Positions 1-64,000 of a stretch of 64,000 bases of DNA are shown one piece after another. This stretch comes from Pleurotus djamor. Its lineage: Eukaryota > Basidiomycota > Agaricomycetes > Agaricales > Pleurotaceae. A program made the translations under genes and the position numbers. Each line of letters opens with the position of its first letter. Within the stretch, counting starts at the first letter, position 1. Location: the NCBI GenBank assembly GCA_029747585.1, contig JAPEVF010000087.1, positions 1 to 64,000 of the forward strand. Direction: 5' to 3'. The notes below the pieces were generated by a model that ran no database searches, was not told where the DNA came from, and saw only the letters and a program-made list of their open reading frames with translations.

Positions 1-19
1 TGCGACTACCTCATTCTAG
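1..19 (+). CDS. 3' end of a second S10 carboxypeptidase copy (partial)
   Basis: Bases 2-19 read as five codons and a TAG stop, identical to the last codons of the carboxypeptidase gene at 56708-58688 (Ala-Thr-Thr-Ser-Phe-stop). Because the left arm mirrors the right one up to base 1, a second copy of that gene, on the plus strand, probably continues to the left of the window. Only the tail is visible, so whether the copy is complete is unknown. Confidence 0.45.
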
Positions 20-1044
20 GTAGCTTCCATGTAGAGCCCTTCACTTCAATGATACTTATTTATAGCTCGACATTCCGAATGCCTCATGACTGGTGCGTTG
101 AAGCTTTCCAAAGATACACTGATTATCTCGTGCTCCGTAGATATCATCTACGCGACATAGGCCGTTCATCTATGACGTAAAACATTGTGGCTGTCGATGG
201 AAGCATCGTTTGCAAAATCGTCCCGACGCCCTAGGGCTTAACTTTGCGATAATGTCGTGCTAAACATGACTCTCCCGAATCCCGGACAGATCCTCGCCAC
301 CTCGGCAGAAGGGGGCACGGGAGAGGTACCTCAGTCTCCCTTGCTAGCATCCCACGATGACAATTAACGCAGGTACTCAAGGGAAATGCGAAGCTGATGG
401 AGCTAAAGCCCTTGACCTCGACCATAACCTTGGAAAAAGGACCAATCCATAAAGTTTGGAGCATCTCGAACTTGCAGTAAACCGCGTCACTCTTACGTTA
501 TGCGACTTTGTCGGTCATTTGGAATGGCCCATGCGGTATGGATAGGACAGGACTTTACAGTCCGCCGGCGATTTCTAAAGCCAACGCGGCTTATTTCCGT
601 GGACAAGGTACGACTCCCGTTTTAGGTGCCTGCCCAACTGACTAGAATCTCACAGTGGCACACTGCAGCCACTGATATCCGCTTTGGCGTCCACCGCTGT
701 GGGACTGTTCGGGATTGTTTGGACCCGATTAGCGTTGGATCTCACCCCAGGCGAGAAATTTTCCTCTGGAGTCGTGCGCAGTCGTAGTCGGGAAATTGCG
801 ATTGATTGAACGAAGGAACGACACTGACTACATTGAACGCAGTACAAAGAAGAAACATAAGGATAAAGCNAAAGAGAATCTTGTGCCCAAAAGGAATGAC
901 GGTAAGAAAAGCATAACTAGCATGCCAACTATTCGAGTACTAAAGTCCAAATCAAGGAGAGTTGCAGTGTGCATTGCCTGGGCTGCATGGGCACAGGCTA
1001 GTATCGATGGATGAATGTGCTTTTGCGGTCGGGTGGTGGGGCGT
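20..1044. other. Intergenic, no gene recognised (left)
   Basis: About 1 kb lies between two convergent genes, the S10 tail and the peptide precursor. It is mirrored at 55684-56707. Short open frames exist on both strands, but none has a recognisable motif or intron structure. One N stands at 870 inside an A-rich stretch. This probably holds the two 3' UTRs. Confidence 0.6.
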
Positions 1045-1823
1045 TCATTCTTCACGCCTCCAATCGGCGGCCTACGACGAGGAACCAGGTAAGCTCGTTG
1101 CGGAGTTAACTTTAAAAGCCATCTACTAACCACGCCTGAAAGAGCTTCCCGTCTCCAATCGGCAGTCTGATAACAGTTAACTCAGCTAGACCGTTCCATA
1201 CGGGCAGTGGAAGGGCGACGCACCACGCCAGTCAAAGCTTCACGCCTCCAGTCAGCAGCCTATACCGAAGAACAACCCATCAGTCGTCAACTCCCATGAT
1301 GATGATGATTATGGGAAACCGACCACTCCGGACATAGCTTCGCGCTTGGTCTAGTCAAAGTTGGTTAATCAGTATTGTATGGGGCATTCCATCAGATGAT
1401 GGTCAACTTACAAGATCTGACGTATCTTGCTCCCGTCTCCAGTCAGCAGCCTATTGACAGATGTCGATGAGCAAGTGCACCACGTTTCATGGAGATGGGC
1501 GTACAACACCGGACATGGGCTCACGCCTCCAGTCGGCTGCCTGCAATATTCGTCGTCAATATTCAATTTCGTCTCGGTCAGGGTCACTAAGAGTACTCAC
1601 CACTCCTGAGAGCGCCTCGCGTCTCTCAGACTAGCCAGATAAGAGACCTCGATCAATACGCCTGTCGACAAAACTAGTATGGCATGCATACCGGGAATCT
1701 CGGTTCCTGTTACGACGGTACGGTCAGGACCCAACTATCTTCAAATGTCTGCCGACTCACCACTGGGGCAGCTAGAGTTATCGATGCGAATGCCAGGCTC
1801 GCGAAGATGAGAGTGAACTTCAT
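1045..1823 (-). CDS. Micro-exon secreted repeat peptide precursor (left copy)
   Basis: This gene encodes a predicted secreted precursor of about 102 residues, cleaved into short repeated peptides. I read nine exons, all phase 0: complement of 1761-1823, 1692-1706, 1601-1630, 1505-1540, 1412-1450, 1324-1350, 1224-1259, 1131-1166 and 1045-1071. Exon 1 gives a signal peptide (MKFTLIFASLAFASITLAAP). The later exons each encode one repeat unit of 8-13 residues of the type AADWRREALSGV; one unit is TKREAMSGV. RR or KR followed by Glu-Ala or Glu-Pro is the pattern of fungal mating-factor precursors, cut by Kex2 and then a Ste13-type dipeptidyl peptidase. The likely core is an eight-residue peptide such as LSGVAADW or LTGVTADW. 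I know of no named family with this sequence. Exon sequences look identical in the right-arm copy. One N (1838) lies just upstream of the ATG. Confidence 0.75.
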
Positions 1824-3087
1824 GGTGTGAGGTAAACNGGGGGGAGGGGAGGAAAGCGTGGTACGTTTCCCTCTGCGAACCTATTTATGCTCTCACAAAT
1901 GTTCCTCGGGACCTAGGCCGAGCTACCATCGATTTGGGCTCCCCCTCCGTTTTACCATCCAATCGGAGCTTCATGAGAATTTTTCCCTATGCGCAGATTG
2001 AGAGTCCATGGCAATGTTGGGACCTGGAAATAGCTCGCTGAGATCATCCATCGCCTTCTCACAGCTATTCTCTGACGCTGAGGTAGAAAGTCCATTTCCT
2101 TCCCATCAATCCGATTCTGCCAGTCAGCCACCCCATGGAAGCGTCGCATCGCTCCTTTCCGACGCAATCGCTCTTGAGCACAGTGCTCAATTGCCTATAC
2201 TGCCATGGACGGACGATAGGCAAGAAGACGCCTTAGACGCTTCTCACTGTCTTCATCACAACCTCTACCCCTTAATTTGCCTCCAGAGCATGGTATCCAC
2301 ATGGAATGTAAATGGAACCACGACGACCTGTTGATTTACGTCTTGCTCGCGTTCAACGCTGAACCAGCCTTCTTTCAATTGATGTTATCACTTCGACTTG
2401 GCGCGGCTCTGCCTTCATCTATCTGCAGCCATGAGAACGGAGCATGTGCGGTGTGGACACCAGAACTGATTGGGTAAACCGACTGTCTACCTCCATTGAT
2501 ATTTCCGTGTCACCCAACTGCACTCTGTCAACCTTGATGTGCGTGCGGGAAGTTTTTTTTTCACTTTCTATTCTGGCACGGAGAATGTTGATGGATCTCC
2601 GCAGAGTATGATGAAAAATGATTTTCAGTTCGTGCACAATAACAAGCCGTTCACAAACAACGCGGGAACATGATGTCTAATAATGGGGCGAGTGTGCACC
2701 CCCCTGCACAAACGCTGACGCCCGGTCATCGCAAAAGCGGCGATGGCATGGGAACAACAACAACGAACGTTCTTCACCGACGATCTATAAATAACCCATT
2801 CCCTAAACCGACATGCCCCAGTGCCTTGTTCTTCCTCCCCACGACGCCTCATGACCGAAAGTATACAGGGGGAAGGGGTTGGATTGGAGTTGGCGACTGT
2901 GACTTCTTCGAGGGCGAAACATTAAGGGCGCTGGCTCCTCTATTGTCTGCAATCGGCAGGATAATGGTTTTCGCTTCCGAGGCTGCTCTCCGAGAGGGCC
3001 ACTTCATCAGCCGATGCCACCTTCCATCTTTGAGATTAGGTTTGTAAGTCGATTGTCGCCACTCGAGTGCTTTCTTCTCAACGTCAC
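1824..3087. other. Intergenic, no convincing gene (left)
   Basis: This segment is mirrored at 53641-54904. It contains the promoter of the micro-exon gene, with an AT-rich TATA-like element about 60 bp upstream of its ATG. A 108-codon open frame at 2008-2334 is kept in both arms, but it lacks introns, a signal peptide or a recognisable motif. Another frame at 2670-3047 is broken by differences in the mirror copy. I do not call either as a gene. Confidence 0.5.
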
Positions 3088-3539
3088 TTATATCAGATAG
3101 ATGTCCATCTTGATGGAGGACGCATGGACGTCAGTGAAATATGCAAGGTTTTTTCTAGAAAAGGATGGCTCACCTGACCCCAGTGTGGATTCTGCGTCCT
3201 TCCTCCAATATCCACTAGACCTTGTTGGGCGAGTGGTGCTGACGTTGCTTCTTCGGGGTGCAAAGATATCTTGGAAGTAGTGGAACACACGGGACCTCCT
3301 GTGGGTCTTCGGATCCTTCCAGAACACGAGGTACGAGAAGGTGAAGCACAGGAGAACGGCGAAGATACCTGAACAAAAGATAAACAACACCAAGGTTCAG
3401 CGACAATACCACGGCGAATATGCGGAGACTCACATATCAGAGCGATGTCAGTGCCATGTAGGTTGTGTGACGGAGAAGCAACTCCTAAAACGGCAAGTGT
3501 GTCCCTCTCCTCCTGTCGTGCCAAATGAGTGACTTTCAT
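3088..3539 (-). CDS. Small single-pass membrane protein, unknown function (left copy)
   Basis: I do not recognise this family. Two exons, complement of 3434-3539 and 3088-3368, joined by a 65-nt intron with GTGAGT and TTCAG ends, give a 128-residue protein. Residues about 1-31 are polar. A hydrophobic helix follows at about 32-51 (ALICVFAVLLCFTFSYLVFW), then a basic tail with RR and KR pairs; there is no N-terminal signal peptide. This suggests a type III or tail-facing single-span protein. A TATATA element lies about 75 bp upstream. The frame and splice sites are kept in the right arm, where two Ns disturb the 3' end. The ATG was chosen because it is the first after the TATA element and gives the conserved frame. 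Confidence 0.55.
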
Positions 3540-4512
3540 CGTGGATGCTAGGATTATGTGGTTGGGGAGATGGGGCGATTATGGGACCAGCCCTTGGGTG
3601 TCTTTCTTAGCTATATATGAGGGAGGAGGACGAAAGCAAGGTTGAAGGCTCGAGACGTGGATGTCAGCCTCGTCTGAGTCCTCTCCACCGCGTCAGGAGG
3701 CCAGTCAGGAGCATCCATGACGTTGCCAAAGGGACTCGGGATCGTCGTCGCGGTCACCCGGTGCCGCATCGTAAGACCCGCTCAATTTGGTCTACAAAAG
3801 TACATATCACCAGAGCTTGACCAGAGGACGCTGTCTTACACCGACGATCTTCGTGTGGACACCGTCGCCTATTAAGCTCAAGCTCGAGAAGGTGAATCTC
3901 GTTTCAGCTTGAGAGACTCGTGTACTCGTATTCAATGTTGAACGTTCAACAGCGATTCTCACATATCTTCTTGAAAAGATGCTGGCCTCGTCCCGGAAGT
4001 ACCGACCCTACGCGATGATCTTGGATGTTTGCTGGCAAGCCTTTGTGACGCTGACTTTGGATTCTGGGGTACTTAGATTCTCAATCAGGGGCGGAAAGTC
4101 CAGCCCCCTATGGCCTTCCAACTCGCGAAAACGGAAAACCCATGCATCGCAATCATAGGCGTCGGCCACCTCGCTTAACGCTGGCTCCACATCCTTATGA
4201 ATAATTCATCTGTACTACGGGCACCGTTCACCGTATTAGGCGGTCACAAGCCTATGCCGGACTGGCTGAAACGCGGAAATGACTTCTGTGACTGGCCTAC
4301 CCGACGTGCTTCTCCTATTCACTTGCTCGCCAACTTGCCTGTAGGATCTAGAAAGTGCTATGAACGGTCTTCGCTGGCCTACACGGCGCTCTACTCAGAT
4401 GCTGGTCGTGTCGTATAAAAGGCGACTGGGATGGTGGTAAACATCTTAAGCAGTTCTGCTTTCAACTTCAGCGGTTTACTCAACACAAGCCAAACCAATC
4501 AACCAACTCATC
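3540..4512. other. Intergenic, promoters of two divergent genes (left)
   Basis: The segment lies between the membrane-protein gene (minus) and cerato-platanin 1 (plus) and is mirrored at 52209-53187. A TATAAAA box at 4414-4420 serves cerato-platanin 1. About 35 bp further on is an AGCAG-TT-CTGCT inverted repeat (4449-4460), loosely like the palindrome in the twin-CX3C promoters. A 67-codon frame at 3617-3820 is conserved in the mirror, but I see no sign that it is a gene. Confidence 0.5.
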
Positions 4513-4929
4513 ATGAAGTTCTTCGCTCTCTTCTCCTCTGCCGCCCTCCTCCTTGCTCCCCTCGCGAGCGCCGTCACCGTCTCATTTGACGAAATCTACG
4601 ACGACCCTAACGGCTCATTGACCTCGGTCGCCTGTTCAGACGGACCCCACGGTTTGCTCTCCAAGGCGCAGACATTCGGTGGACTTCCCAAGTTCCCCTT
4701 CATCGGGGGAGCTGCTGCTGTGTCTGGCTGGGGCTCCGATCAGTGTGGAACTTGCTGGGCTCTCACTTATAACGGCAAGACTATCAACGTCCTTGCCGTT
4801 GATCACACGGACAATGGATTCAACATTGCCCTTGATGCTATGAACGTATTGACGGACAACCAAGCCGTCTTCTTGGGACGCGTCGATGCTGTTGCGACTA
4901 AGGTCGCTAGCTCAGTTTGTGGGCTTTAA
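4513..4929 (+). CDS. Cerato-platanin family protein 1 (left copy)
   Basis: This is a small secreted beta-barrel protein of 138 residues. A signal peptide (about 1-20, ending ASA) precedes the mature N terminus VTVSFDEIYDD. Family signatures are present: SVACSDGPHGL, LPKFPFIGGAAAV, QCGTCW, the TINVLAVDHTDNGFNIA block and the terminal SSVCGL. The four cysteines of the family (VAC, CGTC, SVC) are all present. Cerato-platanins bind chitin oligomers or act at hydrophobic interfaces and can elicit plant defence; that is family knowledge, not shown here. The coding region has no intron, but a likely 3' UTR intron runs from about 4953 to 5002 (GTAAGC to TTGCAG). TATAAAA lies at 4414-4420. Compared with the right copy, Ala versus Ser follows the CGTCW motif and Ser versus Phe occurs in the signal peptide. 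Confidence 0.93.
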   Translation: MKFFALFSSAALLLAPLASAVTVSFDEIYDDPNGSLTSVACSDGPHGLLSKAQTFGGLPKFPFIGGAAAVSGWGSDQCGTCWALTYNGKTINVLAVDHTDNGFNIALDAMNVLTDNQAVFLGRVDAVATKVASSVCGL

Positions 4930-5093
4930 TCGATGTTCAGATGATAACATATGGTAAGCCTCTGCGTCTCAGTTACTTCCTTGTGCTGACATTTCCTTGC
5001 AGACATGCACAATGAATTTTAACGTGATATCATGTTTTACACGGACACGGACATGGACAACTTATACATAGCCTATCATCCTGTATACTTGAA

Positions 5094-5312
5094 CTAAATC
5101 CCAATCGTTTTTGTTTCGTCATTTGAGTATGCTAATGTGCCGGTTTCGTGACCTTGAAGTCCACTCTGAGCACATTCGCTCCGGTCCTTGTCCCCATATT
5201 TCTGCGGTCGCGTCCAAACAGGGTCGAAATTCAAGTCCTCCGAGTTCAGGCAGTTGGTGAACCAGCTCGGCGGGTATCCTTGAAGATGGGTACTGAGTTC
5301 TGGGAAGGCCAT
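5094..5312 (-). CDS. Small hypothetical protein, C-terminally shortened (left copy)
   Basis: This open frame of 72 codons starts MAFPELSTHLQGYPP. It has a clear TATA element (TATAAAG on the minus strand, about 75 bp upstream), supporting real transcription. There is no signal peptide or known motif; the protein is polar, with two cysteines. In the right arm a CAG codon stands where this copy has a TAG stop, and the right protein continues for six more residues (ending QFKYTG). So one arm carries a nonsense difference. It lies tail to tail with cerato-platanin 1. Confidence 0.45.
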   Translation of the reverse strand: MAFPELSTHLQGYPPSWFTNCLNSEDLNFDPVWTRPQKYGDKDRSECAQSGLQGHETGTLAYSNDETKTIGI

Positions 5313-5571
5313 TGGACTGGGAGTAGTCGTTTGAATGTCGATAATGAGAAGGTGATGGAGCGAGGGCCGACAGTCTGAGGAGCCCTCTTTATACGTCCCA
5401 GTGAATGGCTACTACACTCGTATGTGGCTCATATAGACCATTGGCCTCAGCACGCCGTAGCAGTGAATAAACTACAATAACCTTGCTTTCGACCACCCGC
5501 CAAGGTCCCAACTCGATGGTCAGAGTTAACTCCTATGGATGGACAGGAGAAAAGGAGCCAGGCGCCTAAAA

Positions 5572-6647
5572 TTATTCTTCGAGTTCCACCCACACCAATC
5601 GACCATACGGCGACAGAGCTGGACCTTTTCCTTTCCCTCGTTCAACCCAAAATCCAACCTCATGTATCCTCGCCAACACTCCCGAAACGCGACTCCCTTG
5701 TTCTTCTTCCGAGCTCTCCACGCGGAGACGCAGTTTCGTCGGATGTAAAGTCGTGATGGTTTCCAACGACCAAGATAGTTCGTCTCCATTTTTCTGAGGA
5801 GGCGAACCGATGATCGTTGTAAATTGACGAGCAAGTTGATCCACATCATCCGGAGAAGACGACAGCAACATGATATGTGCGATTCCTTTTGCTGTGGACG
5901 GATGGTCGTAGTGGTCTTGTGTTATGGGAACCTGGAACCGGGTGTTGTCAATGGACCACATGGCTTACTACGTGTTTGTGGTTTGTGGGTGGATCACCAA
6001 CGACGTACCCGCCATTCTCTCGGTGTGACATCGCCACAGAAGAAGGGTAACACGCCTCGCCCATGTTTGGCCGCTGCACCAGTGATCAGCCACTTCAAAG
6101 TTTTACCTTGTGGTGTCATCCGGCCACCGGCCACCTCTGGCAAATACTCGACGTTGCTTCCATCAAGCTTGCTACGACCGTTGATGATCTTGGAAATCGT
6201 ATTTGCCTCGTCTTTGGCGTCGCCAGTGCCAAGAAATGCGTAATCTACCCAACCTGGTTGCTTGGAGGCCTCAGCCCATGGATGGGAATCGCGGCGCTGG
6301 CGCTCTGGGGTACCGGGAGGGTACTCTGACGCAGGCTTGACGAAGTTGATGAGTTCGAGGTAGAATCCATCCTCGAAGATCTGGGAAGTTTGGAGATACG
6401 TCTCGCCGNTTTTTTTTACTCAATGATACCCAACTTACCACCAACGCGTTACTGGTGAGTCCATCTGCATGTGTCCCTCCTTGTATTACCCTGGGTTGAT
6501 CAATATATTTGGCTTTGATATATAGGATGCATGATGATGATATCCATACCTAAAGCCCAACTGCTCAAAGTGGGCAACTGATTCATTCAGAGAACCCGGT
6601 GGCGTTAGATGGACGATATGATCAATCGTGTTGGTGGGAGGAGACAT
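5572..6647 (-). CDS. Glyoxalase-like domain protein (left copy)
   Basis: The protein has about 293 residues in four exons: complement of 6550-6647, 6439-6490, 6009-6380 and 5572-5931. The start reads MSPPTNTIDHIVHLTPPG, and the IDHIVHL segment is typical of the first beta strand and metal-ligand histidine of glyoxalase-like (VOC superfamily) domains. It is followed by VIQGGTHADGLTSNALV and FEDGFYLELINFV, as in the fungal Glyoxalase_3 group. A second half with KGIAHIMLLSS and LRLRVE could form the second module. The third intron-exon junction is placed after a 57-nt in-frame intron, where the homopolymer T run and the N at 6409 fall harmlessly. The substrate is unknown; there is no signal peptide, so it is probably cytosolic. 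Confidence 0.8.
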
Positions 6648-7379
6648 ATTGTGATGATGACCATGAGAACTACCGCTGCTCTCAAGTATACCCTTTCTTG
6701 GCCAGCTGAGAAACGGTCAAGATGGCGTCATTCGGCGCGAAGATAGTTCTATTATGAATCTACAAGCGTTCAAGCGCAAGGTCCATCCTGAATATTGTGA
6801 CAGCCGACTCAACAATGATTCTCCAACTCGGGTCAGGGAAGTGGGACTCCACCTGAATATTGCTGCAGTGGGAACATCACTTCAATAAAGTCCGCGTGCC
6901 ATCTGGATCGACGTTGACCCTTCTCGAATTTCTCAGCTTCTCCTCACTCAACTCACTACTGATCTAGGACTGCTCAAGGCGCATGCTCACAGGTTCTCGA
7001 GACGTCGGACCAAAGTGTCCATACGTAATGCGCAACATGACCACCCGAGCCGCCTTGTCCCCACTCGGACTACTGGCGCATGACCCGACGCACTATGTGA
7101 CTACCGACCTTAGACTCTCTTGGACGGTGATTTACTTCCGTCTCCCTTCTTGATTGACTTTGAACTGGATTCGCCTGGTGCAGACCTACTACCAACTCTT
7201 TGGTCATCGGAACTACATAGGCGGCCTTAGGACGTCTAAACGGTCATCCATCGCCATCGCATATGACATTCAGGCTACCGAGGTCTTTCCTCGTCTTCTA
7301 TGAAAATGGTATTTAAGGCGAGCGTTCGCTCAATCTACTGCACAGAACAAAGTAAAGCGTCCTACCACCTCTTCCGACA
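6648..7379. other. Intergenic, divergent promoters (left)
   Basis: This segment is mirrored at 49346-50077. It separates the glyoxalase-like gene from cerato-platanin 2, which are transcribed away from each other. A TATTTAA element stands about 70 bp before the cerato-platanin 2 ATG. I see no gene, repeat array or RNA gene here. Confidence 0.5.
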
Positions 7380-7802
7380 ATGAAATTCTCCACCATCTTC
7401 ACTCCCATCATCATCGCTCTCGCCCCTCTTGCCTCGGCCGTAACCCTTTCGTACGACCAAACCTACGATAATAAGAGCGGCTCTCTTACCACCGTTGCGT
7501 GCTCTGATGGCCCGAACGGTCTGATCACCCGTACCGGAATTACCACATTCGGTAAACTCCCCAAGTTCCCTTTCATCGGCGGAGCTGCCGCCGTGACAGG
7601 ATGGAATTCCCCTCAATGTGGAACTTGCTGGGCCCTCACATATCAAGGAAGGACTATCAACGTTCTTGCCATTGATCATGCCGCTGCTGGGTTCAACATT
7701 GCCCTTACTGCGATGAACAACTTGACGAATGGCCAAGCCATTTCTCTCGGCCGGATAGACGTGACAGCGAAACAAGTCGCCGCGTCGGTTTGTGGACTTT
7801 AA
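7380..7802 (+). CDS. Cerato-platanin family protein 2 (left copy)
   Basis: This 140-residue paralogue of cerato-platanin 1 is intronless. The signal peptide spans about residues 1-20, and the mature start is VTLSYDQTYDN. Family blocks SLTTVACSDGPNGL, LPKFPFIGGAAAV, QCGTCWALTYQG, NVLAIDHAAAGFNIA and ASVCGL are present with four cysteines. Its substrate or partner is presumably carbohydrate polymer or an interface, as for the family. Differences from the right copy are few (for example Thr versus Gly before the WNSPQC motif, Ser versus Phe after QAI). The last 98 bases of the gene are overlapped on the other strand by the extended reading frame of the neighbouring ATPase, only in this arm. Confidence 0.93.
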   Translation: MKFSTIFTPIIIALAPLASAVTLSYDQTYDNKSGSLTTVACSDGPNGLITRTGITTFGKLPKFPFIGGAAAVTGWNSPQCGTCWALTYQGRTINVLAIDHAAAGFNIALTAMNNLTNGQAISLGRIDVTAKQVAASVCGL

Positions 7803-10418
7803 AGGTAGGCCACTTCGCTGTGTCCCTCCGCTCGAAGGTATGGATCCTCATGTCAGTCCATATAGCAAGAAAATAACTCGTGTATTTGCGTATGCGCGAC
7901 TTGGACTCTATGTACAATACTATGCGGACTTCTATGGACAAGTAATCAAACAAGAAATTGGGTTCCACACATTGGATGTAGTAGCTACATTGTAAATTCG
8001 AACTTGGTACCGTGTTAGAAAAACCGAGGGGTAGAGGGAACTCTGTGAATGCTAACCACTTCTCCCAGCTCGGGCTCCCTAGACTGAGCCGGTCCTGGAG
8101 ATGATCGGCGACAGCATTGGCAACTTTAGGGACGATCAAGGAGGGAAGAGAGGGGGTCGGCCTTGTTCGAGGAAGCGGCTCGGGTTGAACACCCGCAAGT
8201 TCTTGTGGGGGTGTAGGTATGGATCCCGGGACCTTCGGCGGTAAGGGTGTATATCGTGATATCGGTCCACCAAAATGACTAGGACCTCCCACGCCTGGCA
8301 CGCCGTTCGCCCTATCCTTCGCAGCTCTAAGCTTGGCCTTTCTCTCGGCTTCTCTCTTTTCCTTATCCTCTCGTTCTTGTCGTTCGTTCGCTACCCAACC
8401 TTGAATATCAGCGACGGCATCAAGGGGAGAGTGTCTTCGCGACAGCAAATATCCTTGAAGTTCCGCAACGGAGAACTCTTCAGGTGGGATACCAGCGCAA
8501 AACTCCTCGACGAGTGTGGAGATATCCAAGGGTTTCTCGGAGTTTCCTCCGAAACGGGATTCTGGGAAGAAGCGAAGGAACAGAGCACGGATTTGTTGGG
8601 AATCGGCGAGACTGTATCGAATTTTCTTGTCGATTCGTCCTGGGCGGATGAGGGCTGGGTCAAGTCTGTCTACGTAGTTCGTCTGACCAAGGCAGTTAGA
8701 CAACCGTCTAGGTTCAGGCGCAGGGAAGGTCACATACCGTGGCGATGAAGAATTTCCCCTCTTCACTATCGACGCCATCGAGGATGTTCAAGAGACCGGA
8801 CATAGTAACAGCCGAGCCGCGCCGCATTGGGCCCCCCCAAGGCGAGGGTGGCGCGCAGAATGGGTCGCGACTTTGTCTCAACTCCTCCTCCTCTTCTTCT
8901 TCTCGGGATGGGAAAGCACAGTCGATGTCTTCGATGAGGAGGATGCTGCGCTTTGGGACCGAGGCAACAGCATCTTGCAGCGTCAAGTCGTCAACGCTAG
9001 AGATCAATTTTAGTTACCGAGTGTCGACAAAGAGATTAAGACGATTAGGGTTGCTCACAAGTCAGTCGCCAAAGATATCGTGTAGATTTCTAGTCCTAGT
9101 TCGCCAGCCTGTGGATGGGTCAATACCCGCGGATATCAGAGAGAATAATAATTTATTCATACCAGGGCGTAAATCGTAGAACCTGCATAAGTAGAAGTCA
9201 GAACGCGCCTGCATTACGGCCGTGAAAGATGCTTACTTTTACCTGTCCCTGGAGGACCATACAGAAGATAACCTCTTCGATAGGGTATTCCAGCTTCGAC
9301 ATACCAATCATCTGAATTCAAGAAATCCTGGGCATCAGAGAGAAGCGATTGAAGTTCTCCCTGGGGCAGGATGACAGACGACAAAGGCCTTCGAACTTTG
9401 CTCTTCGCTTTGTTCCAAGTGAAGGGACCTCCGCTTCGCTGCATCATATGTATTCCCGATTGTGAGCGAGCGAGGTTGAATGTTTAGGGGCACTTACAAT
9501 GGAATCGGAGGAATGAATTATAACGTTCGGTTTACTGACTTCGATGTAGCGTTGCCGAGCTTCGTCGATAAGTGACTTGAGGACAGACATATCATAGGAA
9601 TAGATGCTACAAAAGAAGGATGGTCAGCCCAGCCATATAGACGAATATGTCGGAAGAATACTCACGTCAAATGCAAGGAAGCTACTTCAGGTATATCGGC
9701 CCTGTGTTGTCTGGGTCGGCCTACTTCCTTGTGAATTTCTAGCCAATATCCTTTCCACCTGAAGAGCTGGGGGATCTCGTATATGGGCACATAGTCGGTC
9801 GAGTCGTCCTTGGAATTGGCGTGCTTTTCTCCACCGGGCGCAATGCCCCACTTTCGAGCAGAGGTTTTCGAGTCGACCCAAAAATTTCTTGAACGGTGCC
9901 AAACTTTCTTTTCCGTCTGAGAACGCAAGATTATCAGCGGTTGTAATTGGCGAGGAATAGAGGAGATGGAACTGTGCAACTTACAAGGAACAAAATTATC
10001 CACTCATAAGCTGGGTCGCCCTCAGCGAAACGCGCAGTCATGGAATACTCTAGGAAACGAGAAAGCGGATGTCAAGATGCATATTGTCACTGAGAGCAAA
10101 AACGAAGGAAAACATACTGAAACTGAACCTCTCGAACACCCAGCTAAAGAGTCGCCTCCCAGCTTCGATTAGCCCTCCCAAAATGAGGACTTTCCAGGAA
10201 TCTGTGAGCTGAGCATTTCCACCGAGGCCGGTTGCAGCCACGAGCGAAGATAGGCCGAACATCTGCATGAAGCTGGTGCTCAAGCCACTCAAGAAACTGG
10301 TCGAGGAGGTAGATGAGTCCACGGGTTCGCGGAGTCCGTAGGGGTGGTGTTGCGTCGGACTCCCTCCGAAGAATCGAGGTATGGCAGGGCGACTCGGTGT
10401 GTAGCGACGTCTGTGCAT
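7705..10418 (-). CDS. BCS1-like AAA ATPase A, stop-loss allele (left copy)
   Basis: This is a mitochondrial BCS1-type AAA ATPase. Nine exons: complement of 10118-10418, 9985-10049, 9666-9916, 9498-9606, 9237-9438, 9163-9182, 9059-9108, 8738-8996 and 7705-8682. Residues about 50-100 hold a hydrophobic segment before the BCS1_N region. The AAA domain has Walker A (GPPGTGKS), Walker B ([11 protein letters not shown]), a sensor region [16 protein letters not shown] and the arginine-finger context RPGRIDKKIRY. A charged [13 protein letters not shown] helix and a Pro-rich tail follow. Exon 6 is only 20 nt. An 11-bp deletion relative to the right arm removes the stop codon. The frame then runs on to 7705, giving 744 instead of about 623 residues and overlapping the cerato-platanin 2 gene antisense. 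BCS1 inserts the Rieske protein into complex III; paralogues in fungi may do other work. Confidence 0.85.
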
Positions 10419-10708
10419 TGAAGGTGGTCAAGGTCAAAGGCAAACTTATATAGGAACTGGAGTCATATTGTGCTCTGAGACCATGTTTTTATACTACACG
10501 ATCTAAGTGCAGGGACAAGGATAGGGGAACAATATAATCATCCCAAATTAGCAACACAGCAACCTTCGATATCCATGGAAGCATTATTGTGAGAGGCAAC
10601 GGACACAACCTTTTTTTATCGAAGCAAGACATGGTCCCCAATGGCAACCTGGTGGCGCACATAGGGGGAGGGGGGCCGTGCATCATCTGAGACGATGGAG
10701 ACGCGAGG

Positions 10709-13043
10709 TCACTCCCCGGACAAGGCTCTCTGACTCTGAGAGTGTGTTGGTATTGTAGCTTCGGAAGATTCTATTGTGGAGGCTGGGGGCTGGATCGGAG
10801 CCTGAGGTCCAGGGTGCGTAGGACCATCCTCCTGATTTTCCTTCATTGATGCTTCGCCAAAATTAGCCGTGGAGAATGAAGGCGGGGGCGACGATCCCAA
10901 TGTCGGAGGGAAACTTGTTGGGTAGGGCGCAGGCGCTCCGAAAGAGCCGCCGAACCCAGCGTTCTGCCTCTCCTTGGCGGCTTTGAGTTTAGCTTTTCTT
11001 TCCGCTTCTCTCCTCTCCCTCTCCCGACGTTCTATTCTTTCGTTCTCTACCCAGCTTTTGATATTATCAACAGCGTCCATGGGCGATTTTTTTATGGGCG
11101 AGGAGGTAGCCTTGCAGTTCGGCGACGGAAAACTCCTCGGGTGGAATACTAGCACAGAACTCCTCGACGAGAGCGGAGAGATCGAACGAAGACTTCTGCG
11201 ACGCAGTTCCAAAGCGGGATGCGGGGAAGAAACGAAGGAACAGGGAGCGGACTTGCTGAGCATCAGCGAGATTATATCGAATCCTCTTGTCGATTCGGCC
11301 TGGACGAAGGAGAGCTGCATCGAGTCTGTCAACATAGTTGGTCTTATCACGAATCATCAGGCGACCAATGGTAAAAACGACGTGTATGGAAACATACCGT
11401 AGCAATGAAGAATTTGCCTTCTTCACTATCAACGCCATCGATGAGATTCAGAAGTCCAGACATCGTAACGGCTGAGCGGCGCGGTTGCACGAAGGGTGGA
11501 CCCATTGCATAAGGAGAGGCCATTTGAAAAGACATTAATGGGTTCTCTTCTTCATCTTCGCGCGAAGGAAAAGCACAGTCGATATCCTCGATGAGGAAGA
11601 TACTGCGCTTGGGAATCGAAGCGACGGCGGTTTGGAGCATAGTATCATCAATACTGAGTATGGTGGGTTAGCGAACGGATGACTGCAGAAGATGTTATCT
11701 CACTAGTCAGAAGCTAAAGAGATCGTGTAGATCTCTAGACCGAGTTCGCCAGCCTGTACAGAGGTAAGCACCTAATGAGCGTGAAGATGTTCAAAAAGGC
11801 GACTAACAAGTGCGTAAATGGTAGAGCCTGAGGATTATAAGTTAAGTATCTAACCATACACAACAGCATGGTTGGTTTGACTCACTTTTGCCGGTCCCTG
11901 GAGGGCCGTAAAGAAGGTACCCTCTTCGGTATGGTATTCCTGCCTCAATGTACCAATCCTCTGAATTCAAAAAATCCTGAGCATCCGTTACAAGAGATTG
12001 GAGTTCGCCCTGGGGTAAAATCACTGAATCTAGTGGCCGTCGCACTTTGCTCTTCGTTTTGCTCCATGTAAAAGCTACTCCTCGATTCCCCTGTTGGGTG
12101 AAAGCATTGGGTCAATGATCGGACGTGCCTATGTTGAGAGATGGGCTTACAGTGGTATCGGACGAGTGGATGATGACGTTGGGCTTGCTGACTTCGATGT
12201 AACGTTGACGTGCCTCGTCGACGATGGATTTCAGGATCGACATGTTATACGAGTATATCCTAGAGCGTGTGTTTGCGTTAATTAACATAGACGACAAGAT
12301 GGGACCTGGAATACTCACGTCAAGTGCAAGGCAGCTGCGCCGTTCGAGTACGCATTGGTTCTAGGATTAAATTGTGACGCGCCCGTTTGTCGGTGGATTT
12401 CCAACCAATACCCCTTCCATTTGAATAGTTGGGGGATCTCGTATATGGGAACGTAGTCGGTCAACTCTTCTTCCGTCTCTTTCGAAGGTTGCTGAGCTTC
12501 TTGACCGGGTGCGATTCCCCATTTCCGCGCGGACGTCTTGGAGTTGACCCAAAAGTCTCTTGAACGATGCCAAACCTTCTTCTCCGTCTAGTACGATCAA
12601 ATCAGTAAGTTGGGCGCGAAACGTTGAAAGAGATACTGACAAGGAACAAGATTATCCATTCGTACGCTGGATCGCCCTCAGCAAAACGGGCGGTCACGGA
12701 GTATTCTGCATCGCAAGAGGGTCAGCAATGTTCATAGTTCTACAATTGTCAAAGAACACGCACTAAAAGACAGTCTCTCGACTGCCCAACTAAAGAACCG
12801 TCTGCCAGCTTCAATCAAGCTCCCCAACAGGAGGACCTTCCATGTGTCTGCGAAGTGGGCATTACCGCCCAAGCCCGTAGCCGCCAGAACGGAGGAGAAA
12901 CCGAATATTTGCATGAAGTTGCTACCCAATCCGCCCATGAAGTCGCTGAGACCACCAGAGGGAGGCGCTTTGGGGGCTTCAACGGGTGGCGCAGAAGGTT
13001 CGTCAATTAGATAGGGAACACCATGGATGATACCTCGACGCAT
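10709..13043 (-). CDS. BCS1-like AAA ATPase B, possible frameshift (left copy)
   Basis: This tandem paralogue of ATPase A has the same nine-exon plan: complement of 12764-13043, 12641-12705, 12319-12587, 12151-12259, 11886-12090, 11808-11827, 11704-11753, 11398-11653 and 10709-11342. It would be about 628 residues. It has a hydrophobic N-terminal segment, the BCS1_N signature [12 protein letters not shown], Walker A GPPGTGKS, Walker [12 protein letters not shown] and [19 protein letters not shown] helical basic tail ([14 protein letters not shown]) and a Pro-rich end follow. A run of seven A residues on the coding strand (near 11087-11093) shifts the frame after LLAH; six would keep it open into [10 protein letters not shown]. 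In the mirror copy an N followed by six A stands there. It is either a sequencing error or a true frameshift. The ATG was set at the [10 protein letters not shown] start shared with the right copy. Confidence 0.8.
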
Positions 13044-15176
13044 GATAAAAAAGTGGGGGACTTTGATGCTCAATAATCACCACGCTTCGCGCGCATTTAT
13101 TCGATCAAGCTACAGCCTTGATCATAGTCATTGATACCGCGAGGCGTCTGAGGTCGGAGTCATCTGTGCGCTTCTGCTCAGTGCCGCGTGAGCGCTGGAG
13201 CGATGAGAACGGAGATACAGAACTGACTCCAGAGCTGAGTCCTGATGTGGTACTCAATAGTGAGTCGCACAGATGGGTAAATATTTTATAAGGGCTAGAT
13301 ACCTCCATTCCTGGTAAATGCCAGAAGAAGAGGGACGAGCACGGGAAATGAGAAGTGCTGAAGGGGAAATTTAACTGAATCTTGCAGTCTGTAAGATACA
13401 GGGCTTTAGAAAGGTAGATTGTATGGCACGAGAAAGCGTCGAAGGGTGGGCCTGCGAGGAAAAGGCATCGAAGGGGAGAAGAAGAACATTGAACAACAAG
13501 TTGAACGTTGAACGACCACTTCGCGTCGCGTTCAGGTCACATGAGGCAGAAGATAGGAGGCTTATGTGATAGGGACCGCGCATCCCAACCTTGGGTTGAC
13601 TGGACTCGGTGCCCAACATCTGCTCAGAGAAGTAGCTTGGACAGGAAGCTGACCGTGAGCAGCGTCACAGCGTCCAACTGACTGGGAGAGGGGATCGTGC
13701 TCCTCCCCCAAACACATCTCCGAGGGAGGGCAACATTGGCTGTCGTTCTCATAATTCGGTTGGCCCTCCTGAGTCAGGGAAAGTAGCCCATGGATGCGAC
13801 GAGACGTCCTGGCTATACTTCTTGTGCATTCGTCACTGATATTGAAAATGAGCCAAGTCCCCAGCTCACCATAGTTGTGTGGCACTGCTTGTGTCAATGT
13901 CGGGCGACGGCTCAGCTTTGCGCTGGCCCAGCGGTGTCTTATGGGGGGACTGAATGTTCCGCCCAATCAAGCACGGACCCATGGATATTTGCTATGAGCT
14001 GAAGTTGCAAACAGACGAGGTGAATCCACACGCAGAAAGGCATACTTATTTGTAGTTACCACGGAGGATTCGAAGGGAACCGAGTTAGAGTTATGGGATA
14101 AGACAGTGAGAAAGGTGGAGATATATAGTGCAGAGTCAACGGGGGGAAGAGGTTGGCCCAACTTGGGCCCAACGAGGAAGTAAATCAAGTCGTCCCAAAA
14201 CCGAATGGAAGGGCGATATTGACCGTGCGAGAATTTATATGACCGTGTGAATGCATAAGGGATCAGAGTTGCGGCAACCATCCAAGTAGCCGAGCTTTCT
14301 GTTCCTTTCCTCGACGCACAACCCACCTGAGGCCGCCATTTCTTACCATCAGCTTGAAGAGTCATCATGGAGCGCAATGGTTAGGTGCGTCCGCTTCAAT
14401 CTACTGGGGGAACTTTTTTTCATGGCCTCTATAGGCGGTCGACGGCCGACAAGACCCTTTCACAGATACAAATGGCAAATAGACCGTTCGAGACGTCGGC
14501 TACGCAGGCCTTCGCAAAAAATACGTACGTTCTGCCCATCTGGGACATATCGCAGCTTGCGCCGGGTGTATCCACGAATAGGCGTCGAGTTCGGCATTAT
14601 CCCAAAGAATGATGGCAACACACCATTGGTTCATACAGCTGCCAACCAATACGCTACCATCGATAGACGCGACCTGCGGTCTGGAGGCACGGTCCATGCC
14701 AAACAAGACACGAAATTTGTAGTACTGTTCCCTCTGCCGGTTGGTTACGGAAATGCGGATAGCCGAACACAGTTATCACGATCTCTGGCGTTGTTCGGCG
14801 ACGAATCAAAACGATAGCTCAAGCGAGCGTGCTGGGGGTTGCTGGTGCTCTACTCTCCTGATTATGTTTAGCGGGAAAATTGGTGGCAGCTGGTAAAGGT
14901 ACGAGCGGGAATACATGTGTAAAAGGAGGTTTTGATTGGCTTGGTTGCAGTCTGGACCTACGTCAGCATATGCCTCGATATCCCGGGATTCGATCATTCG
15001 TCGGAGCGGTGATTCTCCAAGGCCTTGCCGCTTCCGGAAACCGGAGAAGCAAGGTAAGCATCAAAGATAAAAATGAAACCAGCGTTTTTCACTTTTGACT
15101 CGTCTCTCCTTTTCCTTTCTTCTTCTTTTCTTTCCTATAGACTTACGCTCCGGAAACTAGACGTCTTTCCTCGACC
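13044..15176. other. Variable patch and unassigned conserved strip (left)
   Basis: From about 13100 to 14390 similarity to the mirror (42090-43650) falls from near identity to weak, patchy homology with large indels. The closer parts are the 5' flank of ATPase B and a strip around 14150-14330. From 14390 to 15170 near identity returns. A 146-codon frame at 14377-14817 is open in both arms, but the differences change amino acids in every frame, so I do not call it coding. A pyrimidine-rich strip at 15110-15140 precedes the DUF1275 gene. Confidence 0.5.
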
Positions 15177-16237
15177 ATGCCCAAAATAACCAGTCGACTA
15201 CGTTCTAACGGCTCTGCCGTCTCCTATGGCTCGATAAGCGATTCGGGCGAGTACGAAGACTATGACCCGGAGCAAGTTTCGCTGCAGACCCAATGTCATC
15301 GTTCAAAGCTTTGGGATCTTCTCAACTCTGAAGTCGATACGGAAGAAGTTGCGGGTCCTTTGGCTGCGTACTGCTTCATGACGGGTCTGCTGTGAGTTCT
15401 GCTCCAACTTTAGCCTATGACGTTATCTCAACAAGAATTCCAGAGATGCGGTCACCTTCTCCGCTATTTCTGTATGGTGCGGCTTCCAGACGGGCAACTT
15501 CGTCCAGGTCAGTGTCTCACCACACATACACAGGATTACCCTCCAGAGACTGACCGATAGCACAGCTTACTCTGTCCTTGGCCCGCATACTCGATCCAGA
15601 AAGTGCACAAAACGTACCACGCCGACCCGACCAACAAGCCCTTTGTTCGCTGCTCAGCTTCAATTTTGGTGCTTTCTTGGGACGCATTGGGGATCATATC
15701 GGAACAGCCACTCGGAAATGGTTGATCATTGGTACCCTCATACAAACACTCTTCACGATGGGCGCCTCGATAGCCGTTTGGAAGATCAACCAAGCTATCA
15801 ACAACCCCAGCCAACATTCTCTGATTGAGGAGACCTTCGGCTGGACGGACATCCATACTTTCTTGTGTGTCGGGTTCGTCAGTGCTAGCTTGGGATTGCA
15901 GGGCATTATTGCCAGACGGTTGAATACGCAGTTCGCTGCCACTAGTGAGTCACGATGCTCTATCTCTTAAATGCTCCGTTGACACCCCGACCTAGTCGTC
16001 CTCACTACCGTCTGGATCGAGCTAATGGCCGATCCCTCATTGTTCCATTGCCATCGCAAATCCGTTTCCCGTGATCACAAGCTTATCTTCTTAGGCTCCA
16101 TCTTCCTCGGAGCGCTTTCTGGCTGGTACATGATCCACACCATCGGCTCCGCTGGTGCTCTAGCAGTTGCAACGGTTGTGCGCTTCTTCGTTAGCTTCAC
16201 CTGGCTCCTCGTTCCTGGGAATGAGGGCCAGAAGTGA
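15177..16237 (+). CDS. DUF1275 (YoaK-like) membrane protein (left copy)
   Basis: Four exons (15177-15391, 15444-15507, 15566-15944, 15996-16237) give 299 residues. After a polar N terminus of about 55 residues come hydrophobic segments typical of DUF1275: GPLAAYCFMTGLLDAVTFSA, VWCGFQTGNFVQ with the TGN motif, KWLIIGTLIQTLFTMGASIAVW, LCVGFVSASLGLQGIIARRL, and a last pair around LIFLGSIFLGALSGWYM and ALAVATVVRFFVSF. The family is an integral membrane protein of unknown transport function in bacteria and fungi. Exon joins keep the frame and follow GT-AG. The right copy matches almost exactly, including splice sites. Confidence 0.88.
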
Positions 16238-17442
16238 AAGCTATCCGTTCTTTCCTTCATTCAACCAAACCATCCTTTACTTTCATTTTCTCTCTCTCTT
16301 CTTGATCCCTTCCTTTTCTTATATATATAATAGACATCCCTTTTAGACACCTAGAAGTGTATGTAGCAACTTGCGTTCATAGTTTCGTAGACCACGAATT
16401 TTACGGATTACCATAGTTACTTCTTATACCTCCATTGTTTCTATAACACACATCAATTGTACTTTCTCATTCTTTACACTGTTGCCTCTTACTGTATCGT
16501 TGCTTAAGATTGTTTGGATTTTCCTTGCGACCGATGATGGCTCCTGCGTGACGGGCTACTGCTTGCTGCCAACGTTCTTGTTTAGCGCCGCCCGTCCACC
16601 TCCACCACCAATGAACTCTGACGCCCATCGTAATGTCCTGGACGTGTGCATCCGGACGTCTCTCAGTCTTGTCTACCTCTGTTCTTGACCTCATTGGTCC
16701 ACGTCTCTTGATCTGAGGAGGCTCCCTCTTAGCTTACCGCCCAGCCCTCCGAGACTCCCTAACCAAAACCTATTAACCATCCCAAATCACCCATCACCAT
16801 CCAATTCGTGTCGTGTTGTGATGCCAGGGGATTTCTGTTTTACCTTGAGAAGGTAGTAAGTAAGGTTGCAGCGCGTTGAGCGCGCATCCAACCGTTGGAT
16901 CCGAGTCGACCGAACTGTCACTAACTCGCTGTTTCGATGGACCGCAAGCAACCCTCTTGGTACATGCAGCCACAAACAGGGACGAGGCCAGTTACTACTT
17001 CGAGCGAGTCTACTATGATCTTTTGCAAGTTTTCAGAGGGAACACTCATCGACGCTGTCGCAAAATCCAGAGAAGCTCCTGTATGTGTCTCAAATGCACC
17101 TGCGGGGTCAGCTGGGATCGTCGGGTGGCACGAAACATGAGGAAGTTTGTGTCCAACGTTCGCCATAGATTAGCCATTTCGAACTAGAAAAAGTACCGCT
17201 CAAATGACACTTCACAACAAGGGACCAATGCATGCTCAATTTTACTTCAAACACACCCTCCCGGGTGACATGGGCAAGTCGCCCGACCAGCAATGATATA
17301 AAAACTGGCGTACTCGATGGGTTGATTCTCCAGCAGTGCTGGTCACTTCTCACCTTAGACATCCAACCAATTCGCTAGCTAGAGCCGAGCTCTTCACGAC
17401 CTTCCTCTTCTTCTCCATCGACCTTCGTACACCCTCATCACA
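16238..17442. other. Intergenic with twin-CX3C promoter at its end (left)
   Basis: This segment is mirrored at 39048-40240. It contains the DUF1275 3' flank with a short TA repeat at about 16320 and no recognised gene. Two overlapping frames near 16921-17166, one per strand, are open in both arms without any signal, motif or intron. The last 150 bp hold the promoter described at 17297-17342. Confidence 0.5.
17297..17342 (+). promoter_or_regulatory. TATA box plus CCAGCAGTGCTGG palindrome
   Basis: TATAAAA at 17297-17303 is followed, 33 bases from its start, by the 13-bp palindrome CCAGCAGTGCTGG (17330-17342) and then GGTCACTT sequence. The ATG is 100 bp further on. The same element with the same spacing stands before every twin-CX3C gene in the window. 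By its distance from TATA it should overlap the transcription start. Confidence 0.75.
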
Positions 17443-18786
17443 ATGCAACTTTCCATGAAGTTTGCCCTTCTTGCTGTCCTCGCTCAGGTTTCGTTCGGAG
17501 TGTTCGCCTCGCCCATGTACGTCACATTCACCGTCAAATATGCTCCCTGCTGACTGGTTCTCCGTCTTAGTATCGACCAGTCTTTGGCGAAACGCGATAC
17601 GGTAAGTCAGGACTGTCTGTATCCCATAGAATCATCGCCAACGGCCATTCTATCCTAGCGCGCAGATTGCCAGGCTGCTTGCAATTTGCTCCTCCTTGGT
17701 GGTCAGATTACCCAAGACCAGTACGATAGTTGTGTCAGTAGATGCATCGCTGAACGCATTCGTACCCCTCCTCCGACCCCTCCTCGTCCTGCTCCTGCCC
17801 CTTTGCCTCCCCCTGTCCAAAAGCCCGGTGCCCAGAAGCCCGCAGGAAAGCCTCCCGGAAAAGTAGGCGGACGGTCTATCTCGAAACGGGATACGGTATG
17901 CCAATAGTACCTTGTTCATGATATCTCTTGGTTAATGGTTCCTGTTTGCTTCTACAACGCTCTGATTGTCAGGCGGCGTGTAATTTGCTCCTCCTGGCTG
18001 GACAAATTACCCAAGACCAGTACGATGGCTGTGTCAGTAGGTGCATCGCCGAACGCATCCGTACCCCTCCTCCAACCCCTCCTCGTCCTGCTCCTGCCCC
18101 TTTGCCTCCCCCTGTCCAAAAACCCGGTGCCCAGAAGCCCGCAGGAAAGCCTCCAGGAAAAGTAGGCGGACGGTCCATCTCGAAACGTGATACAGTAAGC
18201 CGCCAACAGTACCTCATTCGTGAAATCTCTCAGGTTAATGGTTCATGTCTGCTTCTACAGCGTTCTGATTGTCAGGCAGCGTGTAATTTGCTCCTACTTT
18301 CCGGGCAGATTACCCAAGACCAGTACGACAGTTGTGTCAGTAGATGCATCGCTGAACGGATCCGTACCCCGCCCCCGACCCCTCCCCGCCCTGCTCCTGC
18401 TCCTTTGCCGCCCCCTGTTGTGAATCCTCACGTTCAGAAGCCTGCCGGCCCACAGAAGCCCATCACTAAGACTCCAGGTAAAGTGGGTGGACGGTCCATC
18501 CTAAAGCGCGATGTAGTAAGTCACCAGTTCCTTAGTAGTCGACGTAACAAGTATTGACAGCTCACGTTTACAGCGCGCCGATTGTCAGGCCGCGTGTAAT
18601 TTGCTTCTCCTTGCCGGACAAATCACTCAAAACCAGTACGACAGATGTGTAACCGATTGTATTGCTGATCGCATCCGCACCCCTCCTCCCACCCCTCCTC
18701 GCCCTGCTCCTGTCCCGCCTCCAGCCCAGCAGAAGCCCGCGACGAAGCCCCGGGGTAAACGTGCCTATGAAGAAGATGAGGAGTAA
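17443..18786 (+). CDS. Four-module twin-CX3C secreted precursor, one acceptor lost (left copy)
   Basis: Exons 17443-17516, 17571-17601, 17659-17895, 17958-18194, 18261-18515 and 18574-18786 give up to 348 residues. Exon 1 encodes a signal peptide (MQLSMKFALLAVLAQVSFGV). Exon 2 ends in LAKRDT, a Kex2-type site. Exons 3-6 each encode one module, R[AS]DCQAACNLLLL..QITQ followed by the C(V)xxC half, with spacing CX3C-X16-CX3C. A tail rich in PPPTPPRPAP follows, and in exons 3-5 another KR near the exon end. The last module ends RAYEEDEE. Twin CX3C with two helices resembles plant alpha-hairpinins and the small Tim proteins; the signal peptide and KR sites favour the former type of fold in secreted peptides. 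At 17956-17957 the acceptor AG of exon 4 reads AA here (AG in the right copy). Splicing may move 15 nt downstream and delete the first cysteine of module 2. Confidence 0.8.
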
Positions 18787-19796
18787 TGGTGTATGTCCAT
18801 TGTATACCTGTCATGTAGCTAGTTGAGGATGTCTATGAATCTTTCTTCTCTTTTTTGTGTCCGTTCCGTTTGTTGCGGTAGGCACTTGGTTTACAGGGAG
18901 CAAGTCTCCAACGATAATCGATAAGTAGTAGCCAAGGATCGGCATAGATCAAGCATGTTGTCCGATTCTGATCGTGGGAGTAAGTATTCTCACGGTCAAT
19001 AATTACTTCTTGAGCATGGCCAATGCATGCTGATCCCCGGACAGGCTACAGCGACCACACTTCTCAACTTATCCGCACATACCTCCCCACGAGTGTAAAA
19101 ACCGTCATACCTCCCCCTTCAAGCTTCACTAGCTTCAAGTTTCAACGTGGGAAGATCCACATCCGAATTTGCTTGCTTTGACACCCATAGATTCCATTGC
19201 TCTCAGCCATCTTCGTACCTATAACATCGCCCATGCTACCTGGCCCAAGCTTCTAACGGGGAAATGAGTATTGGGGCTGTCCTCGTCTCTTGACTTGTGA
19301 CGCATTGAACTTACACGCGTGTGAGGGTTTCTGCCCTCCTTCACCCCTCTTGTCCTATCTTGGCGACCGTTACTTGCTTCTCAGTGATTTCTACCCCAGA
19401 ATCTGCAATGGAAGTCGAATTCTCTGGAATGACATCGAAATCAAAAACATCGATTGCTTTAGCTTCAACTCTCAATTCGTGATCAAATCGTCAATATTCG
19501 AGTCTTGCTTGTCATAACTCGGATTCCGCGAGTCAGGTACTCGTTGGTCGTACGAAACTCTGCACTTCTGGAGGGTCGTGTGCAATTCGAGTCCGTTGCA
19601 TATGCTTGACGCTGATCCTGGTGGTTCCCACTGTATCACGGCATCAATCACTTCGATGTTTATTATAAGGTTTAGGCGTCTGAACCTTTTCCAACGTTTT
19701 CACCCTCGATTCATCTCAGTGATTGCTCAGCACTTCATAAAAGGACACAGTTGGACCCAGGATCAGGTCCTACTTGAACCACCGTCAATAGCCGCT
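18787..19796. other. Intergenic, end of the outer arm
   Basis: The outer inverted repeat ends at about 18884. From there to 19796 I see no gene, array or RNA. A 75-codon frame at 19290-19517 has no supporting feature. Confidence 0.5.
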
Positions 19797-20805
19797 ATGG
19801 ACCCAGTCGCTGCGACCATTCAGCACCTGAAATCCCTCTACAAAACTCCTTCGCGGCTTCCGAGTCATCCAGGTCCGTATATATTGCTAGCTCTCTTCCA
19901 TGATCTGGCTTGACGAACATATGCTTGAAACAGTTCTTGATAACCCTTGGTACATTGTAGCCGCCGTTTCCTTCAACGCCGCTCGCCAACCCGAGTCAAT
20001 CATATCCGTATACCAATCCGTTCTTGAGGACCTCAGATCAAATGGCTATACCGGTGATGAGGACCATATAACCCTTGTCGAGAAGCTTCGGGAAGCTTTG
20101 TTACATGCCAGCCTTACCAATGGGATCCCTCGGGTAAGCAATGCCTTTATTCTGACTGAGTCAATCAGGACAATCTGAGTCGCCTGCGAATCCTCAAGGC
20201 TTTGACAACGGTATTACTTCTGAATAGCGTTGTTCCGAAATCTATCACCGAACGTCTTTCTTCACCTGTGCGGTAAGTCATCGATGGCACTTCACATGCT
20301 TTACGTATATCATGACCTGTCTTCCCGACTTCTTACAGAAACCGCGCTGCGACCATTGCCGATTTGGAAGTACAAGGCCGAGACATTGTTAGCCAAATGT
20401 ATGGCGTCGCCGAAGGGAACAAGTTACAGTCACTCATAGACTCATCTTTCCCAGATTTTGGTTCGTAGGTCATCACATCATCCTCGTATTTGATCTTGAG
20501 GAAGTAAACATGCTTATACGCATCATACAGCGATGTTTGACACAATCGCGTTCGGCTTAGTTCACGGACAGAACCCTGCCCTTTCGATGCTAGAGGCAGC
20601 ATACGCCCTCATCGCTGCCGGAATCCTCAATGATCACCCGAGGGAAGTAAGCTGGTACTATCTCTATGCGATGCGACACGGCGCTACAATCGACGAAGTC
20701 AAGGCCGTTCGGGAAGTGGCACTGAAAGTGGCGTCGTTCACGAAATTTACGTTACGCGAGGAAGTTCCAGAGGTGGTTCCCAAAGAGTCGCTTCCTTTAT
20801 ACTAA
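19797..20805 (+). CDS. AhpD-like (carboxymuconolactone decarboxylase fold) protein, left paralogue
   Basis: Five exons (19797-19872, 19934-20133, 20169-20272, 20339-20460, 20531-20805) give 258 residues. The C-terminal part, ALSMLEAAYALIAAGILNDH, then REVSWYYLYAMRHGAT and DEVKAVREVALKVAS, follows the helical pattern of fungal AhpD-like proteins. The CXXC pair of true AhpD peroxidases is not visible, so peroxidase activity is doubtful. There is no signal peptide. Two introns in the middle are 35 and 66 nt; the 35-nt one is very short, and its junction is the least certain. The paralogue at 35156-36170 shares exon phases and most of the structure. Confidence 0.7.
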
Positions 20806-20993
20806 TCGTACCCACTGCCTTGTAACATCCATGTAGAATCATATTCAACCAATCAATCAACGATTGGCATCCTGAGCTTCAGACGAAGGCATGTCAAGTC
20901 CAGGAGTTATACAGGACTCAGGGATTTAAGGAGCGACAGTTGCTCTACTCTACCACAGTCAACGAAATCGGAGTATGTATACTTTGGGACATT

Positions 20994-21514
20994 CTAATAC
21001 AAGTTCTCGAATTCGTCTTCAACAGCACGAGGCTTAGACTTCTTCTTGGGTGCGCTCTTCCTCTTAGGACCAGTCTTCTTCGGCCCAGTCTTCTTCGGGG
21101 CTGGCTTCCTGATGCCGCCGTTGGTGCCCTTCCTCTTGGGTGCCCTGTTATGAGGTGATGGAGGTGGCGAAGGGTCGTTGCTGGCCATGCATCGGTTGAC
21201 GCAATCCGTCCATGCAGGGCCTTGCGCACCAGCTAAGGTGCACGCGACTTCGCATTCTTGTTGCTATCGGGGAAATTAGCGAGGTCATTCAGGGTGGCTC
21301 GTGCAAAATTACTGACGGTAGGTCTTTGCCTTGGTCCACGAGCGACGAGTCCGTTGTCATAACCGTCATCGGAGTCACTGTTGAATAAGTTTGTCGTCAA
21401 TTTCACCGTTCATTATTGAACAATATTGGTTGTAAGTACTTACACTGGCATGGCATTGATCAAGGCAACTTGGGCCAAGAAGGCGAAGACGGCGAATTTC
21501 ATGGAGAATTGCAT
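20994..21514 (-). CDS. Single-module twin-CX3C secreted protein (left)
   Basis: Three exons, complement of 21444-21514, 21317-21377 and 20994-21263, give 133 residues. The signal peptide is MQFSMKFAVFAFLAQVALIN. A linker with VDSDDGYDNGLVARGPRQR follows. Then comes one module, QQECEVACTLAGAQGPAWTD plus CVNRC, spacing CX3C-X12-CX3C. The tail is highly basic: four PKKTGPKK-like repeats and SAPKKKSKPRAVEDEFENLY. It is a secreted, strongly cationic protein, with a fold that may resemble alpha-hairpinins. There are no KR cuts between modules because there is only one. The promoter palindrome lies at 21584-21596. Nearly identical copies are at 34464-34978 and 32863-33380. Confidence 0.8.
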
Positions 21515-21583
21515 GGTTTATAGGAGGAAGTTGAGATGAAGAGACCTGCTCGAAGTGATTGGGGTGGATGTGTAGACAAGTGA

Positions 21584-21629
21584 CCAGCACTGCTGGAGAA
21601 ACAATTCATCGAAGAGGCCTGCTTTTATA
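21584..21629 (-). promoter_or_regulatory. TATA box plus palindrome promoter
   Basis: On the minus strand, TATAAAA (21623-21629) is followed at 33 bases by CCAGCAGTGCTGG (21584-21596) and GGTCACTT. The ATG is 70 bp downstream, at 21514. Spacing and sequence are the same as at 17297 and 34349. Confidence 0.75.
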
Positions 21630-22421
21630 CCGGACGAAGCGGTCGAGATTCTTCAAGTCTTGCGGTGCGCATTCACCACCTTGCACGAGGCCAAGAATCA
21701 TGGATGTGAGTCTTTGTGGTGATGAAACGCATACGGTGTACCACTGGGGTTATGTCGCGATCAAGGTTTGAAAGAAAGTGTTTCGTATTGATAGACGCCC
21801 AATCAATGTCTTTATCTCCTCCCCCTTCCTTGCTCTCGCTGGAGGCGAACACAAACAGTGTCCACTGTCTAGGGCCGCCTCCGCTCTGGGGGAGCCACCG
21901 ATATATCAGATAAAAATGGTGAACTCGCCGCGAACTCGCGAGTCACCGCCAGGATTTGTTCAAGTCGCCCCATTCCACTTCGGGCCTACGTTCTTCCTAC
22001 ACAGGGTTGTCAATTCACGGAGGGTACGAGGTTTCACGACTAAGAGCATGAGCACCCGTTGGGAGACTTGTAACTACATATCAGCTCGAGCTATAAGCGA
22101 TGTTTCCATCACAGCCAAGAATGGTGTTGGACGACAGGGCTTCCAACCACCGTGTTTCATGGAGCCAGGAAATGTTCTTCCATGGGCTCCAGGCTCGTGC
22201 GCTCAGGCAAACGAGCGGCGTCCGATGGCTCTTCCTTGAGATAAGATATGTCTCATGGGACTTTGCGCTGCTGAAACATTCTTCGCCACCCTGACCTTGG
22301 TGTGGAGACATAGAGTTTTACTCAAAGCGCTGCATCTCAGGGTCGTTACTTCTCTCGTCTTGGAAGCACGCGCTAGCCGACTCGGAGTGACCAAGCCATT
22401 ACAATAGACCTCTGGACATGG

Positions 22422-22466
22422 TATAAAGTAACGAGAACTGGAACGATGTTTCTTCAGTATTGCTGG
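22422..22466 (+). promoter_or_regulatory. Orphan twin-CX3C-type promoter
   Basis: TATAAAG (22422-22428) is followed by TCAGTATTGCTGG (22454-22466) and GGTCACTT. The palindrome has three mismatches to the consensus and the spacing is 32 rather than 33. The mirror position in the right copy is the working promoter of the gene at 32863-33380. Here no signal peptide or CX3C exon follows; the next gene is the tricalbin-like one at 22855. It is best read as the remnant of a lost gene. Confidence 0.6.
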
Positions 22467-22854
22467 TCACTTTCAGCGCACCCATCAGTTGGACTCGTAG
22501 CCTTATTCTTAAGCATTATCTTGCTCGTCATCATTGGGTGTTTGTGTATTTAGTATCTACTTGATTCTCAAGTCTCAAGTATTGCCATATCCTGAGCCAC
22601 GTGTGTCCCTTCCGAACTCATCGCTCGTCTTTCGGAGGGCCAGTCTCGACTCTCCAACGACAGGCAAGGCCTGATGCATATGTCCTTAGACCCCTCCTGA
22701 TTCCCCTAAGACGTCAGGAGCGTTGTCCATTAGCCGGCTGCCAAGCACAATGTGACGTCAAGAGTGGACACCTTTGCCTTTCCCCAACCTATGCTTCTCC
22801 AATGGCTACCTTCAAATACTGGAAACCTCCCTCTGCTGACCGCGCGTCCTCATC

Positions 22855-25800
22855 ATGTCCCCCCACAACGACGATCCAGGACATCTTACGAGTCCGACTC
22901 AAAATGAGCGCGAAGTCACGGATCCCATAACCCACCTCCCCGTCGCAATTCATGATTTTACTGAAGTAGAACTCGAGAAAATACCACCGCCAAACTCGCA
23001 ACAAGATCAACCACCTTCCAATTTGCTGCCACACCAGCAGACCGATGGAAAGCGTACTGCTTTGGAACGGAGTGATTCAGAGAGGGACCGTGCTAACAGG
23101 GAGAGGCACGCGACTTTGGATGAGATGTTGATTCGAGAGACGACCCTTGGGCGATGGGTCGACCCCAGAGACACGAAAAGTCGAATGACTGTACACACAG
23201 CAATTGTTGCAAGCATCGCGGCCTTTTGTGCAGCATTTGCATCTGTGTTATCCTCGTACCTGTGGCACGGACGCGAGTCATCAACGTCCGTTGAGCCAAG
23301 TTGGCTGGGGTCCGTCTTGCATGCATTCTCATCGACTCTGGGACTTCTTCTCGAGATTTTGATCTGTGCCATATTGTCGGGTTTCATTGTGGTAGCGTAT
23401 GTTTACGCCGTATCGCGAATGCCCGACCAGATACCAGTGCCTTCTTCAGAGTCTATACAAACTGAAGGTGAAGCTGGACTTCCACAACGACACGAGGTAT
23501 GTATCTGTGGCTGACATTTTCCGATTACGCGTCACTGACAGGGTTTGCTCAGCAGTCTGAGGATCCCCCACAAATCGACCAAACAACTTGGCTCAACGCC
23601 GTTCTCGTTACCCTCTGGCCAATCATCAACCCGACACTATTCACGCCTCTAGCAGACATAATAGAAGACTCACTTCAAGCTTCCCTCCCTCACTTCGTTA
23701 AAGCTGTTAAGATAGCGGACATCGGCCAGGGAATTGAGCCTGTACGAATCCAGCAAGTACAATGGCTTGACGCTCCCAGAAAACAAGACTCTGGTAATCG
23801 TACCGAGGCACAAAGCGCTGAAGAAGAAGAGGAATCTGGGGAGTTTGTCTGCCTTGAACTCGGGCTTGTGTACCGATCTGCGCTACCCCCGTCGTCGAAG
23901 TTACACGCGGCGTCCATTGGAAACCGATCTACCAACCCGCACATGGTACTCCATCTATGGACCGTTGCAGGAATACAAATTCCTTTCTACATCTCTTTAC
24001 ACTCCTTGCTATGCAATCTCCGTGTGCGTGTCGCACTCACACCGAATCCACCCTTCTCTTCACTGGCCACAGTTTCACTCCTTGGTCTCCCGCACGTATC
24101 TTTCTCCTTGACACCCTTGAGTAGACACTTGCCGAACGTGATGGACGTGCCTATCCTCAGCAATTGGGTGAAGCAATCCATCGATAGCGCGATGGACATG
24201 TACGTTGCTCCCAGGAGTGTCAGCCTTGACCTTGGACTCATGTTGGCCGGTGGGGAACGTATTGACACTGAAGGAGTCGGGATCGTTGCTGTCCGAGTCA
24301 TCTCTGCGGAAGGATTCAGAGCCGGAGATCGCATGAAGGCGTGGAAGAATGTCATCCCCGGTGTTCATGTCGAAGATCGCGTTTGTCAAGGCGATGCGTA
24401 TGTTACCGCTGGATGGGGGAAATGGGGGAAACCACTTTGGAGCTCAAGGTTAGTTACCTAGGTCCTATATCAATCAAGTAATTGGGCTTAGAAACTGATA
24501 TTTTTCTCAGAATTGTTAACGACGAGATGATACCTGTCTGGGATGAATACACTTTCCTTGTCGTTAGCCCTGCGGAACTAGACTCGCACGAACGACTGAG
24601 GTTACAGCTCTGGGACGCTGGTATGTCTTTACGTGAATTGCCTCGCATTCCTTCTCAACACGTCGATTAGATAGGATGACGGCCGATGACAACTTGGGCA
24701 ATGTTCACGTAGACCTTAAAGAGCTGATGTCTAGCGAGGAGACGCTGAAGATGATGTCCCATCGTGAGGATGATCTAACGGATATCGACGGCACAACACA
24801 GTGTCCTGGGACGCTGAAATGGGAAGTCGGATATTTTCCCAAAATTACTTTGGGCAGCTGGCTACTCGAGATGTACCAAACGAACAGACGACATTGGCAG
24901 TCCACGGAAACCAACGCGGAGCATGGTTCTGACGAAGAAAGAGACGATGTTTCAGATATCGAACACTCAGTAATGGACGCAGAGCAAGATGACGAGAGCG
25001 CCGTTGCTCGTGATACGGAACCAAAATCCACCAATGACTCAGAAACTCGACCTTATGAAGACAATTCGACCGCACAGGAAAAGCTTGAAGATGAAGTCGC
25101 ATGCCATGAAAAAGAACTAGTCACGAAGGCGGCCGATATTATCTCTGGCACACCGCCTTCAGACCTCTGGCCCAGCGGTATATTCGCTCTGAGGATCGAG
25201 CAGATTGAAGGCTTGGAGATAGAACAAGTACGAGCCAGCGGTGATCAAGCTATAAAGATGGAACACGAAGAGGAGGACGATGGTGATGACACACCGAGCG
25301 CGTACTGTGTAGTCATCATCAACCATCAGCGGGTATATAAGACGCGCACGAAGATGGTCTCAGGGAAGCCATATGTTAGTCCCCTGCCTCCCCCGTCGAT
25401 CTATTTCTGACTTTCTTTGTAACATAGTTTGATGCTGGTCTCGAACGATTCATCAAGGACTGGCACACCACTAGCGTCATGATATCTGTCCGCGACAGCC
25501 GCCTACATGAGGTCGATCCAATTATCGGCGTTGTCGACCTCCCGCTATACAAGCTCTTCTCCAAACGGTCACACATCACCGATTCTTTCCCCCTTGCTGG
25601 AGGAATTGGCTACGGACGAGTAAAGCTTTCCTTATCATTTAGATCTGTCGAGCTCCAGCTGCCTCGTGAACTGCAAGGATGGGATGTCGGCACCCTCGAA
25701 GTACATGAAGTCCGTCTCAGTCAAACTGGACCAATAGCGGGGAAAACGAGAGCCTTCATCGATGAACTGAAAAAATGTCGGCTGATAGCCCGAACTTCGT

Positions 25801-26552
25801 ATGCCAAACGAAAACTGGTTGGCACGTTCGACGAAGAAAAGGAAGAAATGGTGATGAGGGCGAAGCATAGCCGTACTGCCAAATTGGCGGTTCGGCAGCG
25901 ATATGCTAGTTGCTTGGTTTTGGAATTTCGCAAGCGCGTTCTCGGTCCAGATCCTACCCCTGCCTTCGGTATTCTGTGGTTGAAGGACATACCGGACGAA
26001 GAAGAAGTCGAACTGACCATTCCACTCCAATACAACTCCAATAAATCTTTGGAGCGTGCCCAAAAGACGGCTTCCCATGATGTTGGTGAAACAGTCAATG
26101 GTGCTGAATTGCGGATGAAATTGAGATTTTGGCGTGGGTTGAGCGGTTATCACCAGAAGCTGGCCAAGAATGAGAAAGGTGTCGCCGATGTGATGGAGGT
26201 CCTCGATTGTGTTGAAGAATACCATGGTCATGGAATGGATCTGGATACCGTCACGCTGTCCGAGTCGGGTTCGGGCACTGGGTCCTCTTCAAGTGAGCGT
26301 GACAATGATGCTGATCCTCTGGAGTCTGGGAAGGTAGGAGGAGTTGTCACGCAAATCAAGGACTTTCACAAACGGAAAGGTCAACTCCACCGCAAACATC
26401 GCGGTCTCATGCAATGGAGCGGGACGAGGAAGATGAAATGGGTCGTTAGGAAGGCGGAGGATAAGGTTACAAAGGCTGGTGTTAAAACGAAGGAAAAGGT
26501 TATTGGGCGGAAGCACTCTAAGAAGGAGTTAGATATGGAGACGGAAGTCTGA
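22855..26552 (+). CDS. Tricalbin-like SMP and C2 domain protein
   Basis: Five exons (22855-23496, about 23553-24448, 24511-24620, 24671-25374, 25428-26552) give about 1158 residues. The N-terminal 100 residues are polar. Two membrane segments follow (around HTAIVASIAAFCAAFASVLS and TLGLLLEILICAILSGFIVV). Next comes an SMP-type lipid-transfer domain starting TTWLNAVLVTLWPIINPTLF, with PHVSFSLTPL and VMDVPILSNWVKQSIDSAM. C2-like regions follow (GIVAVRVISAEGF.., VPVWDEYTFLV-like segment in exon 3, LRLQLWDA, and a later VMISVRDSRLHEVDPIIGVV). The tail is basic. This order fits fungal tricalbins, ER proteins that tether the plasma membrane and move lipids. Exon 2 may start at 23553 or 23556, since two AG acceptors are three bases apart. 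Confidence 0.85.
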
Positions 26553-26913
26553 ATAATTTGGGCGTTATCGTTCTAACTTTTGACCACTTGTGAATGGACC
26601 CAGTCAATCGACCTTGCTTTGGAGGTGCTTTGAACATGTACTACTGATGTATCTTTACCTTATGTATCTTGGACATTTTCGTTTGGCGTGCATCTGTTGT
26701 GGCTTCACTGGCCCAGGGAATCGTCTTTGTAGACTGTAATTAGCACCCCCCCGCGAGTATTTAGATCAATCATATCAGGCGGGTATAACGTGCACTGCAC
26801 AGTCCCGGGCTGATCAGGGAATGATGTTCAATTGGAAACGACAGAACAACAAATGGACATTTCATCCTCTCGTAATAGAGGTTGAGTTCCAGCCTAGATC
26901 ATCAGCCCACCAT
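26553..26913. other. Convergent intergenic
   Basis: This 360-bp stretch lies between the ends of two convergent genes. A run of C and G (CCCCCCGCG) near 26745 is the only local oddity. No gene is seen. Confidence 0.5.
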
Positions 26914-28027
26914 TTACTCTTCATCTTCTTCATAGCTCCTCGCTTTCCCAGGCTTCACGCCCGGCCTCTTCTGATGAGGCAACGGCTGCTGCTGGTGCTG
27001 GGGTCTTGTTGCTGAGAGATATAACGGCAGTAATTAGGCTAGCCCACAACATGAATAACCAAAGCTTACTGTGGCCCGACGCTTGGTTGGGGCGCCCTTT
27101 GACCTTAAGTTCCTTTTGTTGAGGGAAGGGTTGGGGTCGGATAACTTGTGTTTGCTTCAAAACCGTTCCATCATCGCCAAGCCGCTCCGTGGTGAATTTA
27201 CAGCCACCGGGACAATGGATTTGCTGGAAGAAAACAGATTCAGTGCCGCGTAAACTTGATGGGATGATATGCAAAAGGCCACTTACGGTGGGAAACTCGG
27301 TCATTGTACGTTTTCCTTTTATCCTCGGCTTCTTCTGTTGAGGCAACGGTTGAGGGTGTGGTTGAGGCGGGGAGGGAGGAGGTGACGGGTAGTTGCTGCG
27401 TACACAATCCTCGACGCAACGCTGCCAGGCCGCGCCACGGAGTCCCATCAATGTACATGTAACCTCACATTCCTGCTGCTAAATGAGGAATTATATAATA
27501 TAAATGTTAAGGCGGGGGGAAGCGGTGAGACGGTCGGGACATACAGTTGGACGCTTGGTAGTTGGACGCTTGGAAGTTGGACGCTTGATACTTGCTCGCT
27601 TTCCTTTAGCCCTTGGCTTTGTTGGCTTCTTCTGCTGAAGCAAGGGCTGCGGTTGTGGTTGACGTTGAGGCGATGTGGGAGGCGGCGAGGGATGATTGCT
27701 TCGAATGCAGTCCTCAACACACCGCTGCCAAGCTGAGCCGTGGAGACCTTTCAGCGCACAGGGGGCTCCACACAGTTGTTGCTAGACAGCGGCATTCCAA
27801 TGAGCACACACACCAATGTAAGGTCGGAGTAGAAAGCTTACCTTCGGGAGTTTTGTTGTAGCACGAGCGACAAGAGAATCATCGAGTTGGCTGTGATCAG
27901 CACTGCGAAAACATCAGCAAGAATTCCGGAGGTGTTGCATACGACGAAGTACTTACGGAGGAGAAGCACTAATGATAGCAACTTGCGCAAGGAAGGCAAG
28001 AACAGCAAATTTCATGGAGAATTGCAT
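26914..28027 (-). CDS. Two-module twin-CX3C secreted precursor with a degenerate third module
   Basis: Six exons, complement of 27957-28027, 27842-27890, 27545-27781, 27287-27478, 27070-27223 and 26914-27011, give 266 residues. The signal peptide is MQFSMKFAVLAFLAQVAIIS. Exon 3 encodes QQLCGAPCALKGLHGSAWQR plus CVEDC and exon 4 QQECEVTCTLMGLRGAAWQR plus CVEDC, both CX3C-X12-CX3C. Each has a Pro/Gln/Lys-rich tail with GKR. Exon 3 ends in three KRPT repeats. Exon 5 keeps only the first pair (CPGGC) and has lost the second CX3C, so it looks like a decayed module that is still in frame. Exon 6 ends YEEDEE, like the four-module protein. The exon 5-6 joint is phase 1, unlike the phase-0 module exons. 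Confidence 0.75.
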
Positions 28028-28689
28028 CGATGAAGAGAACAGAGAGAAGTTGACGGTATTAGAGCACGGCTCTGGTGATTTGTTGTGAGTAGATGTCTTG
28101 AGAAGTGACCAGCACTGCTGAAGAAACATCCAAACACAGTGGCTAGCTTTTATACCTGTTCAAAGGCAACGGCGCTATAATTAGATGTCGTGTAACAAGT
28201 GATTCGTGGGGCAGACGGTCAAGGGTAGCCGTCAGACACGCTAGGGGATGGAAATTCTAGCGACTCTATCGGGAGAAATCATTTGTTGTCTGAGGGTGCG
28301 ACTTAGGTGGCAAGCTGCCGCGTCGAAGCCGGAAACGTTGTCCCAACGATAGGATAGTTTCACATACCCAAGTTGATAGCGACAGACACAGCACTTGATG
28401 TCGTTGGCTTAGATCCTACACAGAGAGCGTACTATCCATACATGAGTATTTGATCATGTTCCCGAGCAAGTAGGCTGCTCATATTGTAGGTTGTGACCCA
28501 CGAGTCAACGTCGTTGATGGTTGATGTGATCGCATATCAGTGCCCTCCTCGACGGCGCTTTGTGGTAGCAGCCTGAGACTGTATGTGAAGCCGTTGACAT
28601 GTTCATCCAAGATACAGGAGTTGAGGGCTGTAACTTTCCGTGGTTAGCACTTTGCAACATCCAGGAGGGAAAGTTGAAACACACTACGA
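28028..28689. other. Intergenic, promoter of the two-module gene
   Basis: This 660-bp stretch includes the TATA-palindrome promoter at 28109-28154 and the 3' flank of the BAHD gene. No other gene is visible. Confidence 0.5.
28109..28154 (-). promoter_or_regulatory. TATA box plus palindrome promoter
   Basis: On the minus strand, TATAAAA (28148-28154) is followed by TCAGCAGTGCTGG (28109-28121) and GGTCACTT, with the same 33-base spacing as in the sister genes. It serves the gene starting at 28027. Confidence 0.75.
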
Positions 28690-30306
28690 TCAAAGAAATT
28701 TCGACTGCAAGTCTGTAATGACTTGTTCCATTATGTCCTTGGGTAGATGTATGCTGACATCGACGCCTTTGTGATACCATCGTCCGCCCTCTACGGACTC
28801 TTCGGAAGCAGCATCCGCAAGTTGGATCAACCCATCCATAGCGGGCATAACACCTTCGGCATAGATTGGCAGGGTTTTGACCCCATCCTTGCCGCCGAAA
28901 TCCAACTCATAGGCACCTTCGCCTATCCAGCTGCTCACTAGCAAGTTACGTTTTCCAACGAAACCATGCCAAATTCTCCACGGTGGGCCGCTTTCCATCG
29001 CCTTGTCATATAGCTTCGCCCCCAAGTAGGTTGAGTCGCATTTGGTGAGGACCGCACGGATGTTCTGGGCAATGGTAGAAGGGGTTGTGCTTGCAATATG
29101 ATCAAAGGAGACACGGGCTAGAAGAACCGGAGAGCCAACAACGTTTTCAGGAAGAACCGTGGATAGACGTTGGCCTCTAAGAGAGAGGGTTTGGTTCAAG
29201 AACACTTCCGATGGTCGGTCGCTTGGTGGACCGTATCTCACCCGGTTGATGGCAAACCAGATATTGGAAAGGAGCGCATCAAGGTACGATATTTTATGCG
29301 AAGAGGGCTCAAGTGACACAGTGGCTTCGTAGATACGGGACAGCTGTGCAGGCGTAAAGTGGAAGAGTTGGTGTTGGATCGTCGCACTCATGTCGAGTTC
29401 ATCCCAAGGAATCGGATCACCGGAGTCGAAGGCATTCCTCATGGATTCGGGAACGTTCGATACAAACGCCTCTGGGGTGACAGTGGAAGGTAAGAGTGGA
29501 GACGGACAACCCTCCGATGATTTGAGCCAGTCATACCGATGGCCGGGAAGTGAACGGGATTGTTTGACAAGTGATTCATCAACAATGGGTGAATCGATAT
29601 CCCCCGAAGCTGCTGCATCAAGCAAAGATGGCTCGAAGAAAGGTCGAACGACAGGCAGACTATCTTCGAGGACACCAGAAGAGGAGCTTCGATACAAAGA
29701 TGCCCAATGTCGCATGAAGAGCATCAGGGATCGAGCATCTGCCAACGGGTGCGACATCTTGACGCCGATCGCCACAGAGCCGCACGCGAACGATGTGAGT
29801 CGGATGGACATCGACGGCACGGGCGAGATATGTGTAGAACCAGCACCGGACAAGATGGCAAGGGGTGTAGGCGATACTAGTTCCGCTACGGGAAAGTTGG
29901 ATACGTCGCAGCATCGACCTGGAGCGCTGCGCCAGTCTGCATTTGGTAAAAAAGACGCAACCTCTCTAGGGCTAGCCGCAACAGTGTAATCCACGCCTGG
30001 ATCAGTCTCTGTCCCGTATTCCACGAAGAGTCGACCGTATCGAAGAGTGTGATCGGTTGGTGTATGGGTCTGAACGTCATTTAAATGACCCGACCAGTGA
30101 GGGTATGAGTCAAGGACTTTCGAGAGTGCGGTACCGAGGATTTGAGCATCGATGGACGATCTGAATACCCAGATACCAGACGTGGGGGCGTATCTGGCTG
30201 TTGTGCAGTCGATTACGGACAGGGCCACTTTCGTAGGACCATTGGCGGATTGTGTAGGAAATAACCTGACCTGGGAGTCAATACGGGATTCCGTGATGAT
30301 AGTCAT
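28690..30306 (-). CDS. BAHD-type (HXXXD) acyltransferase
   Basis: A single exon encodes 538 residues. The catalytic motif HPLAD (in VKMSHPLADARS) fits HXXXD of the transferase family PF02458. The second conserved motif, DFGWG in plants, appears as DFGGK (ELDFGGKDGVK). N-terminal LFPTQSANGPTKVALSVIDC and the block around ILGTALSKVLDSYPHWSGHL fit the family's first strands. Members move acyl groups from CoA thioesters to alcohols or amines; the substrate cannot be told. There is no signal peptide, so it is probably cytosolic. Absence of introns is unusual among the neighbours. The ATG at 30306 is the first in a frame with good length. Confidence 0.82.
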   Translation of the reverse strand: MTIITESRIDSQVRLFPTQSANGPTKVALSVIDCTTARYAPTSGIWVFRSSIDAQILGTALSKVLDSYPHWSGHLNDVQTHTPTDHTLRYGRLFVEYGTETDPGVDYTVAASPREVASFLPNADWRSAPGRCCDVSNFPVAELVSPTPLAILSGAGSTHISPVPSMSIRLTSFACGSVAIGVKMSHPLADARSLMLFMRHWASLYRSSSSGVLEDSLPVVRPFFEPSLLDAAASGDIDSPIVDESLVKQSRSLPGHRYDWLKSSEGCPSPLLPSTVTPEAFVSNVPESMRNAFDSGDPIPWDELDMSATIQHQLFHFTPAQLSRIYEATVSLEPSSHKISYLDALLSNIWFAINRVRYGPPSDRPSEVFLNQTLSLRGQRLSTVLPENVVGSPVLLARVSFDHIASTTPSTIAQNIRAVLTKCDSTYLGAKLYDKAMESGPPWRIWHGFVGKRNLLVSSWIGEGAYELDFGGKDGVKTLPIYAEGVMPAMDGLIQLADAASEESVEGGRWYHKGVDVSIHLPKDIMEQVITDLQSKFL

Positions 30307-30589
30307 TGATCAACAAGTCACTCACATGCATTGATGATAACCCTGATTAGGCGCCAGGCGTCGTCAGTCCAACACTGAGTATACACGATCAGAGGAAGAC
30401 TTACACGCAATAATGCTGTGGTAAAGACTGGGGTTAATGGTTGGTCAGTGGTGGGAAGGATGAACATTGGAGTGTGAAAGGGGAAATCTAGAGAAACCGC
30501 TTCATAGGCTTGTCAGAAAATGCGATTCGTGAAACGGGAGAGAAAAGGGATGTATGTGACTACACATAAGTTATATGAGAAAAATGGTA

Positions 30590-32650
30590 TCAGTACCGTC
30601 CACGACGATTGTTCCATCGGCCTTGACCTTGCCTTGAGCCCCCGCCGCCCCCACCACCACCACCTCCTCTCCAACCAGAACCATGATCATCACCGCCCCC
30701 ACGGCCACTATTCCACTCGTCGTGATGCGTATTCCCGTTTCCATACATGCTTTCATGCTGCTGAGACGGCATAGCCCTCGAAGACGAGCTGTCTCCAATT
30801 CCTGGAATCGAATACTCCTCCTCCCCACCATCACCACCTCTCTTCCCATACCCGCCCGTATCCATCCCATCATTCGCGTTTTCTTCAGGTTTACTCCACC
30901 AACCCTGCCCAAAGCTCATCCCAGGCACCATCGCATCATCTTCGTCGTCCTGCCCAGTCGTATCGGTGATCTCGGGTGGTTTCTGCCCGCCAGCGGAGAA
31001 CACAGAAGATGAGTCTCCAGGACGTTCGCGGGACCAGAACCGTGTGGTATGATCGTTCGAACCGCTAGCAAGCAGGTGTCCGAGTGGATGGAAGGCTAGA
31101 CACCAGACGTTGGAGTCGTGTGCTTGGGCTAGTGTCGCGCGTGGCTGACTTTGCGCGTTCGGTTGGTTCAGGAAGCTCTGTGAATCCGCAGTGGAGACGT
31201 CCCAGTGTATTATTGAACCTTCTGATCCACCAGAAACAAGGACAGGGTGAACGGGATGCCATGCAACCGCTGCGTAAGGGAAGACCAGTCAGACAGAGAA
31301 GGGAAACAGGCCAACCAGAAAGATACTGACAGCAAACCTCCTTCTTGTGCCCCTTCAACACCCTGAATTCTTTCATTGCGCGAATGTCAAAGACCCGAAC
31401 CGTTTGATCACGCGAAGCGCTTGCGACCTGATCTCCGTTCGGTGACCAGGCAATGGCTTGCACCGTATTCTTGTGAGGATGCCTGGAAGAGGATAGAGTC
31501 AATTATAAACCCGCGGGAAAGCAAGAATAACTGACAGTGAGGACAGAACGGTCCCAGTTCGAGGATCCCAGAACTTGATGGTATTATCTTTACTTCCCGA
31601 CACAAGGAGACCTTTCGTTGGATGCCATTGGACACACTTGACATCCCAACCGTGACCTATCTCGAGAATCAATTACGTAGTCCCTTGCAAGAAAGAGGGT
31701 CACGTACCTGTGAGGGTGCTCTCCTCTCGACTCTCCTCAAATGCCCAGATTTTGATGGTAGAATCATCACTCGCCGTGGCGAACCGTCGATCATCCGGAC
31801 TGAAACTGAGACCGCGTATTGGCTCTCTCGACTTGGAACCCTGCCATGCAGTCAAGTTGTTCATGTTCGGCTCGAAATATTTGATTACACCGTTTTTATC
31901 TGTCGAAGCGAGGTATGCTCCTGAATGAGTGAATTGCATGGCGCATATGCCAGTGTCGTGGGCTTGTAGAATGGTTTCGAAATTGAACGTAAGACCGTTC
32001 CATAGGGTGAATTCACCACTCGTCGAGCCGGTCAAGACGCGTCGCGCTTCAGGTGTCCACTACAACCACATCAGCAAGATTAGATCAGACGCGTCAGAGT
32101 CGGCGAGTACGCACCGTGACCACATTGATTGGGCATCGAATTTTATTCGTCGACGTGTGCACGAACTTGGTGCATAGCGATGTTGACGCATTTTCAGGAT
32201 ACGCTTTAGGCGGTAGCAACTGGTTTGATTCGTTTCAGCCACGCTCGAGCAAGGTTGGATGACCAAAAGATATATTGCCTCGCACATCTATTATATAGGA
32301 AGGACCGGGCCTCATATAAGGTGTATAAGTAGAATTAGGACGTAGTTTCCGCATCTTCAACGGACAGTGAGATTCATTCCCCCAAGACAAAAAGACACAC
32401 TCACTAGCCCCCAGCGCCCCATTCCACTGTTATAATCGACCGTCCGTCGAGGTTTTGTCTTCTTGATCAACTTTCCGTCAATAAGTTGTCGTGAATTGAT
32501 CAGTTCTTGCTCCGTTATTTTCATGTCGTCCAGAGGTGGCGGTTGGGGATCCGTGAGGTATTTCTTCGGCGTCCATTCTACGTGAGGTACGCTGGGAGAT
32601 CTCGGAAGGGATTTCGGGGGTAAAAGGACGGGCAAGCTGGAGGATGACAT
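30590..32650 (-). CDS. PFS2: Polyadenylation factor subunit Pfs2 (WD40 protein)
   Basis: Seven exons, complement of 32405-32650, 32286-32354, 32115-32219, 31708-32059, 31536-31656, 31331-31482 and 30590-31269, give 574 residues. The N-terminal motif [15 protein letters not shown] joined to MRKLRPN, then [13 protein letters not shown], is diagnostic of Pfs2/WDR33. WD repeats follow: [100 protein letters not shown] and [20 protein letters not shown]. The C-terminal part is Gly/Arg-rich. Pfs2 scaffolds the cleavage and polyadenylation factor that processes mRNA 3' ends in the nucleus. It is a housekeeping gene that looks single-copy in this window and anchors the core between the arms. Confidence 0.92.
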
Positions 32651-32862
32651 TGGAAGAACTTGAGAGTATGACTTTGAGAGCGCCGGTTTTGCCAACAGAC
32701 GCCGGTAATCAGGGGGTCATAATAGGAGAGAATGTGTTTTGTCGGACTGGCACTGTGAGTTGCATCAAACATCAGTCCAAAGCATCCCATCAGAAGTCAT
32801 TGATTTGGAGATACAAATCCAAGGTAAGAGCTAAATATATATAAGCTATACGAAGGCACTAT

Positions 32863-33380
32863 CTAAGCCAAATCGTCGTTGTCGTCCTCAACAGCACGGG
32901 GCTTAGACTTCTTCTTCGGGGCAGTCTTTCTCTTAGGCCCAGTCTTCTTCGGCCCAGTCTTCTTCGGTGCTGGCTTCCTGATGCCGCCGTTGGTGCCCTT
33001 CCTCTTGGGCGCCCTGTTGTGTGGTGATGGAGGTGGCGAAGGGTAGTTGCTGGCCATGCATCGATTGACGCAATCTGTCCATGCAGGACCTTGCGCACCA
33101 GCTAAGGTGCACGCGACTTCACATTCTTGTTGCTGTGGATGCTATTAGCGAGGCTGATGATATAATTAGCAGCGAAGCAGCGTACTGTAGGCCTTTGCCT
33201 TGGTCCTCGAGCCATGAGTCCGCTGTTGTCATCGCCGTCGAAATCACTGAACGGCAAGTCAAGGTCAGATCTAGAGTGTCAAGGAATGTAAAAGAGATAG
33301 AGAGCGTACGCGGGCATGGCGTTGATAACGGCGACTTGACCCAAGAAAGCAAGGACGGCAAGCTTCAATGTGAATTGCAT
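32863..33380 (-). CDS. Single-module twin-CX3C secreted protein, third copy
   Basis: Three exons, complement of 33310-33380, 33186-33246 and 32863-33132, give 133 residues. The signal peptide differs most from its sisters (MQFTLKLAVLAFLGQVAVIN). The module (QQECEVACTLAGAQGPAWTD plus CVNRC) and the basic tail are almost the same, ending VEDDNDDLA instead of EDEFENLY. It is transcribed divergently from the copy at 34464-34978, across a 1.08 kb shared upstream region. Confidence 0.8.
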
Positions 33381-33476
33381 GGTGAGGATGGAGAAGAAGT
33401 GTTCGGATGAAGTTTGGTAAGAGTATGAGACGTAGAAGAAGAGACCTGCTCGACTGGTGAGTGTGTTGAGAAGTGA

Positions 33477-33521
33477 CCGGCACCGCTGGAGAAACATCGT
33501 TCCAGTTTGCATCCTTTTATA
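33477..33521 (-). promoter_or_regulatory. TATA box plus palindrome promoter
   Basis: TATAAAA (33515-33521, minus strand) is followed by CCAGCGGTGCCGG (33477-33489), a compensated version in which both half-sites changed symmetrically (A to G and T to C), and then GGTCACTT. Symmetry is thus kept while the sequence changes. Confidence 0.7.
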
Positions 33522-34348
33522 ACATGTCCAGAGGGATATTGGAATGGCTTGGTCGCTCCGAGTCGGTGAGCGCGTGATACCAAGGCAAGCTGGTGGTGGA
33601 CAGAAGTAACGACCCTGCGATGCAGCGCTTTGAGTAAAACTCTATGTCTCCACACCGAGTTCAGGGTGGCGAAGAACGTTTCAGCAGCGCAAAGTTCCAA
33701 CAGACATATCTTATCTCATGGAAGAGCCATCGGACGCCGCTCGTCCGCCTGAGCGCACGAGCCTGGAGCCCATGGAAGAACATTCCCTGGCTTCATGAAA
33801 CACGGTGGTTGGAAGCCCTGTAGTTCACTCCATTCTCGGCTGTGATTGAGACATCGCCTGTAGCTCGAGCTGATAGTTACAACTCTCTCAATAAGTGACC
33901 ATGTTGCTCTTGGTCGTGAAACCTCCTACCCTCCGTGAATTGACAGCCCTGTGTAGGAAGAACGTAGATCCGAGGTGGAATGGGGCAACTTGTTGAACAA
34001 ATTCTCGCGGCGAGTTTGCGGCGAGTTCATCATTGTTTTGTTGTTATATCAGTGACTCTCCCAGAGTGTAGACTACTCTAGTAGAGAGTGGTCGGTCGCA
34101 TTCACATTCGCATCCAGCGACCTCCAGAGAAAGCAAGCGAAAGGTAAGAGATAAAAGACACTGATTGGGCGTCTATCAATGCGAAACACTTCCTTCCAAA
34201 CCTTGATCGCGGACGTGACCCCAGTGGTACACCGTATGTGTTTCATCACCACAAAGGCTCACATCCATGATTCTTGGCCTCGTGCAAAGTGGTGAATGCG
34301 CACCGCGAGACTTGAATTGAATCCCGGAATCTCGACCGCTTCGAACGG

Positions 34349-34394
34349 TATAAAAGCAGGCCCCTTCGATGGATTGTTTCTCCAGCAGTGCTGG
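34349..34394 (+). promoter_or_regulatory. TATA box plus palindrome promoter
   Basis: TATAAAA at 34349-34355 is followed after 33 bases by CCAGCAGTGCTGG at 34382-34394 and then GGTCACTT. It stands 70 bp before the ATG at 34464. Confidence 0.75.
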
Positions 34395-34463
34395 TCACTT
34401 GTCTACACATCCACCCCAATCACTTCGAGCAGGTCTCTTCATCTTATCTTCTCCCTCTAAACC

Positions 34464-34978
34464 ATGCAATTCTCCATGAAATTCGCTGTCTTCGCTTTTT
34501 TGGCGCAAGTTGCCTTGATCAACGCCATGCCGGCGTGAGTACCCAGACTCATTGTTCATAAACGGTGGAAATTGACGACGATCCCATCCAATAGTGACTC
34601 CGATGACGGCTATGACAACGGGCTTGTCGCTCGCGGACCAAGGCAGAGACCTACCGTCAGTAATTTTCCACGAGCCACTTTGAATGACCTCGCTAATTTC
34701 CCCGATAGCAACAAGAATGCGAAGTCGCGTGCACCTTAGCTGGTGCGCAAGGGCCTGCATGGACGGATTGTGTCAACCGATGCATGGCCAGCAACTACCC
34801 TTCGCCACCTCCATCCCCTCACAACAGGGCACCCAAGAGGAAGGGTACGAACGGCGGCATCAGGAAGCCAGCACCGAAGAAGACTGGGCCGAAGAAGACT
34901 GGTCCTAAGAGGAAGAGCGCACCCAAGAAGAAGTCTAAGCCTCGCGCTATCGAAGACGAATTCGAGAACTTGTATTAG
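34464..34978 (+). CDS. Single-module twin-CX3C secreted protein (right)
   Basis: Exons 34464-34534, 34595-34655 and 34709-34978 give 133 residues. It is almost identical to the left copy, with Tyr for Asp after MASN, Ile for Val before EDEF, and MPA instead of MPV at the end of exon 1. The cysteines CX3C-X12-CX3C and the KKTGPKK basic repeats are unchanged. This near identity contrasts with the diverged AhpD-like gene beside it. Confidence 0.82.
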
Positions 34979-35155
34979 AATGTCACAAAGTACATCCTTT
35001 GATTTCGTTGACTGTGGTAGAGTAGAACACTGAAAGTCACTGTTTTTATCTGAACCCCTGAGTCCTGTATGACTCCTGGACTTCGCAGCTCGGGATGACG
35101 ATCGTTGATTGGTTGATTGAATATGATTCTACATGAGTATTCAATAGTAGTACAA

Positions 35156-36170
35156 CTAGTATACAGGAAGCGACTCTTTGGGAACCACCTCTGGAACCTC
35201 CTCGCGCAACGTAATCTTCGTGTACGAAGCCACCTCTAGTGCCATTCTCCGGATGGACTTGACTTCGTCAACAGTTGCGCCATGTTCCATGGCAGCTAGA
35301 TAGTACCAACACACTTCCCTCGGAAAATCATTGAAAATAGATGAAGCGAGAAGTACGTATGATGTCTCCAGCGGAGACAGGACGGTACTACAGTCGTGAA
35401 CGAAGCCGAACGAGATCATCCTAAACATGGCTAGTAGAAGAAATATAAGCACAAGGGTGTTGGGCATTATAGGACTCCTGCGTCGCAGGAAGCAGCGCGA
35501 GGACCTACGTACCGATGCTTGGGCAAGCAGAGTCTATAATACTTTGCAATTTGGCTCCTCCGGTCTGACCGAATGTTTTGTTGATAATGTAACGACCGCG
35601 CGCTTCTAAGTCGGACATGGACATGTTCATGTCTCTGAGGATGTAGACGTAAGTATATGTTCACGCGAAGTGACATTGATTACCTACGGTAGGGGGGTAG
35701 AGAGCCTATCAAGGATAGACTGTGGGACGGCACCATTTAGCAGCATGATCGTTGTCACGACCTAAAGGAACACAACGCCCTGCTCAGACTGGGTAGATTC
35801 GGTCATAACCAAGTCGCTACTTACTCTAGCTTGCCCACTTGTGGTGCTGGCGTGTAACAAAGCTCCTTGAAGTTTCTTGACAAGGACTGCATGGTCATCA
35901 CCACTGTAATAGCCATTCGATTTGAGGTCCTCCAGAACGGATTGGTATATATCTATGATTGCTTCGGGCTGGCGAGCGGCATTGAAGGAGACGGCGGCTA
36001 CCAAGTACCACGGATTATCGAGCACTGACCCAAGCCATCGCTGGTCAATCCTAATCATAAAGGAGAGCTGGTGATGCATACGAACCTGGGTGACTCGGAA
36101 GCCGCAGGGAATCAGGAGGAGTTTTGTAGAGGGATTTTAGTTGCTGAATGATAGTAGAGATTGCGTCCAT
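35156..36170 (-). CDS. AhpD-like protein, right paralogue
   Basis: Exons, complement of 36086-36170, 35825-36024, 35688-35761, 35513-35634 and 35156-35430, give about 251 residues. It shares the exon plan of the left paralogue: VLDNPWYLVAAVSFNAARQP in exon 2, DLEARGRYI in exon 4, PREVCWYYLAAMEHGAT in exon 5. Exon 3 differs. Where the left gene has a Lys codon (AAG), this one has TAG, which would be a stop if the exon began at the homologous acceptor. The sequence TTCCTTTAG there makes a good new acceptor, and starting the exon at it keeps the frame, with about 11 residues lost. Function is as for the left copy; no CXXC is seen. Confidence 0.65.
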
Positions 36171-37694
36171 AGCAGCTTTGACTGGGGCTCAAAGTCTGAA
36201 CATGAGTATTCATGTCTTTTTAACGTGTTGAAGCCTGAGCGGCGACTGAGGGGAATCGAAGGTCAGTGAGCGTGTTGGGATGATAGGCTCAGATACCTGA
36301 ACCTTATGGTGAGACCGGGACGATATCGATGTGGTTCAATGCTGTTAATGTTCTCATAGCGTGGAAACGACGAGGGTAGATAGGTCTATAAAATGTGTAT
36401 TGAGCTTGCGTTGCCTGTTGCATGCGAACGATTTTTGTTCAAGGCTTCGTACCACCGAGCACCTAGGCGGAGTCCGACTTTCCAAGAGGGCCTTGCGTGT
36501 CGAATATTTAACCGCCAATTAAGAACGAAGAGGCGATCGATGCTTTTAACTTCGATGTCCCGGAGTCACGAATATTCACCCTCGGTTGCATATGCCGGGT
36601 AGGCTGATCGGTGCGAAGGAGTTTGATGCACAATATTTCGGTAGTGAAGCGATTCCCGACGAGAGGTGATATGATCCTACATGGATGCTCAAAGGTAGTC
36701 GTGAGTAAGGTCAGTATACCATGAAGCGAGGTGAGCGGTATATATTTCGCGCCAACGACAGGCAGATGGCGAGACGTCGGCGATTGGGCAGTGTAGAAAG
36801 ATCTAACGCTTTGTTTGGGTCCATGAGACTGGCCTCGATAAGAACTCAGTACTCAGGCCTCAGGTCCAGAGAATCCATTACGCTCAGACGTGGGTTCTGG
36901 GGTCGCGTTTTGGTCGCGTTCAGTGAGAAAAGAACTGAGTACTGGTTGGTCGTTCAAACTTTAAGTTGACGAGAGGAAGAAATCTTAGTGGGAGGAACGC
37001 GAGAGATTGCAGACAGTGAGAAACGCTCCAAGGCCGTCGAAATTTTGGAAGCTCTAATTCTCATGGACCGGTCGTGTTGCTTCTTCGTGAGTCAGAGAAC
37101 CTAGGTTGATAGCGTTGTCAGAAAAAGCCCGAAAACTTCGTGTCCACCATTGATGAGTGAGATTGAAGCTCATTTCGGAAGACCCTTCGACGAAGAGACC
37201 ATTAAGCATTGAATATTGGAGCTAGAAGAGCTTGGAGGAAGAGGCATTCGGTATGTTTGTTGGGCACGAATCACTACTAGAGTATCGAGGAGTATCGATC
37301 GTGAGAACCAGCTCTCTCACGATCAGTAATCTTGTTCAATCCGAGGTGACGTCGACAAGCCAAGCTTCAGGGTCTTCAAGCTTCAATGATGTCCTGTTTT
37401 CGAACGTTTCCGACTCGCCAATTCGGCATAAGTTTCGTGGACTATTATTGCCATCAGGCTGGGCCTTTACCAATAAGATCAACTAGACCGAGTATCGTTT
37501 GGGCTCTCTTAGGGAGGTCTAACCAGCCCCCGGTATCAAGCGAGAAGTACTCTATGTCGATCATTGACTGCTTGCGCTTATCGTTGAAGACTTGTACCTA
37601 CCGCAACAAACGAAACTGACACAAAAAAGAAAGGAGAAAGATTCATAGACATCCTCAACTAGCTACATGACAGGTATACAATGGACATACACCA
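36171..37694. other. Intergenic between inner and outer repeats
   Basis: This is a 1.5 kb stretch. The outer arm begins at about 37599. Several short frames exist (for example 36721-36969 and 37232-37486) without motif, signal peptide or splice pattern. I see no gene, mobile element ends or RNA. Confidence 0.5.
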
Positions 37695-39047
37695 TTACTC
37701 CTCATCTTCTTCATAGGCACGTTTACCCCGAGGCTTCGTCGCGGGCTTCTGCTGGGCTGGAGGCGGGACAGGAGCAGGAGCAGGGCGAGGAGGGGTGGGA
37801 GGAGGGGTGCGGATGCGATCAGCAATACAATCGGTTACACATCTGTCCCACTGATTTTGGGTGATTTGTCCGGCAAGGAGAAGCAAATTACACGCGGCCT
37901 GACAATCGGCGCGCTGTAAACGTGAACTGTGAATACTTGCTACGTTGACTACCAAGGAACTGGTGACTTACTACATCCCGCTTTAGTATGGACCGTCCGC
38001 CCACTTTACCCGGAGTCTTAGTGATGGGCTTCTGTGGGCCAGCGGGCTTCTGAACATGAGGATTCACAGCTGGAGGCGGCAAAGGAGCAGGAGCAGGGCG
38101 GGGAGGGGTTGGAGGAGGGGTACGGATGCGTTCGGCGATGCACCTACTGACACAGCCATCATACTGGTCTTGGGTAATCTGTCCAGAAAGTAGGAGCAAA
38201 TTACACGCTGCCTGACAATCAGAACGCTGGAGAAGCAGACATGAACCATTAACCTCAGAAATATCGCGAATGAGGTACTGTTGGCGGCTTACTGTATCAC
38301 GTTTCGAGATGGACCGTCCGCCTACTTTTCCTGGAGGCTTTCCTGCAGGCTTCTGGGCACCAGGTTTTTGGACAGGGGGAGGCAAAGGAGCAGGAGCAGG
38401 GCGGGGAGGGGTCGGAGGAGGGGTACGAATGCGTTCAGCGATGCATCTACTGACACAGCCGTCATACTGATCTTGGGTAATTTGTCCAGCCAGGAGGAGC
38501 AAATTACACGCCGCCTGACAATCAGAGCGCTGTAGAAGCAAACAGGAATCATTGACCCTGGAATATCATGAACGAGGTACTATTGGCATACCGTATCCCG
38601 TTTTGAAATAGAACGTCCGCCTACTTTCCCTGGAGGCTTTCCTGCGGGCTTCTGGGCTCCGGGCCTTTGAACAGGGGGAGGCAAAGGAGCAGGAGCAGGG
38701 CGAGGAGGGGTCGGAGGAGGGGTACGAATGCGTTCAGCGATGCATCTACTGACACAACTGTCGTACTGGTCCTGGGTAATCTGTCCACCAAGGAGGAGCA
38801 AATTGCAAGCAGCCTGGCAGTCCGCGCGCTAGGATAGATGAATTGCTGTTTGTGATAATGCTATAGGATACAGACAATCCTGACTTACCGTATCGCGTTT
38901 CGCCAGAGATTGGTCAATACTATGGCGGAGAGCAAGTCAGCAGGGAGCATAGCCGACGGGGAATGTGACGTACATGGGCGAGGCGAACACTCCGGACGAA
39001 ACCTGAGCGAGGACAGCAAAGAGGACAAACTTCATGGAAAGCTGCAT
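37695..39047 (-). CDS. Four-module twin-CX3C secreted precursor (right copy, intact splicing)
   Basis: Exons, complement of 38974-39047, 38889-38919, 38592-38828, 38293-38529, 37972-38226 and 37695-37913, give 350 residues. Modules and KR sites are as in the left copy. The acceptor before module 2 is intact here (CTACAG at 38530-38535 on the minus strand), so all four CX3C-X16-CX3C modules should be made. The last module has two extra residues (PAPAPV), and Trp replaces Tyr in NQ(Y/W)DRC. Exons 3 and 4 are both 237 nt, which, with phase 0 at all module boundaries, shows growth by exon duplication. Confidence 0.85.
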
Positions 39048-40240
39048 CGTGATGAGGATGAACGAAGGGTAGAGGAAGGTCGTAAGGAGCTCGGCTCCAG
39101 CTAGTGAATTGGTTGGATGTCTGAGGTGAGAAGTGACCAGCACTGCTGGAGAATCAACCCATCGAGTACGCCAGTTTTTATATCATTGCTGATCGGGCGA
39201 GTTCCCCATGTCACCCGGGAGGGTGTGTTTGAAGTATAATAGAGCATGCGTTGGTCCCTTGTTGTGAAGTGTCATCTGAGCGGTACTTTTCTGGTTCGAA
39301 AAGGTTGATCTATGGCGAATGTTGGACACAAACTTCCTCATGTTTCGTGCCACCCGACGATCCTAGCTGACCCAGCAGGTGCATTTGAGACACATACAGG
39401 AGCTTCTCTGGATTTTGCGACAGCGTCAATGAGTGTTCCCTCTGAAAACTTGCAGAAGATCATAGTAGACTCACTCGAAGTAGTAACCGGCCTCGTCCCT
39501 GAGTGTGGCTGCATGTACCGAGAGGGTTGTTTGCGGTCCATCGAAACAGCGAGTTAGTGACAGTTCGGTCGACTCGGATCCAACGGTTGGATGCGCGCTC
39601 GACGCGCTGCAACCTTACTTACTACCTTCTCAAGGTAAAACAGCAATCCCCTGGCATCACGAATTGAATGGTGATGGGTGATTTGGGACGGTTAGGTTTT
39701 GGTTAGGGAGTCTCGGAGAGCTGGGCTGAGGGCCTCCTCAGATCGAGACGTGAACGCGTGAACTAATGAGGTCAAGAACAGAGGTAGACAAGACTGACAG
39801 ACGTCTGGATGCACACGTCCAGGACATTACGATGGGCGTCAGAGTTCGTTGGTTCCAAGATGTGGAGGTGGACGGGCGGCGCTAAACAAGATAAAGCCCA
39901 GACGTTGGTAGCAAGTAGTAGCCCGTCACGCAGGAGCCACCATCGGTCGCAAGGAAAATCCAAACAATCTTAAGCAACGATACAGTAAGAGGCAACAGTG
40001 TAAAGAATGAGAAAGTACAATTGATGTGTGTTATAGAAACAATGGAGGTATAAGAAGTAACTATGGTAATCCGTAAAATTCGTGGTCTACGAAACTATGA
40101 ACGCAAGTTGCTACATACACTTCTAGGAGTCTAAAAGGATGTCTATTATATATATATATCAGAAAAGGAAGAGATCAAGAAGAGAGAGAAAATGAAAGTA
40201 AAGGATGGTTTGGTTGAATGAAGGAAAGAACGGATAGCTT
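39048..40240. other. Intergenic (right mirror of 16238-17442)
   Basis: This holds the promoter at 39137-39182 and the 3' flank of the DUF1275 gene. No gene is recognised. A short TA repeat near 40147-40160 is slightly longer than its mirror. Confidence 0.5.
39137..39182 (-). promoter_or_regulatory. TATA box plus palindrome promoter
   Basis: TATAAAA (39176-39182, minus strand) is followed at 33 bases by the perfect palindrome CCAGCAGTGCTGG (39137-39149) and GGTCACTT. It drives the four-module gene starting at 39047. Confidence 0.75.
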
Positions 40241-41301
40241 TCACTTCTGGCCCTCATTCCCAGGAACGAGGAGCCAGGTGAAGCTAACGAAGAAGCGCAC
40301 AACCGTCGCAACTGCTAGAGCACCAGCGGAGCCGATGGTGTGGATCATGTACCAGCCAGAAAGCGCTCCGAGGAAGATGGAGCCTAAGAAGATAAGCTTG
40401 TGATCACGGGAAACGGATTTGCGATGGCAATGGAACAATGAGGGATCGGCCATTAGCTCGATCCAGACGGTAGTGAGGACGACTAGGTCGGGGTGTCAAC
40501 GGAGCATTTAAGAGATAGAACATCGTGACTCACTAGTGGCAGCGAACTGCGTATTCAACCGTCTGGCAATAATGCCCTGCAATCCCAAGCTAGCACTGAC
40601 GAACCCGACACACAAGAAAGTATGGATGTCCGTCCAGCCGAAGGTCTCCTCAATCAGAGAATGTTGGCTGGGGTTGTTGATAGCTTGGTTGATCTTCCAA
40701 ACGGCTATCGAGGCGCCCATCGTGAAGAGTGTTTGTATGAGGGTACCAATGATCAACCATTTCCGAGTGGCTGTTCCGATATGATCCCCAATGCGTCCCA
40801 AGAAAGCACCAAAATTGAAGCTGAGCAGCGAACAAAGGGCTTGTTGGTCGGGTCGGCGTGGTACGTTTTGTGCACTTTCTGGATCAAGTATGCGGGCCAA
40901 GGACAGAGTAAGCTGTGCTATCGGTCAGTCTCTGGAGGGTAATCCTGTGTATGTGTGGTGAGACACTGACCTGGACGAAGTTGCCCGTCTGGAAGCCGCA
41001 CCATACAGAAATAGCGGAGAAGGTGACCGCATCTCTGGGATTCTTGTTGAGATAACGTCATAGGCTAAAGTTGGAGCAGAACTCACAGCAGACCCGTCAT
41101 GAAGCAGTACGCAGCCAAAGGACCCGCAACTTCTTCCGTATCAACTTCAGAGTTGAGAAGATCCCAAAGCTTTGAACGATGACATTGGGTCTGCAGCGAA
41201 ACTTGCTCCGGGTCATAGTCTTCGTACTCGCCCGAATCGCTTATCGAGCCATAGGAGACGGCAGAGCCGTTAGAGCGTAGTCGACTGGTTATTTTGGGCA
41301 T
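40241..41301 (-). CDS. DUF1275 (YoaK-like) membrane protein (right copy)
   Basis: Exons, complement of 41087-41301, 40971-41034, 40534-40912 and 40241-40482, give 299 residues. Protein sequence and splice sites appear the same as in the left copy. The absence of amino-acid differences, in contrast to neighbouring non-coding changes, suggests the gene is under constraint or that the copy is very recent. Confidence 0.88.
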
Positions 41302-43675
41302 GGTCGAGGAAAGACGTCTAGTTTCCGGAGCGTAAGTCTATAGGAAAGAAAAGAAGAAGAAAGGAAAAGGAGACGAGTCAAAAGTGAAAAACGCTGGTTT
41401 CATTTTTATCTTTGATGCTTACCTTGCTTCTCCGGTTTCCGGAAGCGGCAAGGCCTTGGAGAATCACCGCTCCGACGAATGATCGAATCCCGGGATATCG
41501 AGGCATATGCTGACGTAGGTCCAGGCTGCAACCAAGCCAATCAAAACCTCCTTTCACACATGTATTCCCGCTCGTACCTTTACCAGCTGCCACAAATTTT
41601 CCCGCGAAACATAATCAGGAGAGTAGAGCACCAGCAATCCCCAGCACGCTCGCTTGAGCTATCGTTTTGATTCGTCGCCGAACAACGCCAGAGATCGTGA
41701 TAACTGTGTTCGGCTATCCGCATTTCCGTAACCAACCGGCAGAGGGCACAGTACTACAAATTTCGTGTCTTGTTTGGCATGGACCGTGCCTCCAGACCGC
41801 AGGTCGCGTCTATCGATGGTAGCGTATTGGTTGGCAGCTGTATGAACCAATGGTGTGTTGCCATCATTCTTTGGGATAATGCCGAAGTCGACGCCCATTC
41901 GTGGATACACCCGGCGCAAGGTGCGATATGTCCCAGATGGGCAGAACGTACGTATTTTTTGCGAAGGTTTGCGTAGCCGACGTCTCGAACGGTCTATTTG
42001 CCATTTGTATCTGTGAAAGGGTCTTGTCGGCCGTCGACAGCCTATAGAGACCATGAGAAACGTCCATCGAGTGGGCTTTCTCCCAGACACACCTCTTTTT
42101 TGTCAATGCCCTCGACGATTAGCCACGTCCTGCATCCAATTGCGCGGTCTTGTGGGTTGGGCATCGGGAAAAGCAGAAGATGGTCCGGCTACCTTTGTGA
42201 TCACCGCATCTCTGATCCTTTGTCAATTCACACAGTCACATCTTTCTTCCCGCGGTCAACATCGCCCTTTTTGATCATTCAATACTTGCAATTGATTTAC
42301 TTCCTCGTTGGGCCGAATTCGTTGGCACTCAATTCGTACTTCCTATAAGCAATCAACAACTCCGAGATAGAGGACAGTTTTCCCTGAGAGAGAAACTACT
42401 ACTAAACACCGCCCTTATATTCCTCACCTTTGCTCGACTTCAATGAGAAGGACTGGCTTTCTTCATGCTCTTGCGCTGGCTGGTACCGGGCCGCCATGTT
42501 CTCGCGTATATCACTCTTCTCCCATAGACATCCTTTCCCTGGATTTTTCTTCAAAAAAGAAATATCGTTTAACGTCTTCCGGGGATTCCCTCAAATCGCT
42601 ATCTATGGAAATACGGCCCCTACGAAGCCTGTGTATTACGGACCAAATACACGGGATCCAACGCCCCTTCTTGGCCCAGGATGCTTGCACCCCAAAGACG
42701 GAGAAGACATTGCCTCCTTTCAGATAATTGGCATTGTCTTTGCTTGGGCTCGAGTCTGGTGCGCCCTCAGGGCACTGGGTACGGGAAGCCATACATATGC
42801 CTCCTATATTATATGCCTGTCTTGTTAAGAAGGCTAGCGGGCGGTTCTCTAGCTAGCGCTCTGTTCTTGCACGTTTCTCTGGCATCCTCAGGGTGATCTG
42901 ACCTCCTTCCGCCTTGCTGGAGCTATTGTTCCCTGCGCACCACTGTCATAGTGGGTTGACACATCCCTTTTTCTTATGTTTCCAATATGTTTCTGTAATT
43001 CTCCCCATTTAAATTTTTAAGCCTGTACTCCTCATGATTGCGCTTATAAATTAAATTATATTATAAAATCGCTCATCTCTATTCCTCCTAATAGGTGCTG
43101 CCCCCGAGTCCGAGCAACCAACGAGCAACCGCAAATTGGAGGGGACTCGGTCATAGTATGGTGTATGAGACTATGAGTGCTACCGTCACATATTCTCTTT
43201 TTCATTCAATATTCGATATTCGATGTATGTGCACAGCGTCTACTCTCTGCTGACGATCAGTATTTCTGGAAGCAGAAACCTCCTGTCTCCTCCATCACGA
43301 ACCCTCATGTGACCTGGACGCGACGCGTTGTTCAACTTCTTTATGTAATGTTCGAATTTTGGGCTCCCTTCACCCACTTCCCCTCGATGCAGGCTAACCG
43401 CTCTCACCCCAGAAAGTTGCCTACTGTCTTTCCCATATACCTATCCGAACCCCCATGTATCTTCTTCAGCAATGAAACATTCTGCTCTGCTCTGTATCTC
43501 CGTTCTCATCGCGTCAGCGCTCACGCGGCGCCGGGCAGAAGCGCGCAGATGACTCCGACCTCGAGGTGATATCATAAAGGTAATCAGTGACTATGACTAG
43601 GGCTGTAGCTTGGTCTCATAAATACGCGCTCATCGTGTTGACTATTAACCATCAAAGTCCCCCACTTTTTTCATC
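41302..43675. other. Variable patch and unassigned strip (right)
   Basis: From 41302 to about 42090 it is close to the left arm. From 42090 to about 43290 similarity is weak, and the stretch is several hundred bases longer than its counterpart. Part of it (42950-43080) is AT-rich. A frame at 42430-42828 and another at 42443-42727 overlap in different frames; neither has a recognisable family. I cannot identify terminal repeats or a transposase. From 43290 to 43675 similarity to the left 5' flank of ATPase B returns gradually. Confidence 0.5.
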
Positions 43676-46015
43676 ATGCGTCGACGCATCATCCATGGTG
43701 TTCCCTATCTAATTGACGAACCTTCTGCGCCACCCATTGAAACCCCCAAAGAGCCTCCCTCCAGTTCTTTCAACGACTTCGTCAGCGGATTGGGCAGCAA
43801 CTTTATGCAAATATTCGGCTTTTCCTCTGTTCTGGCCGCCACAGGTTTGGGTGGCAATGCTCACTTTGCAGACACATGGAAGGTTTTGCTTTTGGGGAGC
43901 TTGATTGAGGCTGGGAGGCGGTTCTTCAGCTGGGCGGTCGAGAGACTTTCTTTCAGTACGCGTTTCTTTGATGATTATTCGGCTACGAACAGTGTTGACT
44001 TTCTTGCGGTGCAGAATATTCCGTGACGGCGCGTTTTGCTGAAGGCGATCCGGCGTACGAATGGATTATCTTGTTCCTGGTTAGTGTCTATATCAACTTT
44101 TCGCGTCCAAAGTACTGACTCAATCATCGTAGACGGAGAAGAAAGTTTGGCATCGTTCAAGAGACTTTTGGGTCAACTCCAAGACGTCCGCGAGGAAATG
44201 GGGAATCGCGCCCGGTCAAGAAGCTCAGCAACCTCGACCTTCGAAAGAGACGGAAGAGGAGCTGACTGACTACGTTCCCATATACGAGATCCCCCAACTA
44301 TTCAAATGGAAGGGGTATTGGTTGGAAATCCATCGACAATCGGGCGCGTCACAATATAACCCTAGAACTAATGCGTACTCGAACGGCGCAGCTGCCTTGC
44401 ACTTGACGTGAGTATTCACGTCCCACCTTCTCATCCATGTCAATTCACGCAAACACACGCTCTAGGATATACTCATATAATATGTCGATCCTGAAATCCA
44501 TCGTCGACGAGGCGCGTCAACGTTACATCGAAGTCAGCAAGCCCAACGTCATCATCCACTCGTCCGATACCACTGTAAGCCCAACTCTCATCACAGGCAC
44601 GTCTGATCATTGACCCACTGCTTTCACCCAACAGGGGAATCGAGGAGTAGCTTTTACATGGAGCAAAACGAAGAGCAAAGTGCGACGGCCACTGGACTCA
44701 GTGATTTTGCCCCAGGGCGAACTTGAGTCTCTTGTAACCGATGCTCAGGATTTCTTGAACTCAGAGGATTGGTATATTGAGGCAGGGATACCATACCGAA
44801 GAGGGTATCTTCTTTACGGGCCTCCAGGGACTGGCAAAAGTGAGTAAAATATCGTCGTCCATTGATACCTACCTAATACACTATCTCCAGGTTCTACCAT
44901 CTATGCACTTGTTAGTCACCATTACTTGCACGCCTTCACGCTCATAAATTGCTTCCCTCTGTTCAGGCTGGTGAACTCGGTCTCGAGATTTACACGATCT
45001 CTTTGGCTTCTGACTAGTGAGATGACATCTCCTTCCGGTCACTCGTTCGCTAACCCGGCATCCCCAGCATCGATGATACTATGCTTCAAACCGCTGTCGC
45101 ATCAATTCCAAAGCGCAGTATCTTCCTCATCGAGGATATCGACTGTGCTTTCCCTTCGCGCGAAGATGAAGAAGAGAACCCGTCGATGTCTTTCCAAATG
45201 GCTTCTCCTTATGCAATGGGTCCAGCCTTCGTGCAACCGCGCCGCTCAGCCGTTACGATGTCTGGACTTCTGAATCTCATCGATGGAGTTGATAGTGAAG
45301 AAGGCAAATTCTTCATTGCCACGGTATGTTTCCCTACATATCGTTTTCACCATTGGTTGCCTGACGATTCGTGATAAGACCAACTATGTTGACAGACTTG
45401 ACGCAGCTCTCCTTCGGCCGGGCAGAATCGACAAGAGGATTCGATACAACCTCGCTGATGCTCAGCAAGTGCGCTCCCTGTTCCTTCGGTTCTTCCCTGC
45501 ATCCCGCTTTGGAAACGCGTCGCAGAAGTCTTCATTCGATCTCTCCGCTCTCGTCGAAGAGTTCTGTGCTAGCATTCCACCCGAGGAGTTTTCCGTCGCC
45601 GAACTGCAAGGCTACCTCCTCGCCCATNAAAAAATCGCCCATGGACGCTGTTGACAATATCAAAAGCTGGGTAGAGAACGAACGAATGGAACGTCGGGAA
45701 AGGGAGAAAAGAGAAGCGGAAAGAAAAGCTAAACTCAAAGCCGCCAAGGAGAGGCAGAACGCTGGGTTCGGCGGCTCTTTCGGAGCGCCTGCGCCCTACC
45801 CAACAAGTTTCCCTCCAACATTGGGATCGTCGCCCCCGCCTTCATTCTCCACAGCTAACTTTGGCGAAGCATCAATGAAGGAAAATCAGGAGGGTGATGG
45901 TCCTACACACCCTGCACCTCAGGCTCCGATCCAGCCCCCAGCCTCCACAATAGAATCTTCCGAAGTGACAATACCAACACAATCTCGGAGTCAGAGAGCC
46001 TTGTCTGGGGAGTGA
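43676..46015 (+). CDS. BCS1-like AAA ATPase B (right copy)
   Basis: Exons 43676-43955, 44015-44079, 44133-44407, 44466-44574, 44635-44839, 44891-44910, 44967-45016, 45068-45323 and 45379-46015 give about 631 residues, if the N at 45628 is an extra placeholder before six A. Walker A GPPGTGKS ends exon 5, with the last Ser split by the intron. Walker [12 protein letters not shown] is in exon 8. [11 protein letters not shown] and the [14 protein letters not shown] helix are in exon 9. Two codons (Arg-Pro) are inserted in exon 3 relative to the left copy. It precedes ATPase A in the same direction, with about 290 bp between them. Confidence 0.85.
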
Positions 46016-46307
46016 CCTCGCGTTTCCATCGTCTCAGATGATGCACGGCCCACCTCCCCCTCTGTCTGTGTGCCACCGGGTTGCATGTCTTGCCTCGATA
46101 AAAAAAGGTTGTGTCCGTTGCTTCTCACAATAATGCTTCCATGGATATCGAAGGTTGCTGTGTTGCTAATTTGGGATGATTATATTGTTCCCCTATCCTT
46201 GTCCCTGCACTTAGAATGATGGAATCGTGAAGTATAAAAACATGGTCTCAGAGCACAATATGACTCCAGTTCCTATATAAGTTTGCCTTTGACCTTGACC
46301 ACCTTCA

Positions 46308-48655
46308 ATGCACAGACGTCGCTACACACCGAGTCGCCCTGCCATACCTCGATTCTTCGGAGAGAGTCCGACGCAACACCACCCGTACGGACTCCGCGAA
46401 CCCGTCGACTCATCTACCAGTTTCTTGAGTGGCTTGAGCACCAGCTTCATGCAGATGTTCGGCCTATCTTCGCTTGTGGCTGCAACAGGCCTCGGTGGAA
46501 ATTCTCAGCTCACAGATTCCTGGAAAGTCCTCATTTTGGGAGGGTTGATCGAAACTGGGAGGCGACTCTTTAGCTGGGTGTTCGAGAGGTTCAGTTTGAG
46601 TAGGTTTTTCTTCGTTTTTACTATCAGTGACTTATATATGTATCTGACATCCGCTTTCTCGTTCCCTAGAGTATTCCATGACGGCGCGTTTTGCTGAGGG
46701 CGACCCAGCCTATGAATGGATAATTTTGTTCCTTGTAAGTTGCGCAGTTCCATCTCCTCTTTTCGTCGCCACATTACAACCGCGGATAATCTTGCGTTCT
46801 CAGACGGAAAAGAAAGTTTGGCACCGTTCAAGAAATTTTTGGGTCGACTCGAAAACCTCTGCTCGAAAGTGGGGCATTGCGCCCGGTGGAGAAAAGGACG
46901 CCAATTCCAAGGACGACTCGACCGACTATGTGCCCATATACGAGATCCCCCAGCTCTTCAGGTGGAAGGGATATTGGCTGGAAATTCACAAGGAAGTAGG
47001 CCGACCTAGACAACACAGAGCTGATATACCTGAAGCCGCTTCATTGCATTTGACGTGAGTATTGTTCAGGTTCAGGTTGATTCGTCTTTCTGGCTGACCT
47101 TCCTTCTTTCTAGCATCTATTCCTATGATATGTCTGTCCTCAAGTCGCTTATCGACGAAGCTCGGCAACGCTACATCGAAGTTAGTAAACCGAACGTTAT
47201 AATTCATTCCTCCGATTCCATTGTAAGTGCGCCTTAAACATTCAACCTCGCTCGCTCACAATCGGGAATATGATGCAGCGAAGCGGAGGTCCCTTCACTT
47301 GGAACAAAGCGAAGAGCAAAGTTCGAAGGCCTTTGTCGTCTGTTATCCTGCCACAGGGAGAACTTCAATCCCTCCTCTCTGATGCTCAGGATTTCTTGAA
47401 TTCAGATGATTGGTATGTCGAAGCTGGAATACCCTATCGAAGGGGTTATCTTCTTTATGGCCCTCCTGGGACAGGGAAAAGTGAGTAGCTTTCATGGTGG
47501 TAATCGAGACGCGTTCTGACTTACATACAGGTTCTACTATCTATGCCTTGGTATGAATAAATTCTCCTTCTCTCTGATATCCGCGGGTATTGACCCGCCT
47601 ACAGGCTGGCGAACTAGGACTAGAAATCTACACAATATCTTTGGCGACTGACTTGTGAGCAACCTTAATCGTCTTAATCTTTTTGTCGACCCTCGGTAAC
47701 AAACATTCATCTCCAGCGTCGACGACTTGACGCTGCAAGATGCTGTTGCCTCGGTCCCAAAGCGCAGCATCCTCCTCATCGAAGACATCGACTGTGCTTT
47801 CCCATCCCGAGAAGAAGAAGAAGAGGAGGAGTTGAGACAAAGTCGCGACCCATTCTGCGCGCCACCCNTCGCCTTGGGGGGGCCCAATGCGGCGCGGCTC
47901 GGCTGTTACCATGTCCGGTCTCTTGAACATCCTCGATGGCGTCGATAGTGAAGAGGGGAAATTCTTCATCGCCACGGTATGTGATCTTCCCTGCGCCTGA
48001 ATCTAGACGGTTGTCTAACTGCCTTGGTCAGACGAACTACGTAGACAGACTTGACCCAGCCCTCATCCGCCCAGGACGAATCGACAAGAAAATTCGATAC
48101 CGTCTCGCCGATGCCCAACAAATCCGTGCTCTATTCCTTCGCTTCTTCCCAGAATCCCGTTTCGGAGGAAGCTCCGAGAAACCCTTGGATATCTCCACAC
48201 TCGTCGAGGAGTTTTGCGCTGGTATCCCACCTGAAGAGTTCTCCGTTGCGGAACTTCAAGGATATTTGCTGTCGCGAAGACACTCTCCCCTTGATGCCGT
48301 CGCTGATATTCAAGGTTGGGTAGCGAACGAACGGCAAGAACGAGAGGATAAGGAAAAGAGAGAAGCCGAGAGAAAGGCCAAGCTTAGAGCTGCGAAGGAT
48401 AGGGCGAACGGCGTGCCAGGCGTGGGAGGTCCTAGTCATTTTGGTGGACCGATATCACGATATACACCCTTACCGCCGAAGGTCCCGGGATCCATACCTA
48501 CACCCCCACAAGAACTTGCGGGTGTTCAACCCGAGCCGCTTCCTCGAACAAGGCCGACCCCCTCTCTTCCCTCCTTGATCGTCCCTAAAGTTGCCAATGC
48601 TGTCGCCGATCATCTCCAGGACCGGCTCAGTCTAGGGAGTCCGAGCTGGGACTAG
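46308..48655 (+). CDS. BCS1-like AAA ATPase A (right copy, normal stop)
   Basis: Exons 46308-46599, 46670-46734, 46804-47054, 47114-47222, 47279-47480, 47531-47550, 47605-47654, 47717-47976 and 48032-48655 give about 623 residues, counting the N at 47868 as an extra base. Exons 6 and 7 (20 and 50 nt) match those of ATPase B exactly in length, so the two genes come from one tandem duplication. The stop TAG at 48653-48655 is present; it is the 11-bp segment around it that the left copy lacks. A three-residue Ser-Thr insertion of the left copy (exon 1) is absent here. Confidence 0.88.
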
Positions 48656-48922
48656 CGACGCTGAAGTGGTTAGCATTCACAGAGTTCCCTCTACCCCTCG
48701 GTTTTTCTAACACGGTACCAAGTTCGAATTTACAATGTAGCTACTACATCCAATGTGTGGAACCCAATTTCTTGTTTGATTACTTGTCCATAGAAGTCCG
48801 CATAGTATTGTACATAGAGTCCAAGTCGCGCATACGCAAATACACGAGTTATTTTCTTGCTATATGGACTGACATGAGGATCCATACCTTCGAGCGGAGG
48901 GACACAGCGAAGTGGCCTACCT

Positions 48923-49345
48923 TTAAAGCCCACAAACCGACGCGGCGACTTGTTTCGCTGTCACGTCTATCCGGCCGAGGAAAATGGCTTGGCCATTCGT
49001 CAAGTTGTTCATCGCGGTAAGGGCAATGTTAAACCCAGCGGCGGCATGATCAATAGCAAGGACATTAATAGTCCTTCCTTGATATGTGAGAGCCCAACAG
49101 GTTCCACATTGAGGGGAGTTCCATCCTCCCACAGCGGCAGCACCACCGATGAAAGGGAACTTGGGGAGTTTACCGAACGTGGTAATTCCGGTACGGGTGA
49201 TCAGACCGTTCGGGCCATCAGAGCACGCAACGGTGGTAAGAGAGCCGCTCTTATTATCGTAGGTTTGGTCGTACGAAAGGGTTACGGCCGAGGCAAGAGG
49301 GGCGAGAGCGATGATGATGGGAGTGAAGATGGTGGAGAATTTCAT
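48923..49345 (-). CDS. Cerato-platanin family protein 2 (right copy)
   Basis: This protein has 140 residues and no intron. All four cysteines and the blocks LPKFPFIGGAAAV, QCGTCWALTYQG and NVLAIDHAAAGFNIA are as in the left copy. Gly replaces Thr before WNSPQC, and Phe replaces Ser after QAI. Here the neighbouring ATPase A ends before it, so there is no antisense overlap of coding regions. Confidence 0.93.
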   Translation of the reverse strand: MKFSTIFTPIIIALAPLASAVTLSYDQTYDNKSGSLTTVACSDGPNGLITRTGITTFGKLPKFPFIGGAAAVGGWNSPQCGTCWALTYQGRTINVLAIDHAAAGFNIALTAMNNLTNGQAIFLGRIDVTAKQVAASVCGL

Positions 49346-50077
49346 TGTCGGAAGAGGTGGTAGGACGCTTTACTTTGTTCTGTGCAGTAGATTGAGCGAA
49401 CGCTCGCCTTAAATACCGTTTTCATAGAAGACGAGGAAAGACCTCGGTCGCCTGAATGTCATATGCGATGGCGATGGATGACCGTTTAGACGTCCTAAGG
49501 CCGCCTATGTAGTTCCGATGACCAAAGAGTTGGTAGTAGGTCTGCACCAGGCGAATCCAGTTCAAAGTCAATCAAGAAGGGAGACGGAAGTAAATCACCG
49601 TCCAAGAGAGTCTAAGGTCGGTAGTCACATAGTGCGTCGGGTCATGCGCCAGTAGTCCGAGTGGGGACAAGGCGGCTCGGGTGGTCATGTTGCGCATTAC
49701 GTATGGACACTTTGGTCCGACGTCTCGAGAACCTGTGAGCATGCGCCTTGAGCAGTCCTAGATCAGTAGTGAGTTGAGTGAGGAGAAGCTGAGAAATTCG
49801 AGAAGGGTCAACGTCGATCCAGATGGCACGCGGACTTTATTAAAGTGATGTTCCCACTGCAGCAATATTCAGGTGGAGTCCCACTTCCCTGACCCAAGTT
49901 GGAGAATCATTGTTGAGTCGGCTGTCACAATATTCAGGATGGACCTTGCGCTTGAACGCTTGTAGATTCATAATAGAACTATCTTCGCGCCGAATGACGC
50001 CATCTTGACCGTTTCTCAGCTGGCCAAGAAAGGGTATACTTGAGAGCAGCGGTAGTTCTCATGGTCATCATCACAAT
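49346..50077. other. Intergenic (right mirror of 6648-7379)
   Basis: This is the divergent promoter region between cerato-platanin 2 and the glyoxalase-like gene. The TATTTAA element on the minus strand serves the former. No gene is seen. Confidence 0.5.
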
Positions 50078-51152
50078 ATGTCTCCTCCCACCAACACGAT
50101 TGATCATATCGTCCATCTAACGCCACCGGGTTCTCTGAATGAATCAGTTGCCCACTTTGAGCAGTTGGGCTTTAGGTATGGATATCATCATCATGCATCC
50201 TATATATCAAAGCCAAATATATTGATCAACCCAGGGTAATACAAGGAGGGACACATGCAGATGGACTCACCAGTAACGCGTTGGTGGTAAGTTGGGTATC
50301 ATTGAGTAAAAAAAACGGCGAGACGTATCTCCAAACTTCCCAGATCTTCGAGGATGGATTCTACCTCGAACTCATCAACTTCGTCAAGCCTGCGTCAGAG
50401 TACCCTCCCGGTACCCCAGAGCGCCAGCGACGCGATTCCCATCCATGGGCTGAGGCCTCCAAGCAACCAGGTTGGGTAGATTACGCATTTCTTGGCACTG
50501 GCGATGCCAAAGAAGAGGCAAATACGATTTCCAAGATCATCAACGGTCGTAGCAAGCTTGATGGAAGCGACGTCGAGTATTTGCCAGAGGTGGCCGGTGG
50601 CCGGGTGACACCACAAGGTAAAACTTTGAAGTGGCTGATCACTGGTGCAGCGGCCAAACATGGTCGAGGTGTGTTACCCTTCTTCTGTGGCGATGTCACA
50701 CCGAGAGAATGGCGGGTACGTCGTTGGTGATCCACCCACAAACCACAAACACGTAGTAAGCCATGTGGTCCATTGACAACACCCGGTTACAGGTTCCCAT
50801 AACACAAGACCACTACAACCATCCGTCCACAGCAAAAGGAATCGCACATATCATGTTGCTGTCGTCTTCTCCGGATGATGTGGATCAACTTGCTCGTCAA
50901 TTTACAACGATCATCGGTTTGCCTCCTCAGAAAAATGGAGACGAGCTATTTTGGTCGTTGGAAACCATCACAACTTTACATCCGACGAAACTGCGTCTCC
51001 GCGTGGAGAGTTCGGAAGAGGAACAAGGGAGTCGCGTTTCGGGAGTGTTGGCGAGGATACATGAGGTTGGATTTTGGGTTGAACGAGGGAAAGGAAAAGG
51101 TCCAGCTCTGTCGCCGTATGGTCGATTGGTGTGGGTGGAACTCGAAGAATAA
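50078..51152 (+). CDS. Glyoxalase-like domain protein (right copy)
   Basis: Exons 50078-50175, 50235-50286, 50344-50715 and 50793-51152 give 293 residues. The 57-nt second intron (50287-50343) has a multiple-of-three length and no stop, so retaining it would add 19 residues without shifting the frame. A canonical GTAAGT and TTCCCAG favour splicing. The protein is as in the left copy, with scattered substitutions such as TIIGLPPQKN versus TIIGSPPQKN. Confidence 0.82.
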
Positions 51153-51408
51153 TTTTAGGCGCCCTCCTTTTCTCCTGTCCGTCCATAGGAGTTAACTCTG
51201 ACCATCGAGTTGGGACCTTGGCGGGTGGTCGAAAGCAAAGTTATTGTAGTTTATTCACTGCTACGGCGTGCTGAGGCCAATGGTCTATATGAGCCACATA
51301 CGAGTGTAGTAGCCATTCACTGGGACGTATAAAGAGGGCTCCTCAAACTGTCGGCCCTCGCTCCATCACCTTCTCATTATCGACATTCAAACGACTACTC
51401 CCAGTCCA

Positions 51409-51645
51409 ATGGCCTTCCCAGAACTCAGTACCCATCTTCAAGGATACCCGCCGAGCTGGTTCACCAACTGCCTGAACTCGGAGGACTTAAATTTTGACCC
51501 TGTTTGGACGCGACCGCAGAAATATGGGGACAAGGACCGGAGCGAATGTGCTCAGAGTGGACTTCAAGGTCACGAAACCGGCACATTAGCATACTCAAGT
51601 GACGAAACAAAAACGATTGGGATTCAGTTCAAGTATACAGGATGA
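51409..51645 (+). CDS. Small hypothetical protein, full length (right copy)
   Basis: Seventy-eight codons start MAFPELSTHLQGYPP and end QFKYTG. A TATAAAG element lies about 80 bp upstream. Apart from the nonsense difference in the left arm and one Asn/Ser change, the two proteins agree. No domain or signal peptide is recognised. Confidence 0.45.
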   Translation: MAFPELSTHLQGYPPSWFTNCLNSEDLNFDPVWTRPQKYGDKDRSECAQSGLQGHETGTLAYSSDETKTIGIQFKYTG

Positions 51646-51791
51646 TAGGCTATGTATAAGTTGTCCATGTCCGTGTCCGTGTAAAACATGATGTCACGTT
51701 AAAATTCATTGTGCATGTCTGCAAGGAAATGTCAGCACAAGGAAGTAACTGAGACGCAGAGGCTTACCATATGTTATCATCTGAACATCGA

Positions 51792-52208
51792 TTAAAGCCC
51801 ACAAACTGAGCTGGCGACCTTAGTCGCAACAGCATCGACGCGTCCCAAGAAGACGGCTTGGTTGTCCGTCAATACATTCATAGCATCGAGGGCGATGTTG
51901 AATCCATTGTCCGTGTGATCAACGGCAAGGACATTGATGGTCTTGCCGTTATAAGTGAGAGACCAACAAGTCCCACACTGATCGGAGCCCCAGCCAGACA
52001 CAGCAGCAGCTCCCCCGATGAAGGGGAACTTGGGGAGTCCACCGAATGTCTGCGCCTTGGAGAGCAACCCATGGGGTCCGTCTGAACAGGCGACCGAGGT
52101 CAATGAGCCGTTAGGGTCGTCGTAGATTTCGTCAAATGAGACGGTGACGGCGCTTGCGAGGGGAGCAAGGAGGAGGGCGGCAGAGAAGAAGAGAGCGAAG
52201 AACTTCAT
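51792..52208 (-). CDS. Cerato-platanin family protein 1 (right copy)
   Basis: The protein has 138 residues. CGTCWSL replaces CGTCWAL, and the signal peptide reads LFFSAALLLAPLASA. The other family features, the four cysteines and the probable 3' UTR intron (minus strand, about 51718-51768) are as in the left copy. It is the fourth cerato-platanin gene in the window. Confidence 0.93.
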   Translation of the reverse strand: MKFFALFFSAALLLAPLASAVTVSFDEIYDDPNGSLTSVACSDGPHGLLSKAQTFGGLPKFPFIGGAAAVSGWGSDQCGTCWSLTYNGKTINVLAVDHTDNGFNIALDAMNVLTDNQAVFLGRVDAVATKVASSVCGL

Positions 52209-53187
52209 GATGAGTTGGTTGATTGGATTGGCTTGTGTTGAGTAAACCGCTGAAGTTGTAAGCAGAACTGCTTGGGATGTTTACCACTATCCCAGTCGCC
52301 TTTTATGCGACACGACCAGCATCTGAATAGAGCGCCGTGTAGGCCAGCGAAGACCGTTCATAGCACTTGCTAGATCCTACAGGCAAGTTGGCGAGCAAGT
52401 GAATAGGAGAAGCACGTCGGGTAGGCCAGTCACAGAAGTCATTTCCGCGTTTCAGACAGTCCGGCATAGGCTTGTGACCGCCTAATACGGTGAACGGTGC
52501 CCGTAGTACAGCAAAAGAGAGATGAATTATTCATAAAGATGTGGAGCCAGCGTTAAGCGAGGTGGCCGACGCCTATGATTGCGATGCATGGGTTTTCCGT
52601 TTTCGCGAGTTGGAANGGCCATAGGGGGCTGGACTCTCCGCCCCTGATTGAGAACCTACCCCAGAATCCAAAGTCAGCGTCACAAAGGCTTGCCAGCAAA
52701 CATCCAAGATCATCGCGTAGGGTCGGTACTTCCGGGACGAGGCCAGCATCTTTTCAAGAAGATATGTGAGAATCGCTATTGAACGTTCAACATTGAATAC
52801 GAGTACACGAGTCTCTCAACCTGAAACGAGATTCACCTTCTCGAGCTTGAGCTTAATAGGCGACGGTGTCCACACGAAGATCGTCGGTGTAAGACAGCGT
52901 CCTCTGGTCAAGCTCTGGTGATATGTACTTTTGTAGACCAAATTGAGCGGGTCTTACGATGCGGCACCGGGTGACCGCGACGACGATCCCGAGTCCCTTT
53001 GGCAACGTCATGGATGCTCCTGACTGGCCTCCTGACGCGGTGGAGAGGACTCAGACGAGGCTGACATCCACGTCTCGAGCCTTCAACCTTGCTTTCGTCC
53101 TCCCCCTCATATATAGCTAAGAAAGACACCCAAGGGCTGGTCCCATAATCGCCCCATCTCCCCAACCACACAATCCTAGCATCCACG
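52209..53187. other. Intergenic (right mirror of 3540-4512)
   Basis: This contains divergent promoters. The TATA box for cerato-platanin 1 is changed here (TTTTATGCGAC on the plus strand, so CATAAAA on the minus), unlike TATAAAA in the left arm. That may weaken this copy. There is one N at 52616. No gene is seen. Confidence 0.5.
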
Positions 53188-53640
53188 ATGAAAGTCACTC
53201 ATTTGGCACGACAGGAGGAGAGGGACACACTTGCCATTTTAGGAGTTGCTTCTCCGTCACACAACCTACATGGTACTGACATCGCTCTGATATGTGAGTC
53301 TCCGCATATTCGCCGTGGTATTGTCGCTGAACCTTGGTGTTGTTTGTCTTTTGTTCAGGTGTCTTCGCCGTTCTCCTGTGCTTCACCTTCTCGTACCTCG
53401 TGTTCTGGAAGGATCCGAAGACCCACAGGAGGTCCCGTGTGTTCCACTACTTCCAAGATATCTTTGCACCCCGGAGAAGCAACCTCAGCACCACTCGCCC
53501 AACAAGGTCTAGTGGATATTGGAGGAAGGACGCCGAATCCACACTGGGGTCAGGTGAGCCATCCTTTTCTAGNAAAAACCTTNGCATATTTCGTTGACGT
53601 CCATGCGTCCTTCATCAAGATGCTCATCTATCTGATATAA
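53188..53640 (+). CDS. Small single-pass membrane protein, unknown function (right copy)
   Basis: Exons 53188-53293 and 53359-53640 give 128 residues, if one of the two Ns (53573, 53583) is an extra base. The helix ALICVFAVLLCFTFSYLVFW is unchanged. Ile/Val and Asn/Asp-type changes occur in flanking parts. The upstream TATATA element is at about 53109. Confidence 0.5.
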   Translation: MKVTHLARQEERDTLAILGVASPSHNLHGTDIALICESPHIRRGIVAEPWCCLSFVQVSSPFSCASPSRTSCSGRIRRPTGGPVCSTTSKISLHPGEATSAPLAQQGLVDIGGRTPNPHWGQVSHPFLXKTXAYFVDVHASFIKMLIYLI

Positions 53641-54904
53641 GTGACGTTGAGAAGAAAGCACTCGAGTGGCGACAATCGACTTACAAACCTAATCTCAAAG
53701 ATGGAAGGTGGCATCGGCTGATGAAGTGGCCCTCTCGGAGAGCAGCCTCGGAAGCGAAAACCATTATCCTGCCGATAGCAGACAATAGAGGAGCCAGCGC
53801 CCTTAATGTTTCGCCCTCGAAGAAGTCACAGTCGCCAACTCCAATCCAACCCCTTCCCCCTGTATACTTTCGGTCATGAGGCGTCGTGGGGAGGAAGAAC
53901 AAGGCACTGGGGCATGTCGGTTTAGGGAATGGGTTATTTATAGATCGTCGCGTGAAGAACGTTCGTTGTTGTTGTTCCCATGCCATCGCCGCTTTTGCGA
54001 TGACCGGGCGTCAGCGTTTGCGCAGGGGGGTGCACACTCGCCCATTATTAGAGATCATGTTCCCGCGTTGTTTGTGAACGGCTTGTTATTGTGCACGAAC
54101 TGAAAATCATTTTTCATCATACTCTGCGGGGATCCATCAACATTCTCCGTGCCAGAATAGNAAAGTGAAAAAAAAACTTCCCGCACGCACATCAAGGTTG
54201 ACAGAGTGCGGTTGGGTGACACGGAAAGATCAATGGAGGTAGACAGTCGGTTTACCCAATCAGTTCTGGTGTCCACACCGCACATGCTCCGTTCTCATGG
54301 CTGCAGATAGATGAAGGCAGAGCCGCGCCAAGTCGAAATGATAACATCAATTGAAAGAAGGCTGGTTCAGCGTTGAACGCGAGCAAGACGTAAATCAACA
54401 GGTCGTCGTGGTTCCATTTACATTCCATGTGGAAACCATGCTCTGGAGGCAAATTAAGGGGTAGAGGTTGTGATGAAGACAGTGAGAAGCGTCTAAGGCG
54501 TCTTCTTGCCTATCGTCCGTCCATGACAGTATAGGCAATTGAGCACTGTGCTCAAGAGCGATTGCGTCGGAAAGGAGCGATGCGACGCTTCCATGGGGTG
54601 GCTGACTGGCAGAATCGGATTGATGGGAAGGAAATGGACTTTCTACCTCAACGTCAGAGAATAGCTGTGAGAAGGCGATGGATGATCTCAGCGAGCTATT
54701 TCCAGGTCCCAACATTGCCATGGACTCTCAATCTGCGCATAGGGAAAAATTCTCATGAAGCTCCGATTGGATGGTAAAACGGAGGGGGAGCCCAAATCGA
54801 TGGTAGCTCGGCCTAGGTCCCGAGGAACATTTGTGAGAGCATAAATAGGTTCGCAGAGGGAAACGTACCACGCTTTCCTCCCCTCCCCCCGTTTACCTCA
54901 CACC
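53641..54904. other. Intergenic (right mirror of 1824-3087)
   Basis: The micro-exon gene promoter lies at the right end (CATAAATA at about 54838). There is one N at 54161. No convincing gene is present. Confidence 0.5.
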
Positions 54905-55683
54905 ATGAAGTTCACTCTCATCTTCGCGAGCCTGGCATTCGCATCGATAACTCTAGCTGCCCCAGTGGTGAGTCGGCAGACATTTGAAGATAGCTGGGTC
55001 CTGACCGTACCGTCATAACAGGAACCGAGATTCCCGGTATGCATGCCATACTAGTTTTGTCGACAGGCGTATTGATCGAGGTCTCTTATCTGGCTAGTCT
55101 GAGAGACGCGAGGCGCTCTCAGGAGTGGTGAGTACACCTAGTGACCCTGACCGAGACGCAATTGAATATTGACGACGAATATTGCAGGCAGCCGACTGGA
55201 GGCGTGAGCCCATGTCCGGTGTTGTACGCCCATCTCCATGAAACGTGGTGCACTTGCTCATCGACATCTGTCAATAGGCTGCTGACTGGAGACGGGAGCA
55301 AGATACGTCAGATCTTGTAAGTTGGCCATCATCTGATGGAATGCCCCATACAATACTGATTAACCAACTTTGACTAGACCAAGCGCGAAGCTATGTCCGG
55401 AGTGGTCGGTTTCCCATAATCATCATCATCATGGGAGTTGACGACTGATGGGTTGTTCTTCGGTATAGGCTGCGGACTGGAGGCGTGAAGCTTTGACTGG
55501 CGTGGTGCGTTGACCTTCCACAGCCCGTATGGAGCGGTCCAGCTGAGTTAAGTGTTATCAGACTGCCGATTGGAGACGGGAAGCTCTTTCAGGCGTGGTT
55601 AGTAGATGGCTTTTAAAGTTAACTCCGCAGCGAGCTTACCTGGTTCCTCGTCGCAGGCCGCCGATTGGAGGCGTGAAGAATGA
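54905..55683 (+). CDS. Micro-exon secreted repeat peptide precursor (right copy)
   Basis: Exons 54905-54967, 55022-55036, 55098-55127, 55188-55223, 55278-55316, 55378-55404, 55469-55504, 55562-55597 and 55657-55683 are all phase 0, for 102 residues. In order they encode the signal peptide, EPRFP, SERREALSGV, AADWRREPMSGV, AADWRREQDTSDL, TKREAMSGV, AADWRREALTGV, TADWRREALSGV and AADWRREE. Introns are about 54-64 nt, so introns exceed exons in length. The donor after TKREAMSGV (GTCGGT) is weak and could be used less. Each repeat straddles two exons with respect to the presumed mature peptide: the C-terminal half of one exon plus the N-terminal ADW of the next. Confidence 0.78.
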
Positions 55684-56707
55684 ACGCCCCACGACCCGAC
55701 CGCAAAAGCACATTCATCCATCGATACTAGCCTGTGGCCATGCAGCCCAGGCGAAGCACACTGCAACTCTCCTTGATTTGGACTTTAGTACTCGAATAGT
55801 TGGCATGCTAGTTATGCTTTTCTTACCGTCATTCCTTTTGGGCACAAGATTCTCTTTGCTTTATCCTTATGTTTCTTCTTTGTACTGCGTTCAATGTAGT
55901 CAGTGTCGTTCCTTCGTTCAATCAATCGCAATTTCCCGACTACGACTGCGCACTATTCCAGAGGAAAATTTCTCGCCTGGGGTGAGATCCAACGCTAATC
56001 GGGTCCAAACAATCCCGAACAGTCCCACAACGGTGGACGCCAAAGCGGATATCAGTGGCTGCAGTGTGCCACTGTGAGATTCTAGTCAGTTGGGCAGGCA
56101 CCTAAAACGGGAGTCGTACCTTGTCCACGGAAATAAGCCGCGTTGGCTTTAGAAATCGCCGGCGGACTGTAAAGTCCTGTCCTATCCATACCGCATGGGC
56201 CATTCCAAATGACCGACAAAGTCGCATAACGTAAGAGTGACGCGGTTTACTGCAAGTTCGAGATGCTCCAAACTTTATGGATTGGTCCTTTTTCCAAGGT
56301 TATGGTCGAGGTCAAGGGCTTTAGCTCCATCAGCTTCGCATTTCCCTTGAGTACCTGCGTTAATTGTCATCGTGGGATGCTAGCAAGAGAGACTGAGGTA
56401 CCTCTCCCGTGCCCCCTTCTGCCGAGGTGGCGAGGATCTGTCCGGGATTCGGGAGAGTCATGTTTAGCACGACATTATCGCAAAGTTAAGCCCTAGGGCG
56501 TCGGGACGATTTTGCAAACGATGCTTCCATCGACAGCCACAATGTTTTACGTCATAGATGAACGGCCTATGTCGCGTAGATGATATCTACGGAGCACGAG
56601 ATAATCAGTGTATCTTTGGAAAGCTTCAACGCACCAGTCATGAGGCATTCGGAATGTCGAGCTATAAATAAGTATCATTGAAGTGAAGGGCTCTACATGG
56701 AAGCTAC
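55684..56707. other. Convergent intergenic (right mirror of 20-1044)
   Basis: This lies between the 3' ends of the peptide precursor (plus) and the S10 carboxypeptidase (minus). No gene or RNA is recognised. Frames such as 55595-56077 are extended by read-through of the last peptide exon region and are not supported. Confidence 0.5.
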
Positions 56708-58688
56708 CTAGAATGAGGTAGTCGCATTAACACTTATTGGGACGTCAAGTATCCACCGGTTAATTAAATCCTATGCTGCATGTCAGACAGTATTCCCAGA
56801 GGATGTGCTATTATAACTCACAAATGCTGCGTCGGCTTGATCGTATGGAACCATATGTCTATAAATGAGACGGGTGACATGAGTAGGGAAATAGCCATTT
56901 AGATAGTGACGGGGTACTCACCCCGCATCATAAACGTTAACGAAGGTGACATTCCCTGCAGAGAAACCGGCGCCACCAGCGCTCCGAACCTCTCCTGCGA
57001 TTCGGCCAGAGGAGGCAGTAAGCCAAGGGATAGCTTTCGCCTTGTTGAACTCCTCGCGGAATTGACTATCCAACAGTTCAACCCAACGCTCGTTTCCCTG
57101 TAAAGTAGAGCGTTTAGCTTGTCAACGGCGTGGGTGGACACTCCGATGACTCACAATGTAGTTACACATGGCATCTAGCCGTCCAAGTTGAGTATACAGG
57201 GTTGAAAGAGCATGTGTAGTAACTCACCAGCGTTGCCAGCATAAACGAGGAGCCGAACACCGTCGTTTACAAGCTCAGGAAGAAGCAGCGCGCTGTTATG
57301 CATACCATCACCTTGGCCGGTGAATGCTCTGTTGACTTCCATATTGCATGATTCGAAGTCCATGGATGGATTTACGCCAAGCTCTGCCTTGTGTGACGGG
57401 TCATTCATCCAGGTTTCGATCCACCCCATTTGCTTGTAGCACAACTCGCCGTCCTTGGATCGGTCACATTTTACGCGAACGTCGTAAGGATTCAGACCAG
57501 ATTCTGTCACAGCAGATACGTGAGCATAGGTAGGGAAGAGGGGAACGAGTGGCACTTACGGAGGAGAGGGGAGAATAGTTGTGTGTTGCAGTAGATGATA
57601 GCGGGCATGCAGGTAAACCGAGAGTTGAACTTATAGCAACTGTTGATTAGCCGTTGGCATGTTGGGATCTTTGTGCGAAGAGAGGCGCATTGAGGGCCGT
57701 CGGTGTCGAAAACCGGGAATGGGCCGTCACAGAGGTAGTCAGCGATGGATCCCATTTGGGTATATGGGTCAGTAAGGCCGTTGGCCAATATGACAGACGC
57801 AAGGTTGATGCGCCGAAGTCCAGGAGTGGGCGCCACGCTAAGTTGCTTATTCTGCTTGTGGATGAGGTTGGCAAAGTTGGGGGCGTACGTGCCGCCGTAG
57901 CTTTCTGCAGCGATGTGGAATGGGACATCGGCGTACTCTGGGAAACGGTTGAGGAAGAGTTCGAGGAAAGCGTACACATCGATGGCTGCCGCAGGAGTAT
58001 TGTTCACGGTAGAGCCGTCGTCGGAGTAGGAGTAGCCGACATTGACAGGTTGGTCGAGGAAGATGATATTGGCATTGGTGTTCCAGCTGTTAGGGTTGAA
58101 CTTGGTGCCTTGCCCATTGTCTGCGATAGCGCAAGGACCAAGCTCGAATAGCAAGCCAGTGGTTGAGCTACAGCCTGGGCCCCCATTGAGCCACAAAATC
58201 AGCGGGGCAGTTTCGGGTGAATTGCGAGCCTCAAAGAACCTTATGGAAATGACTGATTAGGTTGAGACTGCTTCAAAGACAGGAGCCGACTAACCAGAAG
58301 AACAGATGTTTCGAGTCTGAGCCATCAAGATAGCCCGAGTACTGCTTGACAGAGGGATCACATAACTTTGGCTTCGAAAAGCGCAACTGATAATCATGGA
58401 AGTGAGGGTGTGAAACCAATTCATCTACGAGCCACCGTGTCAGTTTCGCGCCAAGTAAGCATAATATGATGGACGCGTACAAAGAAGGCCATTCTGCTTG
58501 ATGTACTCCTTCCCTGAGTGGAACCATGTCTCCAACTCCTGCTTTCCAGATAGGATGGCCTGTGCAGTCGCGTCCACAAGGCTTCCAGGATTACTGAGGG
58601 TCGACGCGCTGAATACAGCTTGTTCTTGAGTGGGGAAAGCGGCAGCAAGCTGCAATGCAAGCAAAAGGAAACTGAGGATGGCTTTCAT
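56708..58688 (-). CDS. Secreted/vacuolar serine carboxypeptidase, family S10
   Basis: Eight exons, complement of 58481-58688, 58295-58424, 57560-58239, 57228-57503, 57155-57174, 56922-57097, 56822-56858 and 56708-56770, give 529 residues. There is a signal peptide (MKAILSFLLLALQLAAAF), then a short propeptide. The oxyanion segment is LWLNGGPGCSS. The catalytic Ser is in AAESYGGTYAP, Asp in the VYAGNADAMCNYIGN block (its codon split by an intron) and His in GHMVPYDQ. The last exon supplies DLINRWILDVPIS, the usual terminal helix. It removes C-terminal residues from peptides. S10 includes both carboxypeptidase Y and the Kex1 enzyme that trims Lys/Arg after Kex2 cleavage; no C-terminal membrane span is seen, so it is nearer the soluble type. 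It is next to two Kex2-type precursor genes. Confidence 0.9.
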
Positions 58689-58917
58689 GATGGTGGTTCG
58701 CAACGATGCGGACAGTCCCAGCGGCAAGTACCTCAACGATCGGTGCCCGTTTTGGAAATCTCTTATCTCACGCCTCTCGGGGTCGTCGGTGACTGAGCAG
58801 AAACTACCCGGATGTTGGGGTAAGTTGGAGGACACCAAACCAAGTTTCAGAGTAGTCCGAAGTGATATACAGCCCTACTGATCTATGGTCTAACTACAGC
58901 GATCACTCATCACTAGC

Positions 58918-60306
58918 TCAAACGCGGGGACGGGGCTTCTGCTGACGCGGAGGAGAAGGGGGAGGAGTGGGAAGACCTCTGGCCATGCAGTTTTCGACAC
59001 ATTGCTGCCATCCGGCTTGAGTTAATTGACCAGCAAGCACGAGCATAGTACAAGCTCCTTCACATTCAGCGCGCTGTAGAATTCTATGAGCATGTCGGAC
59101 ACCACAGTCGTTAGTAGAAAAACGACTCACGGTGGCACGTTTGGAGAGCGCTTCCTCGCCAACGGAGCGCCTGGCTTTCTTTCCAGCCTTCTGACGGGGA
59201 GGAGAAGGGGGAGGGGTGGGAAGTCCACGGGCCATACAGTTCTCAACGCAGTTTTGCCATCCGGCTTGAGTGAGTTGACCAGCGAGGACGAGCATCGTGC
59301 AGGCACCCTCACACTCAGCTCTCTGTAGGCATGGGTCGGATGAGTCATACGGAGTGATTGGCAGGAAGTTTCGAGTAACTGACGTTAGCACGCTTCGACA
59401 GAGAACCTTCCTCCTGTGAGTCAAGAGAGCGACCGCCCTTTCGTCCGGTACGTGGTGGAGAAGGAGGAGGAGTCGGGAGACCACGAGCCATACAGTTTTC
59501 AACGCATCCTTGCCATCCGGCTTGAGTTAATTGACCAGCGAGCACAAGCATGGTACAAGCGCCTTCGCACTCAGCGCGCTGCGAGTGTGGATGAGTATGA
59601 GCTTGTGGAACGGAAGCAGAGACATGACTGACGGTAGCACGCTTCTCTACGGAACGAACTTTCTTCTTGCCTCCCTTTTGACGTGGAGGAGAGGGAGGAG
59701 GCGTAGGGAGGCCACGAGCCATGCAGTTCTCAACGCAGCCTTGCCATTGAGCCTGAGTGATGGAACCAGCGAAGACAAGCATAGTACAAGCTCCTTCGCA
59801 CTCCGCTCGCTAGAGGATAGTCAATACACTGAACAAGGTGGAGAGGATGTGGATACGCACCGTAGCACGTTTTTCGACGGAGCGAACTCCTTTCTTCCCA
59901 CCATTTTTCGTTGGCCTCTGTCCGTTTTGTTGAGGGAGGGGAGCGGGCGCAGGAGGCGGAGTCGGTGGGGGCGTAGGCAGTCCGCGAGCCATACAGTTCT
60001 CGACACAGCCTTGCCATTGAGCTTGCGTGATTGAACCAGCGAGGACGAGCATTGTACAAGCTCCCTCGCACTCGGCACGCTGGAGTTGGGTATTAGATGA
60101 GAAGATGTCTGAATGTCAAACGGGCTACGTACAGTAGCGCGTTTCGCCAGACTACTAGTATAGTCGGCTTCCTCAGCACTGTTGAAATCAATGAATGAGT
60201 TCGTCATCGGGACCATTCACAAGATGGATACGCACATTGGTGAGGCAAAGACGTCAGAGACCTGCACAAGGACTGCGAGGACAATGAATTTCATCGAAAT
60301 TTGCAT
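58918..60306 (-). CDS. Five-module twin-CX3C secreted precursor
   Basis: Seven exons, complement of 60236-60306, 60133-60178, 59861-60079, 59633-59809, 59384-59578, 59131-59322 and 58918-59073, give 351 residues. The signal peptide is MQISMKFIVLAVLVQVSDVF. Exon 2 ends SLAKRAT. Exons 3-7 are five modules RAECEGACTMLV..(Q/S)(I/L)TQA, with CX3C-X16-CX3C and the second pair CVENC. Each is followed by MARGLPTPPP(S/T)PP and a basic linker. Exons 3-6 close with EKRAT, SKRAN or SKRAT, that is, Kex2 sites just before the next module. The last ends QQKPRPRV. All module boundaries are phase 0. It is the largest array in the family here and lies outside the palindrome. Confidence 0.87.
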
Positions 60307-61038
60307 GGTGGTGGGTTTAGTAAAGCTCTGCTTTGGTGGTAGATGTTCTTGAGAAGTGACCAGCACTACTGAAGAACCAACAGAGTGAGTGAGGCAGCTT
60401 TTATAGCATTTTTCGTTGCCCTATGTCACGACGGACGCCCAGTCGACATGGATGAGTCCTCCGGGCGAGTCCGCGTCGAAACAGCTCCCTGGAGTTGACA
60501 TGGTTTTGTTTTCATCAGGTCTGTGTCGTGTAGTAGTGATGATGGCCGATCGTCAACCCTCTGATGAGGGTCTATGCCACGGAGCCCAACGTCGAAACGC
60601 CGATTCTAACACCGCGGCACCATCCATCACTGATGCTCCTGTGCACTTTGCTTACTTGACTTGAACCGAGAGCCGAAGAGCTCAACCGTCCTTCGGGGTG
60701 GATGAAACGACCGCGACCATCGGTGCGCGTCTGGCTATTTGTTGCATGGAGGACACCAGGGTAACTCAGGGATTCGCGGACAGATGAGTGCTGCATCGGG
60801 TGTCATGATTCATAATCAAGGGATTATGTTCGCTCGGAAACTCCGGGATGAAGAGTACCGACGTTGGGCTGAATGGACAGCGTTTCTGCCAGGTAGCGTG
60901 CTCGACCAATGACCCTGCATCAGAGCAGTGTAACACTACAATAGAAATTCAGTAAGAAGTCTGACGACCCTTGACGTTCAGCACTGTTGTACGGGAGAAA
61001 GAAGGGACAGAGTGCAACAGGGGTATAAAGAATCGACA
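60307..61038. other. Intergenic, promoter of the five-module gene
   Basis: This is a 730-bp stretch with the promoter at 60360-60405 and the 3' flank of the MFS gene. No other gene is seen. Confidence 0.5.
60360..60405 (-). promoter_or_regulatory. TATA box plus palindrome promoter
   Basis: TATAAAA (60399-60405, minus strand) is followed at 33 bases by TCAGTAGTGCTGG (60360-60372) and GGTCACTT. Two positions of the left half-site differ from the consensus; spacing is unchanged. It serves the gene starting at 60306, outside the repeat, which shows that the element follows the gene family and not just the duplication. Confidence 0.72.
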
Positions 61039-63126
61039 CTACACATCCGCGACCTCAGTATCACTATCCCGCTTGTCTTCCTTGATATGCCACTGCTCGT
61101 CGGTCTGCGTACTCAAAGGAAGCCCCTTCATCAAGAAACTACTCAAAAGTCCCAACCCAGCAATCCCAATAAGCACCTGCCAAAACACCCGTAGACTATC
61201 TGCGAATGCGAATCGAACGGTATCTCGCAGGTCAGACGGTAGATGGGGTATAACGGGAATGATCGAGTATGCGTAGGATCCTCCCTGTGTAGAGCCCGGG
61301 AGTTGCGAAGCTAGCAGAGAAAGACGTTTCTTCAGCTCATTTTGCAGGACTGTGCTGCCGATGGTAACACCCCAAACCTGTCGTTGGAAAATATATGGTA
61401 AGAATGAAGAGTTCCCAATACCATCCACGCATTGCTTACCGTTGCAAAAGAGCGGACAAATAACAAGAAGGCGAGCGAAGGCGCATTGAGTGTCACAGGT
61501 AGTGGGGCTTGAACAGGGAAAACCGTCGTAGAGTATTCCAAACTACATACAGCTTGGGTTGGGGTTACCAGGAAAAGAGGGAGCTGAGATACTTACCCAA
61601 TTCCTACTCCTAAGAGGACGGTGAAGCCGACAGCTTTGCCCTTGGTGCTATCCGCATCCAGTGTGGTCAGTAGTCCCAGTCCGACCATCATAAAGCACCA
61701 TCCGATGTACATTTGCGGTCTGTATCGCAGCGTGCGCTTAACGGAGATACCGGCGAGCACGAACGCAGGAGCAAGCGTGGACAATCCTAGAAGGAGGACA
61801 CCGGACGCAACCGGTGAACGTCCTTTACATGCCTGGTAAAACACAGGGATGAAATCTAGATGTAGGTGTTTAGCCTGGAATCGCACACAAGAAGCTCAAA
61901 TTCAAAAAGCGCGTACAAACCGAGCCAAGGGCTATGATGGCCACAAAGAACGTCTGGAGATATCTAGACAACGGAAGCGATATTCAGTCTTCAATATATC
62001 CATATCCAACGCAAAAAGCCGACTTGCCCACTAGCACTAGTGCGATTGGACATGACGGCCCAGGGTATCTGTTTGACGGAAGTCAGACGACGAGGGGGCT
62101 AAGAAACTTCCAATCCATACCAAAGGGAATTCTGCCCATTTCGCTTCGTAGAAAACGAAGAGAGCCAGACCGAAAAGGCCAAGCACCAATGGTACTAGTA
62201 CGCGGGCCGAATCCCATGGTGCGACGACTCCACCCCATGTCAAGGCAATGGTGCAAGATGTGGTACTGGCGACAATCAGGAAATTGCCACTAACGACGGT
62301 TCATTTTGGATGAGAATGGAGAAGAGACGCCTAAATACTTACATCCAATCCAAGCGTCGAATCTTGGACGAAAATGAACCAGGAGGCGTGGGCAGATTCA
62401 TGAACACCAAGACGAAGGTGGCAGCAAGGCCGCAGATGGGGAGATTGAGATCTAACCAGGCGAGCTATGAGACGGGTAGAGGGTCTGGATGAAGAGGCGT
62501 ACAGAAAAGCCATCGCCAATTCCCTTGGGAAGCTAGAGAGCCACCAACGACTGGCCCAATGAAACACGCAGTGCAGAAAGTTCTAGTAGAATTCCAAGTC
62601 AACAATAAGTAGACGCAGAAATAAGATGGATACGAAGCACGAACATGCCAAATATTCCGGTGTAAACGCCACGCTCTTCCAAGGACACTAGATCCGCGAG
62701 AACTATATACGCCAGCGCTTGGATACCTCCCCCTCCGAGTCCCTGAACTGTTCGCCCTGCAATCATCATGTTCATGTTTGACGCAGCTCCGCAGATTGCG
62801 CTGCCAATAGAGAAAAACAAGATGCAGAGTAGAAGGGTCGGGCGGCGTCCAAACGTCTGTGCAAGACCACCACTCATGGGGAGAATCGCAGTCGACGACA
62901 GGGCGTACGCGGAGCCTACCCAGATAAACTCTGTTGCATGGAGCGCCAGAGCGATTGTTGGCAGCGCAGTGGATACGGCCGTGAGTTCCAAAGCGTAGAG
63001 AAAGAGGGTAATGCACAGAGACAGCATTATCAGCCAGAAGCCCAGCCCCTTCTCCGGCGCATTCGATTGTGGCTCCTTTTCGGGCTCAACAGACGGAGGC
63101 TCAGAGTCGGGGGTTGGGCTGGACAT
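61039..63126 (-). CDS. MFS transporter, DHA2 (multidrug) type
   Basis: Nine exons, complement of 62645-63126, 62503-62582, 62343-62451, 62121-62289, 62028-62068, 61921-61963, 61597-61874, 61440-61542 and 61039-61377, give 547 residues. TM1 begins LGFWLIMLSLCITLFLYALE. TM2-3 carry FIWVGSAYALSSTAILPM and FGRRPTLLL (motif A-like). GRTVQGLGGGGIQALAYIVL is motif B of the 14-TM drug:H+ antiporters. PVVGGSLASQGNWRWLF is motif C region. Later helices include YQACKGRSPVASGV and the terminal VLIGIAGLGLLSSFL. It probably exports small molecules across the plasma membrane. One intron (between 62028 and 61963) appears to use a GC donor (GCAAGT). Confidence 0.88.
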
Positions 63127-64000
63127 GGTCAAGGGTTAGAAAAATGAAGAGACTTGCAATTTTTGCGAGTTCAAGAGGGCCACAGGTTGGGCCACAGCTA
63201 TGATGCATGATGTATTGATGCCTCGAAGTTCTGTGCACACATTTGTGACCCAAAGCTACGGATCCTAAAAATAGCTACAGCTGAGGCTACTTACAGCGTG
63301 GGTGTGGGTGACAGTCAGTGATTTAGGCGGCGTAGAAATTTGTATTCATGTAGCTACCATGCTTCTGAGGGCGTCGCTTAGCTGTGCCCTGATGGACTGA
63401 TGAGGGTGAATACCCATGAGTACCCTTGTTTTCCTGAAACCGAACTGAGTCAAGCTCAAGCGAGTGGGTGCATTGATGAAAGAGTTGCAATCCGGAAACG
63501 TGAATGTTGGTGGTTCATTTCAAAGTTGACAAGCATTGGGCGCCAAAGCTTTCCGAATATCCCACGTGGTGAAGACCTCCGCGGAATGAACCCGTAGGGG
63601 CAGATAGGGGCGAATTTACTTATGCGAACCGCGAAGCGTAGGCTCCAGCCCCGAGCCAGCAGCTCTTAACCAGAAATCATCAGCAAAGCTGTTCTAGCAC
63701 AAGCTTACTTATCACTTTCGACACCGATCCATCGGACACTGTCCTTTCGAATAGACAAGTTCCAATCTAATATTGATGTTCTCGGAGAAACAGGATCAAT
63801 GTAACTATAACCGATTATACCAACAGAAGATTGATCGCATCACAGCCAACTTATCAGTTATCACACCTGATCTTCATTATACTTCCCACCTGGGCTGGAA
63901 GACCCGAACTGCTCGATGTTCTTCGAGATAAGAATTGGAACGGTGTGCTGGAAGACATTCGGTGAGAAAGTACGAAAGGCAAATGCATGGAACTCACTGT
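63127..64000. other. Intergenic at window end
   Basis: This is 870 bp upstream of the MFS gene. I find no supported gene, repeat or RNA gene. A 65-codon frame at 63400-63597 has no other evidence. Confidence 0.5.

Follow-up and report, generated by a model that had tools for sequence, protein, structure and literature searches.

A predicted octapeptide precursor gene of Pleurotus djamor with its repeat units on separate small exons

The octapeptide gene and the window around it

The window analysed here is the stretch 1-64000 of contig C1273 from a Pleurotus djamor assembly of 55.86 Mb in 1413 contigs, all of which was searched. At 54905-55683 on the forward strand we model from the sequence a precursor gene with nine phase-0 exons and eight GT-AG introns:

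54905..54967, + strand: exon 1, signal peptide MKFTLIFASLAFASITLAAPV, judged by eye; exon end GTG, followed by the donor gtgagt
55022..55036, + strand: exon 2 (15 nt), EPRFP, the least certain exon; present in both copies
55098..55127, + strand: exon 3 (exon model), SERREALSGV, with the first dibasic site and the first half of LSGVAADW
55188..55223, + strand: exon 4 (exon model), AADWRREPMSGV
55278..55316, + strand: exon 5 (exon model), AADWRREQDTSDL, with a divergent tail
55378..55404, + strand: exon 6 (exon model), TKREAMSGV, followed by a weak donor
55469..55504, + strand: exon 7, AADWRREALTGV; holds the sole exon difference between the copies, synonymous, at position 55474
55562..55597, + strand: exon 8 (exon model), TADWRREALSGV
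55657..55683, + strand: exon 9 (exon model), AADWRREE and the stop

The exon lengths (63, 15, 30, 36, 39, 27, 36, 36 and 27 nt) are each divisible by 3, and the introns, all running from GT to AG, measure 54-64 nt. This is an ordinary intron size for a fungus; the small elements here are the exons. The joined coding sequence of 309 nt gives 102 amino acids and a stop and reads MKFTLIFASLAFASITLAAPV-EPRFP-SERREALSGV-AADWRREPMSGV-AADWRREQDTSDL-TKREAMSGV-AADWRREALTGV-TADWRREALSGV-AADWRREE. Its N terminus, MKFTLIFASLAFASITLA-APV, looks by eye, without a predictor, like a canonical signal peptide, and a TATA-like ATAAATA can be seen about 58 nt upstream of the ATG. In-frame stops lie inside 7 of the 8 introns, and the remaining one (59 nt) shifts the frame.

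The initial annotation had proposed a repeat precursor of nine phase-0 exons, and this proposal is borne out by the joined 102-residue frame, by the intron stops and frameshift and by a second copy with an identical protein. With its splicing predicted from genomic sequence, we regard the nine-exon structure as confirmed at these coordinates. The weak points of the model are exon 2, the least certain because a single 130-nt intron across it would likewise keep the frame, and the donor of intron 6, which is GTCGGT. Exons 5 and 6 (55278-55404) are odd in further respects: exon 5 ends in QDTSDL, and exon 6, besides its weak donor, starts with TKR instead of the AADWRR or TADWRR seen in the other units. 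In simulation, dropping the two together would leave a regular array.

Several other genes are recognisable in the window. A BCS1-like AAA ATPase lid domain lies at 47927-48655 (+), and reading frames similar to it by eye occur in both arms of the palindrome described below, at 7705-8787 (-), 10709-11353 (-) and 45365-46015 (+). Each arm also carries a cerato-platanin gene, at 51792-52280 (-) by Pfam match and at 4450-4929 (+) by eye. Scans of the window with Rfam (gathering threshold) and for tRNAs found nothing, and a scan for sigma-70-type promoters and terminators, not designed for fungi, gave no excess over shuffles. Among 14 peroxidase matches in the assembly, two exon pieces match best PDB 4bm1 (MANGANESE PEROXIDASE 4), which we take to be a P. 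ostreatus protein; 86 of 96 residues of one piece are alike, counted by eye. Such matches point to Pleurotus or a near relative, with the reservation that peroxidases have paralogues.

Two copies in a near-palindrome

The gene occurs twice on the contig, within a large inverted structure:

1..56726, no strand: near-palindrome bearing both copies, with arms 1-13221 and 43491-56726 alike at 95.6% and inner pieces from 94.6% down to 78%
1045..1823, - strand: mirror copy of the octapeptide gene, exons 1823-1761, 1706-1692, 1630-1601, 1540-1505, 1450-1412, 1350-1324, 1259-1224, 1166-1131 and 1071-1045; identical protein

The same nine exons had already been ascribed to the mirror gene in the initial annotation, rightly so. 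The copies differ at 1 of 309 exon positions, and synonymously, against 14 of 470 intron positions (Fisher p = 0.007). The flanks, 600 nt per side, differ at 11 of 1198 positions, which is indistinguishable from the exons (p = 0.48) and lower than the divergence of the intron core (13 of 398; p = 0.003). Since the flanks are as little diverged as the exons, the contrast between exons and introns reflects, at least partly, a raised rate in the introns, and the argument for selection that exon conservation might offer is blunted. Nine single Ns occur in the window, several of them at breaks of the ungapped arm alignments.

Across the 55.9-Mb assembly a degenerate pattern for the repeat, ADWRRE[AP], matches at 6 places, all of them within the two copies and three in each; the reversed pattern has none. 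No further paralogue of the octapeptide gene was found in the assembly beyond these two, and a search of viral contigs by pattern gave 3 pattern stretches, none of them a relative. Chance or artefact as the source of the gene was rejected on the reversed control, the comparison of the copies and the peptides published from mass spectrometry (MS).

Both tested arm segments have two near-identical copies each, all on this contig: the gene segment 54880-55857 and the segment 6410-8062, the latter with three weaker partial matches besides. For the centre of the palindrome (24000-26000) the second copy lies on another contig, C387, and is 93% alike. The comparison with C387 covered 59 kb beyond its position 35000. 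In this part C387, too, forms a palindrome about the shared centre, and its arms match the inner arms of the window (18949-22489 and its mirror) but not the outer ones: window 1-18948 has no match longer than 300 bases there. If two haplotypes, X-C-Y and X'-C'-Y', were mis-joined at inverted repeats beside C, the products would be X-C-X' and Y-C'-Y', which is the pattern observed. The mirror gene, treated at first as a second gene, is therefore better read as an allele, most likely that of the other nucleus, with two haplotypes joined head to head. A true second locus within a real 56-kb palindrome is unlikely: the palindrome is contiguous in the assembly and C387 is palindromic too, as this reading would have it, but if the palindrome were real, up to four copies of an arm segment, rather than two, would be expected in an assembly of two nuclei.

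Predicted processing, relatives and function

The precursor contains seven dibasic RR/KR sites, which part its internal repeats in the manner of a Kex2-processed repeat protein (KEP). They are followed by EA four times and by EP, EQ and EE once each, which places a Ste13-type XA/XP dipeptide after 5 of the 7 and agrees with the Kex2 plus Ste13 pattern first noticed in the sequence. Computed trimming yields LSGVAADW (2 copies), MSGVAADW (2), LTGVTADW (1) and a leftover EQDTSDLT; the three octapeptides are those originally predicted, and the calculated [M+H]+ is 818.404 for LSGVAADW, 836.361 for MSGVAADW, 862.431 for LTGVTADW and 705.320 for the shorter SGVAADW. The gene thus encodes a secreted-looking precursor from which short peptides, LSGVAADW and MSGVAADW among them, are probably cut.

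By analogy with the known pathway, Kex2 would cleave after RR/KR, the basic residues would then be trimmed by a Kex1-type carboxypeptidase, and EA or EP would be taken off by a dipeptidyl aminopeptidase of the Ste13 type; linear LSGVAADW (2), MSGVAADW (2) and LTGVTADW (1) would be released, and further trimming would give SGVAADW. Secretion, the order of trimming and the constitutive splicing of the gene are steps that we infer. Searches of the assembly gave predicted enzymes for this scheme: one match to P_proprotein (Kex2-type P-domain) on contig C222 and three to DPPIV_N at a single locus on C480, the latter a predicted Ste13-type enzyme. A reading frame of the serine carboxypeptidase S10 family at 57507-58256 (-), 1.8 kb past the octapeptide gene, is no obvious partner in KEP trimming, because among PDB chains it matches carboxypeptidase Y best (E 1e-57) and Kex1 far more weakly (E 1e-24).

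The initial annotation had assigned one exon to each repeat. This holds for the repeat unit and fails for the peptide, as each octapeptide is shared by two exons: exon n ends in xSGV or xTGV, exon n+1 opens with AADW or TADW, and in every one of the five predicted octapeptides an intron falls in the middle, leaving 4+4 residues. Because the core is divided in this way, each octapeptide would exist only after correct splicing. On the gene model, then, the mature octapeptide is assembled by splicing across an exon junction, a point absent from the initial annotation.

Of the three distinct octapeptides predicted, two, LSGVAADW and MSGVAADW, are identical to reported Pleurotus core peptides. In fruiting bodies of P. 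ostreatus, MS detected MSGVAADW, SGVAADW and LSGVAADW from KEP 1091723; in P. eryngii it detected the first two of these, there from KEP 1439342. Synthetic standards were used for both (PMC9769878). The same paper remarks on the Ste13 motif and the common -AADW ending of these KEPs and suspects an N-terminal misannotation of the P. eryngii protein; the string SGVAADW is present in it and in a review (PMC10417677). In PMC7329392, KEP 1091723 figures among the six proteins taken as putative pheromone precursors of Basidiomycota. The novelty of the peptides, as first presented, was thus overstated, and the check proposed there, conservation of the repeat units in relatives, turns out in favour of the gene, as peptides with this sequence are made by P. 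ostreatus and P. eryngii (PMC9769878). The gene belongs to a known peptide family.

Our gene shares MSGVAADW with both KEPs, LSGVAADW with 1091723 only, SGVAADW as a trimmed form, and the Ste13 signature XA/XP after the dibasic sites; it differs in LTGVTADW, predicted here and absent from the reported peptides. The main texts do not give the exon structure of either KEP. The gene appears, from its sequence, to be orthologous to both, and this orthology rests on the identical core peptides because full sequences and gene structures of the homologues are absent from the main text. KEP 2599 of Lentinula edodes (SGTGEASAADW) resembles it in the C-terminal -AADW and the repeat layout, and has a longer, different core. 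Taken together, the locus very probably holds a Ste13-signature KEP, an apparent orthologue of the Pleurotus KEPs, which would be spliced from nine exons and release linear peptides.

Two other classes of precursor have a similar layout. The initial annotation had considered a ribosomally made, modified cyclic peptide of the dikaritin type. Ustiloxin-type dikaritin precursors are likewise secreted, Kex2-cut repeat proteins, and there are 37 exon-level UstYa-family matches in the assembly; as a comparison figure, a DUF3328 (UstYa) gene lies close to 103 of 1680 KEPs of basidiomycetes (PMC7329392). But none of the 37 is on contig C1273, in agreement with the earlier statement that no UstYa-type enzyme is seen near the gene, the 102-residue precursor has no Tyr, and the Pleurotus peptides detected are linear (PMC9769878). 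The cyclic reading is consequently one we find barely credible.

A mating pheromone like ascomycete alpha-factor is also highly improbable. Alpha-factor precursors share with ours the repeats and, as predicted for ours, a signal peptide and Kex2/Kex1/Ste13 maturation; their repeats differ from the present ones in that introns separate the latter. The peptide itself is different and is not a known basidiomycete sex pheromone. Those pheromones are a-type (PMC9769878) and are not Kex2/Ste13 repeats (PMC6339444); moreover, the protein is identical in both copies, unlike that of a mate-recognition gene. A search for the STE2 receptor gave 0 matches in the genome and 0 in 14 control genomes as well, so that absence is not shown by it.

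As for function, such KEPs have been suggested to be hormones without a role in mating (PMC6339444). For the peptides we would guess at a signalling role outside the cell, as diffusible messengers of fruiting or vegetative mycelium; interaction with other organisms is, also as a guess, about as likely. Knockout of six KEPs of C. cinerea gave no phenotype, a result that lends no support to a developmental signal; the authors of that work favour a role towards other organisms (PMC9769878).

Repeat exons, cassettes and splicing

It appears that the octapeptide gene is not the sole precursor in the window with its repeats on separate exons. Two cysteine-rich genes served for comparison:

58918..60306, - strand: P2, a KEP gene in which five repeat exons (unit RAECEGACTMLVLAGQLTQAGWQGCVENCMARGLPTPPPSPP..KRAT) follow a signal-peptide exon and a pro exon
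37695..39047, - strand: P1, of the P2 family, with four repeat exons; unit R[AS]DCQAACNLLLLAGQITQDQYDGCVSRCIAERIRTPPPTPPRP..KRDT
17649-18712, + strand: mirror of the P1 repeat region

The repeat exons of P2 measure 219, 177, 195, 192 and 156 nt, all multiples of 3, and those of P1 237, 237, 255 and 219 nt. Every repeat of either gene has a phase-0 exon to itself, and the junction falls two residues past KR. The two proteins are related (43% over 357 columns), but no kinship of the octapeptide precursor with either is evident: its best blastp hit to P1, at E 0.43, lies in the signal peptide, and there is none to P2. The module of P1 and P2 is C-x3-C-x16-C-x3-C with a Pro-rich tail and KR. Its AF2 prediction is a helical hairpin with helices at 2-13 and 19-32, where the mean pLDDT is 89-92 for residues 1-30 and 70.8 overall, and pTM is 0.47. 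Pfam gave no match on reading frames over the repeats, a profile of the module reached a best E of 0.2 against PDB sequences, and Foldseek found no PDB match at E <= 0.001. Plant alpha-hairpinin precursors likewise repeat four-Cys C-x3-C...C-x3-C modules behind a signal peptide (PMC11591084), and the predicted helical hairpin would be common to both; P1 and P2 differ from them in being fungal, with dibasic sites between the modules, one module per exon and no significant PDB fold match. They are alpha-hairpinin-like in Cys spacing, and an antimicrobial role is possible as a guess. Look-alike units of the form C-x3-C-x12-C-x3-C occur at 28027-26914 (-) and also at 21189-21254 (-), 33058-33123 (-) and 34718-34783 (+), and the first 30 kb of another contig, C819, hold three P2-like repeat places, at about 0.2-0.7, 11.5-13 and 26.2-28 kb.

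Introns tell how such an array may have grown. Introns 3 and 4 of P1 are homologous (z 8.3, reached by 0 of 200 shuffles), intron 5 bears a weak likeness to intron 3 (z 2.9, reached by 2 of 200), and hence an exon-plus-intron cassette was duplicated in P1. In P2 the best of 15 intron pairs has only z 2.0. The octapeptide gene has 0 of 28 pairs above z 2, and cassette duplication is therefore not directly visible in it. Its repeat units differ at many synonymous codons (exons 4 and 7, for example, disagree at 4 of their 5 fourfold sites), and so its duplications look old, with the peptide nearly unchanged. Growth by cassette duplication, shown for the neighbour P1, would thus apply to the octapeptide gene as a later stage of the same mechanism, for which independent intron gain is the alternative.

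Fungal precursors with one exon per repeat were not found in the open-access literature at the level of titles and abstract openings, among the matches listed. Three papers on KEPs (PMC6339444, PMC7329392 and PMC9769878) lack 'exon' and 'splic' in the main text, and 'intron' occurs once, as 'intron-less' (PMC9769878). Within this scope the new element is the architecture; the peptides themselves were already known.

Separate exons raise the question whether splicing chooses the peptides, as the initial annotation had suggested, with repeat exons alternatively included and the ratio or identity of the peptides varying with tissue or condition. Every exon is a multiple of 3 in phase 0, so single exons are frame-neutral and could be skipped in frame. 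In simulation, the hybrid MSGVTADW arises when exon 7 is lost, LTGVAADW when exon 8 is lost and EQDTSDLAADW when exon 6 is lost, the donor after exon 6 being weak; skipping exon 4, or exons 5 and 6 together, yields only peptides already made. Intron retention is usually commoner than exon skipping in fungal genes with short introns, which speaks against such a choice. A regulated microexon has been reported for Trichoderma Xlr2 (PMC11121469), and for one precursor some of the peptides are reported to be restricted to particular tissues, but the authors ascribe this specificity to processing of the precursor or the peptides (PMC9769878). On balance we hold regulated inclusion to be very unlikely, and splicing of the octapeptide gene would be constitutive.

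A broader proposal can be formulated, to which we give little credence as a whole. Secreted peptide arrays of this lineage would grow by duplication of exon-plus-intron cassettes instead of coding repeats, with the splice site inside the octapeptide or, in the cysteine-rich genes, beside the Kex2 site; regulated inclusion of frame-neutral exons would set the mixture, hybrids MSGVTADW and LTGVAADW included; and two precursor families whose sequences show no evident kinship would share the principle within 64 kb.

Should exon cassettes be a common mode of growth, gene callers that drop exons of 15-39 nt would miss or truncate such precursors. Repeats separated by introns could, in addition, escape the collapse of repeat arrays. 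Finally, a gene structure is now tied to a peptide family detected by MS in edible oyster mushrooms, whose peptides, under the present model, would span splice junctions.
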